Of a DNA stretch of 64,000 bases, positions 1 to 64,000 are shown one piece after another (position 1 is the first letter of the stretch; every line of letters begins with the position of its first letter). The position numbers were made by a program, and so were the translations under genes. The notes beneath the pieces were generated by a model. The model was not told where the DNA came from and made no database searches. It saw only the letters and a list, made by a program, of their open reading frames with translations. Source of the stretch: Ceratodon purpureus (Eukaryota; Streptophyta; Bryopsida; Pseudoditrichales; Ditrichaceae); NCBI GenBank assembly GCA_014871385.1, contig CM026424.1:9153566-9217565 (forward strand). Reading direction: 5' to 3'.

Positions 1-477
1 CATGTAAGTGTGGTTATGGATTTGTTGTAGTTGGTTTAAGCATCTGTAGTACACAGAAAGAGGTGTACTTATATGATGTGAATGAAATGGGTCATACTAC
101 AACTCTGAAAATTTATAACTAATTCATTCTTCATCCAAAAATTATGTTTCAACTTTTGTTGGATTCCATTTTTCTTGCGTACCTCTAAAAAATAACAACA
201 CCAAATAATATCAATGGCTCATATCTGTATTTCTTATTCAGTTGGGAATGGGAAACCACCTTAGCTCTGGTCCATGAAAAAAGGAGGACAAAAGACTGGA
301 TGCCTTTACAAATAACTCAATTATGTGGAATATTTTACATCATTGCATGGTATAGATCAAAAGCTTTGTAAGACGATTGAGCTCTCTTTTTTTCAAATGA
401 AAACTAGTTCCATTTTTTTTGGAATTCTCACCTTTTGTAATATTTATTGTTTGCAAAAGATTGTGATTTATTGCTTA

Positions 478-609
478 GAGTTGTTGACTCATGCCGAGGA
501 AGACTTATTGATATTATTGAATGAACATGATGAGTCCATTAAGGAAGATGTTGTGCACCTTATGTCAAGAGCCAGTGCATTCTTCCGGAATAAAAAGATC
601 ATTGACTAA
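478..609 (+). pseudogene. Pds5-like cohesin-associated fragment
   Basis: A short open stretch encodes ELLTHAEEDLLILL followed by an amphipathic helix, ending in a stop at 609. The pattern resembles a HEAT-repeat helix pair of plant PDS5 (sister chromatid cohesion) proteins, where an 'HAEEDL..LL' helix precedes 'IKEG..H..AKAG'. No other exon is visible in the AT-rich flanks, so this would be an isolated captured or decayed exon. The family assignment is from memory of the motif, not from a search, and could be coincidental. Confidence 0.3.
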
Positions 610-3579
610 GAGGAGGTGAAAAACTAGGCACCATTTACCCTTTTAGTTGATTTTTGTAAATGTTCATCATCACGTTGTTTTGGAGTAATGTTCATTTGAT
701 ACTATAACAACTTTGTTTAAGGTGGGTGTATGTGCAGCTTTTGCACATGTATCCAACTTACGTTCCTTGTGGTTTAGAAAGTTTTTTCTATTGAGTTCAT
801 TTCATACTAAAAACAACCTATGCTGCGAAAGTTGTCAATTTTCTATTGAGTGCTCACTTCTATGGATGTTGATGGAGCATGTTTTGTATTCCAATGATAT
901 AAAATTGCTGAAAAGTGTCCTTTACTTTTAGATATGGAAAGTGAATGAAGTTACTTCATTTGTGCACTTCCTACTCTACTTTTTTTTATTGAAATTCTCT
1001 TCACAAGTATTTTCCATTAAGACATGTATAAACAAAAGAAGGAACTAGAGACTCAACTTGTTCACAAACTCCATTAACTTCCATAAATTTCTCATTTTGG
1101 GTTGCAAGAGCTCCTAGGTTGTTGACCTAACTCCAATTATGTGGAATAAAAAAGACTTCTTCCATTAGTTGTTTGAGTAGTTTTAAGTAAGGTAAAACAG
1201 ATGGACTTGGACATTGCCTAAGTTGTATATTAAAGTGCAAGTAAATCAAAGTGTCTTGTACCTTTGGTTACCTAAGCCAATGAATTTTTCATTATCTTAG
1301 GATAGAGCTCCAGAGTTGTAATTTTTTGGTAATAGAAAGTTTCCAACTACATGTAAGTTGTAACTTGTATGCCATAATTCATTCATAGATAATGTATTTT
1401 TCAAGCTTAGGAAAGAGTGGTTGGACTTCAATTAAAGAAGGAGAAGAACTCCGGCCCTTGAAGGGGCCCATGTGAATATAGTGTTTGTTCATTCTATTCA
1501 CTAATCCAATGGTCACTAGACAAAAGATAATGAATTTCGAGCAACTCATCCGTTTCAAAAGTAAACACTTTTCTACACTAAGTGCCTCTAGACTAAGTGC
1601 CTTGAAGACAATCGACTTGTCATCCCCCCAAGGTCTTTTGGATACCCATACAACGAGGTCTCAAGAACCCCCACCACAATTGGATGGACTATGGTAGTAG
1701 GCACTACGTTGGCATTGGAATTCAAACTCACAACCACCTCGACCGTGTGCCATGTCTCAAACCACTACACCACGACCATTTGGATTATCTACGTGACAAT
1801 ATGTCTGGAATTGACTATCAATAAATTAAAATTTTAAGAGGTTCCTTCAAAAAGTACCAATTGGCAAAGACAATTCTATATTCTTTCATATACTTGCAAT
1901 ACACCAATCTCAAAATTTAGTGCAGACTTGGCTATACTAAAAATTTGCAATAATTTTAAAAAAAAATTACAATATAAATAATAAAAACATATATTATTGT
2001 AATAAATATTTAAAATAAATATGAATTTTCAAACTGCTGTATTGCCCCTAAGCGCCTCTCTATGTTCAATAAGGTCCTTCTTTAAAGCAAAGTGAATTCT
2101 TTTATCTTGAACGTCTATAATTCCTTGTTGGTAGTCTTCAAAATTCAAACCTCTTTTCATATTGATTTCTTAAGGCTCAACAAAACCCTCGTTTGTTAGA
2201 CCTATATCCATTGGTCGACAAAAATTGCATGGAAGTTGCCGTGAAGCTCCAAAGAAGCACAATTTGAAGCAAAAGAGCTAAAGAGTACTAAACGAGGTAA
2301 ACAAAAAAAGATAAACTTATAATAAAACTAGATGAAATGAATGAAGCATTTGGTAATCTTGTAAATGTTGATGATGTGGGAAGTTTTGAGAGACCAATAA
2401 GAGAATCAACTAGTGACAATGGTCATTTTACCGCATTACTTGATTCTAAATGATTTTTGAATTGCAATATTTATTAAAACACACTTTTAATAAGAATGCT
2501 TTATTAATCCTCGGATTTGTTGAGCTCATTGTGATTTTTTGAGATGTACAGCGTGTAAGTTAGCCATTTCCAGATTGGAGAACTTCAACACATCAGAAAT
2601 TGTAAAACTAAAACTACAACACTTGCATTTGAATTTCAACTACAATACTTACGTCTCTTCTTCTATTTTTCATTCAAATCACAAGTGCTACTTGATCCTT
2701 GAACACTTTGTGAAGACAAATTGACAAATTGACTTGTTGATCATTTGAAGAATTTGGCTTCAATTCCTTGCCAAAGAGAATCGTAATGTCCCTTTTCTTT
2801 CGTGATCACCGGCACGGATCGCACTCAAAGGTAGATAATCAATGTAAATACAATGATATCTTACAAAACGTGTCAATTTTGCTGCACTAAATTTTAATTT
2901 CTTCAAATATCAGAATACTTGCATGGGGTTCTGTACTCAAAAAATTTTAACTTTGAATTCCTCCCCTCACTTTGACTTGTTCCCATTAATTATATCCGTG
3001 AGGGGTTGGATTTTGCATAACTTAACCCGTAAAGGCGCCAAGTTTGTTGGATTTGAACCATTTTCAAAGAATTATTATAAAATTGAGGACGAAGACATAC
3101 TTAGGTCTTGATGATTAATAAAAGTTAGAGCTTCATATTTTTAAGTCAAATCCGTACGGTTGGATTTACTATTATTGTCACTAAATTTTTTCCATAAAAT
3201 TTGAAACAAAAAATTCAATTTTTTTCTTAATTAAGTTATGAAGAGAATATTCATGATTTTTGATGAATATTCATGGAATGGATTTGGAATGTAGTGATCT
3301 CACACCTATATTTTTGGAGAATTTTTTCATTAACTCGAACTAAAATCTCATTATTTTGATGGCCATTTTGAACTAAAAATCAACGAACTCAACCTCTAAC
3401 TTACATCTATTCTCAAAATTTTATAGAATTATGCAATAAAGCAATATCAAATCCAACCGTCGATTAGTGAAATAAACTTGTCAAGGTACTTTATAAAAAA
3501 ACCAGCCTAAAAAACTCTTGATTAGGGAATATTTGCTCTCTGAAAAATGTCATTGATCCAAAACGGGTTGATTTGGCCT
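610..3579. other. AT-rich intergenic stretch, no gene seen
   Basis: Only short ORFs without recognisable domains, no splice-consistent exon chains and no RNA gene were found. Homopolymer A/T runs are frequent. The segment near 1470-1540 weakly resembles 39290-39350, suggesting old interspersed-repeat residue. Confidence 0.5.
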
Positions 3580-3583
3580 TTAA

Positions 3584-4430
3584 CCCCTAAAGGACAAAGT
3601 GGCAAAATCAGGCTTTTTTAGAGTTTGGACATGTACATGTGACTTCAATTTAAGTTGAGATTTTTGGATTTTTTTGTGAACATATGCCGTAACAAAGACT
3701 TTGAAGGAATCTATTTTTTTTTCAATCAGACATTTATAAAAATAGTTATAGTACCCAAGTGGAAAAAACTGTTCGAGGGGCAATTTGGGCAGCCATGCTA
3801 AATGTATCAGTTAATTCTCAGAATGTTTCTATAAATACTTCATGTTGTCATCTTTGAGGTTTCCAAAAGAAAGCAACTTTGAGTGCATAATGTTCACTCC
3901 ACAAAATATCAAAGTTTTCTCACAGTTTCAGGAAGTGTACTAAAAAAAACTTCTTCTTTCCTTCATAAAAGTTAGAAAAAATATTATTTTAGGTTTTTTC
4001 TTTTTTTTCACTTAAAATATCAACATCAATCTTTACATTGACCGTTTGGATTGGGACTTCATAACATAATGGAATTTCTAGAAAAGAAATAAGACTTAGC
4101 ATTCTTGTGTATTCAACTTAATAAAAATATTGTTTCAACATGCTACACTTGTCTTTTGTGTGTAATTTTTTGTAAAAAAAGTTAGAGTGTGTTGACCTAG
4201 TCAAAAACTGTGTAAAAAATGTTTGTTTTTAAATTTCAATCGTTATAATCTTCTAATCTCTATGGTCGATTATGATGAAATTTATTGAGCTATCTACTAC
4301 AATAATCTAGTTGAAGATCTTATGGTTAGAATTAAAAAAAATCATGTTTTTTAGTCATTCATGGTTTGTACATTAAAAATGGCAGTTTTGAAGCATTTTT
4401 GGGTAAAACATAGTCGAGGAACTTTAGGGG
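3584..4430. mobile_element. TTAA-flanked non-autonomous DNA element, copy 1
   Basis: The element is bounded by TTAA on both sides (3580-3583 and 4431-4434). Its ends are inverted: CCCCTAAAGGAC at the left and the complement of CCCCTAAAGTTC at the right. It is 847 bp, AT-rich and has no coding capacity. The first 110 bp are clearly related to the left end of the element at 14841-15703 (both have a 'ggctttttt-ga-tttgg-catgtac' block). TTAA target duplications with C-rich termini are known from piggyBac-type elements. Assignment to that superfamily is inference because no transposase is present. Confidence 0.6.
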
Positions 4431-4434
4431 TTAA

Positions 4435-6249
4435 GGGTTAAGATTTTTCTAGGGAATGCAGGCCTGGTCTGTTGATGACTAATACGAGTTTAGCAAATGA
4501 GATGTGCATGACATGGGGCAAGCTATTGATATTTTGCAGCAGTCTACCTCCTATTAGTTCACTCAATTGCTCATAATTTGCAAATGTAAGCCAACAAATT
4601 ACAGAAATTTGGACATAGTTTAATTTCTGAAATTTAAACAACCTTTTTCCAAGATCTTCAAACCCTAGTGCTCTGTTGATTTATAAGGTTAGTTATTCCT
4701 CCTCTACTGTACACTGATGCTTACATATTATGTGAGGTAGAATTTCCATGATGTAACTCCTTCCACAAATCAATCACACCCACTTCACAAATTTCTACAT
4801 AACTCAATGTTCAACAGCACGCAGTCAAAGGCTATTCAGTTCTCAACACCAAGAAGCAGTCCACGAACTCCAGGGCCGTCCAAATCCACGAACTCAACAC
4901 AAAATGCCATGAATTGTGGGCAACTCAGGATGTGAGTGGACAGCCAGCGCTACTGGACGAACAACTGGAGTCTGGAGTACTTGTCCTCACATAACTTTTC
5001 CAGTATTTTGGAATATATCACTACGTGACCAAATATAGACCAAGCCCAAAGTCATCTGGGCCATTGCTATAAGAAGCATTCTATACACCCTATACTTCAT
5101 GTTTCAACATACATACTATAATTAAAAACACAATATCAAGACTCAAGTTATCATTCAACACAAGCCATGGTCATTGGTGGTCTTGTGAGCGGGAGGTTTC
5201 CCAGCAGTCACGGCCACATTGGGCGCATACGAAAACTGAACAGGAGCAGCACTTCCCAATCATCATTCCCAAACTTCCTGGTCTTTGTACCATGCCCAAC
5301 CTGACCACCTGGTCACTGATAAACTGATAGTGGTGTCTCAGCCCAACAGGCTTTCCGGGCTCTTTGATGACCTGCCCCATTCCACCCCTGCATGCACTCA
5401 TGGTAATGACATGATACAGAGTACGCTGCACAAGCCAGTAGCCCCAGCCCCTAACCTATTCTATTTCAGCATCATTCCGGTCCAGGTTTCAGAATGTCAT
5501 TTCTTGTGAGGCTCTCAACTTGTCAGTGCCTGTTTAGTTGAATAGGATAATCTTGGTTAGGTTTGCTTTGGGGCACGTAACATGATTGCACGCTTAGGAA
5601 AGAATTTATATATTAAATATTAAATATAATATTTTTCATTTATTTTTGAGGGTGAACAAACCTGCTATCGACATATAATATGTCAATATTGACATGATAA
5701 TATAGTGATATGTAGGTGATGTTTGGAAAATACTTTAGCTATTGACCTTAACCTCTAAATTCTTTTTGCCATTTCTTACCACAATTTTCAAAAGAGTAAA
5801 AACACCAAAGCAAAGACTTTCTTAGCATCTCCAATTGTAGTCTCTTAACCTAAGATACTAAAATCATATGTATAAAAATTCATTAATCCCTAGAGTTCAT
5901 TGAAACTGGCTTTGGATTGGCTTTAGATTATAAGACTATTGTGTAGGATTATTACGGATGAAAAACACTTTTCCTTGACTTTTTCAATTTAGATATTTAA
6001 TGAAAAAAAATGGAAAATATTATACATATATATTATATATATATATAATATTTGAAAAATAAATTTTGTTTCTCAGTAATTTATTTTTTTAATTTATTTT
6101 AAAAAAAAATCACTATAAACCTAAGATGGATTTAAAATGAACAAATATCATATGAAATATTTTTTTGTATTTGTATTTTTTCATTTTTTTCAATTTTTGT
6201 TTCTGAATTATTTATGACCAAAGCTGCTACCAACGTACGGTAGCATCAC
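4435..6249. other. Intergenic stretch with short TIR-element ends
   Basis: No gene is recognised. 5160-5520 is less AT-rich and carries overlapping short ORFs on both strands without a known domain. 5645-5690 and 6105-6245 look like right ends of the short TIR element family described at 35015-35281 (ends of the type ACAAACCTGCTA-CGTACGGTA). Confidence 0.4.
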
Positions 6250-7237
6250 ATAATAAAAGTGAGTAACATATCATGGGATAGACAAATGGACAAATGGACT
6301 CTTTACCGTATTCACGCCGATCGGTTGAAACAACGAGCGCCCTTCTCCTCCTCAAGGCGCAAGGAAAGGACGACGGTCCAAGAATGGTTCCAATCTCGTC
6401 CCCCTCGAAAATATCGGCGACCAAGCCCCTGTTCAGTTGAACCAATTCACTGTATTCAAGTACAGCACAACTCCACTCCGTCGCTCGCAGCTTCTCACGC
6501 ACATGCGGCGGACGGTGCCAGTGTCGCCCCCGCAAAACCATGAACCCAAAAATCCAACACCAACACACAAAATTCCCCATCACCCCAAAATAAAAAACAA
6601 AAAAACAAAAACGAAGGAAGGAAGGATCGCAGGCAAAAACCTCCCCAAAAAACAAAACATTCAAAGCAACGACCTCTCCAACTCCACCTCTCTCGCCCCA
6701 ACACACCACTCCACTCCACTCCTCCCCATCCCGGAGCACACCTCTGTGCGCACAGCCTGCACGGCTGCTGCTGTGCTCGCTCGGCAACTCTCCCTCTTGC
6801 TGCTTGGCAATTCTCTCTCTTGCTGCTTGGCAATTCTCTCCCTTTGCTCTTTCTCAATTGCTGTCTCTGCATTAAGAGTAGCATGTGCTATCTCAGTCCT
6901 AGTCCGTGCGCGCGGTCGGAGTCAGTAACTAACATTACTTATGACTCATGAATAGACCAGAGTCAGTCTTCTATCAATTGTCTAGCTTTAAGAAAAGACA
7001 TTCTTCTTCTGTCAATTGTCTAGCTTCAAAGAATTAAGAGCAGTATCTATGTCTCAGGTGGCTTATTTAGTAGAACAACTTTAGACTTGACTAGTTGAAC
7101 AACAGCGGACTTGATTTTCTCTAAATTTTAGTGTTGTTGCTGTGTAAATTATAGAGGTTGTGAGAGGTGGTAGAATATTAGCTAGGGAGGAGTTTGGGGG
7201 AGGGGCGATGGTGGAGGGGAGGGGGGAGGAGTGAGAG
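6250..7237 (+). promoter_or_regulatory. Probable upstream/leader region of the DUF1336 gene
   Basis: Composition changes from AT-rich to GC/CT-rich here, as is common over plant promoters and 5' leaders. Overlapping ORFs on both strands (for example 6227-6787 minus and 6437-6928 plus) have low-complexity translations and look like composition artefacts. An in-frame TGA at 7232-7234 stops any extension of the downstream reading frame from the ATG at 7208. An upstream exon or leader intron is possible but not demonstrated. Confidence 0.4.
6783..6848. repeat. 23-bp CT-rich tandem repeat, about 3 units
   Basis: Near-identical units beginning GGCAA and containing CTCTTGCTGCTT follow each other at 23-bp spacing, with the third unit partly diverged. 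They lie in the probable leader or promoter of the DUF1336 gene. Confidence 0.7.
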
Positions 7238-8218
7238 ATGAGGGAGGGGAGTGGGGAGAGGATGCATGCGGTGGTGCCGGTGCGGGGGGAGGAGGGGATG
7301 GAGGGGAAGGGGAGGGAGAGGGAGGAGTGGGTGCGGGAGGTGAGGGAGGGGGGGTCGTTGCGGAATGTGGAGCTCGAGAGCGAGGGGGAGCACGGGTGGG
7401 CGTCGCCGGGGGCGGGGTTGTTCATGGCGAGGGGGGTGAATTACTTCCAGAAGAAGGTGAAGACGCCGTGCGAGGGGACGTTGATGAAGCCGCTCGGGGT
7501 GGACTGGTTGAGGTCGAACGGGCGGCTGGATCATGTGCTGGCGCATCCGGAGAATCGCGTCATGCAGGCGTTCGAGGAGAAGGCGAGCGGGGAGGCGAGG
7601 AAGAGCTCGTTCATCATGGCGATTAACTTGCAGGTGCCGGGGAAGGAGCATCACAGCGCGGTGTTTTACTTCGTGACGGACGAGCATATCGCCGAGGGGT
7701 CGCTGTTGTACCGGTTTATTCACGAGGACGATGCGTTCCGGAACAGCAGGTTTAAGCTGATCAATCGGATTGTGAAGGGGCCGTGGATCGTGAAGGCCGC
7801 GGCGGGGAACCACGCGGCGTGCTTGCTGGGGAAGGCGCTCACGTGCCGGTACATCAAGGGAGGGAACTATCTGGAAATTGATGTTGATATAGGGTCGTCG
7901 ACGGTGGCGAATGCGATCTTGCATTTGGCGCTCGGGTATGTGACGACTGTGTCTGTGGATATGGCGTTTCTGATCGAGAGCCAGACGGATGAGGAGTTGC
8001 CGGAGAAGCTGCTAGGAGCGGTGCGAATAGCGCAGATAGAGATGGAGGCGGCTTCGTACCTGGAGGCGGTCCCGGAGAGCGTGTCCGCGGCGGCGCACAA
8101 CCAGCCGGCGTTCCAGTCTGGGCTCTACTGGCGCAAGTTTGGCAAGAGCTTGTCCAAGCTCGGCCATGGCCATGGGAGCAAGAACGGGAGAATTGATGTC
8201 GACGAGGGCGAGAATTAG
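7238..8218 (+). CDS. DUF1336 (EDR2 C-terminal domain) protein
   Basis: A single uninterrupted 326-residue frame. From about residue 60 it follows the EDR2_C/DUF1336 family closely: ARGVNYFQKKVK, the KPLGVDWLRS block, an NLQVPGKEHHSAVFYF core, SLLYRFI-DDAFRNSRFKLINRIVKGPWIVK, and LEIDVDIGSS near the end. In EDR2 this domain sits behind PH and START domains; here only the DUF1336 part is encoded, as in the many small plant paralogues. The first 55 residues are Glu/Gly/Arg-rich and not conserved-looking, so the true start might be an in-frame ATG further in (for example residue 10 or 20), or there may be an upstream exon. The gene is much more GC-rich than its surroundings. The molecular function of stand-alone members is not established; lipid or membrane association is inferred from EDR2. 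Confidence 0.9.
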   Translation: MREGSGERMHAVVPVRGEEGMEGKGREREEWVREVREGGSLRNVELESEGEHGWASPGAGLFMARGVNYFQKKVKTPCEGTLMKPLGVDWLRSNGRLDHVLAHPENRVMQAFEEKASGEARKSSFIMAINLQVPGKEHHSAVFYFVTDEHIAEGSLLYRFIHEDDAFRNSRFKLINRIVKGPWIVKAAAGNHAACLLGKALTCRYIKGGNYLEIDVDIGSSTVANAILHLALGYVTTVSVDMAFLIESQTDEELPEKLLGAVRIAQIEMEAASYLEAVPESVSAAAHNQPAFQSGLYWRKFGKSLSKLGHGHGSKNGRIDVDEGEN

Positions 8219-11200
8219 TAGCGGGAGACGGTGAAGGTGGTGACGGACGGAAGGCCTGCGTGCGGAGAGAGCTATGATGCTCCTTTTGGATGGAATTGAG
8301 GCTCTGTTCTGCATGCCGGCCGGTGTAATTAACGATCGCGAAGGACGCAGAACAGTGTGTCCTGAGGCTCAGTTGCACAGGGTGGGCATTCCATAAGGAC
8401 ATTCCTAATTTTGTAGAACTATGCAACAAACAACCTAGTGTTTCGAATACGAGAAACCAATTATTTTCTCACGCTTCGGCATGTAAAGAGAAACTTTTTT
8501 AATCGCTTATGGTAGGGTGGTGCAAAGTTCACGAGTGTCTGTGCGAGCATTGGGGGACGTGCATGTGTTGAGAGTTGTGTATCTTGGTGGTGGTACTGTT
8601 GATTTTGTTGAGGACATAGTTTCACTGTGCTCTTATGAGTTTTTGTATCCTGCATGGCTTGCTATTTGCTTTCGGTTACTGCACTCCACATTGAAGTGCG
8701 GAGGACAAGCAAACTCTTCATGTACAGAGGGAGACGCTTTCTCTACAGTGTTATGTAGCCGACTCCTCCTGTAGGTCTGGTTGCACCATGTTTCCAAATT
8801 CCCACCATTGATGTCTTCAGTCTTCGACGGCTAATCTCTGATTTCACCCTGTGCTCGGCAGGACTCAGGCGGCTGTCATTGATGTCTAAGTTAATTTCTA
8901 ACAGGATCTGGAAAATTCTCTGTATCTACAGTAATGTTTCTTCAGATGTCACGGAGTAAGATTGTAGTGTGGGGTCAATCATCCTTGTGAGAATGCTTTT
9001 GTTGGTTCCTCGTGAAATTTGGCTGTGTGTGAAGTTTAAGAGGTGCTCTTTGATATTAATACGCTGTTTTTATGTCGATCTTCCGAGTTTTAATACTTGA
9101 TATGTTCTGAGGAATGATATTCTTTTCTTTAGACAATGACTAGTGAGTATGCGACCTGGGCATTTTAAAATATGACCACAGATATAAGGCGGAGTATGAG
9201 TAGTTTGTTTTCCTTTAGGCACTCGTTTCAGCTCTACCTTATCGGACTCTAATGGACTTTGGCCTCTTAAAAGGTTAGTGATCATTCAGATCGGTATCTC
9301 CCCTTGAAGGCTTCTCCGTGCTTCAGGCTGCAAACATTTTGTTATGATCACTTCAAAGCAGGGACCAACGGCCATCAGAGCGGTGCTGGACAAGGAGAAG
9401 GGAGTGCGGCACTGTAGAGGTAAAAGGTGAGTTCGAATTGACAGAATCAAATAGAAGTTTAACTTCAGAAAACGATTTCTTTTTTCATTGAAAAACGTTA
9501 TGTTGCACCTAGATCCTACCATCTTTTAGCTTTCATGTAACTAGAGATTTGGCATAGATCGCTGTGTTCATTTACATAAACTCACGAGCTGCATGACCTG
9601 GTGGGGATCCTTTCAGCACGAGCCATGGACTATTCATGAGGTTGAGACTTTGGTTCTTTCACGAAGTTCTACAATAGACACTCTTACATGTAAAAGAATA
9701 CTATCTGCCCTCCTAGTTTTTTCAACACACCGTGTTTCTTATGTTGGTATGCAGGTAGAATTCAGTTTTAGGTGATGAGATGACATCAACTATGAAACCT
9801 TGTGCGAGGCTGTCAGTGCCGAGTATCGGTTTTCGTCCAATCCTCCTCCTAAGGCGTTTTACATTTCTGATTCTGTGAACTTCGGTGAGCAAAGGGAATG
9901 CTTATTGATGCTGATGAGGGTTGTTTCTTCTGCTTTTCTTGCAATAAATTCTTTTTGTTTGCGTCCAAAAAAACGAAAAGAAGAAGTAATGCTTACTAAA
10001 TTATATTGGTTACGTGACAGAAGTTAATGAGTACCTAGTCTGCTTACTTTAATGTTTACTTTAGATGGCCTTGAGCTGATTCCATAGATTTCTGTGGGAA
10101 AATTATGTAGCTACCAGTTGTGTATACGTAAATGGTATGTGTGCTGAAGAAATAGTGTTTGGGAACTTGAATGAAGCCTCAAATGGTTATTTTTCTGCAT
10201 ATTGATAGAAGGTTGGGAGATATCACCACACACCAATTTATGGAACAAGTTAATCCAAGTTTGTGGATATCATACACCAATTTTGAAAGGCATGTGAATT
10301 GGGTTAAGGCTATAGAATTTTATCTAAGGCCTTCTCACCATCACAGCTAGGACATATTTTAATTTTGCCTAGAAGCTCCACACAAGGCACACAACATTGA
10401 TGGGTTAGCATTTAGGAATGACAAATCCAGCTTGTCACCAAAAAATACTAGGTAGCGTATTTGCCCTTGGATTGTTCTTATATTGAGTTGATCATGTAAC
10501 AAACCTAGTACTGACAAATATATTGTGTATGAACAACTCTCAAATATATGTTGTGTCAACGAAAAAAGAGACCCACTCTGGTATGGTTCACAATTAATTA
10601 TACTTACACATTTTGATTACAAAATCTTAACAAATACCAAAATACAACCTAAGCTTCACTATAATTAACCATTTTCATAAATAACTTCAGATCAAACCCG
10701 TTGTGTTTTGAATCAAACACTTCTTATGGTGAAATGCCATCATAACTAAACCATCCTCTTTAAAAGAAACACTTCATAGTCCACCACTTAACAAACATCC
10801 AACAATATAAAATAGAAAAGAAGATTCCTTTCCTACCAACAAGAATCATACACTACAATCATATTAACCAGAAAACGTACCATTGCAACTAAATGCAATT
10901 TCATGTCGACATCTTCACTTCCAATCTTAGTGCTTGCATGGCAACTTTTATTGCAAACCCAAATATCCGAACGTCAAGCAATGATAGTGAATATGTTTTA
11001 TTTTTATTTTTTAATTAACTCAAAATTCTTGGAGTTGTATTCAATATTCAATGATCTAAAAGCAAAAAAACCTTATCCATAGTAGGAGGTCCGTAGAACC
11101 AAAACTAATTTGCCATCAAAACCAAGTACTATAGAATTAGAAATCGTGGTAAGCGGACCAAATCTAGCAACTGCTGACACATGCCAAAACATAGTGGCAT

Positions 11201-11277
11201 CCTTATTGGTTTATGCACCTCTAAAACCGCCAAGGAATTAGTGTTGCACACAATTCCTTGTGTTGCTGCAACTTTAA
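8219..11277. other. 3' flank of the DUF1336 gene and intergenic DNA
   Basis: 8219-9060 is mixed composition and plausibly 3' UTR; no clear poly(A) signal was fixed. From about 9060 on there are only short ORFs without recognised domains and no exon chain. 10040-11270 is AT-rich with nothing identifiable. Confidence 0.4.
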
Positions 11278-11673
11278 CCCCTGAACGTTTGTTGAGGTCC
11301 CGAGATACTACCTGCGGCCCTAGCTCTACACTCGGTAGAAGTCCCCACTTGACTTCAAATCTGCAGCGATTTGCGAATTCTAACCGTAACGATGGAAGCA
11401 AAGCACAACTCGCCTACCTCTGCAATCGATCGCGTTGAGACTGTTGGGTGCTCCGCCCATGTACACTACCTCGTACCGTACCCCACTTCGAATACAAAGC
11501 CTCGTATCTGCCAGATGGCGCCACCGTACGGGATGCACCATACACCGATGGATGCGTCTTCTCGAGGCACACAATTTCCCTTTTGAGGTCCGGTTCATTT
11601 GAAGAGTGCAGGCCGCTCAAATACCAAGAAAACCCCGCATAGGGCCACAAAGGGCCTTCAGGACGTTCAGGGG
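11278..11673. mobile_element. TTAA-flanked short element, copy with 11-bp perfect TIR
   Basis: TTAA lies at 11274-11277 and again at 11674-11677. The inward ends are CCCCTGAACGT on both sides (perfect 11-bp terminal inverted repeat). At 396 bp and GC-richer than its surroundings it cannot encode a transposase; the overlapping short ORFs inside have no recognisable domain. The interior does not resemble the 3584 and 14841 elements, so it is a different subfamily sharing the CCCCT start and TTAA target. Confidence 0.65.
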
Positions 11674-11836
11674 TTAATCCTTAGAAGAGAAATCTAAATG
11701 TTTGAAGAATATTTGGAGCAATGTTGAGTTTCCACCACTAAATTTAGAAGTAAATTACATTTTTAAATCACATTCAAGTAGCATTTTTCCCATTGATCAT
11801 GCGTGGGAAAGAAAATTTCTAGAAATGATTATTTGA

Positions 11837-12954
11837 TATTAACAAATCATGGTCAAGCACAGTTGAAAATTGGAAAAATTTGAATTCGGTGCGCTGTATT
11901 GTAACGCCATTGGATCCTTGATGTGCATACCCGCTTCAGATACCTGCTTTGGGTGATCCCCATCTGGATATCAATCGATTGGTGCACCGGTGGTCTAGTG
12001 GTAGAAAATCCTGCCACGGTACAGACCCGGGTTCAATTCCCGGCCGGTGCATTAGATGTTTTGTTCTTTTGTATTGCCGGAGAGTTTTTACCAAATATAG
12101 ACACAAAATACAAGAGAACCTTGCGGCTTCAAAGTGTCAGAAAAGACCCCGTTGAAATTACACAAAACACACAATATTTGGTTTCTTTTCTTCTTCTGTT
12201 CTCCTTAGGAAAGGTATTGAAGGTGCAATAGCACAATAATATTCTATGATTGTTATGATTATATAGGCTCATTTTGGCCGATGGCATCTAAAGATGTTGT
12301 TTTGTAGATTCTAGACTAGAGTTACATGTTGATGATTCTTGTCAATTTAGTATTGGCTTCATCTGTTATTATATCTTTGATTTCCTCACTTAAACAATAC
12401 ATATCATCATAATTAGGTTTTTAGTTAATGTAGTGTAAAAGATTCAAAATTAACTTTGATTTTGTATGTAGAAGTATAGCAAAGATTTAAAATTGTTGTT
12501 TGCTAGTATAGATTGAAAAAGATGTGACTCTCATGATACAACCTAGTTGCACAAATGGTAAAACTCTTAGACTGAGATAAAAATATTGAAAAGTAGTTGT
12601 CTCATGCATCGTCCTACATTGAAAATTAGTTGTCATCATGCATCGTCCTACTGCGTGATATACAATGGAGTTTGAAGTTCTACCTTGAGCTCGAGTCCCT
12701 TCATCTACACATGATTCACTTGGTTTAGATGATAAATTGTTTTCCGAATCAATATTTAGATCTAACCACTTTCAACTTGTGGCTGCTAATGTCTTTATCT
12801 TTGTACTTTTCAAACATCCAATGGTTAAATTAGATAGAATATAGTGATGGAAACATACATGAACTCAACTCTAAAAGTAGATAAACACTATGACATAATT
12901 TTTTATTGATTATTGTTTTTCAACAATCCAAAATTGAAAGTAATTGACATAATT
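11837..12954 (+). repeat. Left arm of 1,118-bp inverted repeat
   Basis: This arm is the reverse complement of 15842-16959; paired coordinates sum to 28796. I compared the ends and several internal blocks and found near identity, with one mismatch noted at 11893/16903. The arm contains a tRNA-Gly-like sequence at 11984-12051. Its outer end reads TATTAACAAATCATGG, so TTAA occurs at the tip of both arms. It is either the terminal repeat of a large foldback-type element or one half of a palindromic duplication. Confidence 0.9.
11984..12051 (+). tRNA. tRNA-Gly(GCC)-like, shortened, possibly pseudogene
   Basis: The acceptor stem is complete (GCACCGG pairs with CCGGTGC, discriminator A), the TGGTCTAGTGGTA A box and GGTTCAATTCC B box are intact, and the anticodon loop CTGCCAC reads GCC. 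It is 68 nt, three shorter than the usual 71. The loss lies between the D arm and the anticodon stem, so the 5' strand of the anticodon stem pairs at only about three of five positions with GGTAC. Pol III transcription is plausible, but a functional tRNA is doubtful. Confidence 0.6.
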
Positions 12955-13770
12955 CAATTGCTTTATTTAACTCTTGACCAATAAAACCACTTTTAAGTTA
13001 TTGATAGAATTATATATTATAAGATGAGAAGTTATCAATTGCATATTATATGCAATACTCTTTGCATTTCATGAAATATAGTACATCAATTCTTTAGCTA
13101 TTATAATTACAAGAGAAGGACATGATTGGATTATAGAATGATTTTTGATTGATTTTCATTAGGTGTTGTAATGGTTCAGATTTCTTTTCTATATTAGTCT
13201 ATTTTCAACATTGATCCAACTTCCTTCATTGTGGTAGCTTCTTTGGACAACTGACATTTTTTTCAAGAAAATCGATGATTTAAAAATATCTCCACAGTTT
13301 ATCCAACATTTTTTTATCTACCTTCTACATCTTATCTTCTCATACATGAATGTAGATGGATATTCTTTAAATGGTTTTTTAAACAAACTTATCATGTAAT
13401 GTTAAAATGTATGGATACTCTCTAACTTAAATATGTAAGGCATTCTATATGACATTGATTTGAATTAACATTTTGTGGAAGTTCTACATCGTAATATGTA
13501 TAACAAATTTCAATTCCCAATTTTTAAGGGCCATAGAATGATTTTGACAAACAATTTTGTCGAGACCTACATAGTAACCGTATCAGTCTAGATATAAATC
13601 TTCTTTGTACCATGTGATAATTTCAATTCCATACTTAGTGTTGTACAAAAGTAAATTGCACGATTATATAGCAGTGTAGTATAGTGTCTGGATGTACTAT
13701 TCATATATGATGGCAATTTTACAATATTATCAAGCATTAATAAAGGAGAATTCATAACTTAGTCTTTTAT
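12955..13770. other. Loop DNA between inverted-repeat arms, nothing recognised
   Basis: AT-rich sequence without coding potential or RNA genes. It forms the first part of the 2,887-bp unpaired interval (12955-15841) between the arms. Confidence 0.5.
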
Positions 13771-14398
13771 ACCAGGTGAAGATTTCAAATCAAACTGTTC
13801 AAGACTCGGTCTTACACATGCCATGTGATGATTTCAAATCAAATTTAAATGATGGCAAGCCGAAATTCAGGATTTTGTCTTACAGACACCATGTAAAAAT
13901 TTCAAATCAAATTCAAGTGGTTGCAATCTACAATTTAGGACTCAATCTTACAAACACCATGTGAAGATTCAAATCAAATTCAAGTGGCGGCATGACTTAA
14001 TCATATAGACACCATGTGTAGATTTCAAATCAAATTCAAGTGGCGGCAGGACTTGATCATATACACACCATGTGAAGATTTCAAATCAAATTCAAATAGT
14101 GGTAGGCCATAACTCCAATTAAAACTGAGTCTTAGGCATCTCATATGAAATGTTCAAATCAAATTCAAGTGTTGGTTGACAAGAGTTTAAGACTTAATCT
14201 TACACACACCATGTGAAGATTTCAGGACAGATTCAAGTGGTGGCTAGTAAGAATTGAGGATTCAATCTTACATACACCATGTGAAGATTTCAAATCAAAC
14301 AATTTAAGATTCAGCCATATACATACCATGTGAAGATTCCATATCAAATTATATAGAAATCAATCTTATACACTACCTCAAGATCTCAAATCAAACTC
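13771..14398. repeat. Degenerate tandem repeat, about ten units of 55-75 bp
   Basis: Each unit carries CACCATGTGAAGATTTC followed by AAATCAAATTCAAGTGG and a variable spacer ending in an 'ACTTAATCTTACA' type block. Units differ in length and carry many substitutions, so the array is old. It lies inside the loop of the large inverted repeat. Confidence 0.8.
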
Positions 14399-14840
14399 AA
14401 AAGCTATCCTTGTAAAATCGACTATTTTTCATATCTATATTTACATCAATTTTGCAATCCAATATGTATATTTTGTGATATCCAAATTTACTCATTAACA
14501 ATATTCTTTCTCATTTTGAATCTTAAAACCTATATTTTTGGATTAAAATGGAATTTTAAAATACAATCGATTCAAAAAATCAATTAGTATGTGTTAACAA
14601 AAACAACAACATGCTTGCACAAAAAGTAGAAGGCTTATTAATGGCCCAAAAATGGTTCACTTCCAAAGATATTCTAATAATTGATGACTTTCTTCGCATA
14701 GGATGCTACTCCAATATACAAACAACAAATTTCAATAAATGAATAATGCAAATCACAAGTAATTTTGATTGTTTAAGCAAATTTTACATATGGAGGTACC
14801 AAATTATATATTTGAATGCTGATTACCAGAAATTGATTAA

Positions 14841-15703
14841 CCCCTAAAGGACAATCATCCACATTTGGGCTTTTTTGGAATTTGGGCATGTACCTATGAA
14901 TGCAATTTACATCAGGATTTTCTGAATTTTTTATTGAAGGTGGGCCGTTCAGAGATCTTCGTGTGGGTATTTTTATATTTCAATTCCGACATCGGGATCA
15001 AACGTTATGAAGGTTTAAGTGTCAAACGCTGCTCGTTGGGCAGGTGCTGAAATTTACTAAGCCACTATGAATGCAGCAAATTCTGCCCAAAACTACCCAA
15101 AACTGCCCAAAACTGCCCAAAACTGCCCAAAGACAAAAATTTGAAATTCGACCAAAAATTGAGATTTTAGAATTTTTCAAAAATAAAAAAAGTCTATTTT
15201 ATAGAGAAGGCAGTAAAGCATGTTTCCACTATTCGGATTTTCAATCCAAGAATTTTTCATATGCTATTTTATTGTCAAAACACGGCCTTTGTATGTGAAT
15301 TTCAGCACACCCCCTAGCGGAAAATGATTTTTTTATAAACCTTCCACAACGTTTTTGAATATGATATTTTTTGGACATGTACCTAACTCACTAAGTAACA
15401 ATAATATGGAGAGACTTATTCCTTATCTACTTTAAAAAATGGTTTTTTGGGCCTTCAAAACTCTGTTGCCCCTTATTTTTTGCAGGGGAAAAAAACTTGT
15501 TTTTCTACTTTAAACGTTTCGATCTTGCAATTGGTGACGAATGAGTGTGTGAGATTTTTTGGGCATGTAGAAATAGAAGCTAGCTACGAGATCTTACAGT
15601 TAGATGTACTAAAAAAGACCCCAAGTTTGCAAAATCCACCTTGCTTTGAAGAGGAGCTGTTTTGAGAGAGTATTGATGAAAAATACCCTCAGAACTTTAG
15701 AGG
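14841..15703. mobile_element. TTAA-flanked non-autonomous DNA element, copy 2
   Basis: TTAA lies at 14837-14840 and 15704-15707. The left end is CCCCTAAAGGAC; the right end is the complement of CCTCTAAAGTTC. At 863 bp it has nearly the same size as the 3584-4430 copy and shares its left-end sequence. No transposase is encoded. It sits inside the loop of the large inverted repeat, so it is either a later insertion there or was carried along. Confidence 0.6.
15083..15131. repeat. 10-bp tandem repeat (TGCCCAAAAC), five units
   Basis: Five consecutive 10-bp units, the second with one substitution (TACCCAAAAC), inside the TTAA-flanked element. The ORF across it is a by-product of the repeat. Confidence 0.85.
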
Positions 15704-15841
15704 TTAACTTTGACGTTTCGAATCAAAAAACATTATTTAACATTATTGACTTTTGGACCAAATTGATGTCCTTAATTACCATCTTTGCATCAACCGTAGA
15801 GTATATGTTATAACTAACTCAAAAAAGTAAAAAATAAAAAA

Positions 15842-16959
15842 AATTATGTCAATTACTTTCAATTTTGGATTGTTGAAAAACAATAATCAATAAAAAATTA
15901 TGTCATAGTGTTTATCTACTTTTAGAGTTGAGTTCATGTATGTTTCCATCACTATATTCTATCTAATTTAACCATTGGATGTTTGAAAAGTACAAAGATA
16001 AAGACATTAGCAGCCACAAGTTGAAAGTGGTTAGATCTAAATATTGATTCGGAAAACAATTTATCATCTAAACCAAGTGAATCATGTGTAGATGAAGGGA
16101 CTCGAGCTCAAGGTAGAACTTCAAACTCCATTGTATATCACGCAGTAGGACGATGCATGATGACAACTAATTTTCAATGTAGGACGATGCATGAGACAAC
16201 TACTTTTCAATATTTTTATCTCAGTCTAAGAGTTTTACCATTTGTGCAACTAGGTTGTATCATGAGAGTCACATCTTTTTCAATCTATACTAGCAAACAA
16301 CAATTTTAAATCTTTGCTATACTTCTACATACAAAATCAAAGTTAATTTTGAATCTTTTACACTACATTAACTAAAAACCTAATTATGATGATATGTATT
16401 GTTTAAGTGAGGAAATCAAAGATATAATAACAGATGAAGCCAATACTAAATTGACAAGAATCATCAACATGTAACTCTAGTCTAGAATCTACAAAACAAC
16501 ATCTTTAGATGCCATCGGCCAAAATGAGCCTATATAATCATAACAATCATAGAATATTATTGTGCTATTGCACCTTCAATACCTTTCCTAAGGAGAACAG
16601 AAGAAGAAAAGAAACCAAATATTGTGTGTTTTGTGTAATTTCAACGGGGTCTTTTCTGACACTTTGAAGCCGCAAGGTTCTCTTGTATTTTGTGTCTATA
16701 TTTGGTAAAAACTCTCCGGCAATACAAAAGAACAAAACATCTAATGCACCGGCCGGGAATTGAACCCGGGTCTGTACCGTGGCAGGATTTTCTACCACTA
16801 GACCACCGGTGCACCAATCGATTGATATCCAGATGGGGATCACCCAAAGCAGGTATCTGAAGCGGGTATGCACATCAAGGATCCAATGGCGTTACAATAC
16901 AGAGCACCGAATTCAAATTTTTCCAATTTTCAACTGTGCTTGACCATGATTTGTTAATA
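15842..16959 (-). repeat. Right arm of 1,118-bp inverted repeat
   Basis: Mirror image of 11837-12954. The outer boundary at 16959/16960 abuts sequence homologous to the MULE/SWIM gene, so the repeat borders directly on a truncated coding region. The left arm is not bordered by the missing 5' half of that gene. Confidence 0.9.
16745..16812 (-). tRNA. tRNA-Gly(GCC)-like, second copy in opposite arm
   Basis: Same sequence as the copy at 11984-12051, on the opposite strand, with the same three-nucleotide shortening before the anticodon stem. Sharing the defect shows that the arms were duplicated after the tRNA was altered, or were homogenised later. Confidence 0.6.
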
Positions 16960-19258
16960 ACTTTGTGGAGCATCTCTAGATGCTGTCATGGACCAGTTCG
17001 AAAATCTATCCTCACCAAATATACGGAACTTTATTTCGGGAACAAAGAGGTTTTTTCGTCAAGGAAGAGGAGTTACAGACAGTATTTTGGAGGTGAAGGA
17101 CTACTCTAATTTCAAGTTCATTCACAAGAATCAATTTCCAGGACAAGACGACGGAAAGGTGTTTGTGTTCAAGAGTCAGTTGACCGTCGTGGGAGTGGCG
17201 TAGATTTGGTGAAGCGGATGCAACCAGGCGGTGATCTCCAGGATTGCTGGATCATGTTTGATCACGTGAGGCATGTCGCCAAGTGGACCACCATGGCATG
17301 CCACGTGTATGACAGTAAATAGTGCAAGGTAATGACCATAGCCCTTTGTGGCATGCAGTCTGAGGATGTGGAAGCGCAGGAGTTATTTTGGGTTCAATTG
17401 AACAGCGTGATGCGCAAAAATGGATTGGAGAATACAAACTTTAAGGGTTTTATGGCTGATAGTGCCGGAGCAAATTGGCACGCTGTCCGAAAAGTATACG
17501 GCACTAGAGATCCTTACGAACCCAGGGAGGACAAAGAGTGCACATGTTTGTTTCATTGGATAAAGTGTCTTCAACAGAAGACGTCTAGACACATACTACC
17601 CGGATTCCAAGACCAACACATTGCCATGTGCAAGGGATGGAAGAACGCGAAGACTCAAGAGGAAGCAGAGGCGCAGTACAACGTCATTTGAGGATGGTGG
17701 CTATCTTTGGGCGCTACAACTGAAGAAGGCAGGCGGGCATTGAATGACTGGATGGCGTTCTGGCACTATCGGTATAGGGAATGGGGCGGCTCGATGCAGC
17801 TGGTATGTTTCACATGATTACTTTCATCTTTGCTTTGCAAATCTCTATTTTAGTCACTATCGCCAACATCAATGGTAATTAACTTGGGTTTAATTTTTGT
17901 AGGACCTCACTCTTGACGAGAGAGCGGACATGCCATCTTGCAACCTGGCGGAAACAGTCCACAACCGATGGCTCCAGCAATCTGGGAACACGATGACATG
18001 TCTATATGAAGCTACAGTGGACAACCTCATCCGCGCCTTCATGCAGTGCACAAGCTACAGATTCTGGTTGAAAGGGGGAAAGGAGGAAAAGGACCGGATT
18101 AGGCTGAGCTCCGATTACGCCATGCCCAACGCTCTGGAGACTCCAAGCTGATTGCTGAGGCAGTGAACTCATATCCGGGGGCTGAAGATCTTTTGACCAA
18201 GAGGGGAGGCTTGGAGGGTGCCAAGATATTTGGTTCCATGAAGAGGAAGTTAGACTTGCCACCAGGTTCAAGTCATGACTCGCATCGATCTCATACTGTG
18301 AATTACTCTATTCCGCATGATGGTACAAGAGTTACCAGGGCACGCATTGTAGAGGCCCTTTCGAAACCCGACTCGGGTGTCCAACACAGTACCTCAGTTC
18401 AGGAGACAGACTGCGATTTGTCGAAGTGGCACATTGCAAGACTATCCGGCAAGTCTAACCGAAAATGCCAAGCAATGCAAGCTAATACAAATGAGAAATG
18501 CGACACTCAAGTGCGCCGAGGTACACATGGCACGCTTGCTCCAACTTACGCAGGCCTCAAGAAGGAGTTCAGGACTGATCGTCATATTTCTATTGACTTC
18601 TGGTTTTGCGCTGATGACATTAATAGATGTGTGAAGGGCACAAAGAAGTCATTTGTGATTGATTGGCCATCCATCCCACATACTTGGCCAGTAAAAAGAG
18701 GAACTAACTTGACCATGAAAGAGATATTAGTTTTGGAAGAGGCAGGTTTCCAACTTCAACAACGAGGCGCATTGTCACCTCGCCGACAGTTCCAGGTTGC
18801 TACGGACATGCCATTTCCAAGGGCTAATTTTCCAATCCCGGCTAATCCGGATTTCACAAAACGGATATGCAATCAGAAGGAACTCGGACGCTCCTACTCC
18901 GGAGCACCGTAATAAGTGGAGCAACGCAGGGCTCATGAACAACTATTGGGTTACAGGTGTCACATCAATTCCATATCCGGGATATGGTTGCGTCATTTCC
19001 TTACGAGGTGCAAGTGAGAAGATATACTGTATTACCATTACAGATTACCCTGGATGTACTTGCCCGGACTTCATGAAGATGACATCTGAAACTCTTGGGA
19101 AGAGAGGTCAATGGAAGTATTGCAAGCATGTGTACTACATCTTCCGATTCCTTTGTCAGATGGATTACAAAGTCGATACTTTCATGCACGCCCCCAGCTT
19201 CAGCTTCAATGAAGTTATGCGTGTTTTGGAGTTAGCCAATTTTATTGAATCAGTCTAG
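16960..19258 (+). pseudogene. 5'-truncated MULE transposase/SWIM pseudogene
   Basis: Homologous over its length to the minus-strand gene at 41573-58232. Matching landmarks in order are SSPNIRN at the start, a MULE core block NFKGFMADSAGANWHAV, ECTCLFHW (C..H), FWHYRYREWGG, an intron at the same place (GTATGT near 17820 to TAG before 17903), MPSCNLAETVHN, a KWHIARL block, WPVKRGTNL, and a terminal SWIM zinc finger CTCPDF...YCKHVYY. Disabling changes include a frameshift near 17195, a stop at about 17320, a TGA at 17689-17691 where the intact relative has Arg, and frameshifts near 18145 and 18900. The roughly 460 N-terminal residues are missing, cut at the inverted-repeat boundary. The frame ends at 19258. 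Confidence 0.85.
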
Positions 19259-21400
19259 AACTTCAATAGCTGATTAGACAGTCAATATTGACCTGGATTT
19301 TCAGGTCTTCCAGGGATGAAACAGTGGAATGGATTTGTTTTGGCTTTTATTTGTATTTGATTCCGTAAGTATAAATAAATACCACATTATGATACTTTCT
19401 TGTTTATTGAATGTCCAATCGTTGCCCATTACATTAAAGCTTTGCCACGGAAACTACATAATTCCATCCTAAGCATTTTAACATATCTTTGTCTCACCTT
19501 GAACACAATGTTGTCTTACGTATTAACCCACGGTCATAGGCCCCTTAATGAAACATAAATCTCATCCCCCTAAACCTAGGCCCTGACAAGCTCAAACAGC
19601 GATAGAAATAAAACTTGAAAAAAAAAAAAAAAAAAAAAAACGAAAAGTTTTTTATAAAACAGTAAATTTAACGCTCACCGCTCACAAGATAGCGTCGCTG
19701 TGAGTTTTGCTTAATTCTTCAAATTAATTGTATAAAGTCATGTATAACAAAAAGAGTGAAGTTGGTTGAATAAAGAATGAGATTTGTGTGGAATCCTATT
19801 CCAACTTATATTCTCCAAACTAAAGCGCAATAGAAGAAATGTGAAGAGTGAGTGAATATGCAGCGTCAAATGAAATTTCATTTTGAAATTTTTTGAATTT
19901 TTTTTTTTTGGAAATTGATTTTGTATGTTTGTGAATAGAGTTATTTCCAAAAAAAAATTTATGTAAAGCAAGCTAGATTTTTTAAAAGATAACATGAATT
20001 TTGTTATTTTTTTGAAATAGAGAAGAGTTTTAAGAGAGTGGAAGGAGTGAGTGAACATGCGGCATCAAACAATAGTTTCTTTCAGTTTTTTTTTAATGGT
20101 TTTATTGTAAAGTTTTGATTTTTTAGGTTGTGATGTGGGTCGTATTATCTTTTTCGTGGATTTATCAATGTGAGGCTTTTGTTTTCTTATTGTAATATAG
20201 ATTTTTTATTTTTTGCTTTATTTATGGATGTTTGAGTGGGTTTTGAAGGAGGATTTGTTGAAGCTTAGAATTGTGGTGTTAAGTATTGAAGATATAGTTG
20301 TGAGTTGTAAATTTCATATTTTTATTAATGTCGATTACTGAAGTCATTTTTCATCATAATAAAACTGATGTCAAATATAATTCAAATGATTGTAGTTTTC
20401 ATTGAATGATATCTAAATCATAAAAATCTGAACAATTTATTTTGGTTTTTAAACACTTTAAAATAAAATTTGAAAGTTGTGCTTTTGGAATAGTTAAATT
20501 AAAAGTCGTGTAAAAACAATTAAAAAATTATGTGAAAGGTTGTTCACATACAATAGTAGATACTGACATATAGATCTTATTTGTATGTATAAATGCACTA
20601 CAATCATTACTAATATGTTTGTATTAAATCTTAGTGCATTTTCTTTGAAATTCAATGTAAACTGAAATTCAACTTCTTTCATTTGAATTCTCTAGAGGTA
20701 TTCAAAAATTGATTCCTTTAAAATGATAAATCTTCTATGACAATTTTTAAATTCAATTTGGAACATCATTTTTACAACCTTTATTTTGTGTACCATAAAA
20801 TATATTTGACTTAAAAGAAAAACACTACCTTTGAAAGCTCTACATTAAATTAGGTTATAAAATTCAAACCAAACAAACTCTTTCTAATTGACACACGAAT
20901 CTAAAGAATCCTAAATGAATGAAAAAGGAAGAAAAAAATGTTTGAATACATTCACAATCCAAAATTTGGTTGTTATGATGCTAAGAATTAAAAAAAAATT
21001 ATACTCAATTGTAAACATTCTTATTGAAATGATGGTTCTTGACTTTAAAAATTCTTTTAAGAATATGATATCATATAATTACCAAATCTTCCAACTAAAT
21101 TGCATTACATCACATGTTTGTATAAATGATCAAATTTATAGTTTGGCTTACATATACAAATTATGTCATAAAGTAAAACTCTTTAAAAAAATTTGAACTT
21201 TGAATTTGTTTTTGCAATCAACTTTCAAAAGAACAAATATTGTTATTTTATTGACTAGTTGAGCCTATGCTGAGACTTAAGGTGTATATCCAAATCTATA
21301 ATTCTTTAACTCATGATTTTATAATAAATAATCATGGATTATGCATACTAAAGTATCAAGAAAATCCTTTTATAATCAATAACTGCAATTAAATTAAATA
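19259..21400. other. AT-rich intergenic stretch
   Basis: No gene recognised. An A-run of about 24 nt starts near 19617, and 19670-19700 holds a short block with GCTCACCGCTCAC. 19740-21380 is very AT-rich and forms the 3' flank of the receptor kinase gene. Confidence 0.5.
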
Positions 21401-24400
21401 TCAAGTATTCCAGGGTTTTGGATTTGTATCCTTTTGTAAATCAAGAAGCATTTCACTGACTTTCCGCATAGTTGGTCTTTCATTTGGTAGATGTTGTGTA
21501 CAAGATTCCGCTATATTAAATACATCTAGAATTTGACTTTGATATAAACACAAATTCGTTATTCGCTTATCTATAAGTTCTAGACGAATATTTTCTCCAT
21601 GTTCACGTATTTGTTTTTTTGCCCAAGTTACTATTGTCATAGCATCACCAAACTCCGATGCAATTGGTTGTCTCCCTGTCACCAATTCCAAAAGAACTAC
21701 ACCAAAACTATAGACATCACTTCTTTCATTTACATTCAGTGTATATGCATATTCTGTTTGAAAAACAAAAAAAATTGTATTAGTATGAAAATAATTACAT
21801 ATAATAGATTTGAAGATATATAATAAATATAAAGATAACCTTAGCTTATTAGAAATTGGACAAAGTGTTGTTTTTCTAATTGGACACCTTGTGTGTACTA
21901 TTTGACATGGATGGAAAGTATAAATTTTTTTTTTCTTTTCAAAGATGAAATCTTTATTGAAACATTTTAAGTATTTTTAAAAAGTCATTATTTACCTGGT
22001 GCTATATAGCCATAGGAACCTGCTACAATTGACATTGAAACATCATTGAGGTTCTTTGCCAAACCAAAGTCCGCAATGTGTGCTTCATATTCATCGTTCA
22101 ATAAAATGTTGTTTGATTTGATATCACGATGTAATATTTGAGGTTGACAATCATGGTGAAGATAAGCAAGTCCCTGTTGCATCATGTTTATCACTTTAAT
22201 AGCAATGGTGATATCAATACTAAACTTTGAATTGAAAAATATGAATTTGTACTCCAACATGAAATTAAACATAATCTATAGTCTTGTTTCTAAAGCATGT
22301 TTTACACTAAAAAGCTATTACTCAGATAATTTAAATTTCTATATTATTTATAAAAAAAATCAAGGTTTTAGAAAACAGAATCAAAATTGATTTAAAATTT
22401 GTAATGTAAGTTTCATTAAGGGTATATGTAACAATAAATATTACCTGAGCAGCTCCAATCGCAATTTTGCAACGAATGCTCCAATCAAATATTGTTTTTT
22501 CTTTTCCATTGTGAAGCAAATCTCCCAAGCTTCCATTGGGCATGTATTCATATACCAATAAATTTGTTGTAAAAGTGGAACAACAACAAAGTAGTTTTAC
22601 AATGTTGCGATGTCTCACAGCACCAAGAGAATCCACCTGCTTGTTACCTTCTCAAGCGTTTTATTATCAAAAACTTTGAAACACAAGACTTCAACATTTG
22701 TAAAAACAGTACTTACTTCAATGTATGTTGAAATTACAAGAGGGAATCAAAATCCATACTAAGATTACAAATGAATGTGTGTGATACTAAACCTCAACAA
22801 TAATACCATTTGATTTTTTTTAGATTTACGATCACCATGATTTTTTAGGATTTCCTATCACCATAACTTTCTTATCATGCACATTCAATACTACTTATGT
22901 ACATAAGAAAATACTTTGAACCATTTAAACACATTTCCTAGAAATTAAAATAATTCATTGTTAAAATTTCCGATTTTTTAATTTTTTTTTAATTTTTTAG
23001 AATTATTTGTGAACAAACATGTTATCAACGTATGGTACATCATCATTCCAATGCATTAAAAGCTATTATTACACAATCTACACAAACTAAAATAGCAAAA
23101 GAAGACCATTATGATTTCCCACATTTACCTCCGCTTTAAATCCATGGTCGTGTAGATCCATCCCATGCCCATCCTCCCACAACTTCTTAATCGCAACTTC
23201 TCGCCCACACCTCAACGTCGCCTTATAAACCTCCCCACCTCCACCTTGCCCAATCACATTATCCTCATCCAAACACTCCACGAGCTCCTTATAACTCACC
23301 TTCACTTGGTGAAACGTAATAACCCTCCACGGCGCGAAACAAACTCTTTCACTCGCAAACTTCACCTTATCACCGCCAAAATTCACCTCACTCCTCCTCT
23401 TACCTATCCACCAAAGAACCAAAATAACTACTAACAAAGTTATCATAAACACAACTCCCACAACAAGGACAACATGAAAAAAATACCACTTTTTCACATA
23501 GTGATAATCCATTTCACCAACACATTGCCTTTCACCGACACAAAGATCAGGATTTCCAACAAACCACTCCGGCTTTGTCATGCCAGAAAACTTCCCGGAG
23601 AATCTGTTGTATGAACAGTTGAAGGTTAGAAACTGATCCATGTCGAAGTTGTGAAGCTCTTTGCTCAAGTCTCCGGAGAGGACATTGTGTGAGATGTCCA
23701 GGAAGATGAGCTTCTCCATGGTGGCAATCTGTGGAGGTATGGTTCCTTTGAGTTGGTTGAAGGATAAGCTTAAGTATATGAGGTTGATGAGGTTGCTGAT
23801 TTGGGATGGGATTTCACCGGAGAGAGAATTTGCATCGAGGTATAATGAGGTTAAGCTTGTTGCAAGGTCTGGAGGGATGGTGCCGGAGAAGTTGTTGTGG
23901 TGTGCGTAGAAGCGCTCCAGGTTTGTGAGCTGGCCGAGTTCCGGGGGCAAGTGGCCGGAGAACTGGTTGTTGTGGAGCTTGAGCGTGCTGAGGTTGGTTG
24001 CGTTTGCGATGGTTGAGGGGATGGTTCCTGAGAAGTTGTTGTTGTGGAGCTCCAGGATGGTGAGGTTCGGGAGGCTCCAGAGAGGGGTGGGGATGGCGCC
24101 GGAGAGATGGTTTCCAGAGAGTCTGAGTCGGATGAGGCTCGTGCAGGTACCGTATTCCTCCGGTAATTCGCCTGTGAATGTGTTGTTGAATAACATCAAC
24201 CTGTATGTTTCACAAAATATGATCATCACTCATGAGATTGATGTGAGAAATTTAATAGCAAAAAAAATGGGTAGCTATTCTCTAATCAGGAACAGGGTTA
24301 AATGGGCACATAAATTGTACCCAGATTTAGCACATGAATTGCACAACCAGTTTAGCTCAAATATGATCATCACTCGTGAGATTGATGTGAAAAAATTAAT

Positions 24401-25847
24401 AACAATAAAATGGGTTTCAATCTTAGACTCTAATCATCTGGGTTGATGTTCAGTAGCGGGGTTAAATGGGCTCATAAATTATACCTCCATAGCAGTCCTC
24501 TAGCACATAGAGTCCGAGGGATCTTGCCATGGAAATTGTTATCAGACACGTCGAACTGCAAGAGGGAAGAGTTGCTTCCTAAATCAGATGGGATGCTCCC
24601 ATTGAGCTTGTTCATATACAACTTCATATCAGACAACTTCGTCATGTGTAAAACTCCATACGGAATGGGTCCCTCAAGACTATTGTTCTGCAGATGAAGC
24701 ACGGCCAGATTCTCAAGCCTGGCCAATTCTTCAGGAATGACGCCCGTGAGTTGGTTATCCGAAAGATCGAGATCAGTTAACGAGGTCAAGTTGTCGATCT
24801 CTGAAGGGATTTTGCCGGTTAAGTTGTTCTTGTAAAGCTCCAGCCACTTCAGATTCTCCAGGGCCATCAATGAGGAGGGGATGGACCCAATCAGGAGGTT
24901 GTTGGAGATGTCTAAGTACTCCAGGTTTTGTAACTTGCCGAGCCATTCGGGTAACTCTCCTTCAAGGTTACAGCCCGCACACTCCAAGACCTGGAGCTCT
25001 TGAAGCCTGGTGAGAGATTCCGGTAAGGTGTTATTCTTCTGGTCGAAATTATTCCATGACATGACTAGGTGCCGGAGCTTCATCAAATTACCAAGCTCCG
25101 GAGGTACGGCTCCGCTGAGCCCACTTTCCACTACGTCCAGAACTTGGAGCTTGTGAAGGCTACCGATGGAACTGGGCAACTCCCCGGAGAAGAAATTCAA
25201 GGAGAGGTTGAGGTAAAGGAGGTTCTGAAGCGCCGGAGCCCATGTCTCGGCAGGGATGGCGCCGGAGAAGTTGTTGCTGCCGAAATTGAGGTGCTCCAAG
25301 CTGGTGCAGGCGCCGAGCTCCAGGGGAAGAGCACCGGAGAGCTTGTTTTCTTGCAGCTGGAGGGAGGTCAGATTTGGAATTTGGCACAAAGCTGGTAAAC
25401 GAAGCTCTGTCAAGCTGTTTAGATTCATATTTGAAAGATCCACACCTGAATTACAAACTTCTGTTTAGTAAGGTTGATTAAGAAATATCATGTCATAATT
25501 CAACCATAAAAACAGTCACAAAGAAATGAATTATGTTTAGTTATTAAGGTTAATTAAGAAAGATTATGTTATGAAACTATGCAATCAGTCATGAAGAGAT
25601 GAATTCGTTGCATACCGGTGACATAGCCATCAGCAGAGCACTTGACACCGGTCCAATTGCAAGGTCTAGTCTCCGAATCATTGCCACTCTCCCAATTTGC
25701 AAGGAAGTTTTGATCATCGACAACGTATCCTCGAAACTCCAGCAGTAGTTGTGCTTCCGGAACAGCTTGAATGATAGCCTTCTCATTGCTGAACATCAGG
25801 AAGAAGACACAAATCCATAAGCCAATTATGAGTGTTTCATTTCCCAT
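21401..25847 (-). CDS. LRR receptor-like kinase, subfamily XI (HAESA/CEPR-like)
   Basis: Six exons, minus strand: 25847-25616, 25445-24485, 24200-23129, 22636-22445, 22173-21996 and 21753-21401. All introns are GT-AG and phases agree, giving 995 codons plus stop. The protein has a signal peptide, an LRRNT with an NWTGVKC cap, about twenty 24-residue plant LRRs (residues about 75-560), a hydrophobic membrane segment around [20 protein letters not shown], then a kinase domain. The kinase has a glycine-rich loop [10 protein letters not shown], catalytic Lys in [18 protein letters not shown] and APEY, so it should be active. The block [17 protein letters not shown] is typical of class XI kinases that perceive small peptides (HAESA, HSL, CEPR, CLV1/BAM). 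Which clade, and the ligand, cannot be decided here. No disabling change was seen. Intron 2 contains a tandem duplication. Confidence 0.93.
24215..24484. repeat. Imperfect tandem duplication in intron 2 of the receptor kinase
   Basis: A block starting AAATATGATCATCACT recurs 144 bp later (24215 and 24359). Both copies end in GGGTTAAATGGG-CATAAATT. The duplication accounts for most of the 284-bp intron and ends at the donor site. Confidence 0.75.
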
Positions 25848-28218
25848 GTTGCAGATCAGAGAACCAAATTCATTAATCCAATCTTTCTTGCTGTGAGATA
25901 TGGATTGAATTATTCTCTAGTTAAGTGCAACAATGAACTCTGATTAATTGGATTAGACTGTGATGACTCTGAGCTCTGTTTTGTCACTTCACTCTTTCCC
26001 AAATTGTGATGAGAATGTTGGCTATAATTCTGATGGTGTAGAGGTGGAATCTGATATTGCATTGGAATGGTGAGAAATGTGAGATTTAAGGAGGTTGGAA
26101 TGTTGGCATATTTGGAGTGATAATGGGCTGTTTGGGATGATAATTTAGAGTGCAAAAAATGAGTAGTAGGTGGGACAAAGGTGAGGACAATGGGATTGAG
26201 AGAGTTACAGAGCGTTACACACTGATGAGCATGAGCAAGATTTGGTTGTTGTCTTCTTCATACATGGAACACATGTGAATGGGGTACCTCTGGAAATGTT
26301 TTGCCATCCATGTCTCAGGTTTCAAGGTTTCAAAAGGCTCCTCAAAACAATGATCCGGGAGTTTGTTGTAAGTCAGCCAAATGAAAGTGCCAGATTGTCG
26401 ATTTGATTTTCAAGGTTTAGGATTTTTTCTGGTTAGTAACCTAAATCTCACCTAAGTATCTTATGAGTATAGCCAAGTATCACATAAATATCATGCATAA
26501 ATTATTGAATAATCTTATTAAAAAGAGAATAGTAGTTGCATGACCTTTAAAACTTCCCAAACCTTGCCTTAAAACCTTCACTCAATGGCCATGTATAGCA
26601 AATATATTGTTGCTAACAAATTTCCAGATATTAGTGCATGTTTTGTTCATGCCTATCTTGGACCAGAAATGATATTCTTTTTGAAATTTTGGCATCCTAC
26701 ATGGGAAAAAATGATTAAGATAGCAGCACTAGAAACCACCACTTTTGAAGCCTTTTTGTTGTTGAAATGTTGGTGTGCAAATATTACACAAAAATTGGGC
26801 AAAAGTTTTGAATACGGACCAAAACAATTCAATTTTTTTGGAGTTGTATTGGTTTTTAATGAATTTTTGAAGGTCCAAAAATTATAGTTCTAGAAATTAA
26901 TACTAGGAGGTTATTGAACCATGTGCAAGTGTACTAAAAACCAAGTAGGAGCCTTGTTGATTTGGGTAATTTCCATGTAGTCACATGCTACTCCCAATTA
27001 TTGGTGCACCTCAACTACTCCTAGTTGGTCCCAATTAACTACTTTCATTTGTCTAAACTAAATACATATATCTTGGCGCTAGAGATTTTGAAATGGCATG
27101 TTTTGAAGTTTGACCAAGAGCCGTAACTATTGATATAATCCGTTTTCTTTGGTCATGGTTCTTCTTTTATAGTGTAAACCATCCCTTAGAAATAAATCTA
27201 ATGCATAAGTTATATTGTAATGAAGTCACTTCTTCTACATTAAAAATGAAATAAAAACATTTAAGTTATTTTCCACATCAGTGCGAATTGGATATTATGA
27301 AGTATTGTGTAACATTCAATTTAGACTAGATTATGCTTGCACATGACTTGACATTCTATAGTTCATGATTATCACCAAGTGTAAGGCCAATCAATCTATT
27401 TCCGTTCATTTAAAGAATTAATATTATTACTATTTTTTATTTATTTATATATTCTTATATCACATTAGTAAAAGAAAGATTGTTCTTACATATTTTAGAG
27501 CATATATTTTTGACATTATATAAATAAGTTAAGAAACATTTCTAAGATGTCTACTATAGCTATGCCTAATTTGACCATAGAATTTCATGTTTAATTGATG
27601 TACATTCTTGTGAGTATTGTCTATTAATTTCTCAAAAAATTCTTAAAATTGGAAGGGGCTAGAAATAGGCATGGGCCTAAGAAGAGGTTGGCTAACCATA
27701 CACACTAGCCTAGCCACATCTCATATTTTTCAATGGTTACTGTAACACCATAGCAGATTCGCCTCTTAGTAAATGAATATTTACCTTTTTGAAAAAACAA
27801 TGTTTGGCTCTCATAAACTGAGTTTTTCAATTTTTGTTTTTTTAGCAAAAAATCAGTAAAAAGTAACTTAAATGGCTTAGGAATAACAAAATATTGCAAA
27901 AATAAAAAATAAAAAAAATCCTGTTTTAAATTTCTCTTCATAATTTTTATATTTTATATTTTTAGAAATATTTTTGGGGAAACCTGCCATGGTACTACGG
28001 CAGTGGATCATTACCATGCACACTGCAAATTATTGATGCTCCTGGTCCCTCCAGAAGGCTCTGATTCTCCTCTGTAGTTTCCATAATTTATGCAATTTTT
28101 TTTATTTATTTATTTTTGAAGCAAATGAACGAGATTCATTGCAAGGAAAGGAAAAGAAACATAAAGGCCCTCATCGGACAATTTATGCAAAATTACAACA
28201 ATACCCAGTGGGATGTCT
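25848..28218. other. Receptor kinase upstream region and intergenic DNA
   Basis: 25848-26250 is the presumed promoter and leader of the receptor kinase; no convincing TATA box was fixed. The rest has only short ORFs (such as 26585-26887) without a known domain. It contains a short TIR element at 27737-28003. Confidence 0.4.
27737..28003. mobile_element. Short TIR element (MITE family B), copy 1
   Basis: Left end TACTGTAACACCATAGCAG; the complement of the right end reads TGCCGTAGTACCATGGCAGG. These form an imperfect terminal inverted repeat of about 25 bp around a 267-bp AT-rich non-coding core. The same ends occur at 35015-35281, 37580-37862 and 38988-39246. Superfamily is unknown. Confidence 0.55.
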
Positions 28219-28400
28219 TTTTATTGTTCCCTGCACCGTACCTTACTTTGAAATTAGCAACTGTTGATTTTTAAAAACAAATTCAATAACTTTGCTTTCT
28301 CTGATTTCTCGGGAGAATTGCACATGCCTTGCAATTTTATTGTTCCCTGCACCGTACCTTACTTTGAAATTAGCAACTGTTGATTTTTAAAAACAAATTC
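28219..28400. repeat. A-B-A duplication scar (66-bp repeat around 55-bp filler)
   Basis: A 66-bp block occurs at 28219-28284 and again at 28335-28400. The sequence between and overlapping them (28282-28336) is an exact 55-bp copy of 32338-32392, 4 kb away beyond the LRR gene. The blocks overlap by 3 nt (TTC) and 2 nt (TT) at the junctions, which fits templated filler during break repair. Confidence 0.85.
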
Positions 28401-28470
28401 CAGTGACGACCTAAGTCGGATCTGGTTTAGCATGGCTGGGAGGGTCGTTCGTCAACATGACAATTATTTC

Positions 28471-28580
28471 GTCACCCACGACAGTTCCATTTCGGCCCCC
28501 ATGACAGTTCCATTTCGGCCCCCACGACAGTTCCATTTCGTCACCCACGACAGTTCCATTTCGTCACCCACGACAGTTCC
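28471..28580. repeat. 23-bp minisatellite, five units
   Basis: GACAGTTCC recurs at 28480, 28503, 28526, 28549 and 28572 with ATTTCG and a C-rich spacer between. Unit length is constant at 23 bp and only the spacer varies. It lies upstream of the LRR gene. Confidence 0.9.
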
Positions 28581-28825
28581 AACATTGTTCCCGATACTTG
28601 GGTTCCCAGTAATCGCGTTCCCGGCGTTCCGACGTTCCCGGTAGCGATTCACTTACACCGTTGCGGAATCTGCGTTTTAATGGAAGAGTGAGCGGGAGTT
28701 ATATACCGAGGGAGTGTCGTTTGGTGTGCAATTGTTGTGGGTTATACATGCTACTGCTGCAAGTCGTCTTTGAATGCGGGAGTGAGGGGTTATTGAGGGC
28801 TTTTTGGTGTTTGGTAGGTGCGGCT

Positions 28826-28893
28826 ATGTGCTCGAGCTTGGGGATGGAGCCGGAGGAGTTTGTTTCCAAATGGGAGCTCTTTTACCTTAATCT
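28826..28893 (+). other. Candidate first exon of the LRR gene
   Basis: ATG at 28826 opens a short frame ending at a perfect GTGAGT donor (28894). The residues EEFVSKWELFYLN faintly recall the N-terminal region of DNA polymerase alpha subunit B. If spliced to 28938 the frame continues into the transit-like exon. It is otherwise an unrelated fragment; the evidence is weak either way. Confidence 0.25.
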
Positions 28894-28937
28894 GTGAGTC
28901 TTCTGGGCGGATGCTCTGTCAATGAGTTTTTTCCTAG

Positions 28938-31900
28938 CCGGCGAGGGCGGAGTGCTTCCCTTGCCAATGCACGCGCGAGTTGCCTACATGGGAGGGCGGT
29001 TGCATTACCGTCGAAGCTATGGCGGCGTGCTTTTGAAGGCAAGGAGCGACTCGGGAGTTCGTTGACTGTAAACGCGTCTACGACTTCAGTGCAAGGTATG
29101 TGCCATGGCTGAATTTTGGATCATTTGGGCTTTTCTGAGGCGTTAATTTCTGTGTTTCCCTATTCAATTTTAATTCTGCTTCTCCAAGTGTGCTTTATCT
29201 TCATGACCTAAAATCTTTAATTTTTCTCTAGAACAGAGGCACAGCTCTGAACATCCAGTAAAATTAGGCATTCATTACTCAAGCGAAAATGTTTAATTCA
29301 TCTGTATTGGAGGTTGTTGAAATGAGGAAAATGATTCTGTGGCTGCTGATGTGAAGCGTAAATGTGGGCCTGGAGATCATTGCAGTTCTGGATGCAGATT
29401 TAGAGGCTCGTATCTCTTTAGCAGTTAGCACTGGTCGACTGGATCTCAGTGAATGTGGTATGTTCTCATTTCCTTAGCATTACATTGTGACACTTGACTT
29501 TATATTTTTCATTTCTTAAAAACTCCCAATGTGTGAATTCACAATTATGTGATCCCTTGAAAACCACAGTTTTGTGTTGAGAAAAGAGGTCATATAGTAT
29601 CTAAGTGTCAGTGTCACTGGGATAGTGACCTCAAATAGTATTGCTCATATATGGAAAAAAAATTATCGTTTATCTATTTCTGTAGGACTTCAAGAGGTGC
29701 CTCCACGGGTATTCGAAATATCGGATCTTGTTGATCTCTCCCTCGCGGGTAATAGAATTACCTCTTTGCCAGAGGACATCAAGAACCTGCGAGCTGTATG
29801 ATTCTCCTCTCTCTATCTACGACTATTTCGCTTCTCAGTTGGCTTTCTGGTTCGAAACATTCACCTTCACGGACCATATCAGCAGTCACTGAATTGGTAC
29901 CATGGCAAGAGGGTGCATGACGGTTTAGCTTCTTATGCAAAATGTTTAGAGGCCACATGACCCTGCCAGTCGATCGCTTGCGCTTCTTGCAAGTCCTTGC
30001 TATTTTCTCCTACTGTTATAATAACAAAGTGTGTGCAATTAATCCATGGCATCTCCCATTTTACGTTAGCCACATGCCGACATAGGAGATGAAATTCCTC
30101 CACTATCCGTCTTGTACACTGCTTTGAATTATCTGCCTGCGCTGTAATCGAGAGCAGCTGCGCAGGTTGGGTCTAGCAGGCAATTTGTTGCAAGAGCTGC
30201 CAGAGGGAATCGGCAATTTACAACAACTTGAGGGGCTTTGGCTTCATGGAAATGTTCTTCAGTCCTTGCCACCCCAGGTTTGTAGCCGTGGCTCTACTTT
30301 CTAGAAATCTGCATAATTAATACAGGCGCTGAATCAGTAAGCAACATCCGTAGTCGTCAACCGGTATTTAACACAGATGTTTTTTGAGAAAGTGTTAGCG
30401 TCGGTAGGACTTTGAAGGAGCTTATCTTTCCGACCTTACAATGTGTTCAAATCGATGATGCATGACAACAGATAGGAGACCTGCGACAGCTGCGCATGCT
30501 TGCACTTGCAGGCAACAAGCTAGCTCAACTTCCAGAGTCTATATCCGGCCTCACTAATCTCCAAGTACGTTTTAGGAACTTTGTCTTTGTGCCCATAATA
30601 ACCAATGCTCTTAACGAGGCTGCATTTGTATCAGTTGGGAAATTTGCTTGGCGATTTTTGACGTACGAGAGTGTTTTAATTTTAGTCTAAACTTATCGGT
30701 TTGCGATCTCACTTGATTTTTCCTGCATTAGGTTCTCTCAGTTGCGGGTAACAAATTATGCGAGTTACCATCTGGTAGGTTTTCTAATTTTCTAGTCTTC
30801 TTTTCACCACTTGCTAGAAGAGTCATTTTGCTCTACTGAAGGAATTGTGTGTTCAAGAGAAATGAAGGTTTTAAGCCGTGCACCACCCAACTTCCAGTAC
30901 CTGTAATTTATTTATTTTTTGTGCTGCTGAGGTTGCCAGAATCTTCTAAGTCGAAATCTTAGAAATCAAATTCTGATCGTACAGGCATTGGGAACTTGAA
31001 GGCATTAACTGTTCTCGCAGCATATGGGAATGCCCTCCGTTGTCTTCCTGAGAGCTTGACAAAGCTTGCATCCTTACGAGACCTTTGGCTTCAGGTTTGT
31101 TGATATTGCCAGCAGAAGTTTTTGACGGAGCATGCTTACTTTATCATTTGTCTGAAGCACCTCTGTTTGTTCCAAGACTGATGTGTAATGCACCACTCGT
31201 TGTGTCATGTCCATCTTGCCCTTCTTTTATCTAACCATTTGAGCTTTGTGACCTGCGGAGTGTAGCTCTTTGAGACCTTTTAGGAAATCAACATGGACCT
31301 ACTCTACTTAAGTTCTGAAAAAAGTCCATCCGCAGTTCAAATTATTGACAAGTGTTATTTCAGGGGAATGAACTTGAAGTGCTTCCGGAATCATGGGGAG
31401 CAATGTGCTCATTGAAGCAGTTCTCTCTGGCTGACAACCGACTTGAAGTATTGCCTGAATCCATTGCGGAACTTCAATCGCTGGAGACCCTTTGGATGTG
31501 AGTGAATAGATTCTCATTATGCCTAATGCTAATCATGTGAAACGAACTCACTGCATCTGCTGCTCTTTAGAAGCATTTGTGCTTAAATTAGCAGTTGTAA
31601 AAACGGGGATATCACGTTAGTATCCGACGGCACATCCTAATATTTCTGACCATTTGTCATTGTTCAAATGGTCAGAAATATTAGGATCCAGTACAAGCAG
31701 GATTTGGAAGGTTCTAACTTGATGTTTGAATATGATCTTTTAACCGTCAGATATTGCAACAAGCTTAAGAATATACCCAGGAGTCTTGCGACAATGAAGA
31801 AGCTTCAATACGTATGGGCAGAGGTAGGCAGCTGTCGTCCAGTGAACCGTCTCCCTAGTTTGCATTTCGATTTGCAAGTTCTTACTTCATTAGCGGACAG

Positions 31901-32048
31901 TGGACTAATCCCACCTTGTAGTAATATTCTGGATTCGCATAATCATTCTTGTCATAAATTTAACTGGAGGTTAGAACTGCCTTTGACTCCAGGCATGAGT
32001 GATGAAACCTTTGTTGAGAACCGTGAGACCTCCCCGACGCAGGCATAA
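28938..32048 (+). CDS. Short-exon leucine-rich repeat protein, possibly plastid-targeted
   Basis: Exons with consistent GT-AG sites and phases: 29398-29457, 29686-29795, 30158-30277, 30472-30564, 30732-30774, 30985-31094, 31364-31497 and 31751-32048. A preceding exon ending at 29095 joins in frame to 29398. The core encodes about ten 23-residue intracellular-type LRRs (LxxLxLxxNxLxxLPxxIxxL), as in Ras-group/PIRL or SHOC2-like proteins, and most introns fall at LRR boundaries. The upstream exon is rich in Ala/Ser/Arg and resembles a plastid transit peptide, but has no in-frame ATG. Its frame could be reached from ATG 28826 through a GTGAGT...CTAG intron of only 44 nt (28894-28937). The 5' end is therefore uncertain. 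The last 80 residues after KKLQYVWAE are not LRR and may reflect a retained intron. Confidence 0.7.
31634..31687. repeat. Perfect 23-bp hairpin with 8-nt loop in an LRR-gene intron
   Basis: 31634-31656 is the exact reverse complement of 31665-31687, with TCATTGTT between. It lies in the last intron of the LRR gene. Confidence 0.95.
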
Positions 32049-32337
32049 CAACTTTGATCTGCAGAATCCACAACACTGTACTGTTCCGTCGTGCAATTTG
32101 CTATGTTTGGCTCCATCCATGCACCTCGCCACTTAATAATGAGAACGACGGATTGGAGGTGTTGCGACTTTCGGGATAAGGTGTCGCAGAGGCAGTGAGC
32201 AAGAGGCTTGCCATGTTAGTTGTAGCTCTGATGTTACTTTTGGAATCGAACTTTTGCAATTTTGTTTTTCAATTATGTACAAATGTATCATAAGATATCA
32301 ATCGTCACTGGTAATGCGAAGAGTAGCGAAGCCCTAG

Positions 32338-32392
32338 TTCAATAACTTTGCTTTCTCTGATTTCTCGGGAGAATTGCACATGCCTTGCAATT
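32338..32392. repeat. Donor copy of the 55-bp filler block
   Basis: Exact match to 28282-28336, same orientation. It is located just downstream of the LRR gene, in its probable 3' UTR or flank. Confidence 0.9.
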
Positions 32393-33296
32393 CAAGATTC
32401 ATCCTCTGAGGCAACCGTAAATTAATATTAAGAAAGGTATGGGGTGATGTTCAGTTTTCAGATGTTAGCTTCTAATCCACTTCTTAGGCTGTGTGATTAG
32501 CAATAGCCTGTCAAGCGCTACTAGACATGGTGGTCAGTTTCATGTCTTCTCAACGAGCCCAATGCAAAATATGCCTGACACTAGACAAGTAAACAATCAC
32601 CGATTTGGCCCACAAAGACTGGGTCTTAGCAAACTTGGACGCTTCCTTCCAAGCGGCGGTTCCCATATCTGCAAAATAAACTTTTGTGATGGAATGACAA
32701 ATAGTACGACATCCCTTCATGACGCAAAATAGACCTCTGGCTATGTAACCTCCTTTTCACACAATTACGCTAACTTCCAAGCTAATTAGCATCTCGCACG
32801 AGTTACTGCTAATCTTGTTTGGCTATTTTAGAAGCTTCAGGAACAATCATAATCTTGCAGTACTCTGGAGTCTGGACAGTGGACCATACTGCTTTCCTAC
32901 AACACTAAGGGGGCCAGTTCACATCAAAAAACTTGGGCTCAAGCGCAAAGATGCAAGACTGTGGTACCTTGTTCTTGGATAGCATTGTAAGCGGGGTACA
33001 ATCCTTGATATGAGGGAGTTACAAGTGAGTAGTGTCCTGAAATTTTGGTGAAATTTTGTATAAACGGGCCACAACGCATAGTAAAATAATGACAATAATA
33101 AAAAAACACTAAAGTGTTTTTTTTTTAATTTTAATTTTTTTTTTAAATTAAACATATTGAATAGAGATATCCTCCATTTTAACCCCTAAAAATAGTTTAA
33201 TTTGGGTTTCAAAAATTAAAGAACCAAAGTTTCAAGTTAGGCTTAAGGAATACAAAGCTATTATAAGGTTCCTATTTGGAATGGGTTGGAGCTTAA
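32393..33296. other. Intergenic stretch, nothing firm
   Basis: A 79-codon ORF at 32493-32732 has no recognised domain. A second TTAACCCCTAAAAATAG-like end occurs at 33179-33195 next to the element at 33297 and may be a fragment of the same family. Confidence 0.4.
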
Positions 33297-34217
33297 CCCC
33301 TAAAAATCTAGTTGGTTTTGGAGGCTCCAAAACCCAAAACAACCATTTTTTACCACCTTGTGGGAACGACGGTTTGGACCAAAAAACATTTCTTTCTTTA
33401 GACATCCAACCATAAGATCTTGTACTTTACCCTCTTTAGAAGTACTAATAAAAATTTTAGCTGTTGGATGTTTACCATCTTAGAAATTATAACATTCAAA
33501 GTTGTAGCAAAACTTTTTTTGGGGATTGCTCGAATGACATAGTCAAAATGGTGCAAAGGGAGAGTTGAAGATTTTTACCCCAAACAATTTGCTCATATTT
33601 TTTTCCATGTAGGTAATCAAGGTAGGTGCCTCCATGCAAACTTTAACAACTCATTCCTTTTTTAGGACCTTCATAAAAATAAAAATAAAATCTAGAAGCA
33701 GGTCTAAAAATGTTGATATAGTAAAACATGTATGACGTTACGTATACTTGGTTTTAGAAAAATCTAAACGGTGGTTAGGTGCCTTTATATTTTATTTTTT
33801 TTGGGCGAAATTATTTTTGAAAAGTTTCAAAATCTCAAATTTTGACAAATTTTGAAAGAAATAATTCAAAAATTTGAAGTTTGTCTTTGTAATTTTTGAA
33901 GGCTGCCCTTATAAAATTGGTATGTTTTTTGACTTGGGTCTCTTTGGAATTTGAGTGGTGATTTGGTTATGAACATATTTCAAGATTTTTTTTAAAAAAA
34001 ACCTAATTTTAAGCTGCCCGTTTTGGACTTGAAACCTAAAATTTCTAGATGAAGGTCTTAAAATTGGAATTTGGCTTTGAAAATTTTACCACATACACTT
34101 TGCAATATAGGGAGCATCCAGTAAAAAGCTTAGGCAAAAATATATTAATTGTAACCCCTTCATCTTGGCTGCCCAAATTTGCAAAAGGTCGTTTTGGCTT
34201 TCCTTGATTTTTAGGGA
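33297..34217. mobile_element. TTAA-flanked non-autonomous DNA element, copy 4
   Basis: TTAA lies at 33293-33296 and 34218-34221. Left end CCCCTAAAAATC; complement of the right end TCCCTAAAAATC, an 11 of 12 match. At 921 bp it has no coding capacity. It shares the terminal CCCCTAAA and size class with the copies at 3584 and 14841, but the internal sequence looks diverged. Confidence 0.5.
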
Positions 34218-35014
34218 TTAAGGAAGATATGATTCTTGGTAACTCACATCACTCTGAACAGGATGACATCAAAATTCAGATTGATGTTACTTCCCACTTT
34301 ACACGCGGTTTGGGGCTGGTCGGATTGCTCAGGAATTCTACCTCCAATTGCGGCCTCAGTTCTAGCCCAAGTTGGGGGTTTCGGCTAGGTTAAACCTTGT
34401 CCCAATTGCATCACCAAGGCCCAAACATTTTGACACCACATAGTGCCACGTAACGATAAGATAAATTGAAGTTCCGATTAGGCCCTAGTATAAAGTCTTT
34501 GGGCCCAATTTGAAAAAAATCAAGCAATCCTATTGGTTGAAATTTGAAGAGTTTGGGCCGTTCTTCAATCCAGCCCCAAGTATAATCCGGCCCCAAGTTT
34601 TTTGGTAATTTTTGGGGGCAATGTTGTGGTTTGTCTCAGTACAATTTTACGTAGGTTTCATATTGCAGCTGGTTGAGGGCTGGGGGTAATGGCCATAACT
34701 CTGTATGTCAGAAAAGTTAACAAGTACTACATATTTGCTCTCAAGTGTGGTTACTTTGCACAAGCACAGTCATAAGTTTCAAATTCAATGTATTATTGAG
34801 AGTAATACTTGTACCTTTGAGACCTGGATTACTAGTAGTATGTACTGTTTGTCATGAAAAATTAAATCAAATCTCATATTAAAATCTGCCACCGGTAACA
34901 AGGTACTAGAAGTAAATACCTGTTATATTCAAACTTGCATATACATGTATACAAAAGTTGCGCCCAGTGTACTCTTCCTAGCCACACTTTCAATTCTACT
35001 CAGTGTGGAACACA

Positions 35015-35281
35015 ATATCCTAAGTTGATAGCAGGTTGTTCACCTTTGAACGAAAGTTTATTTTTTTGGGAAAACAAGGTTTATCTCCCTAAAATTTAAT
35101 TTTCAGTGTTAAAATTTATAAATCACTAAAAATAATCTTAGATGGATTTAAAATAGAAAAATAGCACATAAAATATTTTCTCATATTTTCAATTAGGCAT
35201 TCCTAAAATTTCCATTCTTTCTTTTCTCTTTTTCTTATTTAGAATTATTTATGGACAAACCTGTGAACGACGTACGGTACT
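35015..35281. mobile_element. Short TIR element (MITE family B), copy 2
   Basis: Left end contains TAAGTTGATAGCAGGTTGTTC; the right end is the complement of GTACCGTACGTCGTTCACAGG. About 265 bp. An internal AGATGGATTTAAAATAGAAA block is shared with 6120-6150 and in part with 35820-35845. Confidence 0.5.
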
Positions 35282-37579
35282 CAGACATCGTGGTGTTGGT
35301 ATCCATAAAATTTTACGTCTCATGCTAGTATGACAGATTCAAGTGCAGGTTTTGCACCCATAGAATGACACTGGGGAGTCAAAAAGAGTTTTGTCACTGC
35401 ATTTAGTAAGTGTGGGCATATTTGGAGTATGTAGTGCTTGAAATACTCAAACGAATACTTTTCCGGTAATCCAACATGGGAGGATTTGACCAAAGAAAAG
35501 ACTTTAGCAATTTCAACTTTTTCCTTTGAACACAGAAATTATAATTCTGACAGAGGGATTTGTACTTAGAATACATAAACTTTGACTTGCAACATGTTGC
35601 CCATGTTCCATATCCTACGACATCATGATCCCAAAATTAAAATATGGTAGCATATCATACATAATCTTCAAAGTTCAGTTACATATTTAGAAATGTGAAT
35701 ACATTTTTTATAAAGACTTCCTTTTTTCCGAGATTGCATATCATACTGATGAAAGAATTTGGTTGGAGCAAAAATAAAGTAAATTTTTTGGATCTCCTTT
35801 CCAAAAAAACTAAAAATAGCTTGCGATGGATTAAAAAATGACAAAGGTCATAAAAAATTTCTGATGTTTTTGTTTTTCATCTTTAAAATTTGATTTTTAT
35901 TTTTTATTTTTTAGATTTATTTATAAACAAACATGCTATCAATGTACGGAATGATTCAACAATGCTTGTAGCCATACACCTTTGCAAAGGCATACACCTA
36001 AGGTTTTAAACAAATAAACCAATAAATACAGTGATTGTCTATGAATTGAAGGGAGAGCTATAGGTTGGCTCCATACAAGGACTTTATTATCTCTCAATGG
36101 AGATGTTGAAAAAGATCCTTGAAGAGTGTAACCTATTTTGTTGCCAAATAAAATTGTCCATACCAAAGTTTACTCATAAATGTAAGTGGAGATTTACAAT
36201 TAGTTACAACCATAAAATTTTGGAGGTTGAAGTTTAAGAAAATGCAAGGTGTTTGTTGGTAGATAGCCTTGCAAAATAGTGGTTGGATTTTCGTTAAAGA
36301 AAATTTGAATAAATTTAGCAAAAGAAATTGTCAACAATCTAAAATTACTTTATTATTGGTTTTTTTAGTACTTCAATGTTCTTATTAATGTTGTTGCTAT
36401 TCTATGGTAAGTAACTCTTTTCTTTGAATTTGTGCCAGAAATATATGCAACAATCTATTATAATTTCCTTCTTTAATACAATGTACTTTACTTACAATAA
36501 ATTCATCTGTTTGGTTGAAGCCAAAGTTCTCTAGTGCACATTGGCTGTGGAAAATCTTGCATCCAAACTACCTTTTTAGTTTTTAATAGTATAATCTATA
36601 AAGCTCTTTTTCATCTAATTTGGAGTATTGGGTTTCAATAGCATGGATGAAGTAGCAAAAAGTTCTCAAACTATCAATCTACCAAAGCCAATGTTGTATA
36701 CATGAATTTGACAAGAGCAACCTTTAAAGTTTAATAGAAAAAATTCCACAATTGCTCAAAAAAATGTAGCCCACTTTGATTTTATGGTTTCACAAATGAA
36801 AAAGAATTGTTACAATTTTTACATGTGAAAATTTTAACAATTTCATGTAAAAATGCTAAGGTTAATTCTATTAAAAGATGATTAGATTGTAATTTACTAG
36901 GCCTAAAGTAAAAAGGAATTAGTTTTGGCACTTTTTACTCCAAAACACTAAGAAACTTCAAAGGTTGAACGGCTAAGGTATTTTGATAAATAAGATACAT
37001 CATAAGTAAATAATAGGGTTGCTAAAAAATTGAAAAGGAAATAAAAAAACTCTGAAATATTTGAAGACAAGAAACAAAAATATAAATATAAATTTGAAGG
37101 CTTATAAAAAATGTGTTAATTTCTCGTGTTTTGAGTTCAAAAATAGTGAAATTTAGTGTTTACTTTATGTCATTTCAATATGACAACAAATTAAAGGAAC
37201 AAAAAAGGGAGCAGCAATCATATAAAGGAAACTATGTTGTTAACTAGGATGCATGCAGCATGCAGCAAACTAACATTTAGACTGGTGGCACTACAGGTAT
37301 GATACTGGCTTCAGAGCTTCAGGAAAGGGATTCGTGTGTGGCAGTGTACGGCTAGCGTTGGTTCAATGGCTACTCGAGGCCAGCTTTATATCCAAGGCAT
37401 GGACCAAGCAAAACACCACCCATTTTTGAAGTGTAAGTTTGGACGTTGGGATGGTTCACTAACTTGGATCATGTCTTATCATTTGAGCGTCTGCTCCAGA
37501 AAGCGAGAAGGTGACCAACCCAACTGGGTCTGGAGCCTGCCCCCTTGAAGAGAGTCCTTTCTCAGTCTCACCTGAACTC

Positions 37580-37862
37580 ATACCGTGTACTACAGCAGGA
37601 TCACCCAAAAAAAAAATCTAAAAATAAAAAACACAAAAATCAGATATTTTTGAAGACAAAAAATAAAATAATATATATATACCGGTAATGAACTAGTTTT
37701 TGCAATATTTTGTTATTTGAAGCCATTTAAAGTAATTTTCTTGATCAATTTGCCAAAAAACAAAAATTGAGGAACTCATGTTTAGAGAGGCGAACTTTAT
37801 TTTTTCAAAAATAAAGAAATATTCATTTGCTAGGTGGCAAACTTGCTATGTTGTTATCGTAA
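37580..37862. mobile_element. Short TIR element (MITE family B), copy 3
   Basis: Left end TACCGTGTACTACAGCAGG; the right end complement reads TACGATAACAACATAGCAAG. About 280 bp, AT-rich and non-coding. Confidence 0.5.
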
Positions 37863-38354
37863 CTCGAGTAATAAAGGTACATACAAAATGTAGGACAAAG
37901 GAGTGACTTGGAGTTTGATATTCTAGTAGAATACCATGGTATGTCGCTCTTTAATTCCAAGACTACTTGTGGGATCTTAGATACACTTGTGAATATTTTG
38001 CATTTGTTAGTAGCAAGAATGTTCAAAATTAGGATATGAGAGTTTAGTAGAAATACATTGATCTAAATTTCAATGTTTCTTTTAGCCTTGAATCCTTTAA
38101 AAGTGTGGAGGCATTCTAAATACAACCAAAACATATTGTATTCTATATGTCACATAGGCTTGTTTTGATATTTATGTATTAACACTTTACTTGGTGACTA
38201 TTCAATATTAACTTGGTTATTGAAATGTATATATCATATTTGTTTTTTTTTTTGAGGGAAATCTTATAAGTTGACTGTATTGTATTCTAGATAGTGGATA
38301 TTTTCCATGTTCTCTTGTATTTTATGGAAAAGACATATTTTTCAATATGCATCT

Positions 38355-38380
38355 AATATATATATATATATATATCTATA

Positions 38381-38422
<42 letters not shown>
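38355..38422. repeat. AT microsatellite with CT interruptions
   Basis: (TA)n tract of about 68 bp interrupted by CTATATCTCTA near its middle. Confidence 0.95.
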
Positions 38423-38425
<3 letters not shown>

Positions 38426-38987
38426 AATGAATAAATGGTTGATTGAAGATTTTTGAACCCTATAGTCACCCCAATTTGGTTTGAAATGACTTTTTAAAGT
38501 CTTCATTGTAGATTTAAAAGAAGTCCATGAAATTTGTTTTATATTGGTAATTTTTGAGGACTATAAATCCATGGTCACTTCCATTTATTTCTAGTCATGT
38601 ACAACAAAGTCACACCAATATATTTAAACCAGTCAATCATAGATTTCTATAAAAGTGTTTAAAAGAACAACTATAGTAACACCATAGCACGTGTTGTCTA
38701 GTGTAAAGGTGCTCTATGCCTATTTCACACATTATTATTCATGTGAAATACATTTAAAAAATGGAAAAAATAGATATTAATTCCATATATGAATCCTACT
38801 TTAATCAACGTAATTATATGTAGAATAACTACATCTTTTGCTAGGTGTTTCTTTAGGCACCAATTGAGTTATGATGGTCTCTAATTGATTAAGCTATGTA
38901 GGATTCAAGGCACCATTATATCTTTAATAATCTTCAATGGTCTTAGAATAATGAGATTTGTTGTATAATTCATATTCTCAAACTCTT

Positions 38988-39140
38988 TACCTTACGTTGG
39001 TACCAGATACATTCATAAAAATTTAAAAATAAAGAGTGAAAAAATCAGAAATTTTAAGGATGAGAAAACATAAATATGGAAAATTAATTTATATGATATT
39101 TTCTATTTCTAATCCATCAAAGACTATTTTTAGGGAAACA

Positions 39141-39213
<73 letters not shown>

Positions 39214-39246
39214 CAAGACTGAACGAACCTGCTATTGATGCACGAC
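38988..39246. mobile_element. Short TIR element (MITE family B), copy 4, expanded by (AT)n
   Basis: Left end TACCTTACGTTGGTACCAG and right end GAACCTGCTATTGATGCACG are inverted relatives. The interior contains the family's TCCATCAAAGACTATTTTTAG block in reverse and a 65-bp AT microsatellite (39146-39210). Confidence 0.5.
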
Positions 39247-39789
39247 ATTTGCAGAGAGAGAGAAACTTTGGTTTCCATTTAGAGGAGGCCGATGTGAATT
39301 AAGTATTTGTTCGATCCACTCCCAATCCAATGTCCACATGACAAAGGTATGGAAGTAAAGATCTACTCCCCCTTTTTGAGAGTAAACACTTTAGTCACAA
39401 GTGACCAGTAACAAGTAACAAGTAACAGTAGTGATTATCTTCTCAAGATTCATTTAAATGTGACTTTGGACACCAAGCCACGAGCTCATTGTTGGTTGGA
39501 TGTGGGCGTTTGTCTCATTTACCTGGTCCGAGTTTAAACCCTGATGGACCCGTTTGAGCAGATGTTAGGCATGAAGTGGCTTGGTACTGCTGAGTGAACG
39601 ATCGCAGGCATGAAATGAGATGTGCCAACCAACAGCCCCCCGTGCGAGAAGTGACAAGAGACTTTACACCCATATGCTAACAATTTAAATAAAGTAGCTC
39701 TAGCTACTTAAAATTTTATTTGTATTTTGTTCTAAAGTTTTGACTATGGAAGACCCAATGTTTCGAATAATGGTTGGTGGTTTTCTATT

Positions 39790-40800
39790 CTTCTTTTATG
39801 GAAAAGGATAGACATGGCGTATTGTATGGCAATAGTGTTTATGCTTTTAAAGGTGTTTTTGATGGTGGGCATAGGTATTTTGAAATTGTCTACAAGTAGT
39901 TGCATTGATGGAATGAGGGTGGTAACTCTGGTGCCTGATGTGATGACAATAAGGGGGTCGACTTTCTATCCTCTAGCCGTAATATCGGCAACTAATGGAT
40001 TGTATTTGTAGGTTTTAGCTACAAGTGTTTTTGAGGAGAATCTGTTATTGTAGTATCTGAATTCAATGAATTGTATGGTAAGATTGGGGTCTATTTCTGT
40101 AGGGGGGTCGCTTTGGTATGGTAAACCTTTGATGCAGAGAATGTCTGGTCTAAATCTAGAGTTACAATGGCATCTTTGTGTGCCGCATGTGCAAGGGAGT
40201 AACCATTTAGGAACGGTATTTTCTGGGGGTTTATTATTGAAGGTGCCAGCATTCATTAGAATAAAACAACAAGATTTCGGATGAGACTAGTAGTTTTCTA
40301 ATTTTCTCATATTGCTTTGTTGTGTCTTTTGACTCGGAGGAAGTGTATATGTTGTTGTTGGCATGTGAGTAATACATGTAGCCATGTATCTGGTTCACGT
40401 GAATTGCAAATGGGACATGTGATGGATGGAAATCTTTCTCTTCCAAAAAACATTTGTTTTCTAGCGTGCCCCATGTAAGTTCCCGGAGGGAAGCTTGTAT
40501 GTGAGCGGTGAGCGGAGAGCGGAGAGTGGAGAGCAGAGATTTTCTGCTCTTAGAGCGGAAAATGGAGAGCAGAGATTTTCTGCTCTTAGAGCGGAAAATG
40601 GAGAGCAGATTCTAAAAATGGAATTTTTTTTACTAAAAATAGAATAAAAGATGATGAAAAGAGAATCTTTTCGAATATTCCAAGGAATATTCCTTGAATG
40701 TGGGATACTTTCCGGGTTCTGTTAAAGGGTTTTTTGGGTCTGCCCACCAAGTACTGGTCTCGAAATTGTGCGGCAAGGCGTGAATGACGGGGTCTTTTGT
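39790..40800 (-). pseudogene. Non-LTR retrotransposon 3' remnant (CCHC plus restriction-like endonuclease)
   Basis: Read on the minus strand, broken frames encode, in order, DPVIHALPHNFETSTWW (about 40790-40720), RERFPSITCPICNS then DTWLHVLLTC (a C-x2-C...H-x4-C finger, about 40440-40370), KRHNKAI, then NAGTFNNKPPENT, CTCGTQRCHC, RFRPDILCIKG, IQFIEFRYYNNRF and KYNPLVADI (40256-39966), and further residues to about 39800. A CCHC finger followed by a PD-(D/E)xK-like block near the C terminus is the layout of R2/NeSL-type LINEs rather than of the L1/RTE types usual in flowering plants. Stops and frameshifts, plus a tandem repeat at 40527-40608, make it non-functional. No reverse transcriptase remains in view. 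Confidence 0.55.
40527..40608. repeat. 36-bp tandem repeat, 2.3 units
   Basis: The 36-bp unit contains the internal palindromic block AGCAGAGATTTTCTGCTCT and repeats exactly at 40527 and 40563, with a partial third unit. It interrupts the LINE remnant. Confidence 0.9.
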
Positions 40801-40820
40801 GATTTCACTGGAATAAATGG

Positions 40821-41351
40821 ATGACTCTGGAGCCTTTGCTCTCTCACTCTCGTTTGTTAGCTGGTGGAATGTTCAGGGTTTGGGGTGGGGTGCATACCGT
40901 TTTCGCCATGGAGGAAGTCGGTTTTGGGGTTGTATCCCTAGGTGATGAGGGTGGGCCATTTGAACCTTTTTTTGAAGATGAGGGTGACGAGTTGTTGCTG
41001 AAGCCACGACCATCGCCTCCTAAACCGGTAGAAGGTGGACATAGCGGTGGGCTTGATGTGGTGCCATGCACTGTTACGGGGGCGCTCGACAAATCGCCCA
41101 CTAAGGAGGTTGAGTCCAAGTCCCTTCCAAGCCATGCTTATTCCAGGGTTGGCAGAATTCCTCCGGGGACTTATTCGAGATCCGCAATCTGTGGACGTGT
41201 GGGGTCCAGTCCAGTCATTAAAATTCCTCGGCCTGGTCGAGGTTCTTCGTCAGGTCCACGTCTGGATGAATGCGTCGTCCGTCCGATGGAAACTAAAAGT
41301 AGCTATGTAGAAATATCAAAAGGACGGCCAAGCCGCATCCGATTCATGTGA
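40821..41351. other. Unassigned GC-richer stretch with ORFs on both strands
   Basis: An ATG-started 176-codon plus-strand frame and a Pro/Ser-rich 91-codon minus-strand frame overlap here. Neither has a recognised domain. The minus-strand frame could be an upstream part of the adjacent LINE remnant. I cannot choose between them. Confidence 0.25.
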
Positions 41352-41572
41352 TGTAATATTCTTTCAGAAAGTGCATGGTAATAAAGTAATTATTTGTGGA
41401 ATAAGAATGGTGGACAAGATGTGCGACGACAATTACTCGGCCAGGTGTCACTTTTTTTTTACATTAATGGCAAATCAAATCATGTATTACTGAGTCATAG
41501 TCAGACTCGATTAAAAACAAAAGCAGTGTACCACTGCGACGTCGTAATGGTCTAAATTAGAAAGGGCAAATT

Positions 41573-43949
41573 CTAGACTGTCTCGTAGGGCTCCGCCAAG
41601 GGGTGTGTCAAGATTCCACTCTCGAGGAGTAACTTCACTTCGTTGAAGCTAAAGGTCGGTGCATGGATGAAAAGTTCCACATCCGGGTCACGCAGGCATA
41701 CCTTTAAGAGGACGTAATACATATGCTTGCAGTATGTAAATTGAACCCTCCCACGGAACTTCGTCATTGTTTTCTTGAATGCTGGGCATGTGCAGCCGGG
41801 GAGGGAGCTGATGGTGATCTGGTATTTCGTCACATTGGGAGGAGCACCGGAGTCTAGCGCGATGATGCAGCCGTGGCCGGGATGAGGAATCATGGTGATA
41901 GACCGTAGTCGTGCTTTGAGGGAGTCGGAGGAGGCCATGGACAGCCTCTGCTGCGGATTAGGACGAGTCGCAGTCCGCTTGACAATCTTCCCGTCTCTCT
42001 TTCCAGGGTACCGGTCAGCCTCTGCCGGCACCGGAACCGAGTCTAGGTTTCGCGGAGGGGGGTCGGAGGTGAAGAGCCTCCTAGGCGAGACTGGTTTCTT
42101 CTGTGGGAGCTGAAACCCTGCCTCCTCCAAGGCAAGAATCTCACAGTCTTTCAGGTTCGTCCCAAGTTTCACAGGCCATACTGTTGGGATGGGTGGAAAT
42201 CCTTCCTTTCTCGATAAATCGTACCAGTTCACCCATTTGCGCCTTGTCCCCTTCACGCACCTCTCAATGTCGTCGGGGCAGAAAAAGAAGTCCTCGGTTA
42301 TGTCGAGGTTCCTCCTTCTGCTGTGCCATACACCGCTATAGGTCGGGGCAGGGGTGGGCTTAGCACCCCTGACAATCCTCTCTGTGCATTTCTTATTGGT
42401 GACGGCCCTCTGCGCCCAACAGCACTTTGCGGAAGTCTTTGGCAGTCGAGCAATGTGCCACTGCTTCACGTTCACTCTGGTCTCCTCCACAGCCGAGACG
42501 TGACGCACGCCTCCTTCGCTGAAGGGTGAAGCGATGACGGAATCCATCTGTGGCGATGGATGATGAGCAGCTTCAACCTCGCGGTCGCCTTCCTCGACGA
42601 TGACCGGCATGGGAGCCACGCAAGCTCTGACAGGTCTGGTACTGACTCGAGGATGCGAGAAGTTTACCTTATCTGGCCTATGCGACTCTTCCTCAGCGCC
42701 AAGAGGCAAGTCGGGCTTGCGTTTCCGCGAACCAAACACCTCCTCCCCTGGCAGATGTGGGACACGCGTACAAAACTCATCGGCGCCAGGCATGTCCAGC
42801 ATGGGGTCCTCCAAAACCTTTGGATCGCCCGTTTTCTTCGCCCTACGTTCTGCGGATCGTAGCCTCAGCTCCTTCTTGCTCGGGCCAGTACCCCCCACGT
42901 CGCCCTTTAGGTACTGGTAGTAATTCACAACCTGTAGAAAAGCACGGATAAAGTCGTCGACGGTGGCGACGTACAGATCACTGCCATTATTCCCGGATGC
43001 TTGAAGCCACTTGTTGTGAACCGTCTCCGCGAGGTTGCAGGACGGCATCTCCGCGAGTTCCGCCTCCGAGAATTTCTGAGATCCAACAACGGATGAACGA
43101 TTAATGAGTCACTACGATGAGCATGTACGGGGAAAGAGAAAACAACAGTGGGTGGCGTGGTTACCTCGGTCATGAACCCACCCCATTGGCGATATCGATA
43201 ATGCCAGAATGAGAGCCATAAGTCAAGTTTCGATAAGGCAGATTCGGACACTGCCCCCGCAGATGCCCACCAAGCCCTTATCCCGTGATAAAGAGCATCG
43301 GCCTCCGCCATTGATCTTGCCTTCCTGTATTGCTGACACATCTTTTTGTGTTGATCCCACAACTCTTCGGCGACGTATTTCTCGGTATGATTCACCATCG
43401 ACTGGGTCCAATGAAATTGACAGGTCCTCTCCCGGTCCTCCATTTGATCTTCCTTGTTGCCATTGCCGTATACCACCCGGACCGCATTCCAATTAGCCTG
43501 GGCGCTGTCCGCCATGAATCCCTTGAAGTTCGGCTTCTCCACGCCGTGTCTCTTCATGACTGCGTTGAGGTTCTTCCAGAACACCATCTGGGCTTCGGCG
43601 TCTTCAGATTGCATGTCGCAGCAGGCGATCGTCATGACCCGGCAGTACGTGGAGTCATACACGTGGCATGCCATGGTTGTCCAATTTCGCACGCGCTTGA
43701 CGTGGTCAAACATCATCCACGAAAGCTCCAGATCCCCCGTCGGCTGCATTCTCTTCACAAGATCGACACCACTCGCGGGCCCAATCTCGGACATTTTGAA
43801 CACGTAGACCTTGTCAAATTCTGACCCTTGGCCAGGGAACATGTTGTTCTGTACGAAATCCCATGTGCTGAGTCCCCGCAGCTTCGTTATGCTGTCCATC
43901 ACCCCGAAACGTCTGAGGTACCTAAAAGTAACGACCTTGTTCCGAATGT
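41573..43949 (-). CDS. MULE transposase/SWIM protein, 3' part of a gene split by the Ty3 element
   Basis: The gene resumes at 43949 after the insertion. The rest of exon 1 runs to 43165, an 89-bp GT-AG intron spans 43164-43076, and exon 2 runs from 43075 to the stop at 41573. Counted with the 5' part (56852-58232) the product is about 1,222 residues, and no stop or frameshift was seen. Features are a MULE-type catalytic region around residues 560-640 with NFKGFMADSA and CQFHW, a Lys/Arg-rich middle, and a C-terminal SWIM zinc finger (Cys1150, Cys1152, Cys1171, His1173, approximate). MULE plus SWIM is the layout of Mutator transposases and of the FAR1/FHY3 regulators derived from them. The decayed relative at 16960 shares the intron position. 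No terminal inverted repeats were found, so it could be an element gene or a domesticated one. As it stands the gene is interrupted. Confidence 0.85.
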
Positions 43950-43954
43950 TAGGC
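43950..43954. repeat. Target-site duplication TAGGC, left
   Basis: Five bases identical to 56852-56856 on the other side of the Ty3 element, as expected for Ty3 integrases. Confidence 0.95.
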
Positions 43955-45012
43955 TGTAGCACGACGTGGTATCAGTATTCCTCCGGAAGGCACTCAATTG
44001 ACACTAACTACCCTCCAAAGTAAACCACTCCGTGTTCGTTCCCACGAAGACCTATAGTTTTCTTTCTTTTAGACTTTAACGGAAATCACCACCAGTGTCC
44101 GACCGTACTCCGTCTTACAGACGGTTGGACGAATCCGGTAGTTTTTGCCTCGTTCCTATTTTCCGGCTTTTTAGACTAGTGGCCGGTTCCCACTGATCCG
44201 TCTATCCTTTAAAGTGGCTGGATTTTCCACCGTCCCGTAACTTATAGTGGCTGGACACCCCACTGTTCCTATCTACCACCCGAGAAGTGGAGTAATAATC
44301 CTTCCGTACGGCTAGGGACCGGTCCGGATAACTACTCAGTGCCGGTTACGGATACGGAAATCATACTACAATGACATCACCTTACGGCTGCGCAGTATTC
44401 TACTATACTATCTCCCTTCCGGATTGGTTCGCAGTAGGACATCCGGCTTTTATCCCATCTACAGGAAGCGACCGGTCCGTTTCCGGATCCCGGTGTACAC
44501 ACGGCTCTCCGTGTCCTTGAGACTACCAGCCCTGCTGCAATACGTCTCTCCTTCCCTACGGGCTCCTTCCGGGACTGGAAACCGTCAACACTCGACGCTT
44601 GACACCTCCCCAGTCTCTCCGGGCGCTCTCCTGACCTTCCTACTGTTCAACACTCCTCCGGAACACTACTGAAGACAATAGAACCACAAACCATACGGCA
44701 ACGGACCCGTCAGCAGCCGGTTGACACAACAAATCCAAAAGTATATTCTCAATTGCAACAACAAAACGGCGTACAAAAACAAGGCCCCGGCCTTGGAAAA
44801 ACGTCTATCTTAAATACTAAAACCTATCGGTTCCTAAAGCGACCAAGTGGCCCACCGAGATCCAGAAATTCCGGATCTTGGATCCGGAAATCCCGGACCG
44901 GTGGCCGCCTTCTATTCCTAGTTACTGCCACTATCTATCCGGATTGGCAGCCGGGTGCACTGGAGCCCCATCGTTAGTCGCTGCCATTTTATCCGGTCCT
45001 TATCCTAAAACC

Positions 45013-46881
45013 CTACTCCTTGTACTTATCGAGCCGGGGACTGTGCCGGGTTCCGTCCAACCGTTCCTTCTTCTGTACCCGCTTCAGTTTCTTCAACGGG
45101 GGGTCTTCTTCCGGAGCCGCAGATGCTGACGGCTCACTGGACTTCCGGGATCGTTCTGCTTGAGTTGCCGGGGATGGAGATCGTGCCGACACCGGAACTG
45201 CGCTGAGATCTACCTGGAGCGTTTCCGGAGATCCCTGTACCGGTATAAAATCTAACGGTGGTGGTCTCTGGTCCGGTTCCAAGGGAATGTTTCCGGGGTT
45301 AACAGTCTCGACTCCATCCAAGTTGGGTAGAGTGTGCAGACTGCTCAAGGTGTCCGGAATAGGATCCTCCAGCGGGTGTCCTATCTCCTGTTGGGCGGGC
45401 CGGATGGCCGACCGTATCGGAGAGGCTGGAGGTGGCACCGGTGCCGGTTCCCTGGTTGGGGACGGTGGTCTGGGATCCTCTTGATTTGCCGGTGGCCCTG
45501 ATGACGGACCGGCCTCTGCGTAACCGAGGATTTCCACCAGGTTCTTCATCATCATCCATGTGTCCCTCATCACCTGGGTCCGGTCGTGCATGAACTTTAT
45601 AATATTCTTCGTAGTCGGATCCGGTTGACGGGTCAGGAAAGCCTGGTAAACGGCGCACTGGTTGGCCACATCTACCGGAAGAGCTAAAGTGGCCTTGATC
45701 TCAGCGACCGACCGGATGGCCTCGACTGCCCGGTCACGGGCGTCATTGAAATCCTTCCGGGCATCACGCACCTCCTCCTCGAGCTTCCGATTCGTTTCCC
45801 GGAACTTCGCCAGCCGGTCCATGTGCTTCTCCTGGAGACCGGCCAAGTCCCGGTGCTTGCGAAGAATGCTCAGGCACTCCTCCAACTGGTCCGAACCCGT
45901 AAGGATCATTACCTCCCTAGCCAACCGGCCCTCCGCTTTCCTAGTCGACTGTAAGAACCGGGCATACGTCGTTGCCTGCTCCGATAGGTTAACTAAGTCC
46001 TGGTACGGATCTCCGGTGTGCTCCGGTGGTCCGGTGGGCTGTTGGATCTCCGTGTTCAGGGTTCGCTTGGCCGGTGCGGGAGTCCGAGGTGATCCGGATG
46101 GCTGTCCCTTTTCCGGGCTAGGACGGGGTCTCTTAGCCGGCGTGGGGGAGACCTCAATAACATCATCCTCGTCGTCCTGGTCGGACACTTCTTCCGGCTC
46201 AGCGAACTGCTGATAGCTTAAGAGCATATCGTACTCCCGGACCTCTTCAGCAGTCAACAGTCCCTTAGTACGGTAGAGGTGAATGAGGAAAGACGGAAGG
46301 CAGGTGGCCTGCTTCTTGGTCTTCCGGAGATTGGCCACCTGTCGGTCGACTATCGTCTTCATCATGACCCCCCAGTCCACCGTGAATTCACCGATCATGG
46401 CCCCAATGAAAACGGACGCCCACTTGTTGGTGATCCGTTTGGGCTTTTCCGGATGGAAAATAGGGTTCATAAACCCTACTACCCTCCGGGCCTCCGGATC
46501 CGCAATGTCATCCAGCCCCCATCCTTCTCTCGGGTCTCCGGTCCCCTTGAGATACTGATGTATGAAGTCCCGGGGCTCCGGCGTCGAGACCTCGCCGCCG
46601 GAGTTCTTGAAACCATACGTCTCCCTCCAGAGTTGTGCCGACCACTTATCCGGCTCTCCCCGGATGGTTCCTCGATTCTCAGGATTCTTGACGAGGATCT
46701 CCTGGGCCGGAAGGGCAAGCTTCCAACCCCATGCCTTGTCCAGTAGGACCTCACAACCCATAGACTCTAAGGCGGTCCGGAGGAGCTCCTTCTCCTTCTC
46801 TCCGGCCGGTATCAACGGCATTACCCGTTGTACCCTGAACGACTGTCCTTCCGCCGCCGGTTCCTTCCCTTTCCTACCCAT
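45013..46881 (-). CDS. LTR-encoded 622-residue protein (3' LTR copy)
   Basis: Function unknown. The frame is open from a GTG at 46923, but the first ATG is at 46881 (MGRKGKEP), which I take as the start. Residues about 85-220 are Trp- and hydrophobic-rich (PDKWSAQLWRETYGF, NKWASVFIGAMIGEF, PSFLIHLYRTKGLL) and resemble the 'putative plant transposon protein' domain found in extra ORFs of plant LTR elements; that match is from memory. An acidic stretch with DDVIEV (SUMO-interaction-like) is followed by a basic PAKRPRPS motif, a charged coiled coil at about 315-400, and a Pro/Ser-rich tail with the basic cluster PLKKLKRVQKKER. This suggests a nuclear scaffold-type protein. It lies about 200 nt downstream of a TATAAAAG box, on the same strand as gag-pol. 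In this 3' copy, transcription would have to start inside the LTR. Confidence 0.75.
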   Translation of the reverse strand: MGRKGKEPAAEGQSFRVQRVMPLIPAGEKEKELLRTALESMGCEVLLDKAWGWKLALPAQEILVKNPENRGTIRGEPDKWSAQLWRETYGFKNSGGEVSTPEPRDFIHQYLKGTGDPREGWGLDDIADPEARRVVGFMNPIFHPEKPKRITNKWASVFIGAMIGEFTVDWGVMMKTIVDRQVANLRKTKKQATCLPSFLIHLYRTKGLLTAEEVREYDMLLSYQQFAEPEEVSDQDDEDDVIEVSPTPAKRPRPSPEKGQPSGSPRTPAPAKRTLNTEIQQPTGPPEHTGDPYQDLVNLSEQATTYARFLQSTRKAEGRLAREVMILTGSDQLEECLSILRKHRDLAGLQEKHMDRLAKFRETNRKLEEEVRDARKDFNDARDRAVEAIRSVAEIKATLALPVDVANQCAVYQAFLTRQPDPTTKNIIKFMHDRTQVMRDTWMMMKNLVEILGYAEAGPSSGPPANQEDPRPPSPTREPAPVPPPASPIRSAIRPAQQEIGHPLEDPIPDTLSSLHTLPNLDGVETVNPGNIPLEPDQRPPPLDFIPVQGSPETLQVDLSAVPVSARSPSPATQAERSRKSSEPSASAAPEEDPPLKKLKRVQKKERLDGTRHSPRLDKYKE

Positions 46882-47082
46882 TCTGCTAAGTCCTCCTCTC
46901 CGTCCCTCCGGTAACACCTGCACGCACGATCCTCACCACAATCTCTCGCCTAACGGAAACACTTCCGTCTCACCGTCTCTCTCCTACCGTCTAACCCTAA
47001 CTGCGCCCACCGCCTTAGAGCGCAAGGACCCGTCGTGCCACAAAATGACAAAGAGAAAGGAAGAGCATGGCGGTCCTTCCTC

Positions 47083-47090
47083 CTTTTATA
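47083..47090 (-). promoter_or_regulatory. TATA box in 3' LTR
   Basis: TATAAAAG on the minus strand, about 200 nt upstream of the LTR ORF start. A second weaker TATAAG lies further upstream. The transcription start is inferred, not shown. Confidence 0.6.
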
Positions 47091-47470
47091 CCTGCCCTCG
47101 CGCCCACCCGTTCGTAGCTCATCATGACGGACGGTCGTAGCCCCTCATCATTGGACGGTCGCGACCGGCGGCGTTTTAATGGTTGCAGCCATTATCCCCG
47201 TGTGCGTTGTACCTTTTGGCGGTTATCCTTAAGTCTGCCGGGTCAGGGCTCTGTCATATGGACTGTGCCCGTCTCTCCTCCACCGCAGACGACCGGATCT
47301 CACCCGACTGGCCTTCCGGTCACTTATTTATTCAGCCGACCGGCTTAACCGGTTGTTTTACTTATAGGCTTAGTACTTCCGTATTTCTAACATAAAATTT
47401 TTAATTTTTTTATCATTTTCCTACCGGAATTAGTATTCCGGTGTGTCAACCGTGGAAATCACTTTCCACA

Positions 47471-47484
47471 TTACCCCTTTTTCA
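47471..47484 (-). other. Polypurine tract
   Basis: On the minus strand TGAAAAAGGGGTAA immediately precedes the 3' LTR. The pol stop codon (47482-47484) overlaps its start. Confidence 0.8.
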
Positions 47485-50400
47485 CCCGTGAGCGTCCTCG
47501 CGAACGTCATCCGGTCTGTACAGTTTGACCCGGGATCCATTCACCCTAGTATCCATTGGATATCCTTCTAGGTCTGAAAGTTGTAATGACCCATTGGAAT
47601 AAATCTTATCAACCCGGAACGGTCCCATCCAGCGAGTGTGTAACTTACCCGGGAAATTCTTGTACCGGCTGTCATAGACTAGAACCAATCCTCCTTCTTC
47701 GATTCCTTTATCCGTTGTGATTCGCTTGTCATACACTTCCTTCCTTTTGGCTTGGACCTCCCTTGTCCGTTCCAATGCCTCCATCCGGTCTTCCTCCATC
47801 CGGTCGATGACCTGTAGACGGTCGTCGAGTGCATCCGTTTTATCTCCGTGGTTGGCTGCGAGTACCCTCAACGTCTCTACTTCCGTCTCGATGGACTGAA
47901 GTACCTCCTGTCCGTATACCAGATAATACGGAGTCCGTCCGGTTGTACTCTTGTGTGCCGTGTTGTACGCGTAGACCGCCGATGTCAGTTTCCGGTCCCA
48001 GTCCGTCTTATGTGAGGTCACCACCTTGGTCAGAATCTTACAGATTATTCCGTTGGCACGTTCCGTCAATCCGTTCGCCTTAGGATTGTACGGTGTGGTC
48101 TTCCGGTGTTTGACCTCGTACTGGTTGGTCAGACCGGCCACCACTTCGTTCAGGAAATGTGTTCCCCGGTCGCTCACTATCTCCAACGGATGGCCAAATC
48201 GCATCATTATCCTTTCGAATATGAACCGGGCGGATGTCTCGGCATCATTCTTCCGGGTGGCTCTGGCTTCTACCCACTTCGTGGCGTAGTCCGTCGCCAA
48301 AATGATGTACCGGTGCCTCTGAGTGCCTACCAGTTGAATTGGTCCAATAAAATCCACTCCCCATTTTTCAAATGGTGCTAGTGGAACAATGGGAGTTAAC
48401 GGCCAGTGATGCCGTACGGCCGGAGCTCCTATCCGTTGGCAGGGATCGCATTCTTTTATAAATTGATGAACATCCCGGTGAAGGTGTGGCCACCAGTATC
48501 CGGCCTCGCGGATCTTCTGTACGGTGATGACGGATGCATAGTGTCCTCCGGCCGGTCCATCATGCAAAGCCCGGATGACCTTCCGGCGATAGATGGGTTC
48601 TAGGCAGCGTCGGAGTTTTTCATCCGCCCCTAGTTTGAAAAGCAATTCTCCGACGAGGAAGTACGGTGCCACCCGGTGCTGAAACACACTCTTCTCCTCC
48701 CTACTCAGTCCTTCCGGATACCTCTGAGTCTGGAGATAGTTCTTAATCCGCTGAAGATCCTGGTCCTCCCCTTCGTCTTCCTGAATTCGGTAGACGGAAG
48801 ACGTACCTCCTCCGACCGGAAGGTCGCGGGGGTCCGGTATATCCTGTATACTGGTACCAACCGGGTATTCTTCCGGGAATTCATCCGGAAACTCTGAAGA
48901 TATCTCCTCCTTGCTCTCCTTCCCCCGTTGTCGCGACAAATAATCTGCATTGAGGTTAGACTTCCCGGATTTGACAATAACTTCGTAGTTGAACTCCTGA
49001 AGAAGTAATATCCACCGGGCCAACCTTCCGGACAGATCCGGTTTGTTGACTAGATACTTCAGCGAGTCATGATCCGTATGGAAGATGACTTTGTACCCCA
49101 ATAGGTAATGGCGAAATTTCTTGCACGCATAAATGACGGCTAGAGCCTCCCGTTCGGTTGTCGTGTAATTCTTCTCGGCCGGATTCATCTGCCGGCTGGC
49201 ATAATAGATGGGTCGTTCCCGGCCCTCATCATCCAATTGCCATAGGATAGCTCCCACACACCAACCGGATGCATCCAAAGTGACATGAAAAGATTTCGAC
49301 CAATCCGGTGGGGCTAGTATAGGGGCTGTGACCAACCGTCTCTTCAGTTCTTCAAAAGCCTGTTGACGGATTTCCGTCCAGAGGTACTCTTCTTCCTTCT
49401 TGAGCAGCTCCGTTAGTGGCATTGCCAACCGGGCATAATTCTCAATGAACCTCCGGTAGTATCCCACACACCCCAGAAATCCTCTGAGTTCCCGGAGGTT
49501 GGTGGGGGCAAGAAGGGCCAACATGACTATTACTTTTGCTACATCCACTGCTATTCCCTTCCGGCTGACTATGTGTCCGAGCAATAGTCCGGCTAACATA
49601 CCGAAAAAACACTTGCCCGGATGGAGCTTGAGTTTAGTCTCCCGGCATCGCTGGAACGTTTTCCGGAGATAGTCCAGATGTTCCACCCACCGGCTGAACA
49701 CCGCAAAGTCGTCAATGAAAACTTCCAGGAAATGTTTTAAGAAATCCTGAAATATGTCCATCATCAACCGTTGAAACGTTCCGGGAGCATTGCACAATCC
49801 GAAAGGCATCCGGTTGAAAGCGTAGGTACCCCAATCGGTGGTAAAAGTAGTTTTCAGTTGGTCCTCCTTCCGGATGGACACCTGATTGTATCCGGAAAAC
49901 CCATCTAGAAAACTGAAGCATTCCTGACCGGCCACGTGATCGAGCACCATGTCGATGAAGGGTAAAGGGAAATGATCCTTCTTCGTGGCTGCATTCAGCT
50001 TCCGGAAATCCTGACATACCCGGATCTTGACTTTACCATCCGGACCCGTTTTCTTTGGTACTACTACAATCGGTGACACCCACTCGGAGTTATTCACCGG
50101 ATAAATAAAACCGGCTTCCAGCAGTTTATCTAGTTCCTCCTTCACCATCATGGAGTACTTTGGGTTGAGTCGGTACTGCCTTTGGCGAACCGGAACCGCT
50201 CCCTCCATTAGGTCGATGTGATGTTCGCCCAATTCCGGCGGTATACCCACCAGATCCGATGGAAGCCAGGCGAAGACGTCATCATATTCCGTAAGCAATT
50301 CCAAATACTGTGCCCGCTCCCGGTCCGTCAGTCCTTTTCCCAAATAGAAAGTCCTACCGGTTTCCGTCTTCACTGCTTCGTAATCTTCCGGTGCTACCAC

Positions 50401-51675
50401 ATTCTTGACCGGTTCGCTAGCATCCGTTTCTACGGACCCCGGAAGGGCTGACCAGGGTAAGTCACTGGTCCTTGACCCGGATATCCCTGTTTTGATTATC
50501 CCATCTGCAAACTGTCCTTTAATCCATTCGGAGGTCAACGGAACGCTTGCTTCTCCTAGGGCCCGGTCATCGTCCTTCCTGCCTTCCGGTGGTCGGTTCG
50601 GTACTTCGGTTCCATCCGGCTTCTGTTCAGGTACCGGGTTACGGAATCCCAGATCTTCTTCTGATACCTCCCGGAATTCTTGTACATGATATGACTGCAG
50701 GGAATCCGAGTTTTCTGAACTTGTCCAATCGGAAGTGTAACCATCCGTCACACTTGTTTCCCCCAGATGGAGCTCCGGTTTCCACGATAGCAAAACAGCC
50801 GGATCCCCGAAAGTAAAAGCCTTCTTCGCCCAATTTACCTTGACTCCGGCTAGATATAGCCACGGTCGTCCGAGTAACAGTGGAAACGGATTTCCTTCCT
50901 CCACCCGGATAACCAAATAGTTGAGCGGGTAAGTGAGTCCGGAAATCTTTGTCGGTACTGCCGACAGTTTTCCCACTGGTACAACTCGAGACTGGTCTGC
51001 CATCCGTAGTGTCTGATTGGTAGGCTCAAAGACAGTGTACCCTAAATCATTGGCCGTACTCTCCAGTAGTAGATTTACTCCGGATCCTCCATCTACCGGT
51101 ACCTTCTGGATAAGGCATCCGTCGATCTCCACAGCTATTTCCGGAGCCCCGAAATCCTCCATCTCGGCGAAATTAACTGCGACGGAAGGCAGCTTAATCT
51201 TCCGTTTACGGGTCCGGATTAAGCCGGACTTAACCTGCTTCTGATAATTAGGATTATCATGTAACAGTTGTCCTATGGTGACATTGGCCGGCTGGGCCTG
51301 AATATCCTGGAGGATGATGTACCTGTCGGCTTTCGCCCGGACCTCCGGTTGGATAATTTCCGGAATCTCGCTGAATGTCACCTTCCGGCCCTCCTGTACT
51401 TGAGGTAACCCAGCAATTACCTCCGGTCCAATATCCGGCATAGTTGGTAGGGTCTTGACCCCTTTTTCAACCGGGACCGTCTCCGGGGGCACCTCCTTCT
51501 CTGATTCCCCGGAAGTTTCTGAAGATTCCGGTCGGCTACTCTCTTTCCTCTGTGACCTGGTCCGAACACCAGATTTCCTCTTCTTCTTTTCTGAATCCTG
51601 TCTCCGGGTGGAACTACGCGAACTGACCTGATGGATATCCACGCCGGTCTCTCCTCGTGGTTCCACCGGTAACCG
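47482..51675 (-). CDS. pol: Pol polyprotein: protease, reverse transcriptase, RNase H, integrase
   Basis: The frame begins directly after the gag UGA and has no ATG for about 80 codons, so it is probably made by readthrough of gag. Domains in order: a basic/acidic linker; aspartic protease with DGGSG as active-site motif and LLLGRPWL near its end; reverse transcriptase with DFRKLN, FLDGFSGYNQ, MPFGLCNAP and FIDDF (F instead of Y in YxDD); RNase H with TLDASGW, TEREALAVIYA and HTDHDSLKYL; integrase with a HHCC finger (H...GGH ... CDPCQRIG), the catalytic region VDFIGPI, SDRGTHF and NPKANGLTER; and a C-terminal WMGPF-type domain without chromodomain. About 1,394 codons and no internal stop, so it should be functional. 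The stop overlaps the polypurine tract. It would act in the virus-like particle (RT, RNase H) and in the nucleus (integrase). Confidence 0.95.
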   Translation of the reverse strand, partial: RLPVEPRGETGVDIHQVSSRSSTRRQDSEKKKRKSGVRTRSQRKESSRPESSETSGESEKEVPPETVPVEKGVKTLPTMPDIGPEVIAGLPQVQEGRKVTFSEIPEIIQPEVRAKADRYIILQDIQAQPANVTIGQLLHDNPNYQKQVKSGLIRTRKRKIKLPSVAVNFAEMEDFGAPEIAVEIDGCLIQKVPVDGGSGVNLLLESTANDLGYTVFEPTNQTLRMADQSRVVPVGKLSAVPTKISGLTYPLNYLVIRVEEGNPFPLLLGRPWLYLAGVKVNWAKKAFTFGDPAVLLSWKPELHLGETSVTDGYTSDWTSSENSDSLQSYHVQEFREVSEEDLGFRNPVPEQKPDGTEVPNRPPEGRKDDDRALGEASVPLTSEWIKGQFADGIIKTGISGSRTSDLPWSALPGSVETDASEPVKNVVAPEDYEAVKTETGRTFYLGKGLTDRERAQYLELLTEYDDVFAWLPSDLVGIPPELGEHHIDLMEGAVPVRQRQYRLNPKYSMMVKEELDKLLEAGFIYPVNNSEWVSPIVVVPKKTGPDGKVKIRVCQDFRKLNAATKKDHFPLPFIDMVLDHVAGQECFSFLDGFSGYNQVSIRKEDQLKTTFTTDWGTYAFNRMPFGLCNAPGTFQRLMMDIFQDFLKHFLEVFIDDFAVFSRWVEHLDYLRKTFQRCRETKLKLHPGKCFFGMLAGLLLGHIVSRKGIAVDVAKVIVMLALLAPTNLRELRGFLGCVGYYRRFIENYARLAMPLTELLKKEEEYLWTEIRQQAFEELKRRLVTAPILAPPDWSKSFHVTLDASGWCVGAILWQLDDEGRERPIYYASRQMNPAEKNYTTTEREALAVIYACKKFRHYLLGYKVIFHTDHDSLKYLVNKPDLSGRLARWILLLQEFNYEVIVKSGKSNLNADYLSRQRGKESKEEISSEFPDEFPEEYPVGTSIQDIPDPRDLPVGGGTSSVYRIQEDEGEDQDLQRIKNYLQTQRYPEGLSREEKSVFQHRVAPYFLVGELLFKLGADEKLRRCLEPIYRRKVIRALHDGPAGGHYASVITVQKIREAGYWWPHLHRDVHQFIKECDPCQRIGAPAVRHHWPLTPIVPLAPFEKWGVDFIGPIQLVGTQRHRYIILATDYATKWVEARATRKNDAETSARFIFERIMMRFGHPLEIVSDRGTHFLNEVVAGLTNQYEVKHRKTTPYNPKANGLTERANGIICKILTKVVTSHKTDWDRKLTSAVYAYNTAHKSTTGRTPYYLVYGQEVLQSIETEVETLRVLAANHGDKTDALDDRLQVIDRMEEDRMEALERTREVQAKRKEVYDKRITTDKGIEEGGLVLVYDSRYKNFPGKLHTRWMGPFRVDKIYSNGSLQLSDLEGYPMDTRVNGSRVKLYRPDDVREDAHG

Positions 51676-51678
51676 TCA
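51670..51678 (-). promoter_or_regulatory. Probable stop-codon readthrough site between gag and pol
   Basis: Minus strand reads UGA CGG UUA with gag and pol in the same frame. UGA followed by CGG is a known leaky context, used for example by tobra- and furoviruses. A CCGGU...ACCGG stem is possible starting 6 nt after the UGA. The alternative is a recent CGA-to-UGA nonsense mutation in a formerly single gag-pol ORF. Confidence 0.6.
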
Positions 51679-53241
51679 ATTTGGCGGATTCTCTACCCCG
51701 TCTTTGTGACCGTAGTTGAGCCTGGTACGCTCCCGGGGAGGTTCTTCCACTTGCTTATAGATAGCCCTAGGTCTAACCGGTTGTTGGCATTGGGGTGACT
51801 TATGGCCGTACTGACCACAGTTTTGACACGGAAGTTCCAACGGTGCGCCTTGACCTCCTCGGTGTGGACAATTGTTAGCATAATGACCGGCTTCTCCACA
51901 AATATAACAGCATCCAAACTGCCGTTCCACCGAGACGGGTGGTCGTGCCGGCGGGGCCGGATGTCCACCGGATGGATAGCCCATTCCGGGTCGCGGTCTG
52001 ATAACCGGCTGCATCATCCGTCCACGGCCATAGGCCGGGTTTACCTGGTAAACCGGTAGCATCTCCACTTCCTCCTCTTCATAAGCAGGTTCCGCAAAGA
52101 ATACTGACCCCTCTTCATCCACAAACTGCACTCTCTTGGGCGCTCCGTGTGGGCATTCCCGGTTGTAATGTCCCGGCTTTCCGCAGTTGGTGCACCACAC
52201 ATTGTTCCGGACGGTGGGCAGCGCTTTCCGTGCTTTCTTCTCTTCCGCCATCTGGACTTTGAGTTCTTCAATGCTGTTCACCAGATCTTTGATCATCCGT
52301 TTCTCCGATGGGTATTCCTCCTTTACTCGGACTATCGTCCGTTCTTTGTCCTTCCGGTAGCCCTTGCTACCTGACGCCTTCCGTCGTGAGCGGTCCTCCT
52401 CACTGCTGCTGCTTCCGGTTTCCGAGCTATCTTCGGAGCTGGATCCACTGGATTCTGAACTTGAATCCCGGCTCCTCCGGACCTTTCGGAGACGTCTAGA
52501 GGTTTTCCCTGCCTTACGGTACTGTCGTATGGACTGCTTGGAGTTTTCATAGTTCTGGGCGGCCTCCATGGCCTCCGGTAAAGTCTGTGGCCGGGTCTGC
52601 CTTACTTGGAACCCTATCCGGTCGGGTAACCGAGCGACGTACCATTCTACCTGGATACTGTTTGCAATTCCGGGACTTAGTTTATGAATTAAACTCCTAA
52701 CCCTCTGTCCGTACCGGCGGACCGACTCTTCCGGCTCCATCCGGATTTTACTAAGTTTTCCCAATGTGCGGGCTTCTCCTCCTACCTCCCGGAAGGCCCT
52801 CCGGAAGGCATCGGATAGCAAACCCCAACTCCTTCGCACATTGTCCGGTTCCTCTTGGTACCACTGGAGTGCCTCCTTCTTGAGTAATCCCTGGAACAAC
52901 CGTAACTTGATTGCTTCGTCCTCTTGATTGGCAGCAGCCGTGGCGTTGAACTCGCTTAGCCATTCGTCCACGTCCTCCCGGCCATCGCCCCTGAACTTCC
53001 GATACTTCAGCCTGGAGAACGTCCAGGCCATAGGAAGACCCGCTACCGGTCCCCCGGTCACCGGCCCGGGTGGTACTGTCCCACCCTGACCTCCGGATCC
53101 GGAAGTCCCGGCTATCTCTTGATCTGTATCTTCAATGACTTCTGCTCTAGTAGTGACGAATGGTCTGGCTTCCGTCTCCTGATCACCCTTCTTCTTTCTA
53201 CTAGACCTCCGTACTCCTTCCGGCTCAGAATTCGGATTCAT
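51676..53241 (-). CDS. gag: Gag (capsid and nucleocapsid) protein
   Basis: 521 residues from an ATG about 95 nt inside the 5' LTR border. After a basic N terminus (RRSSRKKKGDQ), residues about 75-230 form a retrotransposon gag capsid region (SRLKYRKFRGDGREDVDEWLSEF; ALQWYQ). A Ser/Glu/Arg-rich linker follows, then three CCHC zinc knuckles: CTNCGKPGHYNREC, CYICGEAGHYANNC and CQNCGQYGHKSPQC. Most plant Ty3 elements have one or two knuckles. It ends in UGA directly in frame with pol. It assembles the particle and packages the RNA. Confidence 0.93.
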   Translation of the reverse strand: MNPNSEPEGVRRSSRKKKGDQETEARPFVTTRAEVIEDTDQEIAGTSGSGGQGGTVPPGPVTGGPVAGLPMAWTFSRLKYRKFRGDGREDVDEWLSEFNATAAANQEDEAIKLRLFQGLLKKEALQWYQEEPDNVRRSWGLLSDAFRRAFREVGGEARTLGKLSKIRMEPEESVRRYGQRVRSLIHKLSPGIANSIQVEWYVARLPDRIGFQVRQTRPQTLPEAMEAAQNYENSKQSIRQYRKAGKTSRRLRKVRRSRDSSSESSGSSSEDSSETGSSSSEEDRSRRKASGSKGYRKDKERTIVRVKEEYPSEKRMIKDLVNSIEELKVQMAEEKKARKALPTVRNNVWCTNCGKPGHYNRECPHGAPKRVQFVDEEGSVFFAEPAYEEEEVEMLPVYQVNPAYGRGRMMQPVIRPRPGMGYPSGGHPAPPARPPVSVERQFGCCYICGEAGHYANNCPHRGGQGAPLELPCQNCGQYGHKSPQCQQPVRPRAIYKQVEEPPRERTRLNYGHKDGVENPPN

Positions 53242-53308
53242 GCGTTTTCTACACCCTGACTTGGGTTAGTGACAACCGTAGAAATCCGGAGAAAGAAAAT
53301 CATATAGA

Positions 53309-53326
53309 TCCCCGGCAGCGGCGCCA
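53309..53326 (-). other. Primer-binding site, tRNA-Asp type
   Basis: Minus strand TGGCGCCGCTGCCGGGGA, nine bases from the 5' LTR end. It complements the 3' end of plant tRNA-Asp with one mismatch. tRNA-Asp priming is typical of Athila-type elements. Confidence 0.8.
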
Positions 53327-54393
53327 AAAATCACATGTAGCACGACGTGGTATCAGTATTCCTCCGGAAGGCACTCAATTGACACTAACTACCCTCCAAA
53401 GTAAACCACTCCGTGTTCGTTCCCACGAAGACCTATAGTTTTCTTTCTTTTAGACTTTAACGGAAATCACCACCAGTGTCCGACCGTACTCCGTCTTACA
53501 GACGGTTGGACGAATCCGGTAGTTTTTGCCTCGTTCCTATTTTCCGGCTTTTTAGACTAGTGGCCGGTTCCCACTGATCCGTCTATCCTTTAAAGTGGCT
53601 GGATTTTCCACCGTCCCGTAACTTATAGTGGCTGGACACCCCACTGTTCCTATCTACCACCCGAGAAGTGGAGTAATAATCCTTCCGTACGGCTAGGGAC
53701 CGGTCCGGATAACTACTCAGTGCCGGTTACGGATACGGAAATCATACTACAATGACATCACCTTACGGCTGCGCAGTATTCTACTATACTATCTCCCTTC
53801 CGGATTGGTTCGCAGTAGGACATCCGGCTTTTATCCCATCTACAGGAAGCGACCGGTCCGTTTCCGGATCCCGGTGTACACACGGCTCTCCGTGTCCTTG
53901 AGACTACCAGCCCTGCTGCAATACGTCTCTCCTTCCCTACGGGCTCCTTCCGGGACTGGAAACCGTCAACACTCGACGCTTGACACCTCCCCAGTCTCTC
54001 CGGGCGCTCTCCTGACCTTCCTACTGTTCAACACTCCTCCGGAACACTACTGAAGACAATAGAACCACAAACCATACGGCAACGGACCCGTCAGCAGCCG
54101 GTTGACACAACAAATCCAAAAGTATATTCTCAATTGCAACAACAAAACGGCGTACAAAAACAAGGCCCCGGCCTTGGAAAAACGTCTATCTTAAATACTA
54201 AAACCTATCGGTTCCTAAAGCGACCAAGTGGCCCACCGAGATCCAGAAATTCCGGATCTTGGATCCGGAAATCCCGGACCGGTGGCCGCCTTCTATTCCT
54301 AGTTACTGCCACTATCTATCCGGATTGGCAGCCGGGTGCACTGGAGCCCCATCGTTAGTCGCTGCCATTTTATCCGGTCCTTATCCTAAAACC

Positions 54394-56262
54394 CTACTCC
54401 TTGTACTTATCGAGCCGGGGACTGTGCCGGGTTCCGTCCAACCGTTCCTTCTTCTGTACCCGCTTCAGTTTCTTCAACGGGGGGTCTTCTTCCGGAGCCG
54501 CAGATGCTGACGGCTCACTGGACTTCCGGGATCGTTCTGCTTGAGTTGCCGGGGATGGAGATCGTGCCGACACCGGAACTGCGCTGAGATCCACCTGGAG
54601 CGTTTCCGGAGATCCCTGTACCGGTATAAAATCTAACGGTGGTGGTCTCTGGTCCGGTTCCAAGGGAATGTTTCCGGGGTTAACAGTCTCGACTCCATCC
54701 AAGTTGGGTAGAGTGTGCAGACTGCTCAAGGTGTCCGGAATAGGATCCTCCAGCGGGTGTCCTATCTCCTGTTGGGCGGGCCGGATGGCCGACCGTATCG
54801 GAGAGGCTGGAGGTGGCACCGGTGCCGGTTCCCTGGTTGGGGACGGTGGTCTGGGATCCTCTTGATTTGCCGGTGGCCCTGATGACGGACCGGCCTCTGC
54901 GTAACCGAGGATTTCCACCAGGTTCTTCATCATCATCCATGTGTCCCTCATCACCTGGGTCCGGTCGTGCATGAACTTTATAATATTCTTCGTAGTCGGA
55001 TCCGGTTGACGGGTCAGGAAAGCCTGGTAAACGGCGCACTGGTTGGCCACATCTACCGGAAGAGCTAAAGTGGCCTTGATCTCAGCGACCGACCGGATGG
55101 CCTCGACTGCCCGGTCACGGGCGTCATTGAAATCCTTCCGGGCATCACGCACCTCCTCCTCGAGCTTCCGATTCGTTTCCCGGAACTTCGCCAGCCGGTC
55201 CATGTGCTTCTCCTGGAGACCGGCCAAGTCCCGGTGCTTGCGAAGAATGCTCAGGCACTCCTCCAACTGGTCCGAACCCGTAAGGATCATTACCTCCCTA
55301 GCCAACCGGCCCTCCGCTTTCCTAGTCGACTGTAAGAACCGGGCATACGTCGTTGCCTGCTCCGATAGGTTAACTAAGTCCTGGTACGGATCTCCGGTGT
55401 GCTCCGGTGGTCCGGTGGGCTGTTGGATCTCCGTGTTCAGGGTTCGCTTGGCCGGTGCGGAAGTCCGAGGTGATCCGGATGGCTGTCCCTTTTCCGGGCT
55501 AGGACGGGGTCTCTTAGCCGGCGTGGGGGAGACCTCAATAACATCATCCTCGTCGTCCTGGTCGGACACTTCTTCCGGCTCAGCGAACTGCTGATAGCTT
55601 AAGAGCATATCGTACTCCCGGACCTCTTCAGCAGTCAACAGTCCCTTAGTACGGTAGAGGTGAATGAGGAAAGACGGAAGGCAGGTGGCCTGCTTCTTGG
55701 TCTTCCGGAGATTGGCCACCTGTCGGTCGACTATCGTCTTCATCATGACCCCCCAGTCCACCGTGAATTCACCGATCATGGCCCCAATGAAAACGGACGC
55801 CCACTTGTTGGTGATCCGTTTGGGCTTTTCCGGATGGAAAATAGGGTTCATAAACCCTACTACCCTCCGGGCCTCCGGATCCGCAATGTCATCCAGCCCC
55901 CATCCTTCTCTCGGGTCTCCGGTCCCCTTGAGATACTGATGTATGAAGTCCCGGGGCTCCGGCGTCGAGACCTCGCCGCCGGAGTTCTTGAAACCATACG
56001 TCTCCCTCCAGAGTTGTGCCGACCACTTATCCGGCTCTCCCCGGATGGTTCCTCGATTCTCAGGATTCTTGACGAGGATCTCCTGGGCCGGAAGGGCAAG
56101 CTTCCAACCCCATGCCTTGTCCAGTAGGACCTCACAACCCATAGACTCTAAGGCGGTCCGGAGGAGCTCCTTCTCCTTCTCTCCGGCCGGTATCAACGGC
56201 ATTACCCGTTGTACCCTGAACGACTGTCCTTCCGCCGCCGGTTCCTTCCCTTTCCTACCCAT
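54394..56262 (-). CDS. LTR-encoded 622-residue protein (5' LTR copy)
   Basis: Identical to the 3' LTR copy except for one Pro-to-Ser change near residue 268. This copy is the one a full-length transcript would include. With the TATA box at 56464-56471 the RNA should start near 56440, so this is the first ORF, followed by the PBS, gag and pol. Gag translation would then need internal initiation, a spliced or second RNA, or a promoter further down. Some Tat/Ogre-type elements carry an extra ORF upstream of gag, but between the LTR and gag rather than within the LTR. Confidence 0.75.
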   Translation of the reverse strand: MGRKGKEPAAEGQSFRVQRVMPLIPAGEKEKELLRTALESMGCEVLLDKAWGWKLALPAQEILVKNPENRGTIRGEPDKWSAQLWRETYGFKNSGGEVSTPEPRDFIHQYLKGTGDPREGWGLDDIADPEARRVVGFMNPIFHPEKPKRITNKWASVFIGAMIGEFTVDWGVMMKTIVDRQVANLRKTKKQATCLPSFLIHLYRTKGLLTAEEVREYDMLLSYQQFAEPEEVSDQDDEDDVIEVSPTPAKRPRPSPEKGQPSGSPRTSAPAKRTLNTEIQQPTGPPEHTGDPYQDLVNLSEQATTYARFLQSTRKAEGRLAREVMILTGSDQLEECLSILRKHRDLAGLQEKHMDRLAKFRETNRKLEEEVRDARKDFNDARDRAVEAIRSVAEIKATLALPVDVANQCAVYQAFLTRQPDPTTKNIIKFMHDRTQVMRDTWMMMKNLVEILGYAEAGPSSGPPANQEDPRPPSPTREPAPVPPPASPIRSAIRPAQQEIGHPLEDPIPDTLSSLHTLPNLDGVETVNPGNIPLEPDQRPPPLDFIPVQGSPETLQVDLSAVPVSARSPSPATQAERSRKSSEPSASAAPEEDPPLKKLKRVQKKERLDGTRHSPRLDKYKE

Positions 56263-56463
56263 TCTGCTAAGTCCTCCTCTCCGTCCCTCCGGTAACACCT
56301 GCACGCACGATCCTCACCACAATCTCTCGCCTAACGGAAACACTTCCGTCTCACCGTCTCTCTCCTACCGTCTAACCCTAACTGCGCCCACCGCCTTAGA
56401 GCGCAAGGACCCGTCGTGCCACAAAATGACAAAGAGAAAGGAAGAGCATGGCGGTCCTTCCTC

Positions 56464-56471
56464 CTTTTATA
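56464..56471 (-). promoter_or_regulatory. TATA box in 5' LTR
   Basis: TATAAAAG on the minus strand, about 200 nt upstream of the LTR ORF. It is the best candidate core promoter of the element, placing U3 at roughly the first 400 bp of the LTR. Confidence 0.65.
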
Positions 56472-56851
56472 CCTGCCCTCGCGCCCACCCGTTCGTAGCT
56501 CATCATGACGGACGGTCGTAGCCCCTCATCATTGGACGGTCGCGACCGGCGGCGTTTTAATGGTTGCAGCCATTATCCCCGTGTGCGTTGTACCTTTTGG
56601 CGGTTATCCTTAAGTCTGCCGGGTCAGGGCTCTGTCATATGGACTGTGCCCGTCTCTCCTCCACCGCAGACGACCGGATCTCACCCGACTGGCCTTCCGG
56701 TCACTTATTTATTCAGCCGACCGGCTTAACCGGTTGTTTTACTTATAGGCTTAGTACTTCCGTATTTCTAACATAAAATTTTTAATTTTTTTATCATTTT
56801 CCTACCGGAATTAGTATTCCGGTGTGTCAACCGTGGAAATCACTTTCCACA

Positions 56852-56856
56852 TAGGC
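56852..56856. repeat. Target-site duplication TAGGC, right
   Basis: Identical to 43950-43954. Confidence 0.95.
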
Positions 56857-58232
56857 GACGCCATATCCTTGCACCTATCGAGCACCGGGTAAAGCTCTTG
56901 AACGGTGAGCGTCTTCGGTGGATCATCCTCCGATCGTAATAAAAAACTACCAATCAGGTCCTTGCTGGCCTCTAGTACAACGGCGCTCTTCGTAGCCTTG
57001 GGCGTGTTCTCGATCTGATTTTCTATCAAACTACTTATCTCGACCTTAATGTCACGGTAGTCTCCCACCTTGACAGGGTGGGTGTGGGATCCTACGTGGA
57101 TGCACGCCCGTGTCCTATTGCCCTTGCCCGAAACATAAAATATCCTTGCTCTACAAGTGGCAACGCATACGGGAGGTTCCTTACATACCTTGCAGACCAA
57201 AGTGGATTCCTTCGGAGCCTCTTCACCCACAACAAACGCCTGCAACGTGCATCCATCGAATTCGGTCTCATTCACGTCGAAGATGCGATGGTCGCGCTCA
57301 AGGTACCCGCAGTCCTTGTTCTCGCACCGCAAATGGCCCGCACATGAAGACGACCGGAAAGAGAGGCCCATATTGTTGGAGATGTTGGTGGTGATCGTCT
57401 TCGTCCACACGTGCCCATCGTACCTCTTATCCATGCCCTGCATGGACTTGGCGGCTGATCGTGAGGCAGAGGATCCCACAGGTGGCAGTTCAAAGATGAC
57501 GTCGCCGTTGAACTCCGCCGGCAGATACTCCACTCTCTCATGTCGGATGGAGTCGTAGTCTAACTTCTTCAGGAGGTTCTTCTTACCCGGCCGCGCAGTA
57601 AGCTTCTTCAACAGCGATACAATACTGACGGACTCGTCCAAAGAAGGGGGCATTGCCATGAGATCCGAAGCGCGAGTGTCCACAGCCGCCTCGGGACGGA
57701 CAGGTTCTCTGGCGGGTAAATCTCCGGATGACTTTCGAGTCCGCGGGCTCCCGTCATTGTCAGAGGAGAGATTGATAACCGGGGTATCTAATCCCGGCTC
57801 AACTTTTACTTTGGCAAGGAGAGGCGTCGTTGAGCCAGAGTCGGTCTTCAACTTCACGTCCACCGCTCCTGGTGTCTGGATGGTGCAAGTAGAGGACCGT
57901 CTGGGGGTCAGGATCTCGGTGGACGCAGCCATCTGGGAATCCGTGAGACCGTAGACTCTAAACCTACCAGGCGTGAGCCTCCACATCTTACAATCCCTCT
58001 CGTCCACAAATGAGACCTGGCCTAGTGTATGTGTGATCTCTCCAGTGAGCTCATCACAGATCTCCTCCTCAACGCTAATGGAGTCCTCTTGATACTGGAA
58101 CCTAAGACTAAGACGCTGACATGACACAAGAGCGTACCCATCATCATCTACCCGAAACGTAAGCGGAATTCCAACGCCATGTGCGTAAAGAAAAACGGAA
58201 CCTTGGAACTGAGCCGGGACAGGTAGCGCCAT
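56852..58232 (-). CDS. MULE transposase/SWIM protein, 5' part (residues 1-460)
   Basis: Starts at ATG 58232 (MALPVPAQ), 80 nt below a TATA box. It is open until the Ty3 insertion, which adds 12 codons of LTR sequence before a stop. Across the insertion the frame resumes in register at 43949. Visible features are an N-terminal beta-rich region (1-100), a disordered segment with a sumoylation-like VKVEPG and a SUMO-interaction-like PVINLSSDND (about 140-160), then two Cys/His clusters (C297, H300, C303, C308; C347, C350, C356, C360) that look like zinc-binding DNA contact modules. This N-terminal region is absent from the decayed copy at 16960. A truncated protein of this part might still be made. 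Confidence 0.85.
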
Positions 58233-58310
58233 GGCGTAGACAGATCAGAAAGAGCGACACAATCGACGAAGTGCAGAATTGAGAGGGTTGTTGCAGCATT
58301 TTCCACTGCA

Positions 58311-58317
58311 TTTATAC
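58311..58317 (-). promoter_or_regulatory. TATA box of the MULE/SWIM gene
   Basis: GTATAAA on the minus strand about 80 nt upstream of the ATG at 58232. A start site near 58283 would give a leader of about 50 nt. Confidence 0.5.
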
Positions 58318-58749
58318 GTTTGTATTTGCTAATCTCAACTTGTCATAACAGAGACGAATGTTGAAGAGAGGATGAACACCTGACGGACTAAAAGGGGATG
58401 ATGACAGGGTTTAGGGGCCCCCTATGTTTACTTGAAAGGACGATCATGCGACAAATCACCAGCCACTAGAAGGCTCTATAATAAGGACCAGCCGTCTCTT
58501 GATTGCCACTGAATATAATTAGGGCTGGTACACCGTGTCAGAATAAATTCCCTGACAAGGGAAAAAGGGGAGGGATCTGAGCCGCCAATTCTAGGAATTT
58601 TGAGTTAAGGAAATCTTTATATGGAAGGGCGCCAAAACAGTTAGCAGCGTCAAAAATAACAGTACTCATCCTGACGAGAGATATATTAAAGCAATGAGTG
58701 GCATTCTCCGGGATGTTTAGTGTGGCGAGAGAGCAGGATAGTGTCATAG

Positions 58750-59077
58750 ATGCATGTCGATGATTCAACTGAAGTGGTCGCCACTCCTGTGAGAGAGAGA
58801 AAGAGAAAGAGGAAGGGGAGAGACAAGCTGTTCTCAAACTCGAGGCAGCTGACAGCTTCGAGGATGAGACAGGCTGAGGAACGGAGGCGACGTGTTGAGG
58901 GGTTTGGCGGGACCGTGAAGGCATTGAGTAAGGACTTCGCAAAACTTCCAGTCATAGCAGTACCTCGAGTAGCAAAGGGGGGCGGGTTGTGTGAGACATC
59001 GCCATCGCAGTGTGTGACGCCGCTCCAGCAATCAATTCCCCTCACCATACCTGAGTGCTTAGAGGTACGTGTGTTAA
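58750..59077 (+). CDS. Possible small gene or alternative upstream exon
   Basis: An ATG-started frame (MHVDDSTEV) encodes a basic region with a nuclear-localisation-like RERKRKRKGRDK and the sequence VEGFGGTVKALSKDFAKL. It reaches a good GTACGTG donor after IPECLE. It lies between the divergent MULE/SWIM and ParB-like genes and could be a first exon of the latter from a distal promoter. No matching acceptor could be chosen, and no domain is recognised. Confidence 0.3.
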
Positions 59078-59121
59078 TTGTAGACATCATTAGTTTGTGC
59101 GCCCTTGCTCTTGAGGCCAAG

Positions 59122-59127
59122 TATAAG
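59122..59127 (+). promoter_or_regulatory. Possible TATA box of the ParB-like gene
   Basis: TATAAG in AAGTATAAGAAG, followed 25-35 nt later by CTCAGTCTCT. It would give a leader of about 165 nt before ATG 59316. Confidence 0.4.
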
Positions 59128-59271
59128 AAGGGGGAGAAGCTCCATGCTCAGTCTCTCTGTGCCCCCTCGTGGTGTTCTTAGCTCGCAGCCTTGCTGTGCC
59201 TGGCTTACACTGCGTTGCGGTTTTTGTGTGTGTGAGTGTAGTGCAGGCAGGGTTCGGTTTAGGGTGCCATA

Positions 59272-59281
59272 ATTAGGGTTT
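59272..59281 (+). promoter_or_regulatory. Telo-box-like motif in the leader
   Basis: ATTAGGGTTT, the complement of AAACCCTAAT, 35 nt upstream of the ATG at 59316. Telo boxes are frequent near start sites of plant genes expressed in dividing cells. A single 10-bp match is weak evidence. Confidence 0.4.
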
Positions 59282-59315
59282 GTAGGGTGCGGGTCGGTCT
59301 ACATAGTTTGTCGCC

Positions 59316-62300
59316 ATGTTTAACCCTAAGTATGGAGGGAAGTTGAAGAAGAGTAGGTCTAAGAAGGGCCATGGGGAGGAGAGGTCGTCCGGGACTGAGA
59401 AGTCACCGGGAAGTGAGAAGAAGGGTACAAAGAAGAGGGCTGGAGATGAGAGGTCATCAGAAAGTGAGAGGAAAAGTAAGAAGCGGCCAAGTAGGGAGGA
59501 GCGTCCAGAAAAGCACAAGAAGTCTAAGAAGGTTAGAATTGCGGAGTCCGCTGTCCAGCGAGAGCAGGTAAGATAGTACTCCCAGAAGTAAGGGCGGGAA
59601 AGGGTATTAGGGCATCGTCAGAGCGTCCAGTTCCACTGTATGTATCTAGGGTTTTAGAAAGGGTTCAACTCAGCTGACTACTTAGGTTGCGACACATTGT
59701 TGCAGGAAGAAGGAGAGGAGGAGGCGCAGGAGACGGCTGTGGAGGAGACGCAGGGGACAGCTGTGGAGGAGACGCAGAAGGCGGCCGTAGAAGAGACGGC
59801 GTTCGTGGCTGCTGGGCACAGGCAAGGAGGGGAGGGGCAGGACGAGAGCATGGACCTGCAGGCGACAGAGCAGTCTGGACGGGAGGAACTGGCAGGCGAT
59901 GTCAACAAGGAGACGGCGATGGCCGAGGGCCAGAACGATGGTGCGGAGCATACAATGGAGAGTACACCTTCACCGAAGAGGGCGAAGACAGCCGAGGTGG
60001 AGGCGGAAGAGAAAGATCCCTTGATGGATGAAGTAGAGGAAGAGGGGGACGATGCAGAGACGCCGCCGGCTAAGCTGACATGGCCACGGGTAAAGAAGGG
60101 GGAGGAATTGCCGGAGAACCCTCTAGGAAAGGACGAGGGTGTGACACCAGCGGAGATAGAGGCTCGGATGATCAAGGAGTTCGAGAACGATACCTTTGTT
60201 GCAGTCAACCGGAGTCGGAAACAGCCGATAGAGAAGTTCTCGAGGTTGAGAATTCCTTTATGCCGCATGGTTAGTATGCCCGAAGTCAGGCCAGTGCTGG
60301 AGTCTGAGGTCTTACGGTTGCAGAGCGAGTTCCGGTCCGGGTACAGAGTAGGGTCAGCAGTGTTCTATGTGGCTCTGACCGATTCGAATCAGAGGGAGAA
60401 GCTTGTTACAGATGAAATCAGACGGGAATGGAGTTCGGAATGGGATCAGTTGGATAATGAATTCGACCATGAATTGAATTCTGACCCGGATTTGAAGCCA
60501 CTTCAAGGAAAGATGTTTTTCATTTACGATGGCAATCACCGCTACACGGCCTGGAAGCGCTACATCGATGAAGCGAAGATGGGAAACATGGAGTGGCATC
60601 GCCTTCACGGAATGCCTGATTGCTTGGTCCTTGAGATCCCTAAGATTCTTTACCCAAGTATTCTCAGGGCCATGCATTCAGTAAACAAGTAAGTACCATT
60701 CCGAGGCTAGATCTTTAAGTTTTTACTCCATGCTTGGTCGTCGATTTCATTGGATTAAGTTCGTGATATCTAATATCATACCACCTGACAGGTCAAATGA
60801 GCAGGCGCATGTGAGGACAAATGTCTTGCACCAGATCGAGATGGTGCACAAGTATGGGCTGCTACCCATAACGTATTTTGAGAATATCCTCAGCAAGGAA
60901 GAGTACCTGAAGGAGAAGGCAAAGACGACCAATACTTGGTATCCATTGTCTTCAGAGACAATGGTGAACCACCTCTTCTCGGTAAATCCCTTAAATGTTT
61001 TTACTCCTGCCTGTTTTATAGATTGTGTCGAAATAATTAAAAAAACTAACTTTCTTGGTTTAATGCGGCAGGAAGAGATAGCAGGTGCAGGCGAGGAAGC
61101 GTGCAATCACTACAAGCAGACGACGCCGCTGAACAAGCAAACAGGGGAGCGTTTACGTGAGGTTATATTCAATCAGATTCTGAAGAAAAAAGAAGCCCTG
61201 AACAAGCTTTTTAGCAAGCTCCAAGCCGTTGCAAATCCTAAGAACGGGAAGGGCTTTATTGAAGAGGTATGTAGATTCTAGACTTTTTTTACTTAATGAG
61301 TTTGTTTTTCCTTATTGAGGCCCGGTTGAGGCCCTGGCTTAGGTCAGGTTTGGCAACGGGAAGCCCCTCCCAGCCTCATGGGCGCGGTCGGGAAACCGGC
61401 CCCAAGGGGCCTTATTGGGCCCCTCTCAGCCCAAGAGGGGCCCGATAAGGCCCCTTGGGGCCGGTATCCCGACCGCGCCCATGAGGCTTGCAGGGGTCTC
61501 TCGGCACCGAGAGACCCCTCCCGGCCTCACCAGCGCGGTCAAGATACCGGCCCCAAGGGGCCTTATTGGGCCCCTCTCGGGCGGAGAGGGGCCCAATAAG
61601 GCCCCTTGGGGCCGGTTCCCCGACCGCGCCCATGAGGCCGGGAGGGGTCTCTCGGTGCCGAGAGACCCCTCCCGGCCTCATGGGCGCGGTCGAGATACCG
61701 GCCCCAAGGGGCCTTATCGGGCCCCTCTTGGGCTGAGAGGGGCCCAATAAGGCCCCTTGGGGCCGGTTTCCCGACCGCGCCCATGAGGCCCGGAGGGGCT
61801 TCTCGGTGCCGAGAGACCCTTCCCGGCCTCATGGGCGCGGTCGGGTTTTCGGCTCCAAGGGGCCTTTTTGAGCCCCTCTCAGCCACTGAGAGGCCTCTTT
61901 AGGCCCCTTGGAGCCGGAAACCCGACCGCGCCCATGAGGCCCGGAGGGGCTTCTCGGTACCGAGAGACCCTTCCCGGCCTCATGGGCGCGGTCGGGTTTC
62001 CGGCTCCAAGGGGCCTTTTTGAGCTCCTCTCAGCCACTGAGAGGCCTCTTTAGGCCCCTTGGAGCCGGAAACCCGACCGCGCCCATGAGGCCCGGAGGGG
62101 CTTCTCGGTGCCGAGAGACCCTTCCCGGCCTCAAGGGCGCGGTCGGGTTTTCGGCCCGAACGAGCCTTAACGGGCCCCTTAGAGCCCAAAGGGGGGCTGA
62201 AAGAGCCCACCAGGCAGATAAAGAACCCATTTATAGGGTTCTTTATGCGTGATGGGCCATTTCGTCCCCTTTTACAATAAAAGGGACCCAGATTCTGCCC

Positions 62301-64000
62301 CTTTGGGCCAGAAACCCGACCGCTCCACTGAGGCCCGGAAGGGGCTCTCGGTGCCGAGAAGCCCTTACGGGCCTCGAAGGCGCGGTCGGGTTTCCGGCCC
62401 AAAGGGGCAGAATATGTCGCTAGGTACCAAATCCCGACCGCGCCTTCGAGGCTGGGAAGGGTCTCTCGGTACCGAGAGCCCCTTTCGGGCCTCGAAGGCG
62501 CGGTCGGGTTTCTAGACACTTAGTCAATTTTGGGTGTTATATTGCTTCTTGATTGTTGCTTTACGAATTAGAAGTTTAGGTATGATGTGTTTAAATTTCA
62601 GATGATGACCAGTAGAACGTTACTGTCCAAGTTATTTTGACCCTCTAGGGGAGCTGCAAAGACAGGTGGCTCGTCATGTTCGGCATTGATAAGCCATTTG
62701 AATTTGCAGATCTCCTGGAAGGATCGATTGTTTTGGTCAATGACGTTATTTAACGCCTCCAGGATGTGGTGTAGCTGCAATGGTGGAATGGCCTGATGAG
62801 CGTTTGTTATGGCATGACTTTGTTTCTTACGTTGTTTGGGTTTACGTCCTTTCAGATTCGGAACCATTACAACCATCGCCCTAATCAGAAGTGCGAGATG
62901 GGGCTAGACAAACTGCAGCTGATTGCGACCACCAACGTCAAGGGGATGTATAAAGTGCGTTGGCTGAAGATGTGGAACGGCTCTGATAATACCAGGGCTG
63001 CAAACAGTTTTCCGAGGACTTCGTGCAGTGAGTCTCAACTTCATGCTTGGCTGCACAAAGCATGCTTCTATGCGCTGCTGGAGGACGAGATCACGGAGAA
63101 GATTGAGCCTATCCTGCTTGAATATCCGCTTCCTGACTGGACTAAGGAAGTCAAGTCCTGGCAAGTGTACCTGAACTACTGGAAGAAGAAGGTGTGGCAA
63201 AAAGCATTTCCAACTGTCTTTGCCGGGAAACATGCATTCCAGCGGAACGACACTTGGAACCAGGTGCCTAAGGGCAATCTCATCGTCAGCCGGTTTATCT
63301 ATAGGTGAGTATCAAAACCTTGGTATGCTCTTGTTTAGTTTTGTCTTTGCGCAGATGAAGAAATCTGACCCAATTCCCTCTGTTTTATAGGTACTACAGG
63401 AGGGAGTTGATGCCAAAGAAGGCGATCACGGAAGAACCAGATTGGATGGATACCCAAACTGAGCCTGGCCATGACTCGTTCATTTTCACGGAGTATCAGA
63501 AGATCACTTATCCGTCAGCGCATCTGAAGGAATGCGGTTGGTACATCGAGTGTGCGAAGACTTTCTGCCCCGCCGAGGAGGAAGATCTGAAGAGACGACT
63601 AGGTGCCATCAACGCCACTCCGGAGGAAGTACCGGACGTCGAAGAGGCTGCACCGGAGGACCCGAAAGTTGGTCAGAGGAGAAAGAAAGCGCAGGCGCAG
63701 CTAGGAAGACGCGTAGCGCAGAGGACCACTGCCTCACAAGACGGTGGCACTGGTTCAGTTGCAGGGTCACCTGTTGATAACCGAAAAGGACAACGGTCCC
63801 CTAAATCTCCCAAGTCCCGACGTAGACTGGATGGACCTTCGCCATCAGGGAACTCCTCTGGGACAGATTTTACTCTGTCTCAGCCTGAGTTTCGACTGGT
63901 TGACGAACCGAAGGAGGTGGAGCACGATACTTTCGATTTGATCATGAATGGTATGATCAATAAGTCGATGTTCGATGCGGTGTACAAGTTCGCAAGCCAG
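59316..64000 (+). CDS. Multi-exon protein with ParB/sulfiredoxin-like DGNHR motif (runs off the window)
   Basis: Exons: 59316-59567, 59706-60688, 60792-60981, 61072-61266, 62856-63304 and 63391 to beyond 64000. All joins are GT-AG and in phase, giving 893 open codons so far. Residues 1-84 are Lys/Ser/Glu-rich, followed by a Glu/Ala-rich imperfect repeat (EETQ.TAVEETQ) and an acidic linker with nuclear-type KRAKT. From about residue 250 the sequence is globular: LPENPLGKDEGVTPAEIEARMI, then FFIYDGNHRYTAWKRYIDEA with D359-R363, followed by LVLEIPK. The strand-D-G-x-H-R-helix pattern is that of ParB/sulfiredoxin-fold nucleotide-binding proteins. The C-terminal part has many Trp and Lys residues and a Ser/Lys-rich tail. 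Transposon or host origin is unknown. It is divergent from the MULE/SWIM gene 1.1 kb away. Intron 5 carries a palindromic array. Confidence 0.75.
61355..62513. repeat. GC-rich array of nested palindromes, period about 151 bp
   Basis: About seven units. Each has a long palindrome with arms of about 56 nt (GCCTCATGGGCGCGGTCGG ... GGGGCC | ... GGCCCC ...) and a short palindrome centred on CTCGGTACCGAG or CTCGGTGCCGAG. Short-palindrome centres fall near 61506, 61657, 61807, 61958, 62109, 62353 and 62470. The first five are about 151 bp apart. The array reads almost the same on both strands and lies wholly inside intron 5 of the ParB-like gene. Confidence 0.95.

Follow-up and report, generated by a model that had tools for sequence, protein, structure and literature searches.

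The window, i.e., the whole 64,000-nucleotide stretch of DNA that was analysed, contains on its minus strand (43955-56851) a Ty3/gypsy element with all of its parts, the positions of which are listed in Table 1. The limits that the earlier note had claimed for this element, based upon two LTRs of 3,516 bp, a target-site duplication (TAGGC), a primer-binding site and a polypurine tract, were all found; read along the minus strand, the LTRs start with TGTGG and end with CTACA. The primer-binding site is one that we take to resemble, with a difference, the 3' end of plant tRNA-Asp. When the element and one copy of TAGGC were removed in silico, the site became spanned by one open frame, 805 codons long from stop to stop, and due to this restored frame and the presence of TAGGC at both ends, the insertion is real and recent. 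At approximately 1e-8 substitutions per site per year, the two differences between the LTRs mean that the age of the element is tens of thousands of years. The interrupted 805-codon frame (42925-43954 and 56857-58244, minus strand) is transposase-like by eye and has no Pfam match above the cut-off, and an ORF beside it (41573-43108) shows a sub-threshold Pfam match to SWIM (E 0.053). Similar DNA (69%) is also found at 17193-17503, and a similar-looking ORF is present at 18103-18912.

Table 1. Positions within the window of the parts of the Ty3/gypsy element and of the sequences noted in its LTRs.
Feature	Position	Strand	Remarks
Target-site duplication TAGGC, left	43950..43954	.	
3' LTR	43955..47470	-	3,516 bp; differs from the 5' LTR at 2 sites
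ORF622, 3' LTR	45013..46881	-	ATG to stop
Polypurine tract AAAAAGGGG(TAA)	47471..47482	-	adjoins the 3' LTR
pol	47482..51675	-	RT, RNase H, integrase; continues the frame of gag past its TGA
gag	51676..53241	-	Ty3_capsid, Retrotrans_gag, zinc knuckles (Pfam)
Primer-binding site TGGCGCCGCTGCCGGGG	53310..53326	-	
5' LTR	53336..56851	-	3,516 bp
T-richest 60 nt of LTR, with AATATA	54104..54163	-	possible 3'-end signal of ORF622 mRNA (putative function)
ORF622, 5' LTR	54394..56262	-	ATG to stop; LTR positions 590-2458
TATAAAAG	56464..56471 (copy 47083-47090)	-	LTR position 381; putative promoter function
Two imperfect 23-bp direct repeats and CCAAT	56493..56542 (copy 47112-47161)	-	just upstream of TATA; putative function
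Target-site duplication TAGGC, right	56852..56856	.	

The Pfam matches in pol occur in the order RT, RNase H and integrase, which places the element within Ty3/gypsy (Metaviridae), and the best solved relative is Ty3 Gag-Pol (E 4e-93). The chromodomain by which chromoviruses are recognized was not found after the integrase among the Pfam matches of pol at E values up to 1. Similarly, a second RNase H (aRH), as expected for the Tat/Ogre/Retand elements, was not found, Pfam indicating one RNase H region (pol residues 763-892). The TAGGC duplication also does not fit the NCGN preference that is reported for Phygy in the accessible portion of a survey of plant LTR elements (PMC6317226).

The gag and pol frames are both open and they share one frame, in which they are separated by a single TGA that is followed by CGG (51673-51678, minus strand). 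A TGA in the context of CGG is a read-through signal of some plant viruses, and stop-codon read-through at this position is probable. The internal region consists nearly entirely of gag-pol, with 94 nt preceding gag and the stop codon of pol touching the polypurine tract, and hence spare room in this element is present only in the LTR.

This room is occupied by a long ORF. As the earlier note had claimed, an uninterrupted ORF of 622 codons (referred to here as ORF622) is present in both LTRs, in the sense of gag-pol and downstream of TATAAAAG. Two codons distinguish its copies, one through a silent change (GTA/GTG at 557) and the other through P268S. However, as both copies result from one reverse transcription of one RNA, the open state of ORF622 in the two LTRs constitutes a single observation, which is silent on selection. 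When the LTR was shuffled 500 times under a Markov-1 model, the longest ORF starting with ATG that arose by chance was of 266 aa (mean 127), versus the 622 codons observed. The RSCU values of the ORF622 frame show a correlation of 0.79 with those of gag-pol, a value that does not exceed 0.56 in any of the five alternative frames. No similarity of ORF622 to gag or pol was detected by blastp (best E 2.4), and its descent from either of them was therefore rejected.

The accessible text of a review (PMC7264820) places the extra ORFs of plant LTR elements in the internal region, in agreement with the statement of the earlier note that those of Tat/Ogre elements are situated between LTR and gag. The survey cited above names eORF domains and records LTRs that reach about 5 kb in length, and the same portion of it makes no mention of an ORF in an LTR (PMC6317226). 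In the open-licence PMC literature, exact phrases looked for in titles and the starts of abstracts yielded no report of a plant ORF inside an LTR. The closest plant counterparts, as described in parts of three sources (PMC7264820, PMC6317226, PMC11963269), are the accessory ORFs of Ogre, Retand (TRP28), Athila (ORF-1) and Grande (gene23), which like ORF622 have no assigned role and belong to Ty3 elements other than chromoviruses; of these, gene23 is nuclear and TRP28 is predicted to bind DNA. Unlike ORF622, these plant aORFs/eORFs are located in the internal region, and none of three domains named for them is found in ORF622 by Pfam. The rice elements Retrosat2, RIRE3 and RIRE8 share with the present element their Ty3 affiliation, an LTR length of at least about 3 kb and an additional ORF (ORF0) preceding gag-pol, but in the accessible description this ORF is placed upstream of the gag-pol ORF, with no mention of a position inside the LTR (PMC3485330).

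The sequences surrounding ORF622 within the LTR resemble those of a transcription unit. The putative TATA box, TATAAAAG, is situated 209 nt upstream of the ORF622 ATG, and the two 23-bp repeats that precede it show 81% matches, with the CCAAT at LTR position 317. If transcription begins, as expected, about 30 nt after the TATA, the leader would correspond to LTR positions 412-589, which contain no ATG. The suggestion in the earlier note that ORF622 would be the first ORF of the RNA thus holds for an RNA that begins at the predicted start (about LTR 412); with a start located further upstream than expected, the ATG at LTR 403 would come first. The ORF622 ATG itself has A at -3 and G at +4. Downstream of the ORF, the T-richest stretch of the LTR (positions 2689-2748) contains 52% T, as compared to an LTR mean of 20%, and it includes AATATA at position 2724. 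Promoter-like, coding and terminator-like sequences all fit within one LTR.

Between the stop codon of ORF622 and gag there are 1,152 nt containing nine ATGs, each of which opens a frame of at most 21 codons, and the translation of gag from the same RNA would therefore require splicing, reinitiation or a second promoter. CTAAC and CAG are present directly before the gag ATG, with the CAG 14 nt upstream of it. Splicing that would join the leader to an acceptor ahead of gag is not claimed here, as the pyrimidine tract and the donor sites (scored by site weights) are weak. A stable RNA fold in U5 was also rejected (z 0.34), with 130 of 200 shuffled sequences folding equally well. By eye, three successive GTGG...CCACT inverted repeats are seen in the final portion of the LTR (53525-53705, minus strand), the fold of which is not better than that of shuffled sequences.

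The protein encoded by ORF622 has a mass of 70 kDa and a pI of 6.2. A single-sequence structural model (mean pLDDT 66.8, pTM 0.33) predicts a central helical region, the longest helix of which extends over roughly residues 331-399 (block pLDDT values of 86-92 for residues 355-384), and this helix probably forms a coiled coil; a single-sequence model of the N-terminal residues 1-236 is unusable (pLDDT 40.6). The protein contains proline-rich stretches and also basic clusters, including KRPR (250-253) and KKLKRVQKK (597-605), which may be nuclear signals. No Pfam family matches the whole protein above the cut-off, the match to DUF7900 (E 0.013) overlying the helix, and the matches of two sub-pieces are likewise all below it (Terminase_6C 0.25, DUF7900 0.011, TTC3 0.085, Cullin_binding 0.12). 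The plant-transposon-protein domain that had been proposed for this protein is absent from its Pfam matches at E values up to 10, where a very remote kinship could escape the search since the filters of HMMER remove most matches whose E value exceeds about 0.1. Other candidates, viz. PMD (PF10536), Transposase_28 (PF04195) and Athila ORF-1 (PF03078), were also not listed by Pfam, and internal protein repeats of the kind reported for the variable regions of VANC proteins were not detected at E values up to 1. No relatives of ORF622 were found in collections of viral contigs and prokaryote genomes, which is weak evidence as these are not plant genomes; a piece of pol from the RT region likewise had none in the viral contigs, a collection of the same limitation.

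In addition to ORF622, the element is distinguished by its richness in the tetramer CCGG, which extends over both its coding and non-coding parts and is newly noted here. CCGG occurs about 23 times per kb in the element versus 2.5 in the flanks. Based upon one LTR plus the internal region, the element contains 217 copies in 9.4 kb (85 in the LTR and 132 in the internal region), whereas the flanks contain 130 in 51.1 kb; of the 2-kb bins that lie entirely in the flanks, none exceeds 21 copies, the count of the bin at 60-62 kb, part of which is a tandem array. Exact dinucleotide shuffles gave 27.8 copies for the LTR and 38.4 for the internal region, and the observed count was reached by none of 300 shuffles in either case. 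Among the 16 four-base palindromes, CCGG is 3.06 times its dinucleotide expectation in the LTR and 3.46 times in the internal region, the next-highest in the element being GTAC (2.24, internal); CCGG is also mildly raised in the left and right flanks (1.76 and 1.27 times, respectively).

This excess goes beyond what the encoded proteins and their codon counts account for. When these two were held fixed and synonymous codons were shuffled, CCGG ranked first of 256 tetramers in all three ORFs of the element (z 6.9, 4.7, and 10.6), whereas its best rank among eight further ORFs from the window was 7 (z -1.2 to 2.2); these ORFs are shorter (269-491 codons), include two that overlap, and are not all proven genes. 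For ORF622 the observed count is 52 versus 27.8 after this shuffle. The non-coding parts of the LTR behave similarly, with 24 copies after ORF622 versus 6.7 in shuffled sequences (reached by 0/300) and 9 before it versus 3.6 (reached by 1/300). Since the excess is present in coding and non-coding sequences alike, it points to a CCGG-favouring process that acts on the DNA or RNA of the element, whatever this encodes. The codon choice of the element leans to CCG and CGG, and in a Markov model which retains the counts of these trimers the LTR has 85 CCGG versus 70.3 expected (z 3.7) and gag 36 versus 33.2 (z 1.1). The enrichment hence concerns the CCG/CGG trimers together with CCGG, and the excess of the latter is much smaller once the trimers are fixed. 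CpG decay elsewhere was rejected as its cause, as CpG in the element is at 0.94-0.96 of expectation and TG/CA are not raised (0.84-0.94). The spacing of CCGG is irregular (CV 0.78-0.91), and no period stood out when regular spacing was looked for with no null model. Titles and abstract starts in the open-licence PMC literature revealed no report of CCGG-rich retrotransposons.

The ORF within the LTR is a real and unusual feature. We see about an even chance that it represents an accessory gene, housed in the LTR, whose product is a nuclear regulator, which is the preferred reading. This reading builds upon the ORF, the layout of the sequences around it, the near-identity of its two copies and its codon usage, all of them from one element. 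According to it, Pol II would start at the LTR promoter formed by the CCAAT, the 23-bp repeats and the TATA-like sequence, and produce a 5' leader of about 180 nt followed by ORF622 as the first ORF. Transcription could then stop at the T-rich/AATATA stretch about 230 nt past the ORF622 stop codon, which would yield a short mRNA and the 70-kDa protein, or it could read through this stretch into gag-pol and produce the full RNA. The protein, with its predicted coiled coil, would probably be a nuclear and probably oligomeric regulator of the element, for which transcription, silencing or the handling of cDNA/RNA are candidate roles. If the layout is used in this manner, R would be about 2.3 kb in length and hold the whole gene. 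Because the gene is located between promoter and terminator inside the repeat, each full element would have two copies of it and each solo LTR one complete unit, from which the protein might act in trans.

Alternatively, genomic RNA could begin downstream of ORF622, within the last 750 nt of the LTR, where TATA-like sequences are found at LTR positions 3017, 3064, 3225, and 3258 and a CCAAT at 3044. ORF622 would then be part of U3, behind pol, and be expressed from the 3' LTR by means of splicing or an LTR promoter, and it would no longer be in the gag leader. A precedent is provided by MMTV, where the U3 of the LTR holds the Sag ORF and a U3 promoter (P2) is used in B cells, according to the accessible part of PMC9412291. 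MMTV Sag/Naf resembles ORF622 in being a protein-coding ORF within an LTR that has a promoter, but this betaretrovirus is an animal retrovirus with its ORF in U3, whereas in the present element the best TATA is upstream and the ORF would be in R/U5. However, none of the downstream sequences is a full TATAAAA box like that at 381 with repeats and CCAAT upstream of it, and we regard a start there, and with it expression in the manner of Sag, as unlikely.

A regulator gene proper to the element has also to be weighed against the capture into the LTR of a coding sequence from the host or another element, which would be a dispensable passenger. ORF622 is seen in one element and is no relative of gag or pol, and gene capture by LTR elements is described in the accessible text of PMC7264820. 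However, its CCGG excess and codon usage are those of the element, which suggests a long evolution together and, for the CCGG excess, speaks against recent capture, and it is placed neatly between the promoter-like and terminator-like signals. A passenger origin is accordingly given a low probability.

A special case of the preferred reading, in which the LTR carries a regulator gene, is that ORF622 encodes a sequence-specific anti-silencing protein which binds the CCGG of the element. By analogy, it would resemble the VANC proteins of VANDAL MULEs, where an element-encoded regulator is likewise associated with a short word highly enriched in the element (PMC5735166, accessible part), as CCGG is here relative to its surroundings. 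The first rank of CCGG in the ORFs of the element and its excess in the non-coding LTR would be consistent with such binding, and a palindromic word would suit a dimeric DNA-binding protein, for which the predicted long helix of ORF622 could serve. However, VANDAL MULEs are DNA transposons for which binding has been shown, whereas ORF622 is known from its sequence, and the VANC motifs as described there are mainly non-coding, in one orientation and often in tandem (PMC5735166), in contrast to CCGG, which is palindromic, irregularly spaced and as dense in coding sequence. Additionally, TCCGGA is absent from U3 and the leader, and CCGG is mildly raised (1.76 times) in the left flank too. The binding of CCGG by ORF622 is hence very doubtful. 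That each LTR is a self-contained effector unit, with a putative CCGG-recognising regulator, and that the element, through its solo LTRs, leaves behind trans-acting helper genes for the family, we consider highly improbable.

The significance of a gene within the LTR concerns the fate of such elements. Accessory ORFs located between the LTRs are deleted upon solo-LTR formation, whereas a gene inside the LTR is doubled whenever the element inserts and would outlast the process by which elements are usually lost. A solo LTR would then be an expressible gene and more than a promoter. The CCGG excess, as it exceeds codon choice and among the ORFs of the window does so only in those of the element, provides a testable handle on what is recognised by the element or its protein.

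Elsewhere in the window, LRR genes and a match to EDR2_C (E 1e-76) indicate that the host is probably a plant. An inverted repeat of 1,118 bp (11837-12954 and 15842-16959) has arms that are 99.9% identical, each of which contains a tRNA-like sequence (Rfam tRNA, 40.3 bits) with an anticodon that is Gly-GCC-like by eye; ARAGORN listed no tRNA for this sequence in the arms. The tandem array at 61364-62179 is built from a 151-bp unit, present in 5.4 copies, in which self-complementary stretches as well as GGCC and CCGG occur.
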